DNA of 37,560 nt from an uncultured Sphingomonas sp. (GTDB lineage Bacteria > Pseudomonadota > Alphaproteobacteria > Sphingomonadales > Sphingomonadaceae). Below are positions 1 to 37,560 of the stretch, in pieces; position 1 is the first letter of the stretch; each line of letters opens with the position of its first letter. The notes beneath the pieces are model-generated. The model was given only the letters and a program-made list of their open reading frames with translations. It was not told the origin of the DNA and made no database searches. Position numbers and translations under genes: made by a program. The stretch spans positions 1 through 37,560 of the forward strand of contig CAMLSA010000022.1 of the NCBI GenBank assembly GCA_946482655.1, written 5' to 3'.

Positions 1-239
1 AACTTCCCGGTATTCTTCGAAAATGTGCTCCCCTGCTGGGGACGAGGAGGACCCATCTCTAAGGCCGGCTGCAAAGGATCAGGGAAGTACCGGCATCCTG
101 ATTATCGGCCATAGCCAGTGCCTTGGCGGCGGTCCTTGCGTCCGCCTTCAGGCTCTTGCATTTTCCGACGTACAGGCAGACCCTCCGACTCCGACGCCCC
201 GTCTTCCGCTTTGCCGACGAACAGACATGGAGGCCGACC
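1..239. other. Upstream region of the EF-G-like gene; no supported gene
   Basis: No convincing coding region is seen. Open frames run through it on both strands but have no recognisable product. A short inverted repeat (TCCCC, 4-nt loop, GGGGA) lies at 29-42 without a T-run, so it is not called a terminator. The last bases hold the strong ribosome binding site GGAGG at 229-233, which belongs to the gene starting at 240. The promoter could not be placed. Confidence 0.5.
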
Positions 240-2270
240 ATGGAGAGAAATGCCGCCGAGGTTAGAGCCATCGCTCTTGTTGGGCCACCCGGTGTCGGAA
301 AGACGTCGCTCGCCGAAGCGCTGTTGTTCGCCAGCGGGTCGATCGTCCGGCAAGGCTCGGTAGCCGACGGAAGCAGTGTCGGCGACTCCAGCGCCGAAGC
401 CCGAAGCCGGGGCGGCTCGACCGAGCTCAACCTGATGCGGTTCACGGCGCAGGGCGAAACCTTCGCGATCATCGACGCGCCCGGGTCGGCCGGTTTCTCC
501 CCCGACGCGAACGTCGCCGTGCTGACATGCGATCTCGCCGTCGTCGTGATCGATCCCGATCCCGTGCGGGCGCCGCTCGTCGAGCCGATCCTGCGGTGGC
601 TGGAAGCAAACGGCATTCCACACGCGCTGTTCGTCAACAAGATCGACCAGGCGCGAGGCAGTATCCAGGATCTGCTCGAGGCGCTCGAGCCGATGAGCAT
701 CGCCGCCCTGGTTGCCCGGCAGATTCCGATCCGCGAGGGCGAGCAGGTAACCGGCTATGTCGACCTGACCCTCGAGCGCGCGTTCCGGTACGAGGCGGGC
801 AAGCCCGCGCAACGCATCGAGCTGACCAACGATCTGCGGCAGCAGGAGATGGCGGCGCGCGAGCATCTGCTCGAGCAGCTCGCCGATCACGACGACGTGC
901 TGCTGGAGCAGATCATCTCCGACGAGGTGCCCAGCCTCGATACCATCTTTACCGACCTCGCTGAGGAGACGAAAGCCGGCTTCGTCGTCCCGGTGCTGTT
1001 CGGATCGGCGCTCAAGGGCTTCGGCATCCGCCGGCTGATCAAGATGCTGCGGCACGACACGCCGTCTCCGGCCGAGACGGTTTCCCGACTGGGTCTCTCC
1101 GGTCCGGGAATCCGGGTCCTCAAGGTCCAGCACGGCAGCACGGTCGGCCGACTCGCGATCAGCCGTGTCTTCGGAGTGCCGTTGACCGAGGGCTCCGAAC
1201 TCACCGACAGGGACGACCGTAAGCTGCGGAGCGGGGCGCTGTTCCAGATCCAGGGCGGCAACACTGCCAAGGTCGCCCGGGCAGCCTGCGGCGACATCGT
1301 CGGCATCGCCAAGGTCGAGCAGCTCAAGGCCGGCGACGTGGTCGGCCTTTCGGGTAAAGCGCCGGCGGCGGTGCCGCCGATAGAGGAACCCGCCCGCCAT
1401 TGCGCGCTGATGATCGAGGCCGCCGATCACAAGGACGATGTCCGCCTGGCCTCGGCACTCGCGCGGCTGTGCGAGGAGGATCCGTCGCTGTTCTGGGGGC
1501 GGGGTAATGACAGCCGCGAGTCGCTGCTCCACGGCATCAATGACGAGCATCTTTCGCTGGCACTCGAGCGGCTGAAACGCCGTTATGGAGTCGCGGTGAC
1601 AACCCGGGAGCCGGCGATCGCCTACAAGGAATCGATCCGGCACCCGGCGAGCTTTCGCGGCCGACACAAGAAACAGTCGGGCGGTCATGGCCAATATGGC
1701 GACGTCGTGATTGAGATCCGCCCGCTGCCCTCGGGCGAGGGCTTCAAGTTCGAGGACAAGATCACCGGCGGTGTCATTCCCAAGCAGTGGATCCCCGCGG
1801 TGGAGCAAGGCGTTCTCGACGCGCTTGCCAAGGGCCCGCTGGGTTTTCCCGTGGTCGATGTCGCCGTGGCGCTGGTCGACGGATCGTTCCACAGCGTCGA
1901 CAGCTCCGAACTCGCCTTCCGTACCGCCGGGCGGCTGGCCGCTTCGCAAGCGCTGGCGGCCGCCGGTCCCTTTCTCCAGGAGCCGATCTCGCATGTGACC
2001 ATCTATGCTCCGGGTAGCGCGACATCGCGGATCACCTCCGCCATTTCGAGCCGCCGCGGCCAACTGCTCGGCATCTCGCCGCGCCCCGATTGGTCTCGCT
2101 GGGACGTGATCGAGATATTGCTCCCCGAGGCCGAACTCACCCATCTCGCGCGGGAATTGCGATCGCTGAGCCAAGGCATGGCGGTCTTTGACGCACGCTT
2201 CGATCACCTTGCTGAGGTGGCGACCAAGCGAGCGACCGAGATTTCACAGAAGGTGCTGGAAATGTCCTAG
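240..2270 (+). CDS. Elongation factor G-like translational GTPase (EF-G paralogue)
   Basis: 676 aa, with the domain order of EF-G. The P-loop is GPPGVGKT at residues 15-22, the G3 motif DAPG at 79-82 and the G4 motif NKID at 133-136. A domain IV segment HGQYGDVVIEIRPLP follows in the last third. The open frame extends upstream to a TTG at 123, but the ATG at 240 follows a perfect GGAGG at 6-nt spacing and begins just before the P-loop, so 240 is chosen. Canonical EF-G has DTPGH at G3; here the position of the catalytic His is Ser83 (DAPGSAGF), and the switch I region is also divergent. This places it with the EF-G-like paralogues rather than the housekeeping fusA product. Its role is unknown. 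It stands apart from the EPS genes and converges on the 2316-3194 gene. Confidence 0.9.
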   Translation: MERNAAEVRAIALVGPPGVGKTSLAEALLFASGSIVRQGSVADGSSVGDSSAEARSRGGSTELNLMRFTAQGETFAIIDAPGSAGFSPDANVAVLTCDLAVVVIDPDPVRAPLVEPILRWLEANGIPHALFVNKIDQARGSIQDLLEALEPMSIAALVARQIPIREGEQVTGYVDLTLERAFRYEAGKPAQRIELTNDLRQQEMAAREHLLEQLADHDDVLLEQIISDEVPSLDTIFTDLAEETKAGFVVPVLFGSALKGFGIRRLIKMLRHDTPSPAETVSRLGLSGPGIRVLKVQHGSTVGRLAISRVFGVPLTEGSELTDRDDRKLRSGALFQIQGGNTAKVARAACGDIVGIAKVEQLKAGDVVGLSGKAPAAVPPIEEPARHCALMIEAADHKDDVRLASALARLCEEDPSLFWGRGNDSRESLLHGINDEHLSLALERLKRRYGVAVTTREPAIAYKESIRHPASFRGRHKKQSGGHGQYGDVVIEIRPLPSGEGFKFEDKITGGVIPKQWIPAVEQGVLDALAKGPLGFPVVDVAVALVDGSFHSVDSSELAFRTAGRLAASQALAAAGPFLQEPISHVTIYAPGSATSRITSAISSRRGQLLGISPRPDWSRWDVIEILLPEAELTHLARELRSLSQGMAVFDARFDHLAEVATKRATEISQKVLEMS

Positions 2271-2290
2271 ACCTCGATGATTTCGGGCTG

Positions 2291-2311
2291 GATCAGCTTG
2301 AAAGCTGGATC
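2291..2311. terminator. Hairpin between convergent genes, possible weak bidirectional terminator
   Basis: GATCAGCTT and AAGCTGGATC can pair, with one bulged base and a tight loop, in the 45-bp gap between two convergent stop codons (2270 and 2316). There is no clear T-run on either side, so a Rho-independent terminator is only possible. Confidence 0.3.
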
Positions 2312-2315
2312 AAGT

Positions 2316-3194
2316 CTAGTGACCGGTTTTATCGGGACTCGGAAACATGCCCTTGGGCGGGGGACCCGAGATCACCACGCCATGAATATTGGCGGCGGGC
2401 GGCCAGCGCCAGGTGCGGCCGCCATCCGTCGAATAGGCGCCGATGTCGCGGCCCTTGGCATCGGTCACGCCACGATTGGGATAGATTGACCGGCTGAGAT
2501 CCTGGCCCGGCCGCGGGGTGACATAGACGTCCTTGAGGTGGACGGGGAAACGCGGCGCGGCGATCTGCCCCGGCTTGCGGATGCCGTCGCCGAACCAGAG
2601 CAGGAAGCCGGCAGCGTCGCCACTATGGCTGAGGCTCACCCGCTCGAGATAGGCGCTGCCGACCGCCCGGTCCTTCGTGCCCTTGAGGAAAATGCCCTGA
2701 TAGCCGCTCGATCCCACCAGATTGATGATCGTGACGCGGCCGACATCGCCCTGTCCCTGGAAAATATCGGAATGTATCCCGTCGCGTGAACCGCGCAGAC
2801 CGCCGACCACGATATTCCGAAGGGTGACGTCCGGGCTGCGACCGTTGCGGCTGGCGACGGCGATGGCATCCCCTTCCTTGGACAGGAATATCTTGAGATT
2901 GGACACTGTCACCGAAGCGGTCTGTTGCTTGAACACCAGGCGCGAGACCCGCTCGCCACGTCCATCGAGCACGACATGGCGTCCGCCCTGCACGACGACG
3001 GGACCGGTCCATCCGCCCGGCGGCGCCTCGATCTTCGCATCCTCGTCGGGAGCAAAAATCTTGAATCGGCTTTTCCAGGATTGCGCTGCTCGGTCCGGCC
3101 AGGTCGAATAGCGGCCATCGCCCATGGCCAGCACCGCGACGGCGACGCCACCGAGCATCGTCACGATGATCAGATTCCGCGCCATGCGGATCAT
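2316..3194 (-). CDS. Membrane-anchored right-handed beta-helix-like protein of the EPS operon
   Basis: 292 aa. The N-terminus MIRMARNLIIVTMLGGVAVA is a signal anchor or uncleaved signal peptide. The rest is rich in short beta-strand repeats with N/D/G turns (for example VTVSNLKIF, VTLRNIVVGG, VTIINLVGSSG), the pattern of right-handed parallel beta-helix (pectate-lyase-like) folds. The chosen ATG at 3194 overlaps the stop of the upstream acyltransferase gene (ATGA), indicating translational coupling; the open frame runs further upstream but inside that gene. It is last in operon A1. Beta-helix proteins in EPS operons are often lyases, epimerases or polymer-binding proteins, but no catalytic residues could be assigned. 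It most likely acts in the periplasm on the polymer. An enzyme acting on uronate residues is conceivable because UDP-glucose dehydrogenase is nearby. Confidence 0.75.
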   Translation of the reverse strand: MIRMARNLIIVTMLGGVAVAVLAMGDGRYSTWPDRAAQSWKSRFKIFAPDEDAKIEAPPGGWTGPVVVQGGRHVVLDGRGERVSRLVFKQQTASVTVSNLKIFLSKEGDAIAVASRNGRSPDVTLRNIVVGGLRGSRDGIHSDIFQGQGDVGRVTIINLVGSSGYQGIFLKGTKDRAVGSAYLERVSLSHSGDAAGFLLWFGDGIRKPGQIAAPRFPVHLKDVYVTPRPGQDLSRSIYPNRGVTDAKGRDIGAYSTDGGRTWRWPPAANIHGVVISGPPPKGMFPSPDKTGH

Positions 3195-5131
3195 GGCCGT
3201 TGCGGCAGGGCGAGCTTCGCCCGGATCTCGGGGGCCAGCCGCCCGACGATCAGTTGGGACCCTTCGGCGGTCAGATGCCCGTAATCGAACTGCAGCGGCA
3301 CGCTCTTCTTGGCCCAGACGGTACATCTCCGGCGGCACATCGCCCGTAGCGGAGAAACATAAGGTAGCCCGGCATCGGCGAAAGCCTGGGCGAACCGTTG
3401 ATCGACCGGTGCAACGTCCGGCACCAGATGGGCATCGATCGGTTCGCCATGATCGATATTGCGGGCAATCAAGCGCGGCAGAGCGGCATCATATTCTGCG
3501 ATCGGCCCTGACACGACGACATGCGGCACGAAACGCCGGATCAGTCGCACCGTTTCGATCGCCTCGTCGACATCCTCCGCTGACCAGCGCGCCGAAAACA
3601 CCACACCATCGAGTTTGGTTTTGGGTATAAACTCGTTGAAAATATAGTTCATCAGTTCGACGCAGCGCTTCTCGCCCCGCGCCGAAAGTGTGGGCTTGCA
3701 GCCCGACGCCGTCGCCTGGAGGATGTTCGCCTCGGGCAAGGCCGTAACCAGCCCCGTATAATAATGCGCCCCATGGCTGTCTCCTACGAGCAGGATATTG
3801 GGCTTGTGCGGCGCGAGCGCGAGACATTTTGGATCGAAAGCGCTGAAGTCGGCCTGCGATGCCAGAAAGCAGGTCCCGGTCCGCATCCCCTCGCTCTGGC
3901 CGCCGGAGTCGAGATAGGACAGCGCCTGCTTGGCCGCCGGCGAGATCGGCCAGATCACCCCGCTCAGATAGGCCGATCCGAGCGCTCCTGCGGATGCCGC
4001 GACCATCAGCGCCAATCCTCCCAAGACGACCTTGCGCGCATCGCTCAGCCGGCCGGGCTGCCGGAAAGGCTGCTCGACAAGGAAATAGGACAATGTCGCG
4101 AGGAGGAGGCTGGCCATGAGGAGCCACCCTCGGTCCACGAGGCTCAGTCGGTGATCGATGCTCTTGTAGAAGACGATAACCGGCCAATGCCACAGGTAGA
4201 GCGAATAGGAGATCAGCCCGATGAAGCGCATCGGCCCTGTGGCGAGCAGCCTGCCGATCCCCGTGTCATGGGCGAACCCGCCATGGATCAACAGCGCCGA
4301 ACCGATGCAAGGCAGCAACGCGGCAGGGCCGGGAAATGGTGTCGTCCGATCGAACAGCGCCACCGCCGCGACGATCAGCGCGATTCCCGCCATCGTTTCG
4401 AGATTGGCGATGAGCGCGGATCGCACCGGTGGAAAGGCACCCAGCGCAAGCAGGGCTCCGAGCGCGAGTTCCCAAGTCCGATATTGCACCAGATAAAAGG
4501 CGGCGCTCATGTCGGTGTTCACGCGCCACCAGGACAGCACGAAGCTCACCAGTGCGATGCCCGCAACCAGCCTCACCCGCCCCTTCGGCGTCAGACCGCG
4601 ACTGAAGAAGAGGAGGAGCGGGAAAAAGATGTAGAATTGCTCTTCGACCGACAGCGACCAGGTGTGAAGCAGCGGATTGGAGTCAAGACCGCCATCGAAG
4701 TAGCCGCTCGAGGAAAAGAACAGGACATTCGAGGCGAAGAAGATCGAAGCGACCGTCGTGAAAGCGATATCCCGGGCCTCGTCAGCGAACAGGATCATGA
4801 ACGAAGCCATCATCACGGCGAAATAGAGTGCGAACAGTGCCGGGAAGATGCGTTTGATCCGTCGCTTGTAGAACTCGGCGAGACGTTCCTTGTAGCTGCC
4901 CTCCGCCAGCAGCAGTGTTCCCGTGATCAGATAGCCCGAGATCACGAAGAAGACGTCGACGCCGATGAAGCCTCCCGTAAGCACGCTGGTGCCAAGGTGA
5001 AACACCACCACGGAGAGCACCGCAATGGTGCGCAGCCCGTCGATATCCGCGCGATAGCCCGCAGCCTTGACCTGCTTTCTCGCGACGTCGGCAACAGTGG
5101 CTTCGGATCGCCTCGTTACTAGTTCAAGCAC
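3191..5131 (-). CDS. AT3-SGNH acyltransferase (OafA/YrhL type), polymer O-acylation
   Basis: 646 aa, the usual length for fused AT3-SGNH proteins. The N-terminal integral membrane acyltransferase-3 domain begins with YRADIDGLRTIAVLSVVVFH and GVDVFFVISGYLIT and spans about 10 membrane segments to roughly residue 390. The periplasmic SGNH domain follows, with the nucleophile motif GDSH near residue 450 and the D-x-x-H motif (DYGHL) near residue 615. Both catalytic motifs look intact. The family transfers acyl (usually acetyl) groups from the cytoplasmic side to extracellular sugars. The start is GTG at 5131, overlapping the end of the polymerase gene by 8 bp; the gene is coupled to the beta-helix gene downstream. 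It most likely acetylates the repeat unit or polymer of system A. Confidence 0.92.
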   Translation of the reverse strand: MLELVTRRSEATVADVARKQVKAAGYRADIDGLRTIAVLSVVVFHLGTSVLTGGFIGVDVFFVISGYLITGTLLLAEGSYKERLAEFYKRRIKRIFPALFALYFAVMMASFMILFADEARDIAFTTVASIFFASNVLFFSSSGYFDGGLDSNPLLHTWSLSVEEQFYIFFPLLLFFSRGLTPKGRVRLVAGIALVSFVLSWWRVNTDMSAAFYLVQYRTWELALGALLALGAFPPVRSALIANLETMAGIALIVAAVALFDRTTPFPGPAALLPCIGSALLIHGGFAHDTGIGRLLATGPMRFIGLISYSLYLWHWPVIVFYKSIDHRLSLVDRGWLLMASLLLATLSYFLVEQPFRQPGRLSDARKVVLGGLALMVAASAGALGSAYLSGVIWPISPAAKQALSYLDSGGQSEGMRTGTCFLASQADFSAFDPKCLALAPHKPNILLVGDSHGAHYYTGLVTALPEANILQATASGCKPTLSARGEKRCVELMNYIFNEFIPKTKLDGVVFSARWSAEDVDEAIETVRLIRRFVPHVVVSGPIAEYDAALPRLIARNIDHGEPIDAHLVPDVAPVDQRFAQAFADAGLPYVSPLRAMCRRRCTVWAKKSVPLQFDYGHLTAEGSQLIVGRLAPEIRAKLALPQRP

Positions 5132-6404
5132 GACCCACCACTCGGAAATGCGAGGTGGAGGGGCCGATATTGACCTTCGACGCGAGCGCTACCGCCATGA
5201 TCACCATGAGCGAGACGGAGTTGGCGAAGTTGATCGCGCGCTGCTCGGCAAACCCTTGTACCGCATATCCGACAATGATCGCAGTCAGCGCCGCATGAAC
5301 GTGCGAGCGGTAGATCACCGCCTTGTAGAGGCCCGATCCGATTCCGACGCCGAGAAACAGCAGGTAGGCGAGCAATCCAATCACGCCCATGTCCGCGGCC
5401 GTCGCAAGATAGGCCTGGTGAGCCGAAGAGGCAGCAGTGATGTAATCCTCATGGTGTCGATAGCCGACGCCCAGCAGCGGATTTTGCTGGAACACCTCGA
5501 GCGCCTCGCGCCACGCCTCAGCCCGGCCGGTGCCGCCGGATTCGAGGCCGCGGCGAGGATCGTCGATCATGAACACCTTGCTCAGCAGGGTCGGCAGCGC
5601 AAACAGGAGCGCGATGCCCACCGCAGTTCCGGCGAGCCATATCCACAGCCGCCCGAACAAGCTCGACCGGTGATAAGCCAGGCCGATGAGCAACATTCCG
5701 CCGACCATCGCCGAGACCATCGAGGCGCGGTTCTGGGCGAGGAGTAGAACGGTCAGGTCGATAGCGAACAGCACGACGAACAACCAGCGCTGCCGCGCCA
5801 CGGTGCCGGCGAGAAGCCCATAGGCGCAGACCGCTCCCCAGAAGTTGGGACCGACGCGGCCCATGAACCGGCCGTAGATGAAATTGGCATCGATCAGCGC
5901 GACCAGTGCGGCCACGGCGTGCATCACCGCGTAGGCGACGAGCAGGTTGCGGATGAACGCTTCGTCGCGAACCTCGGCCGAGGCAAGCACTACCCCAAGC
6001 GTAAGGACGAACAGGCCGAGCAGCGGCTTGGCGAGCTCGCCCGTCTGATCGGTGCCGAGCAGGCTGATGGTGATCACCCCGAGGATCAGCATCGAGAGCG
6101 CGAACATCGGCAGGGCCTGGGCGGGCCGCAGTCGCGACCAGGCCATGGTCGCGAGCGCGGGGACGATGCCCAGCACGATCAGCAGCAACGTCACAAGCTG
6201 GGTGGCCGGCGTCTCGAGGCGGGTGTCGACCGTGCCATATTGCCACACCGGGAGGCGTGGCGGTGCCCCGAGGAACAGGATGAGCGGGCTCAAGCCGAGC
6301 CAGAGGCCCCACAGGCCGCCGTTGAACAGCCAGCCCACGGCGCCGCCGGGCCGGCTGAGAGCAGCCGGCTCGGGGCCCAGGGGTTCGGGGAGTCTAGGCG
6401 ACAA
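5124..6404 (-). CDS. O-antigen ligase/polymerase family protein (Wzy-like), system A
   Basis: 426 aa polytopic membrane protein with about 10-12 predicted segments. The large periplasmic loop ahead of the last helices contains NPLLGVGYRHHEDYITAASS followed by AHQAYLATAADMGVIGLL. The pattern NxxxGxG followed by H-x(n)-G is typical of the O-antigen ligase/Wzy family (PF04932). It would polymerise lipid-linked repeat units in the periplasm. Translation appears to begin at TTG 6404, overlapping the upstream Wzz-like gene by 11 bp, which suggests coupling; no better ATG lies before the first membrane segment. The function as polymerase rather than ligase is inferred from its place between the chain-length gene and the acyltransferase gene. 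Confidence 0.85.
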   Translation of the reverse strand: MSPRLPEPLGPEPAALSRPGGAVGWLFNGGLWGLWLGLSPLILFLGAPPRLPVWQYGTVDTRLETPATQLVTLLLIVLGIVPALATMAWSRLRPAQALPMFALSMLILGVITISLLGTDQTGELAKPLLGLFVLTLGVVLASAEVRDEAFIRNLLVAYAVMHAVAALVALIDANFIYGRFMGRVGPNFWGAVCAYGLLAGTVARQRWLFVVLFAIDLTVLLLAQNRASMVSAMVGGMLLIGLAYHRSSLFGRLWIWLAGTAVGIALLFALPTLLSKVFMIDDPRRGLESGGTGRAEAWREALEVFQQNPLLGVGYRHHEDYITAASSAHQAYLATAADMGVIGLLAYLLFLGVGIGSGLYKAVIYRSHVHAALTAIIVGYAVQGFAEQRAINFANSVSLMVIMAVALASKVNIGPSTSHFRVVGRA

Positions 6405-7803
6405 TTTCGGCCTCTTGGCGCTTGAGCCTGAAGAACAGCAGCAACTCCGCGATGATCGCCGCGCCGAGGGCCGCGAACGCCGCGAGGAGAATGCCGAGCG
6501 CCAAGGTGAGCGCGATGTTCGGCGACGAGGCGGCGAGTGACGGTACGGCGCGGCTGATGATGCGCGCGTCCGGCGTCTGGAGGCCGACTTCTGCGCCGGT
6601 TTCGTTGAACCGGCCGAGATAGGACTGATACAGCGTGGCTAGACCAGTCACCTCACGCTCGAGCGCGGCGAGCTTCGCGGTCGCGGCGCTGTTCCTGCCG
6701 AACTGACCTTGCACCGACGAGAGGCTCGCTTCGCTCGAACCGGCACGCTGCGCCGCCGCCGTGGCGGTGGCACGCGCGGCTTCGCGCGCTGCGGTGATCG
6801 ACCGGCCGATCTCCTGGCTCAGTAGGCGGTTGATCTCGCTGCGCTGCTGGTTGACCTGCTGGACGAGCGGATGATCGGCGCCGTAGCGAGCGTTGATCTG
6901 CGCCGCCTGTGCCTCCACCAGCGCCGACTGGGCACGGATCGCCTGGACGGCGGGCGAGGCTTGGGCTGCGGGCGCCGTAGCCCCACGCTGACGCTGGGCT
7001 GCCGCGAGCAGCGCCTGCTGCTCGGCCGCCTGAGCGCGGGCCTGGGCGAGCTGTTCGTTGAGGCCGGCGATCGCGAGCGAGTTGTTGCCGGGATCCATCG
7101 CCGAGACCAGACCGGTGCGTTGCTTATAGGCGAGCAGCCGCGCCTCGGCGTCGGCGAGCTGCTGACGGATTTCGCCCAGGCGATCGCGCAGCTTGACGTT
7201 GGCCTGCGAGGTCGCGCTGTCCTTAACGTCGATCTGCTCGATGATGTAGCGCTGAGCATATTGGTTCGCGACTCGCGCCGCGAGCGTCGGATCGTCACCC
7301 TTCCAGCTGATCTGGATCGCATAGCTAGTGCCGACCCGGCTGGCCTTAAGGCCGCCGAGCAACCGATCGGTCATCACGCGGATGGCATCGTCGGGCGCGT
7401 CTCCCCTCACCAGATCCTTGATCGACGCGATCACGCCGGTGGATTTAGCGAGGAAGGCCGGGTTCCGGTGAAGCCCCAGATCCCTACCGACCTGTTCGGC
7501 GAGACCGCGCGAAGTAATCATCTGCAGCTCGGTCTCGACGATTGGCGCGTCGGGTTCCAGGCCGGACATCACCGGGTCCGTCGTCACCGGCGCCTGCTTG
7601 CGCGGGTCGATCAGCACCATCGACTTGCCGGTATATTCACGCGGCGCGAGCAGAAGATAGAGCAGCACCAGCACCAGCACCCCGCCCGCGACCATCGCCA
7701 TGAGCTTGGCGCGGTCCGTCAGGAAATTGATCAGATAACCGGGCTGGGTGAACCGGTTTCGCAAGCCGGCTTGGCCCTCTAGGGGTTCGAGATCGACAAT
7801 CAT
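6394..7803 (-). CDS. Chain-length determinant protein, GumC/Wzz type without kinase domain
   Basis: 469 aa. It has a Wzz architecture: a first membrane segment near residues 34-53, a long periplasmic coiled-coil region rich in Ala/Gln (about 190-330), and a second membrane segment near 430-455 followed by a short basic tail. It ends there, so it lacks the cytoplasmic Walker-motif tyrosine kinase domain found in the second copy at 29687-31855. The start ATG at 7803 follows GGAGGAG. It would set polymer length and bridge the Wzy polymerase to the OPX exporter at 9260. In known sphingan clusters the kinase is encoded by a separate small gene; no such gene is seen in operon A. Confidence 0.88.
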   Translation of the reverse strand: MIVDLEPLEGQAGLRNRFTQPGYLINFLTDRAKLMAMVAGGVLVLVLLYLLLAPREYTGKSMVLIDPRKQAPVTTDPVMSGLEPDAPIVETELQMITSRGLAEQVGRDLGLHRNPAFLAKSTGVIASIKDLVRGDAPDDAIRVMTDRLLGGLKASRVGTSYAIQISWKGDDPTLAARVANQYAQRYIIEQIDVKDSATSQANVKLRDRLGEIRQQLADAEARLLAYKQRTGLVSAMDPGNNSLAIAGLNEQLAQARAQAAEQQALLAAAQRQRGATAPAAQASPAVQAIRAQSALVEAQAAQINARYGADHPLVQQVNQQRSEINRLLSQEIGRSITAAREAARATATAAAQRAGSSEASLSSVQGQFGRNSAATAKLAALEREVTGLATLYQSYLGRFNETGAEVGLQTPDARIISRAVPSLAASSPNIALTLALGILLAAFAALGAAIIAELLLFFRLKRQEAEIVA

Positions 7804-7858
7804 GGGCGCTTCTCCTCCGTGATCGGAAATTCATCTGAAACACCGGAAGGGTGCCCAT

Positions 7859-9046
7859 TCACCCCGCGAGCCTTCCGTAGAAATCGAGCAGATTCTGCCG
7901 CTGGCTGGACCAGCTGTAGCGTGTTTCAACCGCCTCGCGCCCATTCGCCCCCATGGCGAGGCGAGTTGCCGGATTGGTCTGCAACCAGTTGATCCTGTCA
8001 ACGGCGTCCTCGAGCCGGGCAGGATCGACCGCGAAGCCGCATTCCGCGCTTTCGACGATCGCGCGCCAGTTCGGGAAATCGGACACGATCATCGGCAAGC
8101 CGGCGGCCATATATTCGAAAAACTTGGTCAGCTCCTTTTCGTAATAATGTTCGCTGTAGGGGAAAATGGAGAGGCCCGCGGTCCATGGTTCCTTCAGCGC
8201 CTCCACCATCCGGTCGGACACGTAATAGTCGAGCCCTTCGAGAATGATCGTCGACACCTCAGGTTCCGCGCGCGTCGAACGTTTCTCCCAAGAAATTTCT
8301 CCGTCCTCGCGCATTGTCCCGATGGTTGCGTCGCCCGAGGCCTGCCGAATGGCGGCTGCGGTCTGTTGCGACATGTTGCCGCAGTAATGAATCAGGCAGC
8401 CGGGAATGAGCGTGGCGAGGCGCGCATGAAGCGCGGCGCCACGGCTAAGCGTGGTGCTGCCGGCATAAATGAGCCGCACCCGGTCGAGCGCCTGCGAGCA
8501 GCGATCCACCGACCGAAGCGCTTCCGAGCGTTCGAGATGCGGATAGTTGAGAACCTTCACCGACTTTGGGAAGCTGCGTGCATAATAGCGCTCGGCGATG
8601 ACGATGTGGAACAGCTTGGACGAAAGCCAGGCCATTCCCTGCCAGGCGCGTGCCACCAGTCCCCGCAGCGGCTTGGGAATCCAGCTTCTTACTCCCGCCG
8701 CCTGGGCGAAATCCTCATGAACATCGAAAACGACGGTCTTGCCGAGCAGGCGAAGCACGAGCCCCCAGGGAATCAGCTCGGGATCATGAAGATGATAGAT
8801 GTCGGCCTTTGTCCTCAGCGCGCGCAGGAAAACCTGGAAGGCGGTGACGGTCACCCGCTCGAGCCGATTGCGCGGCGCCTTCACCGCGATGATGTGAACG
8901 CCGCTACGAATTTCGTCCGCGGGGTTGCGGACGACGAAGTGAACGGCGTAGCCCGCGTCGGCGAGGCTGCGGCACTCGCGCTGGAAAATACGATTGTCCA
9001 CCGGCTGGTGGTGGGAACTCAGGTGGGCGACGCGGCATTTAACCAT
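7859..9046 (-). CDS. Glycosyltransferase family 4-like, GT-B fold
   Basis: 395 aa. The N-terminal domain starts CRVAHLSSHHQPVDNRIFQRE and contains YHLHDPELIPWGLVLRLLGK and VFDVHEDF, typical of GT4-type GT-B enzymes acting on cytoplasmic lipid-linked acceptors. The C-terminal donor-binding domain carries the E-x7-E region (YEKELTKFFEYMAAGLPMIV). First gene of operon A1, starting with ATG at 9046, divergent from the OPX gene at 9260. It probably adds one sugar to the repeat unit of system A. Donor and linkage cannot be read from the sequence. Confidence 0.88.
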   Translation of the reverse strand: MVKCRVAHLSSHHQPVDNRIFQRECRSLADAGYAVHFVVRNPADEIRSGVHIIAVKAPRNRLERVTVTAFQVFLRALRTKADIYHLHDPELIPWGLVLRLLGKTVVFDVHEDFAQAAGVRSWIPKPLRGLVARAWQGMAWLSSKLFHIVIAERYYARSFPKSVKVLNYPHLERSEALRSVDRCSQALDRVRLIYAGSTTLSRGAALHARLATLIPGCLIHYCGNMSQQTAAAIRQASGDATIGTMREDGEISWEKRSTRAEPEVSTIILEGLDYYVSDRMVEALKEPWTAGLSIFPYSEHYYEKELTKFFEYMAAGLPMIVSDFPNWRAIVESAECGFAVDPARLEDAVDRINWLQTNPATRLAMGANGREAVETRYSWSSQRQNLLDFYGRLAG

Positions 9047-9259
9047 CGCTTGTCCTTCTTCGCTGCGAGCGCCCCCCGGACGGGAGAACGCCTATTGCGG
9101 AGCAGAACGCGCCGGCAAGGATTTTGCCGCAGTGCGGTAGAAATTTATGACATGTTGCGTTCAGAGTTGGTGAATCGCCACCGAAACTAGTATATCCCCT
9201 CCGGACCGCATGCTTTCGCGCATCGGCACGTCGGGGGGCGAACAGAAAAGGGAGACACA
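9047..9259. promoter_or_regulatory. Divergent promoter region between operons A1 and A2
   Basis: 213 bp with two outward-facing gene starts and locally lower GC. A plausible plus-strand sigma-70-like pair is TTGCCG at 9124-9129 and TATGAC at 9146-9151 (16-bp spacer). A second weaker pair is TTGGTG at 9167-9172 and TATATC at 9191-9196 (18-bp spacer). GGGAGA just upstream of the GTG at 9260 is a good ribosome binding site. The promoter assignments are guesses by eye. The region position implies co-regulation of both halves of system A. Confidence 0.4.
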
Positions 9260-9841
9260 GTGATACCCCGACCTCTGCTAGCATCGATGCTCGCGCTCCA
9301 GCTGGGCTGTCTCACAGCCTGCACCGAAACCGGCGGACTGCCCCTCGAGGCCGCGTCCGCTCTTCCTTCGTCCGACAATACCTATCGGGTCGGTCCAGGC
9401 GATGTGCTCCGCATCTCCACCTACATGGAGACGGACCTCACCAACACCTTCACGATCTTGCCGAACGGAAAACTTGCCTTCCCCCTGACGGGCGAAGTCG
9501 ACGTCGCGGGCATGACCACCGAAGAAATTCGCTTGATGCTCGAACAGAGACTCGGCGGCGGGATGGTCAAGAACCCGAAAGTCGCGGTGAACGTGGCCGA
9601 GTTCCGGCCGATCTACATCATGGGAGAGGTCGCAAAGCCCGGTCGCTACCCGTTCGAGCCCAATATGACCCTGCATCGTGCGGTCGCGGTCGCCGGCGGC
9701 TACACCGTGCGCGCCAACAGCCGTCAACTCATCCTCCATCGTGATGGCGATCAGGTTAATCGCAGAGTACCGCTCGAGGTGAGATCTCAGTTCGCGGTGC
9801 GGCCCGGAGACATATTGACTGTGCCGAAACGCTATTTCTGA
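9260..9841 (+). CDS. Short OPX-family polysaccharide export lipoprotein (Wza/GelD-like), system A
   Basis: 193 aa. The N-terminal signal peptide ends in a lipobox LTAC with Cys21 as the likely lipidated residue. The poly_export (PES) domain follows (YRVGPGDVLRISTYMETDLT), then a single SLBB-like domain (IYIMGEVAKPGRYPFEPNMT). The protein ends right after VRPGDILTVPKRYF. Classical Wza is about 380 aa, with extra domains and a C-terminal amphipathic helix that makes the outer-membrane pore. None of that is present here, so a separate beta-barrel is expected (see 12519-13940). The start is GTG at 9260 with GGGAGA 5-10 nt upstream. First gene of operon A2. Confidence 0.93.
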   Translation: MIPRPLLASMLALQLGCLTACTETGGLPLEAASALPSSDNTYRVGPGDVLRISTYMETDLTNTFTILPNGKLAFPLTGEVDVAGMTTEEIRLMLEQRLGGGMVKNPKVAVNVAEFRPIYIMGEVAKPGRYPFEPNMTLHRAVAVAGGYTVRANSRQLILHRDGDQVNRRVPLEVRSQFAVRPGDILTVPKRYF

Positions 9842-9847
9842 GGCCTT

Positions 9848-11128
9848 GTGCGGCACATCTTGGAACACATTGCCCGCCGGCGGGATCGGCTGGTAGCGAT
9901 CAGTGACCAGGCGCTGGTCGGGCTGGCCAATTTCGGGGCGCTGGCCGCGTTCGCCCGTTTGCTGCCGCGTGACGATTTCGCCGCGATCGGCGTCGCGGTA
10001 GCGATTCATTTTCTGATCTTCGGCTTCCACCGCGCCGCGATCGTTATGCCCTATATATTGAGCGCCAAGGACGAGCCCGATCCGGTGCCGCGCAGTGCGT
10101 GGGCATGGCTGGCGATGCGGGTGTCGCTGATGGTGGCGCTGCTTCTCTTCGCGACGGCGACCGGACTGGCGCTGGCGGGTGCATCGGTGTTCGCCGCAAA
10201 ATGCGCGCTCTACGCCGCGCTCCAGTCGCCCGCGCTGCTGCTCCAGGAGTTCGCCAAGCGGTGGCTCTACCAGCATCAGCGCGTCGGCAGTGTTCTGATC
10301 AGTTCGGTGGCTGGCTTCGTGCTGACTGCGGCGGGCATAGGCCTGCTGTTCATCATCGGCGCTCCGCCCATGCTCGCTTCGGCCATCCTGGGCGTGAGCG
10401 CGCTTGTCGTCGCGCTGATCGCATTCCTGCTGTGCCGTCCGTCGCGCGACGGCTGGTTGGTCCGGACAGCGACGCTGATCGGCCGGCGGCGCGAGTTCAC
10501 CCTGTGGCAGAGCCTCGCCCACATTCCCTACATCCTCTACAACAACGGCTATCCGCTGCTGCTGGCGCTGCTCACCGGGCCCGCGGCGACCGCCGGCTAC
10601 ACCGCGCTGCGCGCGCTGCTCTCGCCGGCAGTGAGCCTAATCAGTGCGGTGGACTCGACCGACAAGCTGCGCGCGATCGCCGCCTTCCACGAAGACGGCC
10701 CCCACGGAGCCAAGCGCTCGGCCGACCGCACCCGCCGGCTGCTGCTCGCGCTGAACGGTCCTTTCCTGCTGGCGGCGGCGATCTTCGCTTCGCCCTACCA
10801 GCAGTTCGTGCTGGGCCCGGCTTATCATCATCCCGCCGAAATGGCGGTGCTAGCGGCCTATTGCCTGCTGCTCAGCGTGAACCAGCCTTTCGAGACGTTC
10901 CTGGTCGTCCAGGAAAAAGCCCGCATCCTGATGTTCTCGCGCTGTCTGAGCGCCGCCCTGGCGATCGGCGGGCTGCTGCTGCTCGCCCCCGCGCTGGGCC
11001 TGCTCGGCGCGGCCATCGCGCTGTTGGTGGCGCAAGCCTGCAATTTGGCTGCCTTGTGGTGGCTTAGCCAGCAGCAGCTTCGCGTGCCTCGATTTCAACA
11101 GCAAGAAGCGGTGATGACAACCGCATGA
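9848..11128 (+). CDS. Wzx-like polysaccharide flippase (MOP superfamily), system A
   Basis: 426 aa hydrophobic protein with about 11-12 predicted membrane segments. Its layout resembles O-antigen/EPS flippases of the MATE/MOP superfamily: an N-terminal FGALAAFARLLPRDDFAAIG segment and a C-terminal block of paired helices (LLLLAPALGLLGAAIALLVA). It begins with GTG at 9848, 6 bp after the OPX stop, so it is co-transcribed. Sequence conservation in this family is low and the call rests on topology and neighbourhood. It would move the undecaprenyl-linked repeat unit across the inner membrane. It is distinct from the second flippase at 24703-26154. Confidence 0.75.
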   Translation: MRHILEHIARRRDRLVAISDQALVGLANFGALAAFARLLPRDDFAAIGVAVAIHFLIFGFHRAAIVMPYILSAKDEPDPVPRSAWAWLAMRVSLMVALLLFATATGLALAGASVFAAKCALYAALQSPALLLQEFAKRWLYQHQRVGSVLISSVAGFVLTAAGIGLLFIIGAPPMLASAILGVSALVVALIAFLLCRPSRDGWLVRTATLIGRRREFTLWQSLAHIPYILYNNGYPLLLALLTGPAATAGYTALRALLSPAVSLISAVDSTDKLRAIAAFHEDGPHGAKRSADRTRRLLLALNGPFLLAAAIFASPYQQFVLGPAYHHPAEMAVLAAYCLLLSVNQPFETFLVVQEKARILMFSRCLSAALAIGGLLLLAPALGLLGAAIALLVAQACNLAALWWLSQQQLRVPRFQQQEAVMTTA

Positions 11129-11174
11129 GACGGATGATGCCGAAGGCTCCCGATCACCAGGCAAGGAACATTAT

Positions 11175-12479
11175 ATGCGTTTAGCGATCATCGGCACGGG
11201 CTATGTTGGGTTGGTATCGGGGGCGTGCTTTTCCGAGTTCGGCCATGAGGTGACATGCGTCGACATCAACGAGGCCACGATTGCGAAGCTGAAGGCGGGA
11301 GAAATCCCGATCTACGAGCCTGGGCTCGATGAGTTGGTCAAGCGCAATAGCCGCTTCGAGCGATTGAAGTTCACCAGCGACATTAAGGAAGGGGTGAAGG
11401 ACGCCGAGGCGGTGTTCATCGCGGTAGGGACGCCCTCCCGGCGTGGCGACGGCCATGCCGATCTCTCCTATGTCTACGCCGCCGCCCAGCAAGTGGCGGA
11501 GTCGGTGACCCGGCCTTGCGTCATCATCACCAAATCGACTGTGCCGGTAGGCACCGCCAAGCATGTCGCGGCGATCGTGGCCAAGGCCCGGCCCGAGCTG
11601 TCGATCGAGGTGGCCTCGAACCCCGAGTTCCTGCGCGAGGGATCGGCGATCGAAGACTTCATGCGCCCGGATCGAGTGGTGTGCGGAACATCGAGTGAGA
11701 GCGCCCAGCAAGTGCTGCGAGACATTTATCGTCCGCTGTCGCTGCGTGAGGTGCCGATCCTGTTCGTCGAGTGCGAAACCTCCGAAATGATCAAATATGC
11801 CGCCAATGCGTTCCTCGCGGTCAAGATCACCTTCATCAACGAGATCGCCGACCTGTGCGAAAGGACCGGCGCCAATGTCCAGAACGTCGCCAAGGGCATC
11901 GGCATGGACAACCGGATCGGCGGAAAATTCCTCCACGCGGGCCCCGGCTATGGCGGTTCCTGCTTCCCCAAGGACACAACCGCCTTGCTCAAGACCGCCG
12001 AGGACTATGAGACGCCGATGCAGATCGTGAAGGCGACGGTCGACGTCAACAACCAGCGCAAGCGGATGATGGGACGGCGGGTGATCGCGGCAGCGGGAGG
12101 CTCGGTCGACGACAAGAAAATCGCGCTGCTCGGCCTCACCTTCAAACCCAACACTGACGACATGCGCGACAGCCCCAGCATCGACATCGTCCGCGTCCTC
12201 CAGGACAATGGCGCCAAGGTCAGCGCCTTTGATCCCGAAGGCCGACGCCAAGCCGAGACCATGCTCGAAAATGTCGAGTTCGCCGAGGATGCCTATGATG
12301 CGATGGACGGCGCTGACGCGCTGGTCCTCGTTACCGAATGGAACGAGTTCCGGGCGCTCGATCTCGACCGCGTCAAGCGCCTGCTCAAGACACCGACCAT
12401 TGTTGACCTGCGTAACGTTTATAGACCAGAACAGATGAGCGCGGCTGGGTTCAACTACACCTCGATTGGTAGACCATGA
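11175..12479 (+). CDS. ugd: UDP-glucose 6-dehydrogenase
   Basis: 434 aa, the standard length. The N-terminal Rossmann motif is GTGYVG (MRLAIIGTGYVGLVSGACFS). The catalytic cysteine motif GGSCFPKDT has Cys at about residue 263, and the C-terminal UDP-binding domain includes GLTFKPNTDDMRDSPSI. It oxidises UDP-glucose to UDP-glucuronate with two NAD+, supplying a uronic acid donor in the cytoplasm. AAGGA lies upstream of the ATG. Its place in operon A2 suggests that polymer A contains glucuronate or a sugar derived from it. Confidence 0.97.
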   Translation: MRLAIIGTGYVGLVSGACFSEFGHEVTCVDINEATIAKLKAGEIPIYEPGLDELVKRNSRFERLKFTSDIKEGVKDAEAVFIAVGTPSRRGDGHADLSYVYAAAQQVAESVTRPCVIITKSTVPVGTAKHVAAIVAKARPELSIEVASNPEFLREGSAIEDFMRPDRVVCGTSSESAQQVLRDIYRPLSLREVPILFVECETSEMIKYAANAFLAVKITFINEIADLCERTGANVQNVAKGIGMDNRIGGKFLHAGPGYGGSCFPKDTTALLKTAEDYETPMQIVKATVDVNNQRKRMMGRRVIAAAGGSVDDKKIALLGLTFKPNTDDMRDSPSIDIVRVLQDNGAKVSAFDPEGRRQAETMLENVEFAEDAYDAMDGADALVLVTEWNEFRALDLDRVKRLLKTPTIVDLRNVYRPEQMSAAGFNYTSIGRP

Positions 12480-12518
12480 GGTAGGGATGAACACCGGCGC
12501 AAGCAGGGGAATGGGCGC

Positions 12519-13940
12519 TTGGAACCGAAATTGAAAAAGAGCGCATTGTCGCTCGGCGGCTGGGTGGTCGCGGCCGGAATGTCGGCCGCCGCGCATGGGC
12601 AGATGCCGCAGCCGGGAACGATCCCGGACTTGGGCGCTTCACAACCGCCCCGGCTTCCGGATTTGGGTGGAACTGCGCAAGGGGCGCCGACGCCCGCGAC
12701 CCAGCCGGTGACGACCACCCGCCCCCGGCCCCTCGCCCCGCCGGGGCAGATATTGCGCCCGCCGCCGCCGATCGGCTCCTATGTCCGCAGCGTCGCAGAT
12801 GAGCCACGGCCGGAGTGGGATCCGCTGGGCGTTCCGGTGGGGGCGCTGCTGATCTATCCGTCGTTGGGAATCGAAGCGCTGGGCAAGACCAATGTCCGCG
12901 CCACCGAAAACGGCCGTAGATCGGATGTGGCCGCAGTGGCGACCGCGGGGCTGGCGGCCGAGAGCAATTGGGGCCGACATTATGTCGGGACCGAAGGCTA
13001 TTACCGGCGAACCGAATGGGCGACGCTGGAGGATGAGAGCCGGTCCGAATTCGGCGCGTTGGCGCGCCTTCGCTACGACATAACTGCGATATCCAATCTA
13101 AGCGCGGTCGCCCAATTCGACCGGCTTACTCAGCCGCGCGAAGACATCAACGCGCCCGACAATGCCCGCATTCCGGCGCAGATTGACCGTATGCGCGGCA
13201 ATATCTCCTATCAGAGGGATAACGGTCTGACTTTGGTTGACGCCGATATCACGGTGGACCGCCGCACCTATCGCTCGACAGTCTCGTTCAACGGCAACAG
13301 AATCGATCAGAGCGCACGCGATTTCACACGATACCAGGGTTCACTCCGGGTGGGCTACGCGGTTTCCGGTTCGGCCTCGCTGATCGTCGCGGGCAGCCTC
13401 AACAAGCGCGTCTTCGACCGGCTTTCGGACGGGATCAACCGGAGTTCGAGCGGCGGAACTTTGGAGGCCGGTCTCTTGTTTCGTCCCAGTGATCTATTGT
13501 CGGCCGAAGTGAGGGCAGGCTATCTGATGCAAAACTTCAGATCGCCGCAGCTGAACGATGCGAAGGGATTGAGCCTGACCGCCAATGTCGTCTGGAATGC
13601 GCTGCCCCGCACCAGCTTTCGGCTCGAGGCGACACGGAGGGTCAGCGAGTCCAGCTCGTCGGTTGTCCAGTCTCAGATTCTCACGCGGGGAACCTTTGGT
13701 ATCGATCGGGAGATATTGCCAAATCTGATCGCCACCGTGGAGGCGAATTATGAGCATATCAATTACATCGGAATCGATCGGGACGCATCTCTCTACAGCG
13801 CCGCGCTCAAGGGCCGCTATCTGATGAGCAGACTCACCAGCGTGACCTTCTCGGTCGAACATGTCCGCCGCACGGCAACGGTATCAGCCGACCGATTTTC
13901 GGGACAGCAGGCAAGGATAGGGATCCGGTTCACGCTATGA
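12519..13940 (+). CDS. Outer-membrane beta-barrel protein of the EPS export system A
   Basis: 473 aa from TTG at 12519; a TTG at 12531 (giving MKKSALSLGG...) is an alternative start with a more usual signal peptide. A Pro-rich linker follows the signal peptide (roughly residues 28-90). The rest consists of alternating amphipathic strands with aromatic girdles and many N/D/R turns, ending in RIGIRFTL, a C-terminal beta-signal with a hydrophobic last residue pair. It resembles the BBP2_2/EpsL-type barrels found in EPS clusters. The presence of a short OPX (9260) in the same operon supports a role as the outer-membrane channel. It has a paralogue-like counterpart in system B (31862-33178). Confidence 0.82.
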   Translation: MEPKLKKSALSLGGWVVAAGMSAAAHGQMPQPGTIPDLGASQPPRLPDLGGTAQGAPTPATQPVTTTRPRPLAPPGQILRPPPPIGSYVRSVADEPRPEWDPLGVPVGALLIYPSLGIEALGKTNVRATENGRRSDVAAVATAGLAAESNWGRHYVGTEGYYRRTEWATLEDESRSEFGALARLRYDITAISNLSAVAQFDRLTQPREDINAPDNARIPAQIDRMRGNISYQRDNGLTLVDADITVDRRTYRSTVSFNGNRIDQSARDFTRYQGSLRVGYAVSGSASLIVAGSLNKRVFDRLSDGINRSSSGGTLEAGLLFRPSDLLSAEVRAGYLMQNFRSPQLNDAKGLSLTANVVWNALPRTSFRLEATRRVSESSSSVVQSQILTRGTFGIDREILPNLIATVEANYEHINYIGIDRDASLYSAALKGRYLMSRLTSVTFSVEHVRRTATVSADRFSGQQARIGIRFTL

Positions 13941-14007
13941 TGCCCTTGACCTGTCCTATGTTGCCAGTCCAAATTATGCGGCGTTGCAGCATGCTGAGGA
14001 ATGCGCG

Positions 14008-15141
14008 ATGCTGAACCTGTTGATGCTCGCATCGGCACTGCTCCTGCTGATGTTCATACACCCTTATGTCAGCTATCCGATCAGCCTGCTGCTGTTTCGC
14101 GAGCGGCCGATCATGAAGGGTAGCGGTCCGCGGCCGCGTTCGGCTGCCCTGTTGTTTGCTGCCTATAATGAGGAACGCTCGTTACCGGCCAAGCTTGCCA
14201 ACATCGCGGAGATCAAGGCACGACACCCCGACATCGAAGTACTCGCCTATTCGGACATGAGCGCCGACCGCACCCGCGACATGCTCGAGGCGCATTGCGA
14301 CCTTCTGCGCCTGATTCCGAGCAGCGAGCGCACCGGCAAGGCGACCGGCATGCGGCTCATGGTCGCCTCGACCGATGCTGAGATCTGCATCTTCACGGAT
14401 GCCAATGTCATCCTCGACCCCGCCAGCATCGACCGGCTGCTCGACTATTTCACCGACCCGACCGTAGGGGGCGTCGCCGGCACGCTACGCTATATCAACG
14501 ACGGCGACAGCCTGACGGCCGAGGTCAGCGGCCTATATTGGCGCCTCGAAGAATGGATCAAACGCCGTGAATCACGCTGCGGGTCAATCATGGGCGCCGA
14601 CGGGTCGATCTTCGCGACGCGCCGTTCGCTCTATCCCATGGTGCCTTCGCACCTGCTTGACGACATGACCGTATCGATGAGCACGATTTTCGCGGGTTAT
14701 CGCCTGATTCATGCCGACGACGTGATCGCCTACGAGAAGAATGCGACCGCAGCGAGCGACGAATTCCGCCGCAAGCGCCGGATCGCCTGCCGCGCCTTCA
14801 ACACCCACCGTCATCTCTGGCCGCAGATCGAGCGTACCTTCCCATCCGCGGACATCTATAAATATATTTCGCACAAGGTGCTGCGTTGGCTCGGATTGCC
14901 GATATTGATCCTCGCCGCTCTCTGCGCGACCGGCGCGCTGCTGCTCGCCGGCGAACCGGCCTGGGCGCTCGGCCTGTGGGCGATGGCGGGCACGGCGCTG
15001 TTGCTGGCGCGGGCTCGGATTCGTCCGTTCAGTCAGCTTGCCGAGATTTTGTGGTCGATCAGCGCAATCTTCGTCGGGCTGACCGACAGCTGGCGCGGCC
15101 AGACTTACCAGACCTGGGCACCGGCCAAGTCGCGCGACTAA
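14008..15141 (+). CDS. Glycosyltransferase family 2, membrane-associated
   Basis: 377 aa. An N-terminal membrane segment is followed by a GT-A domain: ALLFAAYNEE (nucleotide-binding start), IFTDANVILD (DxD region TDAN), MGADGSIFATRR, and LLDDMTVSM (acceptor-side acidic motif). RRKRRIACRAFNTH stands where processive or membrane GT2 enzymes have R/QxxRW. Two or more C-terminal membrane segments close the protein. ATG 14008 is preferred over the upstream TTG at 13984 because GAGGA lies at 13996-14000. Last gene of operon A2, 67 bp after the barrel gene. It probably extends the system A repeat unit; the donor is unknown. Confidence 0.88.
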   Translation: MLNLLMLASALLLLMFIHPYVSYPISLLLFRERPIMKGSGPRPRSAALLFAAYNEERSLPAKLANIAEIKARHPDIEVLAYSDMSADRTRDMLEAHCDLLRLIPSSERTGKATGMRLMVASTDAEICIFTDANVILDPASIDRLLDYFTDPTVGGVAGTLRYINDGDSLTAEVSGLYWRLEEWIKRRESRCGSIMGADGSIFATRRSLYPMVPSHLLDDMTVSMSTIFAGYRLIHADDVIAYEKNATAASDEFRRKRRIACRAFNTHRHLWPQIERTFPSADIYKYISHKVLRWLGLPILILAALCATGALLLAGEPAWALGLWAMAGTALLLARARIRPFSQLAEILWSISAIFVGLTDSWRGQTYQTWAPAKSRD

Positions 15142-15191
15142 AGACTCTTCTTCAGGGTTCGACGAGTTCGATCAGGCGATGGCCCGGCCCG

Positions 15192-15428
15192 TCAAAGCAT
15201 CCTGATCGCAAGGAAGATCAGGCCCCAGAGTGCGGCTGCCGAACCGGCGATGAAAAGCATTCGGACCGGCCTGGGCCACTTTTTGCTGCGATCGGGAAGC
15301 TCGGAATAGGGCCGTCTGTCGACCGCAGGCTGGCCGGCGCCACTGTCCGAGCGACCGATCTTATCCTTGCCCGTGGGAAGGTCCGCTGCCCGACTAACGG
15401 CATTTCCAGTCTTCGCACTGTCCCGCAT
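15192..15428 (-). CDS. Small single-pass membrane protein, unknown function
   Basis: 78 aa from ATG 15428, which follows GGGGATGG; a GTG at 15476 would add 16 residues. The first 50 residues are polar, with a D/R/G/S-rich composition, then a basic stretch (RSKKWPRPVR) leads into one C-terminal membrane segment (MLFIAGSAAALWGLIFLAIR). This is a tail-anchored-like topology. I do not recognise the family. It sits tail-to-tail with the GT2 gene (stop 15141). The good start signal, sensible topology and the charge step before the membrane segment argue that it is real. Confidence 0.55.
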   Translation of the reverse strand: MRDSAKTGNAVSRAADLPTGKDKIGRSDSGAGQPAVDRRPYSELPDRSKKWPRPVRMLFIAGSAAALWGLIFLAIRML

Positions 15429-15959
15429 AAGCCAACCATCCCCTGATCTCGGCGTACCGAAAATCGTTCCTGTCACCTACACGGCTTACCGTTCACCGCG
15501 TTACAACAACGGGCCACCGCTGGGCGCATTAGCCCTCAAATAGCTTCCGTCCCTTCTAACGACAAGCAATTTCGGGGGCATAACGAAGGTAAATGCTCCA
15601 GAATCGGCCAATTTGTCTGCTCGGAAAAACCCTATCGCCATGAAACCGAGACTATACGCCGAACGTTACGTCTCCGCCATTCACGGAGGAACCAAGCCGG
15701 TGGTCCGGTGTTGCGGGGAACCATTGGCGAGATGCTCAAAAGGCAGCGACGACACGCGATCCCGCGGCCGGCGAGACAAGGGGTTGCCGAAGGGTTTCAT
15801 GCATCTCATCCATAATGATCTCAAGAACAGCGCGATCGTTCACTGTATCCCAACGCTAAAGCGCGCTGGCGCGCCGATCGCCAGGCCCCCCCGCGTGCTC
15901 TTCTTCACCAAGGCCGAACGCGCAGGGCTCATCGGCCGTCTCGCCAAACTGCCTGTGCG
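15429..15959. other. Spacer upstream of the anchored GH16 gene; one doubtful small ORF
   Basis: 531 bp with no certain gene. Its first half (to about 15640) is less GC-rich and probably carries promoters in both directions. A GGAAC at 15688-15692 followed by TGTT at 15709-15712 (16-bp spacer) loosely resembles the alphaproteobacterial EcfG stress promoter, but with a poor -10. A plus-strand open frame (15613-15963, ATG 15642 inside) ends in a GTGA overlap with the GH16 start; it is listed separately. Confidence 0.4.
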
Positions 15960-15963
15960 GTGA
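15642..15963 (+). CDS. Doubtful small ORF coupled to the GH16 gene
   Basis: About 106 aa from ATG 15642. It has no recognisable domain. The second half (from FMHLIHNDLKNSAIVHC to FFTKAERAGLIGRLAKL) uses mostly G/C third positions like its neighbours, and the stop overlaps the GTG start of the GH16 gene (GTGA), as in coupled genes. The first half is Arg/Cys-rich and looks non-coding. It could be a leader peptide gene, a decayed gene end or chance. No strong ribosome binding site was found. Confidence 0.2.
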
Positions 15964-17504
15964 AGCGATCGCACTGGATATGGGCGGCTGGACTGGCCGC
16001 CGCGGTGCTGCTGGCGATGGGGATGGCCTTGCTGCTCAGGGCCCCGCCCCAACCCAGGCCCGAGAAGCCCATTCGACCGCCACTCCCGTTGGTCGAGCGC
16101 CGTCCGGGACCCGAGGCGAAGAATGTGATCCTTGTGAGGGGTCGCGCCGGTCAGCGCGTCCGGGGTTCACCGCTCGACGACAAGCTTGTGGAGAAAAGCC
16201 AGGGTTCGATCCTGATCGGCCTCGGCGGTAACGACACCTATCAGGCCCCCGACGAGAGGACCCGCATCGTCGAGCGCCCCGGCCAGGGCATCGATACGAT
16301 CGAGACATGGAACAGCTTCAAGGTGCCGCCGCACGTCGAGAACCTGGTCCTCGTAGGCCAATATTCGACCGGTACCGCCGCGCGCGGCGGTTCACTGCTG
16401 ACCAGCAAGGGGCTGGCAAATGTTCTAGAAAGCGGGCCGGGAAGCGACACCATGATCGCCGACCCGGAGGCGAAACAAACGGTCTTCCTGTTCCACCCGG
16501 GTTCGGGGGTCGACGCAGTGTTCAACTTCGAGGCGCAAGGCGACTCGCATGACTACATCCGATTGACCTATCCTGGCCTTTGTGATTTCGCGGAGGTCAG
16601 GCAGCGGCTGACGCCCCTGGGCGGCAACGATACGCTGCTAACGCTCACCCCGCGCGACAAGATCCTGATCAAGGGCATTCGCCCCGCCGCTTTGCGATCC
16701 GAGCATTTCCTGCTTTGCTTCATGCCGGACGAGATGGAGCTGGTGTTCGAGGACCAGTTCGACACGCTTTCGCTTTATGATCGGCACAGCAAGACCGGCC
16801 GATGGAAGACCGCCTATATCCATGCTCCCGCCGATGGGCAGAAATCGCTCGATGCCCGCCGGCTCACCGGCAACGATGACCAGCAGATCTATGTCGACCC
16901 CGCCTATGCCGGCAATCCGGCCGTCTCGGCGCTCCCCCTTGGGCTCAACCCGTTCAGCGCCGCCGACGGGATGCTCTCGGTCCGTGCCTGGCGCTTGCCG
17001 CCTGAGAAGCGCGCCAAATTGTGGGGCATAAACTTCGCCTCGGGGCTGCTCACCAGCGAACCCAGCTTCACCCAAACCTATGGCTATTATGAAATCCGCG
17101 CCGAGCTGCCCCAGGTCAAGGGGATGTTCCCCGCCTTTTGGCTGCTGCCAGCGTCGGGGAAATGGCCGCCCGAGATCGATATCATGGAGAATGTCGCCCA
17201 GGATTTCGTGACCTGCGGCATGGTCCTACCCGAAAGGAAGCTCGCCTTCTTCGTCCGATTCCATGGCGGCGTGCGGGGCATGCACCGCTATGGCGTGCTG
17301 TGGACACCCAGCCGCATCAGCTGGATATTCGACGGCCAGGTGGTCGGCTCCACGGCGACCCCGCCATCGCTGAACCAGCCCATGTACATGCTGCTCAACC
17401 TCGCCGTCGGCGGAAAATGGCCGGGATCTCCTCGACCCGATTTCCGTTCGGCGGAGATGAAGGTCGATTATATCCGCGTCTATCGTTGGGACGCACCCAA
17501 ATGA
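15960..17504 (+). CDS. Membrane-anchored GH16 glycoside hydrolase with N-terminal degenerate RTX-like module
   Basis: 514 aa. An N-terminal anchor or signal segment (WIWAAGLAAAVLLAMGMALL) is followed by a Pro-rich linker. Residues of about 55-255 form a module related to hemolysin-type Ca-binding proteins (GLGGNDTYQAPDERTRIVERPG), with few intact nonapeptides. The C-terminal GH16 beta-jelly-roll runs from about 260 to 510 (MELVFEDQFDTLSLYD; TYGYYEIRAELPQVKGMFPA). The catalytic motif EIDIME is complete: E405, D407, E410. GH16 enzymes cleave beta-1,3/1,4-glucans or related EPS, as ExsH and ExoK do for succinoglycan. The start is GTG at 15960 and the stop overlaps the next gene (ATGA). It is a paralogue of 34027-36741 but lacks the C-terminal RTX repeats. 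It probably trims EPS in the periplasm. Confidence 0.9.
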   Translation: MKRSHWIWAAGLAAAVLLAMGMALLLRAPPQPRPEKPIRPPLPLVERRPGPEAKNVILVRGRAGQRVRGSPLDDKLVEKSQGSILIGLGGNDTYQAPDERTRIVERPGQGIDTIETWNSFKVPPHVENLVLVGQYSTGTAARGGSLLTSKGLANVLESGPGSDTMIADPEAKQTVFLFHPGSGVDAVFNFEAQGDSHDYIRLTYPGLCDFAEVRQRLTPLGGNDTLLTLTPRDKILIKGIRPAALRSEHFLLCFMPDEMELVFEDQFDTLSLYDRHSKTGRWKTAYIHAPADGQKSLDARRLTGNDDQQIYVDPAYAGNPAVSALPLGLNPFSAADGMLSVRAWRLPPEKRAKLWGINFASGLLTSEPSFTQTYGYYEIRAELPQVKGMFPAFWLLPASGKWPPEIDIMENVAQDFVTCGMVLPERKLAFFVRFHGGVRGMHRYGVLWTPSRISWIFDGQVVGSTATPPSLNQPMYMLLNLAVGGKWPGSPRPDFRSAEMKVDYIRVYRWDAPK

Positions 17505-18592
17505 GCCTTTCCACACCCCTGCGGATCGCGAGCCCCGAGGATATCGTCCGTGCGCGCATGGCCATCGAGCACGACGCTGTGATGGTCGACGCGCGCCGGC
17601 TCAAGACAACCGGTCTGCTGCCCCTCGCGCTCAAATATGCGCTGTTCGCGGTGCGCGAGGGTGGACGGATCCTGATCGAGGACGAGGCGGACGGTGACAT
17701 GGGCAGCCCCGCCTTCGTGGTTCCGCACAAGCTGGTGCGGCAATGGACCTTCCAGTTCATAGGCCGGGACGTGGAACTGCTGTCGCTCGACCCACCCGGT
17801 CGAATCGAGTTGCGGCGCACTAGGCCGGTCACGCCGCCGGGCTGGTCCGCCGGCATCGTCTTTTCGGGCCGCGATGCCGAGATTCCGACTCTTCTCAAGG
17901 CGCTGGAAGGGTTGCACGCCCAGCCCGAGTTGACCGGCGGCGGCGAGGTCGTGGTGTGCGGACCGCCGCGCGACCTCGGCTTCCTCGATGGCTTCCCCGC
18001 CGTCCGCTATGTCGAGCATGTCGACTCCCCGGGCGAGCGGGTGATGATCGCGGCCAAGAAGAACGCGCTGATCCGCACACTGGTGGGCCCGCGCATCCTG
18101 ATTCTCCACGCCCGCGTGGTACTCGCGCCCGGCGCGCTCGCGGCGGTACCGCGCGAGTTCGACCTGTCGGGGCCGAACGTGCTGCAGCAGGCGGGGGGGC
18201 GGTCCGCCAGCTATCTTTCACTCGGCAGCACCGAGACGGTGTGGCCCGGGCGAATGCCGCGTCGGACACCTTGGCTGATGCGGCATGCCGGCGACGATCC
18301 CATCGCATTGCACCGCAAGGGCCACTTGTTCATCGACGGCGGCGCCTTTTACGTCACCAAGGCGGCGCATGAGATCTGTCCGCTCAACGACCTGATCGCC
18401 TGGAACGAAGCCGAGGATGTCGAGTGGTGCGCGCGGGCCTTCGTTCAGGGTCTGCTGGTCGACATCGCGCCCGACAGCATCGCGGTCTCGCAAACCGCCA
18501 AAATCCGTCTGCCTCCAAAACTCGGCTTCGCCACCACGCCGCTGCTCCGGTTGCTCAAGAGGCTGCGCGAAGCCCGGGCGCGCTTGCGCTGA
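17501..18592 (+). CDS. Putative GT-A-type glycosyltransferase with an N-terminal methyltransferase-like segment
   Basis: 363 aa, coupled to the GH16 gene by an ATGA overlap. Residues 1-110 resemble the end of a SAM-methyltransferase fold (LKYALFAVREGGRILIEDEA), without a visible SAM-binding glycine motif. Residues from 112 on look like a GT-A domain: GIVFSGRDAEIPTLLKALEGL, EVVVCGPP, then KKNALI (186-191) and ILILHAR (199-205). In related putative glycosyltransferases the last element reads HDY or HDR and supplies the metal-binding Asp; here the Asp is Ala204. The protein may therefore be inactive, metal-independent or of a different function. The end overlaps the convergent nucleotidyltransferase gene by 38 bp. 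Family assignment is tentative. Confidence 0.6.
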   Translation: MSLSTPLRIASPEDIVRARMAIEHDAVMVDARRLKTTGLLPLALKYALFAVREGGRILIEDEADGDMGSPAFVVPHKLVRQWTFQFIGRDVELLSLDPPGRIELRRTRPVTPPGWSAGIVFSGRDAEIPTLLKALEGLHAQPELTGGGEVVVCGPPRDLGFLDGFPAVRYVEHVDSPGERVMIAAKKNALIRTLVGPRILILHARVVLAPGALAAVPREFDLSGPNVLQQAGGRSASYLSLGSTETVWPGRMPRRTPWLMRHAGDDPIALHRKGHLFIDGGAFYVTKAAHEICPLNDLIAWNEAEDVEWCARAFVQGLLVDIAPDSIAVSQTAKIRLPPKLGFATTPLLRLLKRLREARARLR

Positions 18593-20243
18593 TCGGATTC
18601 GGACGCGGCGGAACGAGCGCAGCATAGCGTGCCTCCAGCGCGCGTACCGCCGAACGCGGCACGCGGCTGTCCCCTTCGAGCCGATAGGGGCTGCCCGCCC
18701 ATTTGTGGAAGCAGGACTGCCAATATTCGAAGGTCTTGAGATCGTTGGGCGTGCCCCAGCCGAGATAATGATCGATCTCGAACAGCGCGACCTTCATGCC
18801 GAGCGCAAGCGCATCCTCGACCAGCGAATCGACATAATATTCGCCGTTCACGGTCGCGCCGCGCTCGCGCAGATGGGTATAGGCGCGGGTGAAGCCGGCG
18901 AGCCTGCGGAAAGTGAAGGCACCGACGATCATCGGCGCGGTCGCGGGATCATCGGGCGGCCGCTTGACACGAACGCCGGTCACCGCTCCAACGCCGTCGA
19001 CATCGACCCAGCCGAACATCTGCGGCCGGATGCGGCCGTCGGCATGCCCGCGCACGACCCAGACGAGCAGATCGGCATCCCCTTGGGACAACGCCGCCTC
19101 GAACGCGATACTGTCGTAGAGCATCGCGTTGTCACAGGCCCCGATCGTCAGCGGCGCGTCGGGATCGAGGCCATCGAGTCCGGCGGCGCAACTGGTCGCC
19201 TGGCCATCGGTCGGTCCGTCGAGCACAACCGCCGAGGCGCCGACGAAGGAGGTGCGCAGCTTCATCCTGATCTCGTCGATCTGGTCGAGGTCACGCCTCA
19301 GCACGAAGCGTGTCGCGGGGGCGTCGGGCAGGTCGCGCGTCGCCTGGATCACCATGGGACGGCCCGATACCGGAATCAGCGGTTTGGGCAGCTCATAGCC
19401 GGCATCGGCGAAGCGCTTGCCGAGCCCGGCCATCGGCACGAGCACCGATCCGCCCTGCCGCGCGCGGCGGCCGTCGTCTATCGCCAGCCGGCGGAAGGCG
19501 TCCGACCAGCCCTTATATTCTTCGAGGTCGGCGGGTGTGCCCCACTGCATGAAATGTTGGACTTCATAGACGGCAACCGGCAGCGCACGCCGGGCGAGAA
19601 CCTTGTAGGCCAGGCTGACATAATATTCGCCGTTCACGCTGAGATCGCGTTCGAGCACCTCTTCAAAGGCGCTGAGGCACAGCGCGCCGGTCTCGAAATA
19701 ATATCCGCCGGTCGAGGCATACTCGTCGATTGGATCATCGGTATAGGGTTTCTTTTCCTGGATGTCCTCGAGCCACAGCCCCTGCTGGCGGATATAGGCG
19801 TAGAAGGTCGAGCCGAGGCTGTGCGGATGAAAGCCGCGATAGGCGGGCACGGCCCCGGCGCAGCCGGTCTCGGCGGTGAAACGCCGGAAATCGGCCCAGT
19901 CCCAATAGCAGGTGAAGTCGCAATAATTGACGTAGACCGGCCCATCCGTGCGAATGTGCTGGCGCGCCTTGAGCACCGCGCCGATCGGGCCGGTCTTGTG
20001 CGAGGGGATGCCGATTATCCGGCCCTTCGGGCAATAGCGGCGGATGAGTTCGGCCATTCGATAGGCCGGCTCGGCCAGGTGATCCTCGTTGCAGATGAAC
20101 AGGAAGTCGGTTTCGCCGGGGAACATGTCTATGACATGGGCGATGATCGGTTTGCCATCGACCAGGATCAGCGGCTTGGGAACGTCATAGCCTGCGCGGC
20201 GAAAGCGCTCTCCGAAACCGGACATCGGGATGACGATCTGCAT
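18555..20243 (-). CDS. Tandem (two-domain) sugar nucleotidyltransferase-like protein
   Basis: 562 aa made of two homologous nucleotidyltransferase domains. Domain 1 (about 1-265) starts IVIPMSGFGERFRRAGYDVP followed by KPLI; domain 2 (about 285-525) starts VLVPMAGLGKRFADAGYELP followed by KPLI. Both retain the G-x-G-x-R-F and PKP signatures and an Asp candidate for metal binding (NYCDFT; GACDNA). Each also ends with a matching block (VNGEYYVSLAYKVL with QHFMQWGTPADLEEY; VNGEYYVDSLVEDAL with DHYLGWGTPNDLKTFEY). The usual enzyme is a single domain of 230-290 aa that makes NDP-sugars from a sugar phosphate and NTP. The two copies may use different substrates or form an internal dimer. It lies downstream of the class II aldolase gene in the same direction (12-bp gap). 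Confidence 0.88.
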   Translation of the reverse strand: MQIVIPMSGFGERFRRAGYDVPKPLILVDGKPIIAHVIDMFPGETDFLFICNEDHLAEPAYRMAELIRRYCPKGRIIGIPSHKTGPIGAVLKARQHIRTDGPVYVNYCDFTCYWDWADFRRFTAETGCAGAVPAYRGFHPHSLGSTFYAYIRQQGLWLEDIQEKKPYTDDPIDEYASTGGYYFETGALCLSAFEEVLERDLSVNGEYYVSLAYKVLARRALPVAVYEVQHFMQWGTPADLEEYKGWSDAFRRLAIDDGRRARQGGSVLVPMAGLGKRFADAGYELPKPLIPVSGRPMVIQATRDLPDAPATRFVLRRDLDQIDEIRMKLRTSFVGASAVVLDGPTDGQATSCAAGLDGLDPDAPLTIGACDNAMLYDSIAFEAALSQGDADLLVWVVRGHADGRIRPQMFGWVDVDGVGAVTGVRVKRPPDDPATAPMIVGAFTFRRLAGFTRAYTHLRERGATVNGEYYVDSLVEDALALGMKVALFEIDHYLGWGTPNDLKTFEYWQSCFHKWAGSPYRLEGDSRVPRSAVRALEARYAALVPPRPNPISASAPGLRAAS

Positions 20244-20255
20244 GGTCAGCGGGGA

Positions 20256-21308
20256 CTACTGCCGAGCGGCATCAATGTTCCGCCGATAATGTTCGGCCTC
20301 CCAGCCCGCGAGCAAGGCGACATCCGATGCCGACAGCCCACAGATCGGAGCTCCGATCGGCAGGCGGCGCGCGACCTCGATCAGGCCTCCCAGCATCGCC
20401 TCAGTCGCGGGGGTACGGCTATTCGCCGCGACGGCCCCGAGGCCCGGCCGCATCAGCACCGCCGGGCTGACGCCCGTTTCCGACCGCACCCGCGCGACCG
20501 CGTCGGAGGGGCTCTCCTCCGGCTTCCAGAGTGGAAGCGGTCCGCCCAGGAAGACGACCTGATCGGGGAGCAGCGTAAAGCGGGTGAGCGCCGCCGAGGC
20601 CGTGGCGTCGAACGCCCAGGCGGACAGCAGCTCGTGCTGCTCGAACATGGGATCGTCCGATCGGATTCGCGTTTCCAGCGCCGGCGGCTCCCTCGCCGGC
20701 AAAGCCAGGCGCCGTTCGACGTCGATCAACAGCGCCTCGGCCCGCGCAAAATCGCTCCCCCCGACGACGACACCGTGATTCTGGAGAAGCAGGATATCCG
20801 CAGGACGCGCCGCCAGCGCGGCATTGACCGCCCGCGCGAGAGGGGCGCCGGGACGCTTATAGGGAATCCATTCCCAGGCCAGCCCGGCCAGCCGCTCGGA
20901 TGCGCGGGCGCGACCGTCGGCGAGCACCGAGGTTGCCATGGCGTTGACCGCATGGGCATGGACCACCACCCGATGCGGCATGATCGCGTGGAGCATCGTC
21001 TCGATCGACGGCCGCAGACCCGCCGCGTTGCGTGCCGCGATCACCGCCTCGGCCGGGGCCTCGTCAAGCGGTCTCCCGCGGCTGTCGCGCAGCGCGCGCG
21101 CCGCCAATGGGACGAAGATCGGCTTGGCTTCGGCCTCGGCCAACCACTGCCCCGACGCCTTGACCCAGAGCTCCTCGCCATCCTTGATCGAGCTGTTGCC
21201 GCCCGGCCCCTGGACGAGCAGGCGATCGGCGCCGATCCGCGCCGACATCCGTGCAAGTCCCGATAATAAATCAGCGCCGATCATGGATCGAAACTGACGC
21301 TTGTGCAT
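20256..21308 (-). CDS. Class II aldolase/adducin family protein with C-terminal extension
   Basis: About 350 aa. The class II aldolase fold is shown by GPGGNSSIKDGEELWVKASG, RPSIETMLHAIM, VVVHAHAVNAMAT (Zn-binding His pair) and LLLQNHGVVVGG (third His). Typical members (fuculose-phosphate aldolase) have 210-230 aa. Here about 130 residues follow (FTLLPDQVVFLGGPLPLW and onward), as in the aldolase half of longer RhaD/short-chain-dehydrogenase fusions. ATG 21308 is used; ATG 21284 (MIGADLLSGL) is equally possible, and TTG 21320 is the longest option. It would make or cleave a small phosphorylated sugar, or decarboxylate one. It is divergent from the GDPD-like gene and precedes the tandem nucleotidyltransferase, suggesting a shared pathway. 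Confidence 0.85.
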   Translation of the reverse strand: MHKRQFRSMIGADLLSGLARMSARIGADRLLVQGPGGNSSIKDGEELWVKASGQWLAEAEAKPIFVPLAARALRDSRGRPLDEAPAEAVIAARNAAGLRPSIETMLHAIMPHRVVVHAHAVNAMATSVLADGRARASERLAGLAWEWIPYKRPGAPLARAVNAALAARPADILLLQNHGVVVGGSDFARAEALLIDVERRLALPAREPPALETRIRSDDPMFEQHELLSAWAFDATASAALTRFTLLPDQVVFLGGPLPLWKPEESPSDAVARVRSETGVSPAVLMRPGLGAVAANSRTPATEAMLGGLIEVARRLPIGAPICGLSASDVALLAGWEAEHYRRNIDAARQ

Positions 21309-21327
21309 TGGCAATGTCAACGCGGCG

Positions 21328-21342
21328 TGTTGCGCTGCAACA
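21328..21342. promoter_or_regulatory. Perfect palindromic site in the divergent intergenic region (candidate operator)
   Basis: TGTTGC-GCT-GCAACA, two perfect 6-bp arms around a 3-bp spacer. It lies in the roughly 110 bp between the start of the class II aldolase gene (minus) and the GDPD-like gene (plus). Such a site is typical of a dimeric repressor or activator controlling both directions. No regulator gene is seen in the window, so the binding protein is unknown. Confidence 0.4.
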
Positions 21343-21417
21343 ACGATCCGGCGCGTTGTCGGCCGAACTCATCGGCTCGTTGCGCATCCGGCACGAATAG
21401 CTGCGGGGATTGGGGAA

Positions 21418-22002
21418 TTGGAAATCATCGCGCACCGACGCAACCGAATCGAAGAGTTGGTTGCGACCCCCGCCGAACAAGGAGTCGAGGTCGACATCAG
21501 GAGCGACGGCGGTCGGCTGGTGATCCATCATGATCCCTTCGCCGAGGGCGAGGAGTTCGACAGGTGGATCGATCATTATCGGCACGGCACGCTGATCCTC
21601 AACGTCAAGGAGGAAGGACTTGAAGGCCGGCTGCAGGCGATCATGGGTGATCGCGGCATCGATCGTTTCTTCTTCCTCGACCAGAGCTTTCCCTTTCTCA
21701 TCCGCACCGCCCGACAGGGGGAACGCCGCTCGGCCGTCCGTGTTTCCGAATATGAATCTGTCGAGACCGCGCTTGCTGTCGCGCCTCTGGTCGACTGGGC
21801 GTGGGTCGACTGCTTCTCGCGCTTCCCGCTCGATCGGATCTCCGCGGCAAGGCTGGTCGAAGCCGGGCTCAAGCTGTGCGTGGTCTCGCCCGAGCTGCAG
21901 GGCCGCTCCGCCGACGAAATCGATATCCTGCGTGAGCTTCTGGCCGCCGAGGACATCCAGGCCGACGCGGTCTGCACCAAACGGCCCGATCTATGGGCCT
22001 GA
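21418..22002 (+). CDS. GDPD-like (glycerophosphodiester phosphodiesterase-type) protein
   Basis: 194 aa from TTG 21418, preceded by GGGGA; longer frames start at 21301 but their first 40 residues look non-coding. The motifs of the GDPD TIM barrel are present: IIAHRRN (HR), VEVDIRSDGG (E-x-D), LVIHHDPF (HD), and LILNVKEEG in the place of the family's ExK strand. The ordinary enzyme is about 240-260 aa, so this one is short. The family hydrolyses phosphodiesters between glycerol phosphate and an alcohol. Related short proteins in capsule loci may instead act on phosphodiester-linked sugar substituents. Its stop overlaps the next gene by 10 bp. Confidence 0.75.
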   Translation: MEIIAHRRNRIEELVATPAEQGVEVDIRSDGGRLVIHHDPFAEGEEFDRWIDHYRHGTLILNVKEEGLEGRLQAIMGDRGIDRFFFLDQSFPFLIRTARQGERRSAVRVSEYESVETALAVAPLVDWAWVDCFSRFPLDRISAARLVEAGLKLCVVSPELQGRSADEIDILRELLAAEDIQADAVCTKRPDLWA

Positions 22003-23975
22003 GCCCGCTGCTGACGTCGCGGTCGTTCGCCAAGGGGCTTGCCGGCCGGGTTGGTTTCATTCTCGTGCTCGTCGTCCTCGCGGCCAGCACGGCCGAAGTT
22101 CCGTGGCCCTTTCCGGGCGGCTGGACAGGCCTGCTGGTGCCGCCGTTTTCCGCGCTCGCCTTCGGCTTCCCCGCCGTTCCGCTGGTGGCGATCCCCGCCC
22201 TCACCGCATTGTTCGGCGCCTGGTGGCCCGGCGCTCTGATCGCGCTGTTTCTCTGCGATCTCGCCTGCTATCTGTGCCTGGCCTCCTATGGCAGCACTGA
22301 GCGACGGCACGAAGTCGCAGGTCTCTACTGGACCTCGCCGCTCGCCGTCCTGCTCATCTATGGCTGCGGCACGGCGGCGGTGTTTCCGCTGGCGCTGCTG
22401 CTTGGGGCTTTCCTGTGCCTCGAACGGCGCCGTCGAGCCGGCGCCGGGCTGCTCTACGGCCTCGCTGTCGCGGCCCAGCCCGTGTTGATCGCATTGCTCC
22501 CGCCGCTGCTGCTTTTTGCCCAGGGCACCCACCGGCTCGATCAGGGCGCAGGCCGGCTGCTCGGGACGCTCGCGCTGGCGCTGCTGCTCGGGATCGCGCT
22601 TTCGATCGGCGACGTCAGCTATCGTGCCTTGATCGCGCATGACTTCGTCGGTCTTGCCGGCCCGCTGCTGCCGGTGATGGGCGGCGGAGTGGCACTGCTG
22701 CCGCTGCTGCTGCTCGCCATCTATTATGCCGCCTGGCGCGCACGGCTGCTCGATCGCGAGCTGCTGTGGACCTGCTCCACCCTGGCGGCGCTCGCGCTCG
22801 CCGGGCTCGGCGGCCCCAGTGCGTCGACGGCTCTTATCGCCCTTCCGTTCCTCGCCAGCCATGCCGCCTATGCCGAACGATCGGGCCGGGCGCTGCTCGC
22901 ACTCTATTCCGTGGTGATGTTCGGCGCGATCTGGTTCACGGCGGGCCGAGGCGCGGGCGCCGATCCTTCGGCGGTGTTCTGGCCCACCCTGGCGGCGGGA
23001 ACGGCGCTGCTGATCGGGTTTCAGATCTACCAACGCGGCTATCTGCGCTCGCCCGCCTGGCTGGCGATGCGGCGCCCGATCGCCATCGGCATCGCCGGTG
23101 ACAGCGGGGTCGGCAAGGACACGCTGGTGGCAGGCGTCGCGGGCCTGTTCAGCCGCAAGCTGCTCGCCCAGATATCGGGCGACGACTACCATGTCTGGGA
23201 TCGGAACAAGCCTATGTGGCGAGCGCTGACGCATCTCAATCCCAAGGCCAACGACCTGGACGGCTTCGGCCGTCACATCCGTGACCTCGCCGACCGGCGC
23301 TGGATCAAGGCGCGTCATTACGACCATGGCACCGGGCGGATGACACGGCCGACCAAGACCGATCCCGGCGACATCGTCATTGCCTCGGGGCTGCACGCGC
23401 TCTGGTCCCCCGAGCTCAACCGGCTCTACGACCTGCGCATCTTTCTCGACATGGACGAAGAACTGCGCCGCCACCTCAAGATTCGCCGCGATGTCCACGA
23501 GCGCGGCCATCCGCTCGAACGGGTCACCACCTCGATCGAGCGCCGCCATCAGGACGCGGTGAGCTTCGTCCACCCGCAAAAGGCCGTGGCACACATCGTG
23601 TTCCGGCTCGAACCGCGGCGGCCCGAAGCAATCGAAGGAAGTCAGGCCGTCGGTGCGGACAGCCGGCCGGTACCGCTGCGGCTGATCGTCGAGGCGGTAC
23701 CGGGCATCGTCTTCAACCGCCTCGCGCGGACGCTGGTCGCGCTGTGCGGGGTTCAGGCCATCGAGGTGCCGCGCCCCTCGGGCGCGACCCGCCTGATCAT
23801 CGAGGGCGATCCGGCGCCCGAAGATATCGTCGCCTCTGCCCGCCGCATCGCCCCGGCCATGTGCGCGATGGTGCGACGCGCCCCCGAATGGCAAGACGGC
23901 TTGCGCGGCATCATGCAGTTGATCATGCTCGATCAGCTCGAGCAGGTTTACCGGCGCAGGAGCGTCAACGCATGA
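21993..23975 (+). CDS. Fusion of polytopic membrane domain and uridine-kinase-like P-loop domain
   Basis: 660 aa. Residues 1-350 hold about 9-10 hydrophobic segments, in a layout like GT-C/GT87-type membrane glycosyltransferases, though no catalytic Asp motif could be fixed. Residues from about 360 onward are a uridine-kinase/phosphoribulokinase-like domain: IAIGIAGDSGVGKDTLVAGV (Walker A at 369-376), then ISGDDYHVWDRN, LDGFGRHIRDL, and DIVIASGLHAL (Walker-B-like region). LYDLRIFLDMDEELRRHLKI resembles the LID region with its Arg residues. A soluble kinase fused to a membrane domain is unusual. It may phosphorylate a small sugar or polyol at the membrane. ATG 21993 overlaps the previous gene, and the stop overlaps the HAD gene (ATGA). 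Confidence 0.8.
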   Translation: MGLSPLLTSRSFAKGLAGRVGFILVLVVLAASTAEVPWPFPGGWTGLLVPPFSALAFGFPAVPLVAIPALTALFGAWWPGALIALFLCDLACYLCLASYGSTERRHEVAGLYWTSPLAVLLIYGCGTAAVFPLALLLGAFLCLERRRRAGAGLLYGLAVAAQPVLIALLPPLLLFAQGTHRLDQGAGRLLGTLALALLLGIALSIGDVSYRALIAHDFVGLAGPLLPVMGGGVALLPLLLLAIYYAAWRARLLDRELLWTCSTLAALALAGLGGPSASTALIALPFLASHAAYAERSGRALLALYSVVMFGAIWFTAGRGAGADPSAVFWPTLAAGTALLIGFQIYQRGYLRSPAWLAMRRPIAIGIAGDSGVGKDTLVAGVAGLFSRKLLAQISGDDYHVWDRNKPMWRALTHLNPKANDLDGFGRHIRDLADRRWIKARHYDHGTGRMTRPTKTDPGDIVIASGLHALWSPELNRLYDLRIFLDMDEELRRHLKIRRDVHERGHPLERVTTSIERRHQDAVSFVHPQKAVAHIVFRLEPRRPEAIEGSQAVGADSRPVPLRLIVEAVPGIVFNRLARTLVALCGVQAIEVPRPSGATRLIIEGDPAPEDIVASARRIAPAMCAMVRRAPEWQDGLRGIMQLIMLDQLEQVYRRRSVNA

Positions 23976-24721
23976 AGATCTTCCGGCCCGAGTTGTTCGC
24001 AAAGCGCCCCGCCTGCGTTCTGCTCGACCTCGACAACACGCTTTACGCCTATGAGCCCTGCCATGTCGCCGGCATCGAATCGGCGCGCAACCTTGCCCAG
24101 CAGAGCCTCAACCTCGCCGCCGCCGACTTCGATCGCTGCTTCGCCGACGCCCGGTCCGAGATCAAGAACCGGCTCGGCGACCAGGCGGCGTCGCATCATC
24201 GCCTGCTCTATTTCCAACGGATGCTGGAACGCGCCGGGCTCGCCAGCCGCCCGTTCGAGGCGCTCCAGCTCGAGCAGGCCTATTGGCGCGCCTATATCGA
24301 TGGTGCGCGGCTCTTCCCGCACGTCATGGACTTCCTCGACGATCTCAGGCTGAGCGATATCCCCGCGGTCATTGTCACCGACCTTACCGCCGAGATCCAG
24401 CTCCGCAAGATGATCGCGCTGGATCTCGATGCCCGCGTCGACTGGATAGTGACGTCGGAGGAGAGCGGCCGCGACAAACCGCATCCGGCGAGCTTTGAAC
24501 TGGCGCTGGCGAAGCTGGGCGGCGTCGAGGGTCCGGTCTGGATGATCGGCGACAATCATCATTGCGACCTGGTCGGCGCCAAGCGCGCGGTCGGCGCGAT
24601 CACGCTCCAGAACGTCCAGCCGGGAACCACGCCCGCGCCCGATGGCTGTCCCGATACCGATGGGCGCTTTACCTCGTTCGCCGATCTGCGGCGCCTGTTC
24701 GATCAGCTTCCCGAGGACTGA
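23972..24721 (+). CDS. HAD-superfamily phosphatase (pyrimidine 5'-nucleotidase/YjjG-like)
   Basis: 249 aa. All four HAD motifs are visible: motif I LLDLDNTLYAYEP (nucleophile D19, acid D21), motif II VIVTDLT, motif III Lys in GRDKPHPASF, and motif IV MIGDNHHCDLVGAK. The helical cap between motifs I and II is of the type seen in SDT1/YjjG pyrimidine nucleotidases. It removes phosphate from a small phosphorylated metabolite in the cytoplasm. It is coupled to the kinase fusion gene (ATGA overlap) and ends 19 bp into the convergent flippase gene. In this context it probably dephosphorylates an intermediate of the same substituent pathway. Confidence 0.9.
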   Translation: MKIFRPELFAKRPACVLLDLDNTLYAYEPCHVAGIESARNLAQQSLNLAAADFDRCFADARSEIKNRLGDQAASHHRLLYFQRMLERAGLASRPFEALQLEQAYWRAYIDGARLFPHVMDFLDDLRLSDIPAVIVTDLTAEIQLRKMIALDLDARVDWIVTSEESGRDKPHPASFELALAKLGGVEGPVWMIGDNHHCDLVGAKRAVGAITLQNVQPGTTPAPDGCPDTDGRFTSFADLRRLFDQLPED

Positions 24722-26154
24722 GCACCTTCACGGCGCCTGAGCCAGCCCAGCGCCATGGCCGCATCCGACCGCGCCACGCCGTCGAACGCGAGCAGCGCCG
24801 CTACATAGAAGCTGCCGCCGAGTGGAATCAGCCATAGCAGGCGCAAACCCGCCGATCGATAGTCGGGAACCATCGCCTGAACCGCGATCATGCCGACAGC
24901 CATGACGGCAGCGGCCAACAGCGAACCGCGCATCGCGCGCCACTGATCGGCGAGGCCGATCTCCGCGCGGCTGCGCATCAGCCAGGCCGACCAACTGAGA
25001 AACGGCAGGGCTCGGAGGCTCCAGCCGATGGTGGCGGGCAGCAGCCCGAAGGGGGCGCCGATCGCCGCTCCGCCGAGCGACAGCAGGCTGGCCTGCAACT
25101 GCACCACCAGATTAATCCTGGGCGCGCCGATCGAAGTGAAGACGATCTCGCACAACTGACGGGCCATGATCAACGCCATCACCAGACAGATGATCAACAT
25201 GGCCGGCGCGACGCCGGCCCAGCGCGTCCCGACGAACAGAACCAGCACCGGCTCGGCGCAGACTCCGAGACCGACGAACATGGGCACGAGCAGGAAAGCC
25301 GCGCGCCGTGTCCCGATCGCCCAGGCACGCGCCAGCCCTCGACGATCGGCTTGGCGCCGAGCATAGATCGGCAGGGCGAACTGACCGATCGTCGTCGCGG
25401 CCATGGTCTGGAGCGGCTCGACGAAGCGCATCGCGACATTCCAGCCGCCCGCCGCGACCGGCCCAATAAAGCCGCCAACCAGCAAGGTGACGATCCGGCT
25501 GTTGGCATAGAGGAGGAACTGACTGCCCATCGTCGGCATCGCGAAGCGCAGCAGTTCACCGAGCGACGTACGATCGAGCCCGAGCTTGAGCGGCTCCTTG
25601 GTCGTCAAAAGGAGGAAGATCGCCGACAGCAGCGCCGACAGGACGAACTGCGCCGCTACCGACCAGATGCCGGCTCCCGAGAAAGCCAGAGCCAGTCCGA
25701 TCACGGTGGCGATCGAACGGGCGCTGACCGTCCGGATCGCGAGCAGCCGGAACTCCATACGCCGCCGGGCGAGAGCCGCAGGCACCGCCATCAGCCCCGA
25801 ACCGATCAGCGCGACCCCGAACCAGGGCAGGCAATCGGCGAGCAGGGGTGCGCCGAACATGACCGCCGCCAGCGGCGCGCCTATCCACAGCAGCAGGGCG
25901 AGCAACAGCGCCCACAGCAGGGTTGCGGCAGTGGCGGTGCGGACGTGCCGATCGAGCAGATCCTCGCGCTGGATCAGAGCGTCGTGGAACAGGCTCTCGA
26001 TCATCGGGGTCGCGATCTGGGCCAGGCTCAGCGCCAATGCCGCCGCGCCATATTCAGCCGAGGGCAACAGCCGCGCGGTCACCACGAAGAAGACGAATGC
26101 GAAGATCGCTGCACTGGCATTGTCGAGGAGAAGCCAGGCCCCCCGGGTCGTCAT
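24703..26154 (-). CDS. Wzx-like lipopolysaccharide/EPS flippase, system B
   Basis: 483 aa with about 12-14 predicted membrane segments and the RfbX/MVIN-like N-terminus (LLLDNASAAIFAFVFFVVTA, then RLLPSAEYGAAALALSLAQI). The middle block LRFAMPTMGSQFLLYANSRIV is typical of flippases that export lipid-linked repeat units. It is the last gene of operon B and starts with an ATGA overlap with the polymerase gene. It is longer than, and clearly different from, the system A flippase (9848-11128), which supports a second substrate. Confidence 0.9.
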   Translation of the reverse strand: MTTRGAWLLLDNASAAIFAFVFFVVTARLLPSAEYGAAALALSLAQIATPMIESLFHDALIQREDLLDRHVRTATAATLLWALLLALLLWIGAPLAAVMFGAPLLADCLPWFGVALIGSGLMAVPAALARRRMEFRLLAIRTVSARSIATVIGLALAFSGAGIWSVAAQFVLSALLSAIFLLLTTKEPLKLGLDRTSLGELLRFAMPTMGSQFLLYANSRIVTLLVGGFIGPVAAGGWNVAMRFVEPLQTMAATTIGQFALPIYARRQADRRGLARAWAIGTRRAAFLLVPMFVGLGVCAEPVLVLFVGTRWAGVAPAMLIICLVMALIMARQLCEIVFTSIGAPRINLVVQLQASLLSLGGAAIGAPFGLLPATIGWSLRALPFLSWSAWLMRSRAEIGLADQWRAMRGSLLAAAVMAVGMIAVQAMVPDYRSAGLRLLWLIPLGGSFYVAALLAFDGVARSDAAMALGWLRRREGAQSSGS

Positions 26155-27473
26155 GGCAGGGACGGCTGGAGCCGCTGTGCCGCTTGATCCCCTTCATCGG
26201 AATCCTTGTTGGGATCGGCTTCCCCGTCGCCGTCCGCTATTCGCAGCAGACTGGCGAAGAACAGCAGCGGCAAGGCGTATATGCCGACCGACAACCCGCC
26301 GCCTCCGATCATATAATAGACGAAAACGCCCCAGGCGATCACCAGCGAAGGACCCCCGCCAAAGATGCAGGCCAGAATGAAGGCGTAAAAGGCGATGCCG
26401 ACCAGCAAGCCATATTCGTTGACCAGCTTGGTCACCCCCAGGCTGTTGTGGCCCGGATCGCTGAGCGTGCTGCCGCTGCCCGAGCCGGTGATCAGCTGTT
26501 CGTCGCGCGTGGTCAACCGATCGACCATTTCGCTGATGGGCTGGGTATAGCGGATATAGCCGCTTGTTCCTGGCTGCGTGAACTCGCTTGCGCGCGCGGC
26601 GATCTGATCCACCCAGCCGACCGCCTGGGCGACCGGCAGGATCACCACCAGCGCCGCCAGCGTGAAAGGCAGGACTCGCTTGCCCAGCCGGACGATCGCG
26701 AAGGGCAGCGACAGCACCAGCACCAGCAGTCCCGAGCCGGCGAGCGTCAGGAGCAGGCCGGCCGCGAAGGCAATCAGCCACAGGAGCCGCCGAAACAGCG
26801 CGATCTCGACGATCAGCGCGATGGCGAGAAATTGCGACGTGATCGAAGGCTCGAGGAAGAAGACGCCATTGGGCATGAATATGCCCGAACCGTAGGACGT
26901 TTCCCGGAGGTAGTTATATCCCGGCACCAGCAGCTTCTCCGGCACCATCCTGTTGAGATCGGGCCAATGCTGGGAGCCTATGGTGAACTGCACCACCTGC
27001 TGCGCGGCAACGATTGCGCAGACTACCAGCATCCCGATCTGAAATATGTCGAGAACGCGCCGATAGCTTTCGCGCGAGACCGGCAGCACGAAGATGAACG
27101 GGCAATAAAGCGCAAGCACTATGATGGCGGCGGTCAAGGCCCAGTGCTGCTGCGACATCGATTGACTCACCATCATCGTCGCCAGGAGAATGGTGAGCAG
27201 GCACAGCCGTGTCGCGCTCACCATCAGCGCCGCGCGGAACGCAAGGACGCCGAGCACTCCATAGGTCAGGATGAGTACCAGCTCGACGTGGCTACCCGCG
27301 GCCGGCACACCGATCTTCTGGCCAAAGATCATCGCGAGCAGCACGAGCCCTACCAGCCCCACGATCCAGGTCCGATCGCGGCTGGCTTCGTTCACTTCTC
27401 CAGGAGGCGCGGCCACCTCATAGCGGGGCATTGTCACGTCCGACGGGAAGGATGCGGGGTAAAGCGTGGCCAA
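26151..27473 (-). CDS. O-antigen polymerase/ligase-like membrane protein (Wzy-like), system B
   Basis: Up to 440 aa with about 10-12 membrane segments. A large periplasmic loop (about residues 290-350) contains TRDEQLITGSGSGSTLSDPGHNSLG before the final helices (GLLVGIAFYAFILACIFGG), as in Wzy-type proteins. The start is uncertain: TTG 27473 lies 7 bp after the preceding gene, while ATG 27431 (MPRYEVAAPPGEV) is also before the first membrane segment. Sequence identity with the system A polymerase looks very low. It would polymerise the repeat unit made under the ExoY-like transferase. The role is inferred from topology and neighbours. Confidence 0.75.
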   Translation of the reverse strand: MATLYPASFPSDVTMPRYEVAAPPGEVNEASRDRTWIVGLVGLVLLAMIFGQKIGVPAAGSHVELVLILTYGVLGVLAFRAALMVSATRLCLLTILLATMMVSQSMSQQHWALTAAIIVLALYCPFIFVLPVSRESYRRVLDIFQIGMLVVCAIVAAQQVVQFTIGSQHWPDLNRMVPEKLLVPGYNYLRETSYGSGIFMPNGVFFLEPSITSQFLAIALIVEIALFRRLLWLIAFAAGLLLTLAGSGLLVLVLSLPFAIVRLGKRVLPFTLAALVVILPVAQAVGWVDQIAARASEFTQPGTSGYIRYTQPISEMVDRLTTRDEQLITGSGSGSTLSDPGHNSLGVTKLVNEYGLLVGIAFYAFILACIFGGGPSLVIAWGVFVYYMIGGGGLSVGIYALPLLFFASLLRIADGDGEADPNKDSDEGDQAAQRLQPSLP

Positions 27474-27479
27474 ATCGGC

Positions 27480-28601
27480 TCAGCCCTGTACCCTTGCGGG
27501 CAGATCCGCCGGAAGCATGCCGACCTCCGGCCGAGCCGCGGAGAAACCGCGGCCGGCGGTGCGGCGGTGACGCAGCCTGTAGGAGACGAAGCCCGCACCC
27601 CAGGCAAGATGCATGATCGGTAGGGCCAGCAGCGCCCCCCAGACGCAGAACCGCCGCTCCCGGATCATCAGGATCAGCGTTGCCGAGATGAGAGAGGCGA
27701 CATAAGCGGCGGGGACGGCCAGCAGCGACGGGATGATCGGCGATAAGAGCAGCGCGAAGGCCAGGACGACCAGAAGCAGCGCGGGCACGCGCTGCCGCCA
27801 GCGCAGCGGCTCGGCATGACGGAGCAGCGTCTGTGCGCGGCCTGCGCCGTAACGGAAATATTGCCGCATCAGCTCCCTGGGACTGCGGCGCGGGAAGTAG
27901 GCGATATCGGCCTTGTTGGTGAACCAGATGCGGCCGCCCGCGATACGCAGGCGGACATCATATTCTGCATCCTCATTGGCGGCGAACGCCTCGTCGTAGC
28001 CGCCCAGGCTTAGGAAGGTGGCGCGATCGAACAGCGCGTGATGGCCATGATCGATGTAACAGCTCGGCGCGCCCTGCCGGTGCGCCGCGCCGCCGGTGCC
28101 GAAGATGCTGTTCGATGCCGCGGCGACGGCGGCCTGAAAGCCGCCGGTGCCGACGCTGCGAAGCCGGTTGACGATGCTCTCGGCGCCCGATCCCGCTTGC
28201 TCGGCGAGCAGCGTCTCGACGAAATCGGAGGGATATGAAGAATGCGCATCGACCCGAATCAACGTGTCGACTTCGAGCGACGCCTTGGCGGCGGCGAGAT
28301 TGAAGCCGGCCGCCTGAAGCCTTGCAGGATTGTGGATCAGGCGGATCCGCGGCTCCGTCGCGGCCATCCGCTCGACGATCTCCGGGGTTCCGTCGCTGCT
28401 CCCGCCATCGGCGACGATGATCTCGACGATCGAGGGCCCCTGACGCAGAAAAGCCCGCAGCAGCCCGCCAATATGATCGGCCTCGTTCAGCGTCGGTATG
28501 ATGACGGCGACCTTCCTCCGCTGCGATGACGGCGCGACCCGGAGGGATTCGGCTGCATCGCCGGCGGAGGGAAGATCCACTGACATCGTATCCATTCTCA
28601 T
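27480..28601 (-). CDS. Glycosyltransferase family 2, ExoA-like
   Basis: 373 aa. The GT-A start is VAVIIPTLNEADHIGGLLRA, followed by EIIVADGGSSDGTPEIVERM, LIRVDAHSSYPSDFVETLL (metal-binding region DAHS) and FAANEDAEYDVRLRIAGGRIW (acceptor ED motif). Three hydrophobic segments close the protein. This arrangement is that of ExoA of succinoglycan synthesis, a beta-1,3-glucosyltransferase-like enzyme adding the second sugar. ATG 28601 is used; nearby in-frame ATGs at 28595 and 28586 are possible. It lies between the priming transferase and polymerase genes of operon B, so addition of an early sugar to the lipid-linked primer is likely. Confidence 0.9.
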   Translation of the reverse strand: MRMDTMSVDLPSAGDAAESLRVAPSSQRRKVAVIIPTLNEADHIGGLLRAFLRQGPSIVEIIVADGGSSDGTPEIVERMAATEPRIRLIHNPARLQAAGFNLAAAKASLEVDTLIRVDAHSSYPSDFVETLLAEQAGSGAESIVNRLRSVGTGGFQAAVAAASNSIFGTGGAAHRQGAPSCYIDHGHHALFDRATFLSLGGYDEAFAANEDAEYDVRLRIAGGRIWFTNKADIAYFPRRSPRELMRQYFRYGAGRAQTLLRHAEPLRWRQRVPALLLVVLAFALLLSPIIPSLLAVPAAYVASLISATLILMIRERRFCVWGALLALPIMHLAWGAGFVSYRLRHRRTAGRGFSAARPEVGMLPADLPARVQG

Positions 28602-28653
28602 GACACAACACGACTATGAACAGGGGTACTCGGCCGGGCGCCTTCACCCGGCA

Positions 28654-29331
28654 TCAATAGGAACCGCGCCGCGCCACCACGCGTGGCACGGTCAGCAGCA
28701 GTATCCCGAGGTCGAGCACCACCGATTTCGAACGGACATAGGCGACGTCGAGTGCCACGCGCCGGCGATAGGAGACGTCGTTGCGGCCGCTGATCTGCCA
28801 CAGCCCGGTGATGCCGGGCCGGACGCGGCAATAATTGGTGAAATAGCGGCCATATTTTACGATCTCGTCCGCGACGATCGGACGGGGGCCAACCAGGCTC
28901 ATATCGCCCCTCAGCACGTTGAAGAACTGGGGAAGCTCATCGAGGCTCGACTTGCGCAGAAAATGCCCAATGCGGGTGACGCGGGGATCATCGCGCAGCT
29001 TGTGATCGGCTTCCCATTCGGCCCGCGCGACCGGATCGGACTCCAACAGTGCGCAAAGCCGAGCATCGGCATCGACGACCATGCTGCGGAACTTCCAGCA
29101 ACGGAAGGTTTGGCCATTCTTGCCCAGGCGACGGTGGCCGAAAAACACCGGACCCGGATCGACGATGTAAACCAGCAGCGCCACCATCAGCATCAGCGGA
29201 GCGAGGAAGATCAGGGCCGAAATGGAAAGCAGCACATCGATCTGTCTTCCCAGCGACAGATCGCGTTGCACAACCGGTTGGACGCTTTCGTTATTGTCAC
29301 TCGAACACGATTGCGACACCCCAGGGTTCAT
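28654..29331 (-). CDS. Undecaprenyl-phosphate sugar phosphotransferase (ExoY-like priming enzyme)
   Basis: 225 aa, the size of monotopic ExoY-type enzymes. One N-terminal hydrophobic segment ([20 protein letters not shown]) precedes the bacterial sugar transferase domain: [38 protein letters not shown] (catalytic Asp-Glu pair), MSLVGPRPI and [15 protein letters not shown]. It starts repeat-unit assembly by moving a sugar-1-phosphate onto undecaprenyl phosphate at the cytoplasmic face. A perfect AGGAGG (29339-29344 on minus) 7 nt before the ATG at 29331 fixes the start. It is the only priming transferase in the window. Confidence 0.95.
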
Positions 29332-29686
29332 ACATCGACCTCCTGGTGAAACCAGCCGGAAAGGAGCCGGCGCGTTGGATGGCTAGCGCTTGAGCTGAAA
29401 GTGGACGAGCCGGGGCTGCTGCTAGGGGGCAGCGAATACTCAACCATTTGCCAGCACAACTGCTTCACGTTGGCCGCCCCTTATAAATGCTCGCCTGACC
29501 TTGGCTGCTCCGGGCTGTCGCTTTTCGACACCCAGGCAGAGGACGCACGTTGGCGCCCTCGCCACATCCAACGCATTCCTCTGTCGATTGTTGCACCGCA
29601 AATAGGGAAAATTTGGCCCATGTCCCGCGGATATGAACGGCGAGGCGGACCCCGTCGGAGACGGAATCCGTGCTGGCGCTTTCGGA
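29332..29686. promoter_or_regulatory. Intergenic region inside operon B, likely with a separate promoter
   Basis: 355 bp between the kinase stop and the priming transferase start, both minus strand. No gene is supported. It contains the AGGAGG ribosome binding site at 29339-29344. AT-rich TTATAAAT lies near 29480-29490 and, read on the minus strand, could be part of a -10 element; no firm -35 was found. The gap suggests the export genes and the assembly genes of operon B can be expressed separately. Confidence 0.35.
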
Positions 29687-31855
29687 TCAGGCGCGCTGTT
29701 GGTGTCCATAATATTGTTCGTACATCATTGAATAATAAGCGGGATCGTCCGGATCGACGAAGCCTGTCTGGTGCCGCACCAGGGTGAAGGCGGCGCCGAC
29801 GACCTTGGCCTGGTCACGCTGGAGCTGGGCCAGCGCCCGACGTGCCGCCTGCTGGGGCGTGCGGTTCCACGCGACCAGCAGCACTACGGCATCCGCCCGC
29901 ATCGCGAGCTTGCGCGCGTCGGCGACCGCCAGGATCGGAGGCACGTCGAGGATGATCGCGTCAAACCGGTCGCGAAGCTTGTCGAGCACCATAGTGATCG
30001 CCTCATCGGTGAACAGATCGGTCGGATCGAACACCGACTGAGCCAGCGGCAGGATCGACAATCCATCCACGCGGCTGTCGGCTACCAGCGCCCGTTCGAG
30101 CGGCGCCTGGCCGCGCAGCACCTCGACGAGGCCCGTGTCGGTGTCGGGGGTCATGTCGGCCAGCGCATTGCGCCGGAGATCACAGTCCACCAGCACCACG
30201 CGATCGCCGCTCATCGCCATGACCCGTGCCAAGGAGGCGGCGGTCGAGGTCTTGCCCTCGCGCGGGACCGAGGAGGACAGCGCGATCACCTGGGCGGCCG
30301 CCCCTTCACGCGATTGAGCCAGCGTAGTGCGGAGCGAGCGCAGCCCTTCGGCGAAACTCGACATCGGCCGGTCCACGACCTCGTCCCACGGATGGAAGGA
30401 AGAGGCTCCGCCAATGGTGCCGCGCGGCGGGGTGAGTTGAGGCAAGGAAGCAAGATAGGGCAGCCCGAGTCCCTGCTCGATATCCTGCACGGTCCGGAAA
30501 CCGACCGAGTTGGCTTCGAGCACCGCCACGGTGGCGCTGGCCGCGATCAGTCCAAACAATATGCCGAAAACCAGCATCAGGGGCTTGTTCGGGAAGGTCG
30601 CTCGATCGGGAATCACCGCCGGCTCGACGATGCTCGCCTGCGGCATCGCGGCTTGCTGCCGCGACGTCAGTTTCTGAGCGGCTTCTGAGGTCTGGGTATA
30701 AACCGAGCTCTTGGCGTCGGCTTGGCGCTTGAGGCTGGCCGCTGTCGCGGAAGCGCGCGTGTTGCCGGCCTGTTCGGCGCGCAGACGAGCCAATTCGCCG
30801 CGAAGACTGCCGGCGCGCGCCGCGGCGGCCTGCGCATTGGCCTGGAGGCCGGCAACGATCCGCCGGGACTCGTCCGCGATCTGGCGATCGATTTCGTCGA
30901 GCTGCTGCTTGGTCCGGATCGCATCGGGATATTTGGGGCCGTAACGCTGCAGGATCTGCGCCTGATCGTGAAGAATGTCGGCACGCTTCTCGCGCAGTGC
31001 CCCGACCACTTCGGATGCCAACACGCCCGACACCGAGCCGATGCCACCGCTGGCGGCCTGAGCGGCGGCGGCCGCCGCCGCCGCACGTGCCGCCGCCGCT
31101 TCGGACTCGGCAGTTGCCAGCTGGGACGATAGCGGCGCGATCTGTTGCTCGGTGATGGTGCCGCTGCCGTCGCCTTCGACCAAGCCGGTGGTCGCACGAT
31201 ATTGGGCGAGCTTCTGATCGGCGACCGAGACTTGGGCGCCAAGCTGGGACAATCGCCTGTCGAGGATCTTCGACTGCGCTGCGGCCGTGCCCACGCGATA
31301 TCGGACACTGTTGTCGAGATACTGGCGGGCGACAGCATTGGCGACGGTTGCCGCCGTCCGGGCGTCACGCGACCTGAAAGACAGGTTGACCACGTAGGTC
31401 GTGCCGTCCCGCGCGACGTCGAGCCTCTTGAGCAAATGCTCGATCGCCTCGTTCTCGGCCGCCTTGCCCGTTTTGTTGGTCACGAACTCGGGACTCTTGG
31501 CGAGCCCCAGCTTGCGGACCACCGCCTGCGCGCCGAGACGCGAGCGCATCAGCGCGACTTCGGTATCGATCAGCGCCTGATCCGGCGGTGCGCCATTTGC
31601 CACCGCCTGGAAGTCGATCGGCGAACGTTCGCTCGGATCGATCTTGATCTGGGCTACGCCGGTATAGATCGGTGTCACCAGCAGCATCACCAGCACGGTA
31701 AGGGCGAGCACGCCGCCGAAGATGGCGGCGAACAGCTTCCATCGCCGTGCGATGATCCGGAGAAAGGCTTTGGGGGTCCACAGGTCGGTCCGTCCCTGCG
31801 GCAGGACCGGCGCCACTCGCGGCAGCGGGATGATGTTGCTCGAATAGTCGATCAT
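29687..31855 (-). CDS. Wzc-type bacterial tyrosine autokinase/chain-length protein, system B
   Basis: 722 aa, full Wzc layout. First membrane segment at about 41-60; a long periplasmic coiled-coil region (about 170-400) with an Ala-rich stretch; second membrane segment at about 421-445, preceded by a Pro-rich motif (PDRATFPNKP). The cytoplasmic BY-kinase domain has Walker A SSVPREGKTS (K535), Walker A' VVLVDCDLRRN, and Walker B AIILDVPP (near 636). The C-terminal tyrosine cluster is YYSMMYEQYY (707-716, five Tyr). It controls length and export through autophosphorylation cycles. It starts 6 bp after the beta-barrel stop. No dedicated phosphatase (Wzb) is seen in the window. Confidence 0.96.
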   Translation of the reverse strand: MIDYSSNIIPLPRVAPVLPQGRTDLWTPKAFLRIIARRWKLFAAIFGGVLALTVLVMLLVTPIYTGVAQIKIDPSERSPIDFQAVANGAPPDQALIDTEVALMRSRLGAQAVVRKLGLAKSPEFVTNKTGKAAENEAIEHLLKRLDVARDGTTYVVNLSFRSRDARTAATVANAVARQYLDNSVRYRVGTAAAQSKILDRRLSQLGAQVSVADQKLAQYRATTGLVEGDGSGTITEQQIAPLSSQLATAESEAAAARAAAAAAAAQAASGGIGSVSGVLASEVVGALREKRADILHDQAQILQRYGPKYPDAIRTKQQLDEIDRQIADESRRIVAGLQANAQAAAARAGSLRGELARLRAEQAGNTRASATAASLKRQADAKSSVYTQTSEAAQKLTSRQQAAMPQASIVEPAVIPDRATFPNKPLMLVFGILFGLIAASATVAVLEANSVGFRTVQDIEQGLGLPYLASLPQLTPPRGTIGGASSFHPWDEVVDRPMSSFAEGLRSLRTTLAQSREGAAAQVIALSSSVPREGKTSTAASLARVMAMSGDRVVLVDCDLRRNALADMTPDTDTGLVEVLRGQAPLERALVADSRVDGLSILPLAQSVFDPTDLFTDEAITMVLDKLRDRFDAIILDVPPILAVADARKLAMRADAVVLLVAWNRTPQQAARRALAQLQRDQAKVVGAAFTLVRHQTGFVDPDDPAYYSMMYEQYYGHQQRA

Positions 31856-31861
31856 GCAAGA

Positions 31862-33178
31862 TCACCTTTTCCAGATCACGGAGACGAGCGCGCGCACTTC
31901 GCTGATGTTGCGGCCGCGATCGACGCCTTTTGAGCTACGGTCGGTATATTCGATGCGCGATCCGAGCTCCCAGCTCGGATTCATCAGGTAGCGGGCGCCG
32001 CCGCCGACGAAAGCGATATTGTCCCGGCGGTCGATGCGCTGATATTTGTCGTGGCGATATTCCGCCTGCACGAAGAGCAGTAGGTTGCGCAGCAGTTCGT
32101 GGTCGACGCGCAGACCGACCTGATTGTCGAAATAGCCGGGCGACCCCCGGACCGCGCTGTCGCGGAGATAGCGGTGCGCGGTCGCCGTTACCGTAGTCAG
32201 ATCGGTCACGAAATATTGCAGCCGCATGTCGGCGACGAAGCCGTCCGACTTGCCATATTGAGCGAGATCGAATTTGCGTTCGACATAGCCTGCGCCGATC
32301 GTGCCGCGCAGCACTCCCGACAAGTCCATGCTCAGTCCGGCCAGGATCTGGTTCTCGTCGGCGCTACGATTGTCGACCGGCAGCGTGAAGTGGTTATATT
32401 TTATCCGCGCGTGGCTGAGCTGCACGAAAGCCGCCGTGTCTGGGGTGAAGGCATATTCGCCCCGGCCGCTGATCCGGTAGATGCGCCGGTCGCGATAGTC
32501 CTGATCGACGCGGCCGCCACTGAGCGAATCAACGTCTTTGTAATCGAGTCGCGTGAACGATGCCGCCCCGATCAGGCGGACGCGCGCGCCCTGATAGGTG
32601 CCGCGCGCGGTGACCGCCGTCGTCCTGATCGGCACCGGCTCGCCCGCATCGTCGGGGAAGCCCTCGGCGTAGCGCGGCTCGGTGGTCTTGGCCACGCGCG
32701 AGATCAGCGCGACATTGCTGTCGCCGACGATGTCGTAGCGGCCCTCGCCTTCGACGTACCAATCGGTGTGATTTTCCTCGCCCAGCTTGAAGTAACGCTG
32801 AAACTCCGCGCCGGCTTCGAGCCTCACCCCATGCCGCACCCAATCGCTCCTGGCTACTATCGAAGGCGCCAGAAAGGCATAGAAATCCCCTTGGGGATCG
32901 ACCGATGCGCTGTAGACATTGCTGACATAGCCGAGACCGGCTTCGACCCGCGGGAGCAGGATGAAGCCTCCGGCGCGGATCCCCGTCGCTTCATAGGCAG
33001 GACGGGGACGATCGGGCACCGCGATATTTCGCCCCCTACTCGGCGAGAATGGCAGATCGGATTCGAGGAGCTCGCCTGCTATGCCTTGGGCTTGCGCCTC
33101 GGACAGCGCCGATACCGATGCGAGCAGTGCGGCAAGAGCGTGAACGGGTTTGCCTGGCCCTTTGCTTGTACGGATCAT
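31862..33178 (-). CDS. Outer-membrane beta-barrel protein of the EPS export system B
   Basis: 438 aa. The signal peptide (VHALAALLASVSALSEAQAQ) is followed by a short linker and a long series of amphipathic strands with aromatic residues and R/D turns (GAEFQRYFKLGEENHTDWYV; GGGARYLMNPSWELGSRIEY). It resembles the BBP2_2-type barrels of EPS operons and matches the general plan of 12519-13940. It ends VRALVSVIWKR, so the last residue is not the usual Phe. ATG 33178 has a strong AGGGAG upstream. It lies directly between the short OPX and the tyrosine autokinase, which points to a role as the outer-membrane conduit. Confidence 0.85.
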   Translation of the reverse strand: MIRTSKGPGKPVHALAALLASVSALSEAQAQGIAGELLESDLPFSPSRGRNIAVPDRPRPAYEATGIRAGGFILLPRVEAGLGYVSNVYSASVDPQGDFYAFLAPSIVARSDWVRHGVRLEAGAEFQRYFKLGEENHTDWYVEGEGRYDIVGDSNVALISRVAKTTEPRYAEGFPDDAGEPVPIRTTAVTARGTYQGARVRLIGAASFTRLDYKDVDSLSGGRVDQDYRDRRIYRISGRGEYAFTPDTAAFVQLSHARIKYNHFTLPVDNRSADENQILAGLSMDLSGVLRGTIGAGYVERKFDLAQYGKSDGFVADMRLQYFVTDLTTVTATAHRYLRDSAVRGSPGYFDNQVGLRVDHELLRNLLLFVQAEYRHDKYQRIDRRDNIAFVGGGARYLMNPSWELGSRIEYTDRSSKGVDRGRNISEVRALVSVIWKR

Positions 33179-33222
33179 TGTCGCTCCCTTTTGCGAATAC
33201 CCCTCCCCTGCTTCTTTTGTGA

Positions 33223-33795
33223 TCAGAAATAACGCTCGCCGATCCTGATGGTGTCCCCAGGCTGGACGGGTGTGGCAGGAGTCAGCGCCACCTGCCTCTC
33301 TTCATTGCTGCCTGCATGTTTGACGAACACCTTCCGCTTGTTCGCTCGATAGGTGAAACCCTCAGCGGTCGCGACGGCGTTCAGCACGGTCAACCCTGTC
33401 GAATAGGGATATTTTCCAGGCTTGTTGACCTCGCCCAATATGTAGAACGGCCGGTAGGTCAGCACCTGGAGGCTGACCTTCGGGTTCAGCAGATAGCCGT
33501 CGCCGAGCCGTGTGGTAATCTGATTGCGCAGTTGGTCGACCGTGATGCCGGCCGCGCGCACTTCACCAATCAGCGGCAGCGAGAGCATTCCGTTGGAGTT
33601 GACGACAAACTGGCCGGAAAGGTTTGGTTCGTTAAAAACGGTGATCCGCAACTCGTCGGCGACGCCAAGCTGATAATCGCCGCTGGTTTCCGAAGCCGCA
33701 GGAGCCGATTGGGCGGTGCCCGGCATGGACCAGCCACCTGCGATCATTACGCTTACGAAAGTAAATATCGCGATTAATCGAATCGTAATCCGCAT
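33223..33795 (-). CDS. Short OPX-family polysaccharide export protein without lipobox, system B
   Basis: 190 aa from ATG 33795 (MRITIRLIAIF); the frame also allows a start at 33813 inside an inverted repeat, which is less likely. The signal peptide ends near PGTAQSAPA with no Cys, so it is probably cleaved by signal peptidase I and not lipidated, unlike the system A OPX. The PES domain (YQLGVADELRITVFNEPNLS) and one SLBB-like domain (FYILGEVNKPGKYPYSTGLT) fill the rest, and it ends IRIGERYF. No C-terminal membrane helix is present. It is first in operon B, followed by the beta-barrel gene, and should couple the Wzc periplasmic domain to that barrel. Confidence 0.92.
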   Translation of the reverse strand: MRITIRLIAIFTFVSVMIAGGWSMPGTAQSAPAASETSGDYQLGVADELRITVFNEPNLSGQFVVNSNGMLSLPLIGEVRAAGITVDQLRNQITTRLGDGYLLNPKVSLQVLTYRPFYILGEVNKPGKYPYSTGLTVLNAVATAEGFTYRANKRKVFVKHAGSNEERQVALTPATPVQPGDTIRIGERYF

Positions 33796-33812
33796 ATTGC
33801 TTGATTCCACCA

Positions 33813-33831
33813 AAACCCACGCCGTGGGTTT
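33813..33831. promoter_or_regulatory. Perfect inverted repeat in the 5' region of operon B
   Basis: AAACCCAC-GCC-GTGGGTTT, two perfect 8-bp arms with a 3-bp spacer, centred 27 bp upstream of the OPX start codon on the minus strand. The GGTGGA ribosome-binding-like sequence lies between it and the ATG. It could be an operator for a dimeric regulator or a stable hairpin in the mRNA leader. Confidence 0.45.
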
Positions 33832-33957
33832 AATAGCCCTCTGTCACCAAAGTGCAGAAATAATCATTTCGTCTAATAAACCGCACGCCGTAACGACGAC
33901 GTCCATCTATGGTTCCGTGCACATTCTTCGTTTCAACCCTTTTGCTACACAGCCGAT

Positions 33958-33972
33958 CGCTACGACGTAGCG
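33958..33972. promoter_or_regulatory. Perfect inverted repeat in the divergent OPX / GH16-RTX intergenic region
   Basis: CGCTAC-GAC-GTAGCG, 6-bp arms around a 3-bp spacer, 55 bp upstream of the GH16-RTX start. The surrounding 33830-34000 is much less GC-rich than the genes, as expected for promoters. A candidate operator; the binding protein is unknown. Confidence 0.35.
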
Positions 33973-34007
33973 GTTAATCCATGTTTCCTTCACTCCGATC
34001 CCGCTTC

Positions 34008-34025
34008 AACGCCGGGGGGCGTTTT
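34008..34025 (+). promoter_or_regulatory. Hairpin covering the ribosome binding site of the GH16-RTX gene
   Basis: AACGCC-GGGG-GGCGTT followed by TT, directly before the GTG start at 34027. The only purine-rich ribosome-binding-like sequence (GGGGGG) lies inside the loop and right arm. A folded leader would hide it, suggesting translational control. A terminator-like attenuator is the other reading, because of the short T-run. Confidence 0.4.
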
Positions 34026-34026
34026 A

Positions 34027-36741
34027 GTGTCCTTAACCGCTCATAAACTTTTTCCGGTGAAATTCCGGAATGTCTTACTGCTCGGGATGAGCGTTATGGG
34101 GTGGGGTTTACTAGTGGCTTACTTGACCTTTTCAAATGTCGCGTTCGCGACACCTCTAGCTGTGAACAATTGGTTTACCACTAAGCCGGCGGTTGGTGGC
34201 ACCCTAACTGGAACGACAAAGAACGATTCGATGCCTGATACTATCGGCGGCGCAACGCTGGCAGGTGGGCTGGGTGACGATCACTACATGATCGCGGATT
34301 CCCGCACCAAGATCGTCGAATATGCCAATTCAGGAACTGACTCCGTTACGGCATATACCAATTTCAAACTCTCCTCCAACATCGAGATCCTGAATATTCA
34401 GGGCGATATGGTGACCGGAGTGGCCGCCGATACGGGATCGATGCTGTCGGCGTTCGGATCGCGCGACGTTCTTGTCAGCGGCAAGGGCAGCGATATCCTC
34501 ATCGATCGCTCAACGGACAAGCAGAACCTGTTCCAGTTCGATGTCTCATCGGGCAAGGACGCGGTTTATGGCTTCACCGCCACCGGCGTTAACCATGATC
34601 TGATCCGGCTCAACACGCCGCAGTTCACCAGCTTTGACGCGCTCAAGGGCGCGATGACCCAGGTCGGCACCGATGTCCGGATCGATCTGACCTCGGCCGA
34701 CGCGATCGTGCTGAGGAACGTCAAGCTGGCCGACCTGACCAGCGACGATTTCCTGCTGCCGTTCGCGCCCGACAAGCTGAAGCTAACCTTCAGCGACGAG
34801 TTCGATGGCCTGTCGCTTTACAAGACCGGCGGCACCTGGAGCACGGCCTTCCGCTATGGGCCGAGCGACGGCTATGGCTCGCTCGCCGCGCGGACCTTGT
34901 CGGGCAATGGCGAACTGCAGGTCTATACCGACGCGGCCTATGCCGGCGACCCGTCCAAGTCGACGACCTCACTCGGCCTCGACCCCTTCTCGACTAACAA
35001 TGGCGTCCTTTCGATCACTGCTGAGAAGCTGACCGATGCCGAAAGTGCCAAGCTATGGGGCTATGACTATAGCTCAGGCCTGCTGACGACCGAAAAGACC
35101 TTTGCCCAGACCTACGGTTATTTCGAGATCAAGGCCGAGCTCCCGCAGATCAAGGGCATGTTCCCGGCCTTTTGGCTGATGCCGACCGCGAAGGTGTGGC
35201 CGCCGGAAATCGACATCATGGAGAATGTCGGCGAGAACTACGCCTCGGGCGGTTCGATCGATACCAACGGCCGCGACGCCTTCCGCACCTACTTCCCCGA
35301 CGGCCAGACTGGCATGCACACCTATGGGCTGCTGTGGACCGCCGAGACGATCACCTGGTATATCGACGGCAACGCGGTCGGCTCGGTCCCGACCCCGGCT
35401 TCGATGCATCAGCCGATGTATATGCTCGTCAACCTGGCGGTGGGCGGCGACTGGGCCGGTTCGCCCAGCGCGAGCTTCAGCTCGGCGACGATGAAGGTCG
35501 ACTATGTCCATGTCTACAGCCTCGAAGAGGTGGCGACGGGCGCGGTCTCGGCCGCCGTGTCCACAGCGATGGATGGAGACGACACGGCCCTGAGCCTGAC
35601 CGGCACTGCGGCGATCAACGGCACCGGCAACGCCCTCGACAATGCCATCACCGGCAACACGGCGGCCAACAAACTCGACGGCGGCGCCGGCAACGACACG
35701 CTGCGCGGCGGAGCCGGCGATGATGTGCTGATCGGCGGGGCGGGCAACGACCTGCTCGACGGCGGCACGGGCGGCGACAGCATGACCGGCGGAGCGGGCA
35801 ACGACAGCTATCTGGTGGACAACGTCGCCGACAAGGTGATCGAGCTTTCGGCCGAGGGCACCGATACGGTCTCGACCTCGATCGACCTGACGCTCGGCTC
35901 CAATGTAGAGAATGCGGTCCTGCTCGGCGGCGCGGCGCGCGTGACCGGCAACTGGCTCGCCAACGCGATCACCGGCAACAACGCCGGTAATCAGCTTTAT
36001 GGCGAGTCGGGCAACGACACGCTGACTGGCGGCACGGGAAGCGATCAGCTGTGGGGAGGATCGGGCTATGACAGCCTGGTGGGCGGCGCTGGTGCCGACA
36101 TCCTGCGCGGCGAGACGGGCACCGACACGCTGGTCGGCGGTGCCGGCGACGATGTCTATCATGTCGAAACCCGTGCCGACGTCATCGTCGAGGCGGCTGC
36201 TGGCGGCTATGACAGCGTGGTCAGCTCGACCGCTTTCCAGCTCGGCGCGGAGGTGGAGGCGCTGACCCTGACCGGCACCGGCGATCTCTGGGGCAAGGGC
36301 AATGAAAGCGCCAATGTCCTGAACGGCAACGTGGGCTCCAATGCGCTGAGCGGCTTCGGCGGCGCGGACCGGCTGGTCGGCAATGACGGCAACGATATCC
36401 TCAACGGTGGCCTCGGCAACGACACGCTGCTCGGCGGCAACGGAATCGACCGGATCGAAGGTGGAGCGGGCGACGATCTGCTGACCGGCGGCGCCGGAGT
36501 GGACACGTTCCATTTCGGCTGGTCCTTCGGCGATGACCACATCACCGACTTCGGCGCTAACAACGAGAAGGACGTCATCAACCTGTCGACCTGGCTTTCG
36601 CGCGGTATCGATCCCTTGGTCAGCCAGACGAGCGTCGGTGCCCAGATCAGCCTCAGCGGCGGCTACAGCATCGTACTCGACGGCGTCCAAGCCTCCCATC
36701 TGGTCGAGACCAGCACGGGCTATGTGTATGACGGCCTCTGA
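34027..36741 (+). CDS. GH16 glycoside hydrolase with C-terminal RTX repeats (ExsH-like)
   Basis: 904 aa from GTG 34027. Order: an N-terminal hydrophobic segment (VLLLGMSVMGWGLLVAYLTF, ending near NVAFATPLA, signal-peptide-like); an RTX-related module at about 55-245 shared with the 15960 gene; a GH16 domain at about 250-500 with intact EIDIME (E394, D396, E399); then from about 535 to the end several blocks of GGxGxDxLx nonapeptides (GGAGNDTLRGGAGDDVLIGG; NDGNDILNGGLGNDTLLGGN). The protein ends in a non-repeat TGYVYDGL tail, as type I secretion substrates do. The family cleaves beta-glucan-type EPS, and Ca2+ would fold the repeats outside the cell. A type I signal plus an N-terminal signal-like segment is an odd combination. 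No type I transporter gene is in the window. Confidence 0.92.
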   Translation: MSLTAHKLFPVKFRNVLLLGMSVMGWGLLVAYLTFSNVAFATPLAVNNWFTTKPAVGGTLTGTTKNDSMPDTIGGATLAGGLGDDHYMIADSRTKIVEYANSGTDSVTAYTNFKLSSNIEILNIQGDMVTGVAADTGSMLSAFGSRDVLVSGKGSDILIDRSTDKQNLFQFDVSSGKDAVYGFTATGVNHDLIRLNTPQFTSFDALKGAMTQVGTDVRIDLTSADAIVLRNVKLADLTSDDFLLPFAPDKLKLTFSDEFDGLSLYKTGGTWSTAFRYGPSDGYGSLAARTLSGNGELQVYTDAAYAGDPSKSTTSLGLDPFSTNNGVLSITAEKLTDAESAKLWGYDYSSGLLTTEKTFAQTYGYFEIKAELPQIKGMFPAFWLMPTAKVWPPEIDIMENVGENYASGGSIDTNGRDAFRTYFPDGQTGMHTYGLLWTAETITWYIDGNAVGSVPTPASMHQPMYMLVNLAVGGDWAGSPSASFSSATMKVDYVHVYSLEEVATGAVSAAVSTAMDGDDTALSLTGTAAINGTGNALDNAITGNTAANKLDGGAGNDTLRGGAGDDVLIGGAGNDLLDGGTGGDSMTGGAGNDSYLVDNVADKVIELSAEGTDTVSTSIDLTLGSNVENAVLLGGAARVTGNWLANAITGNNAGNQLYGESGNDTLTGGTGSDQLWGGSGYDSLVGGAGADILRGETGTDTLVGGAGDDVYHVETRADVIVEAAAGGYDSVVSSTAFQLGAEVEALTLTGTGDLWGKGNESANVLNGNVGSNALSGFGGADRLVGNDGNDILNGGLGNDTLLGGNGIDRIEGGAGDDLLTGGAGVDTFHFGWSFGDDHITDFGANNEKDVINLSTWLSRGIDPLVSQTSVGAQISLSGGYSIVLDGVQASHLVETSTGYVYDGL
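35680..36500 (+). repeat. RTX (Ca2+-binding nonapeptide) coding repeats in three blocks
   Basis: Protein-level repeats GGxGxDxLx at about 35680-35815, 36000-36150 and 36360-36500. They are separated by two related spacer units that each contain a VxExxxxGxDxVxSS...LxxxVExxxLxG pattern (about 35815-35950 and 36160-36290), which also matches the N-terminal module near 34300-34410. The DNA repeats are diverged, so the duplication is old. Confidence 0.85.
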
Positions 36742-37004
36742 TCTTCGGTAGATCGGAAACGCTGACGGGGCGTCGCGGTTCAGGCCGTGCCAAAACACAC
36801 AGAGCCAGCCGCCGCGGCCGGCACTGCGACGCGCACGTCATGCCGCTGGCGTCAATCGTTCGGGCCGAAGGCATTCATCGCGTGGAGCATGTTGAGGCCG
36901 GAATCGGGAGCGCCGCTTCCGCCTTTACCGCTTCGAGGCCCCGCCTAAGGAACCTGCCGCCGCCGTACACTCGCTTGATCGTGCCGGAAGGACCAAACCG
37001 CGCT
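36742..37004. other. Intergenic region with a possible gene remnant
   Basis: 263 bp between the convergent GH16-RTX and GST genes. On the minus strand, about 36940 to 36857 reads GGSGAPDSGLNMLHAMNAFG then PND and a stop. This looks like a natural protein end, but an in-frame TAG lies just upstream. It may be the remnant of a lost gene or chance. No terminator with a T-run was seen. Confidence 0.3.
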
Positions 37005-37560
37005 TCAGTTTGATCTTGCCTCTTCTCTCTTTCGTTCCGCCGCCTCGAAATGACCGATCTGATCAGCTTGAGCCTTCTTGAATGCAGTCCGATCGGTCAC
37101 GCGAGCGACATAAGCCTCGGTCGCCGGCCGGTCGCCGAAAGCGCGCACGTCCGGAACGCGCAAAACGTCCGCCATCAACAGGTCTGCGACGGTGAAGCGC
37201 CCGGCGGCGAGCCATTCTTGCTCGCTCACAACTCTTTCCAGATGGTCGAGACGCTGGCCCATCCACCTGGTAAGACCGTTGTTCTCATCACCGCACAGCT
37301 TCAGGAACCACCATGGTACGGTGACCATTTCGATCGAGTTGAGCGCGGCGATCGTCCATTGCAATGTTTCCGCCTTTCCCACCGGATCGCGCGGCATCAG
37401 CTTTTCGCTTTTCCGGGCAAGGTGCAGCAGTCCGGCGCCGCTTTCGAATATTTCCACCCCGTGGTCCTTCAGGAACGGGATTTGGCCAAATGGCTGATCC
37501 GCCAGATGATTGGTTTCGCGGCCGTCGAATGGGACCATACGCACGGCGTAGCTGAGACCA
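37005..37560 (-). CDS. Glutathione S-transferase family protein, 5' end beyond the window
   Basis: At least 185 aa. The frame stays open through the window edge (LSYAVRMVPFDGRETNHLAD), so the N-terminus with the glutathione-activating residue is missing and no start is claimed. The thioredoxin-like domain contains FGQIPFLKDHGVEIFESGAG (cis-Pro in QIPF and ES for glutathione binding). The helical C-terminal domain includes EWLAAGRFTVADLLMADVL, the conserved N-capping GST motif (FTVADLLMADVL). It is probably a detoxification or stress enzyme unrelated to EPS, and marks the edge of the locus. Confidence 0.9.
   Translation of the reverse strand, partial: GLSYAVRMVPFDGRETNHLADQPFGQIPFLKDHGVEIFESGAGLLHLARKSEKLMPRDPVGKAETLQWTIAALNSIEMVTVPWWFLKLCGDENNGLTRWMGQRLDHLERVVSEQEWLAAGRFTVADLLMADVLRVPDVRAFGDRPATEAYVARVTDRTAFKKAQADQIGHFEAAERKREEARSN

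What the first reader, a model, noticed from the sequence alone, without database searches (positions are those of the whole stretch)
18555..24721. Candidate new pathway module: tandem nucleotidyltransferase, class II aldolase, GDPD-like, membrane-kinase fusion and HAD phosphatase
Five non-standard genes sit between two complete EPS export sets, with operon-like overlaps (21993/22002, 23972/23975) and a shared divergent control region. The families together (aldolase to make or cleave a small sugar phosphate, kinase, HAD phosphatase, nucleotidyltransferase to activate it, phosphodiesterase-fold protein) fit synthesis of a nucleotide-activated phosphorylated substituent, such as a polyol or short sugar phosphate, added to the polymer. 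No known pathway (CDP-glycerol, CDP-ribitol, methyl phosphoramidate) matches this set in what I can recall. The function is inference.
Basis: partly seen in the sequence, partly recalled or inferred. Interest (0 to 1): 0.8.

Follow-up and report, generated by a model that had tools for sequence, protein, structure and literature searches.

The report
Conserved unknown sugar-donor gene module
Five neighbouring genes in a bacterial slime-polymer cluster belong to a widespread but apparently undescribed set that probably builds an activated sugar unit with enzymes resembling those of ribulose bisphosphate metabolism.

Summary
At 18555-24721 lie a double nucleotidyltransferase (NT2), a class II aldolase (ALD), a GDPD-fold protein, a membrane/phosphoribulokinase-like fusion (KIN) and a HAD phosphatase.

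Elsewhere the set normally also carries GtrA and a polyprenyl-phosphate-type GT2. The window shows neither, and its KIN keeps 5 of 17 conserved membrane-domain sites (150 of 191 KIN proteins keep 16-17) while the kinase residues remain. So the five look like the donor-synthesis core, here reused in a Wzx/Wzy-type EPS cluster.

Nearest families point to pentulose phosphate chemistry: kinase to phosphoribulokinase, HAD to a haloarchaeal RuBP 5-phosphatase, ALD to ketose-1-phosphate aldolases. A variant cassette joins GDPD, GT2 and double NT with an FBP-type aldolase, ribulose-5-P 3-epimerase and another HAD. Product, nucleotide and the GDPD step are unknown. Ten paper searches in an open-licence library found no description.

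The parts
18555..20243 (-). NT2: tandem nucleotidyltransferase, 562 aa; N domain about 19494-20243, C domain about 18558-19478; both with intact G-x-G-x-R / K / Asp motifs
   Evidence: motif residues invariant in 57 of 57 aligned
20256..21308 (-). ALD: class II (FucA/RhaD-type) aldolase with about 150-residue C-terminal extension; ATG 21308 (alternative TTG 21320)
   Evidence: three His, Glu and the assumed phosphate-site residues invariant in 63 of 63 aligned
21309..21417 (.). divergent intergenic region, 109 bp
   Evidence: sequence; no promoter test was made
21418..22002 (+). GDPD-fold protein, 194 aa, probable TTG start
   Evidence: H7, R8, E25, D27, H39, N63, K65 (numbering) invariant in 72 aligned apart from one truncated row; the neighbouring H38 in 59 of 72
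21993..23060 (+). KIN membrane domain (GT-C/GT87-like in relatives), eroded here: 5 of 17 conserved sites kept
23067..23975 (+). KIN phosphoribulokinase-like domain (residues 359 on) and C-terminal region
   Evidence: PRK substrate-site residues kept in 187-191 of 191
23972..24721 (+). HAD phosphatase, 249 aa, nearest named family RuBP 5-phosphatase
   Evidence: catalytic-type residues kept in 74-76 of 76 aligned

Best explanation
The five genes are the donor-synthesis core of a widespread glycan-modification cassette. Shown by comparison: the five genes travel together, and in most loci found they come with GtrA and a DPM/GtrB-like GT2 that would load a sugar onto the lipid carrier, and with KIN fused to a GT-C-like domain that would use it in the periplasm. 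Inferred: KIN phosphorylates D-ribulose 5-phosphate (or a close ketose phosphate) at C1; HAD removes the distal phosphate, giving a ketose 1-phosphate; ALD acts on that ketose 1-phosphate by retro-aldol or aldol chemistry; NT2 makes a nucleotide-activated unit; the GDPD-fold protein cleaves or transfers a phosphodiester or pyrophosphate on the same route. In the window the lipid-carrier half has been lost, so the activated unit is probably used directly by a cytosolic glycosyltransferase of the Wzx/Wzy-type EPS cluster.
For: Co-occurrence: 59 of 80 loci carry all five, all within 12 kb; for two of three loci lacking NT2 and ALD nearby that I checked, those two genes lie together elsewhere in the genome. 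GDPD-first searches gave 15 strong hits; of the 8 genomes new to this set, 7 have KIN within 2 kb and 6 of these have all five in the stretch read. Split of the cassette: GT2 is found in 59 of 61 loci with at least 14 of 17 membrane-domain sites; the acidic site D123 is kept in 68 of 68 loci with GT2 and lost only in the window and L066, neither of which has GT2. The whole genome of L066 has no GT2 match at 1e-10, yet there the five core genes stand contiguous beside a flippase-like gene. Chemistry: best solved relatives of the kinase are phosphoribulokinases (2.9e-35; chains named uridine kinase 1.6e-27 or weaker); residues equivalent, by motif spacing, to the Ru5P/ATP-site residues named in PMC5241800 are kept in 187-191 of 191. 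23 of 23 module HADs scanned match the RuBP 5-phosphatase model, and for the window it is best by 118 bits. Variant L096 has GDPD, GT2 and double NT with a protein carrying FBP-aldolase and ribulose-P 3-epimerase domains and a P-loop, beside another HAD.
Against: No product, substrate or nucleotide is shown. A ketose 1-phosphate is not an anomeric phosphate, so a DPM-type GT2 could not use its NDP ester directly; a step is missing or the substrate differs. The window's genome is not held, so GtrA and GT2 may lie outside the window. The link between membrane-domain erosion and GT2 loss is not strict: of 14 loci with fewer than 14 sites (the window counted), 9 have GT2, and 5 of the 7 loci without GT2 keep D123, several of them on short contigs. 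The residue that I recall as the PRK Walker-B Glu is Ser in 168 of 191 KIN. HAD scores 194 bits against a cut-off of 330, and the 23 also match several generic HAD models; the ribulose-1-phosphate aldolase model matches only 6 of 22 ALD, weakly. Of 6 genomes checked, ALD is missing from 4 that have KIN; NT2 from 1 of 3; GDPD from 1 of 3. The role of GDPD is unknown.
Confidence: 0.5

Rival explanations
1. Heptose-type logic on an aldose: KIN phosphorylates the anomeric hydroxyl of an aldose phosphate, HAD removes the distal phosphate, NT2 makes an ordinary NDP-aldose, and ALD supplies the precursor.
For: Same enzyme order as the ADP/GDP-heptose routes (recalled); the DPM-like GT2 of most loci belongs to a kind that needs an anomeric donor (family knowledge); NT2 has weak sequence matches to solved 6-deoxy-heptose pathway enzymes; L054 also carries heptose-type genes, recognised by eye.
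Against: PRK/uridine-kinase enzymes phosphorylate primary hydroxyls (family knowledge); PRK substrate residues are kept; HAD is nearest to RuBP phosphatase; the variant has a ribulose-P 3-epimerase domain.
Confidence: 0.2
2. Polyol or sugar phosphate donor: NT2 makes a CDP-linked open-chain phosphate that is transferred as a phosphodiester; GDPD edits or releases such diesters.
For: A sister GDPD family lies near NT genes in other glycan clusters, two of them with LicD-like genes recognised by eye (L123, L124); NT2 has weak IspD-type similarity; a ketose 1-phosphate fits this chemistry better than a glycosyl donor.
Against: No LicD- or TagF-type transferase among the 35 window ORFs scanned with Pfam; no reductase among the five core genes; GT2, GtrA and GT-C-like partners in most loci point to glycosyl transfer. 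LicD-type genes were not searched for systematically in the loci.
Confidence: 0.2
3. Carbon or nucleoside salvage module (pentose bisphosphate degradation) that merely sits near EPS genes.
For: KIN, HAD and ALD resemble enzymes acting on Ru5P, RuBP and Ru1P, the last two known from the haloarchaeal non-carboxylating pentose bisphosphate pathway.
Against: Conserved linkage to two NT domains, GT2, GtrA and a GT-C-like domain; sporadic distribution (3 of 397 genomes) and plasmid carriage fit a surface-glycan cassette better.
Confidence: 0.06

Closest known systems
Gtr-type O-antigen modification cassettes (GtrA flippase, GtrB, serotype-specific GT-C; recalled)
   Same: Of 59 loci with all five genes, 58 carry a GtrB/DPM-like GT2 and 44 GtrA; KIN has a GT-C/GT87-like half
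   Different: Ordinary Gtr cassettes use a housekeeping NDP-sugar (recalled); these carry their own donor route. The window shows no GtrA or GT2 and has lost most GT-C-like sites
Non-carboxylating pentose bisphosphate pathway of haloarchaea (PMC9700705; passages seen, part of the abstract among them)
   Same: RuBP 5-phosphatase-like HAD and class II aldolase; RuBP as the assumed intermediate
   Different: PRK-like kinase instead of R1P kinase and R15P isomerase; linked to glycan genes, not nucleoside degradation; scores below the family cut-offs
Phosphoribulokinase (cyanobacterial, archaeal; PMC5241800 and PMC9978339, passages seen)
   Same: Kinase domain and Ru5P-site residues
   Different: Fused to a membrane domain; Ser at the assumed Walker-B Glu in 168 of 191; Rubisco genes were not searched for
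ADP/GDP-heptose and CDP-ribitol/CDP-glycerol donor pathways (recalled)
   Same: Kinase, HAD and NT logic, or NT acting on sugar or polyol phosphates
   Different: Different kinase and HAD families; no isomerase, reductase or TagD-type enzyme among the five core genes

Membership tests
Gtr-type lipid-carrier glycosylation cassette | GtrA flippase gene | tested here: not met
   No GtrA match in the 37.6-kb window; rest of the genome not held. GtrA in 44 of the 59 loci with all five genes
Gtr-type lipid-carrier glycosylation cassette | GtrB/DPM-like GT2 gene | tested here: not met
   No match in the window; rest of the genome not held. GT2 in 58 of the 59 full loci
Gtr-type lipid-carrier glycosylation cassette | intact periplasmic GT-C enzyme | tested here: not met
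   Window keeps 5 of 17 sites chosen for conservation; their roles are not known
Phosphoribulokinase | PRK-type catalytic base and Ru5P-site residues | tested here: met
   Equivalents of D42, H45, R49, Y98, H100, K165, R168, R173 in 187-191 of 191, mapped by motif spacing (roles in part, numbering in part recalled)
Phosphoribulokinase | score above the NCBIfam phosphoribulokinase cut-off | tested here: not met
   178.7 bits against 236
Phosphoribulokinase | activity on Ru5P | not testable with these tools
   needs enzyme assay
RuBP 5-phosphatase (NF053830) | score above family cut-off | tested here: not met
   194 bits against 330, though best hit by 118 bits
Ribulose-1-phosphate aldolase (NF053831) | score above family cut-off | tested here: not met
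   23 bits against 300
GDPD superfamily | GDPD TIM-barrel fold | tested here: met
   Foldseek top hits are GDPDs, 3ks5 2.2e-7
GDPD superfamily | His, Arg, Glu-x-Asp, His, Lys catalytic set (recalled) | tested here: met
   invariant in the 72 aligned apart from one truncated row; the usual E of E-x-K (recalled) is N
CDP-glycerol/CDP-ribitol donor pathway | TagD/TarI-type transferase, reductase and TagF-type polymerase | tested here: not met
   none named among the window ORFs scanned with Pfam or NCBIfam

The most novel reading that the evidence does not exclude
A so far unknown nucleotide-sugar pathway: a membrane-anchored phosphoribulokinase makes ribulose 1,5-bisphosphate for glycan decoration rather than CO2 fixation, a phosphatase turns it into ribulose 1-phosphate, and aldolase, double nucleotidyltransferase and a GDPD-fold enzyme convert this into a new activated glycan unit, spread across many phyla as mobile glycosylation islets.
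Probability: 0.35. Interest if true: 0.85.

Novelty: new variant of a known kind. Interest (0 to 1): 0.68.

Why it matters
A conserved gene set found in several bacterial phyla, an archaeal MAG and E. coli plasmids, with no description found in my searches, would add a new route to an activated sugar and a use of phosphoribulokinase-like chemistry outside carbon fixation and nucleoside salvage. The cases that keep the five-gene core without GtrA and GT2 suggest which enzymes make the donor, so the pathway can be tested in vitro with five proteins or domains.

Tried and rejected
Rejected: a chance grouping (59 of 80 loci); an innovation of this EPS type (most relatives found carry GtrA and GT2); ALD as an AraD-type 4-epimerase (it has the catalytic-type Glu of aldolases, 63 of 63; that AraD has Asp is recalled); a simple uridine kinase (PRK scores higher).

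Led nowhere: ten paper searches ran and one was rejected. Five asked for the gene set, three for possible products (21, 68, 76), two for related enzymes (15, 90). None of the listings names the cassette; the library holds open-licence papers only. A profile search of GDPD against PDB sequences gave nothing better than E 0.12. Five phage records matched KIN, over at most 26% of it, in the kinase part. A glycosyltransferase-like gene convergent to NT2 (17501-18592) resembles one gene near a sister NT/GDPD/HAD set in L097 (pairwise 1e-8), but matched no other locus held then.

Limits: the 80 loci were chosen by KIN similarity (best 80 of 350 relatives), and 10 of the 21 incomplete ones are under 13 kb. 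Family alignments for motif counts were gathered with the window proteins as queries. The 17 membrane-domain sites were picked from conservation, not from a structure. ORFs in loci were called mechanically; LicD, cupin, WavE, heptose, flippase and housekeeping labels in loci were recognised by eye. G1187, G1062 and G1076 were judged to be loci already held from their contig lengths. KIN proteins under 600 aa (P0005, P0019, P0044 and short locus copies) were left out of the 191.

One search recounted weakens that link (9 of 14 low-site loci have GT2); strengthen it (D123; no GT2 in the genome of L066).
Full report
Observation. The window is a polysaccharide cluster with two export sets: Poly_export, Wzz-type and beta-barrel genes at 6394-13940 and 29687-33813, plus flippase, Wzy_C, glycosyltransferase and GH16 genes. 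Between them lie the five genes of the finding. NT2 and ALD run on the minus strand; GDPD, KIN and HAD on the plus strand, with start/stop overlaps. The GDPD gene is shorter than the mechanical ORF: the alignment and sequence support TTG 21418. It has no Pfam or NCBIfam hit, but an AlphaFold2 model (mean pLDDT 95.7) is closest to glycerophosphodiester phosphodiesterases. No whole genome is held for the window.

Conservation. A profile of KIN fetched the best 80 of 350 related loci from one-genome-per-species data. tblastn with the window proteins found all five in 59 of 80, always within 12 kb (median span 7.2 kb); 46 of the 55 loci of at least 18 kb are complete. Commonest orders are NT2-GDPD-KIN-HAD-ALD (37) and ALD-NT2-GDPD-KIN-HAD (13). 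Of the 21 incomplete loci 10 are under 13 kb. For some of the others I checked the genome: NT2 and ALD lie together elsewhere for L060 and L065, but neither is found for L049; ALD was also not found in the genomes of L054, L074 and L077; GDPD was found at a contig edge for L015, weakly for L026, not for L035. L068 and L072 were not checked. The catalytic-type residues of ALD, HAD, GDPD and both NT domains are invariant or nearly so.

An independent view. A GDPD profile was run on 398 genomes of the phylum of L003, 277 of the phylum of L079, 321 of the class of L018 and 245 of the class of L074; some genomes recur between runs. It hit 7, 4, 5 and 4 genomes: 15 strong hits (E below 1e-80) and 5 weak ones (1.7e-27 to 2.5e-21). 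Leaving out four seed genomes and three whose contigs match loci already held, 8 genomes with strong hits are new. KIN lies within 2 kb of GDPD in 7 of the 8; all five genes are within the fetched stretch in 6 of these 7; the seventh (L099) shows no NT2 or ALD there. The eighth, G413, is the variant described below. The cassette is sporadic: 3 of 397 genomes of the family of L003, 2 of 147 of its order, and plasmids in 2 of 5426 E. coli genomes in a DNA-level search in which the matches covered 57% of the query.

What is usually added. Between NT2 and GDPD many loci carry a GtrA protein and a GT2 of about 233 aa (PF04138, PF00535); by tblastn 58 of the 59 full loci have GT2 and 44 have GtrA. 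An E. coli plasmid shows the set under NCBI names: nucleotidyltransferase, GtrA, GT2, PI-PLC/GDPD family, uridine kinase, HAD, class II aldolase and a hypothetical protein, with IS26 copies on both sides, one frameshifted. Azospirillum and Hirschia plasmids carry versions. In Yersinia proxima, Pseudomonas piscis and Polymorphobacter the flanks look like housekeeping genes, judged by eye. This is the layout of a Gtr-type glycosylation islet that brings its own donor synthesis.

Core without the lipid-carrier half. The N-terminal half of KIN is named glycosyltransferase 87 in some relatives. I chose 17 of its conserved sites. Of 191 KIN proteins, 150 keep 16 or 17; the window keeps 5, and its 16 nearest relatives of at least 600 aa keep 2-10, although their kinase domains are 57-91% identical to the window's. 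Of 61 loci with at least 14 sites kept, 59 encode GT2. The rule is not strict: of 14 loci with fewer sites (the window counted), 9 have GT2, so part of the low counts is plain divergence. Seven loci have no GT2 match: the window, L001, L066, L075, L070, L015 and L019; of these L001, L019, L070 and L075 are on short contigs, and L015's GDPD ends at a contig edge. Single sites are clearer: D123 is kept in 68 of 68 loci with GT2 and lost only in the window (Ala) and L066 (Glu); K156 is kept in 68 of 68 and lost only in the window and L001. A search of the whole genome of L066 (Polynucleobacter meluiroseus) found no GT2 at 1e-10, and that of L001 (Methylobacterium longum) only a 33% match over half the length. 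In L066 ALD-NT2-GDPD-KIN-HAD are contiguous, beside a flippase-like gene. So where the lipid-carrier half is missing, the five genes can stay. I infer that these five, GDPD included, make the donor. In the window's own genome GtrA or GT2 could still lie elsewhere.

Chemistry. The kinase domain's closest solved relatives are phosphoribulokinases (2.9e-35). Residues equivalent, by motif spacing, to those given for Ru5P and ATP binding in PRK (passages of PMC5241800 and PMC9978339; part of the numbering recalled) are kept in 187-191 of 191; the Glu that I recall as Walker-B is Ser in 168. The HAD's best named family is the haloarchaeal RuBP 5-phosphatase (194 bits, next 75; cut-off 330), matched by 23 of 23 members scanned, as are several generic HAD models. 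That enzyme yields ribulose 1-phosphate, on which a class II aldolase acts to give DHAP and glycolaldehyde (PMC9700705, passages). ALD matches ketose-1-phosphate aldolases of the RhaD and FucA kinds in sequence and fold, and the named ribulose-1-phosphate aldolase model only weakly (6 of 22). So three enzymes of one gene set have nearest relatives that act on Ru5P, RuBP and ketose 1-phosphates. The assignment is by similarity, not by assay.

The variant. In G413 (L096) GDPD (54% identical to the window's), a GT2 and a double NT stand beside a 1276-residue protein with a P-loop, an FBP-type aldolase domain (8.6e-8) and a ribulose-phosphate 3-epimerase domain (2.1e-25), a different HAD and a TylF-type methyltransferase. 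That the P-loop is a kinase is my reading; Pfam gives only weak P-loop matches below cut-off. FBP-type aldolases prefer the threo and FucA-type the erythro ketose (recalled), which would explain why the epimerase appears here. This is the best independent hint of pentulose chemistry. Weaker sister GDPDs lie near NT genes in other glycan clusters, two of them with LicD-like genes and one also with an epimerase-like gene, recognised by eye.

What is open. A ketose 1-phosphate is not a glycosyl phosphate, yet DPM-type GT2 enzymes use anomeric donors. Either the substrate differs (heptose-like logic on an aldose), or NT2, ALD and GDPD carry out a conversion not seen before, or the activated unit is an open-chain phosphate. 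I cannot decide between these. The sequence data support the unit, its role in donor synthesis and its link to ketose phosphate enzymes, in falling order of certainty.

Noticed in passing
window 17501-18592 (+): Glycosyltransferase-like gene (by eye; its longer ORF has no Pfam or NCBIfam hit), convergent with NT2; a relative (pairwise 1e-8) lies in L097 near a sister NT/GDPD/HAD set. Candidate user of the donor.
   Followed up: partly
L096 975-10101 (G413:C15): Variant cassette with a protein carrying P-loop, FBP-type aldolase and ribulose-P 3-epimerase domains next to GDPD, GT2 and a double NT.
   Followed up: partly
L097, L121, L122, L123, L124: A sister GDPD family lies within about 6 kb of NT genes, in four of the five also next to a beta-PGM-like HAD, in capsule-like clusters, some with LicD-like or WavE-like genes (labels by eye).
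   Followed up: partly
L084 6022-14984 (NZ_CP145712.1): Complete cassette on an E. coli plasmid from human stool, between IS26 copies and beside a broken AIDA-repeat gene.
   Followed up: partly
L012 (Candidatus Regiella insecticola): Cassette broken by insertion sequences and with split ORFs.
   Followed up: no
L120 4496-6090 (G1482): The two NT domains are separate neighbouring ORFs here, so the fusion is not universal.
   Followed up: no
window 34027-36741 (+) and 15960-17504 (+): Two GH16 proteins, one with RTX calcium-binding repeats, one in each half of the EPS cluster.
   Followed up: no
window 3191-5131 (-): Acyltransferase-3 fused to an SGNH domain, likely polymer acylation.
   Followed up: no
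window 26151-27473 (-): 440-aa ORF in the EPS cluster with no Pfam or NCBIfam hit.
   Followed up: no
L054 3403-13403: Heptose-type genes (HddA-, GmhA- and GmhB-like, by eye) in the same cluster as NT2, GDPD, KIN and HAD; no ALD found in that genome.
   Followed up: partly
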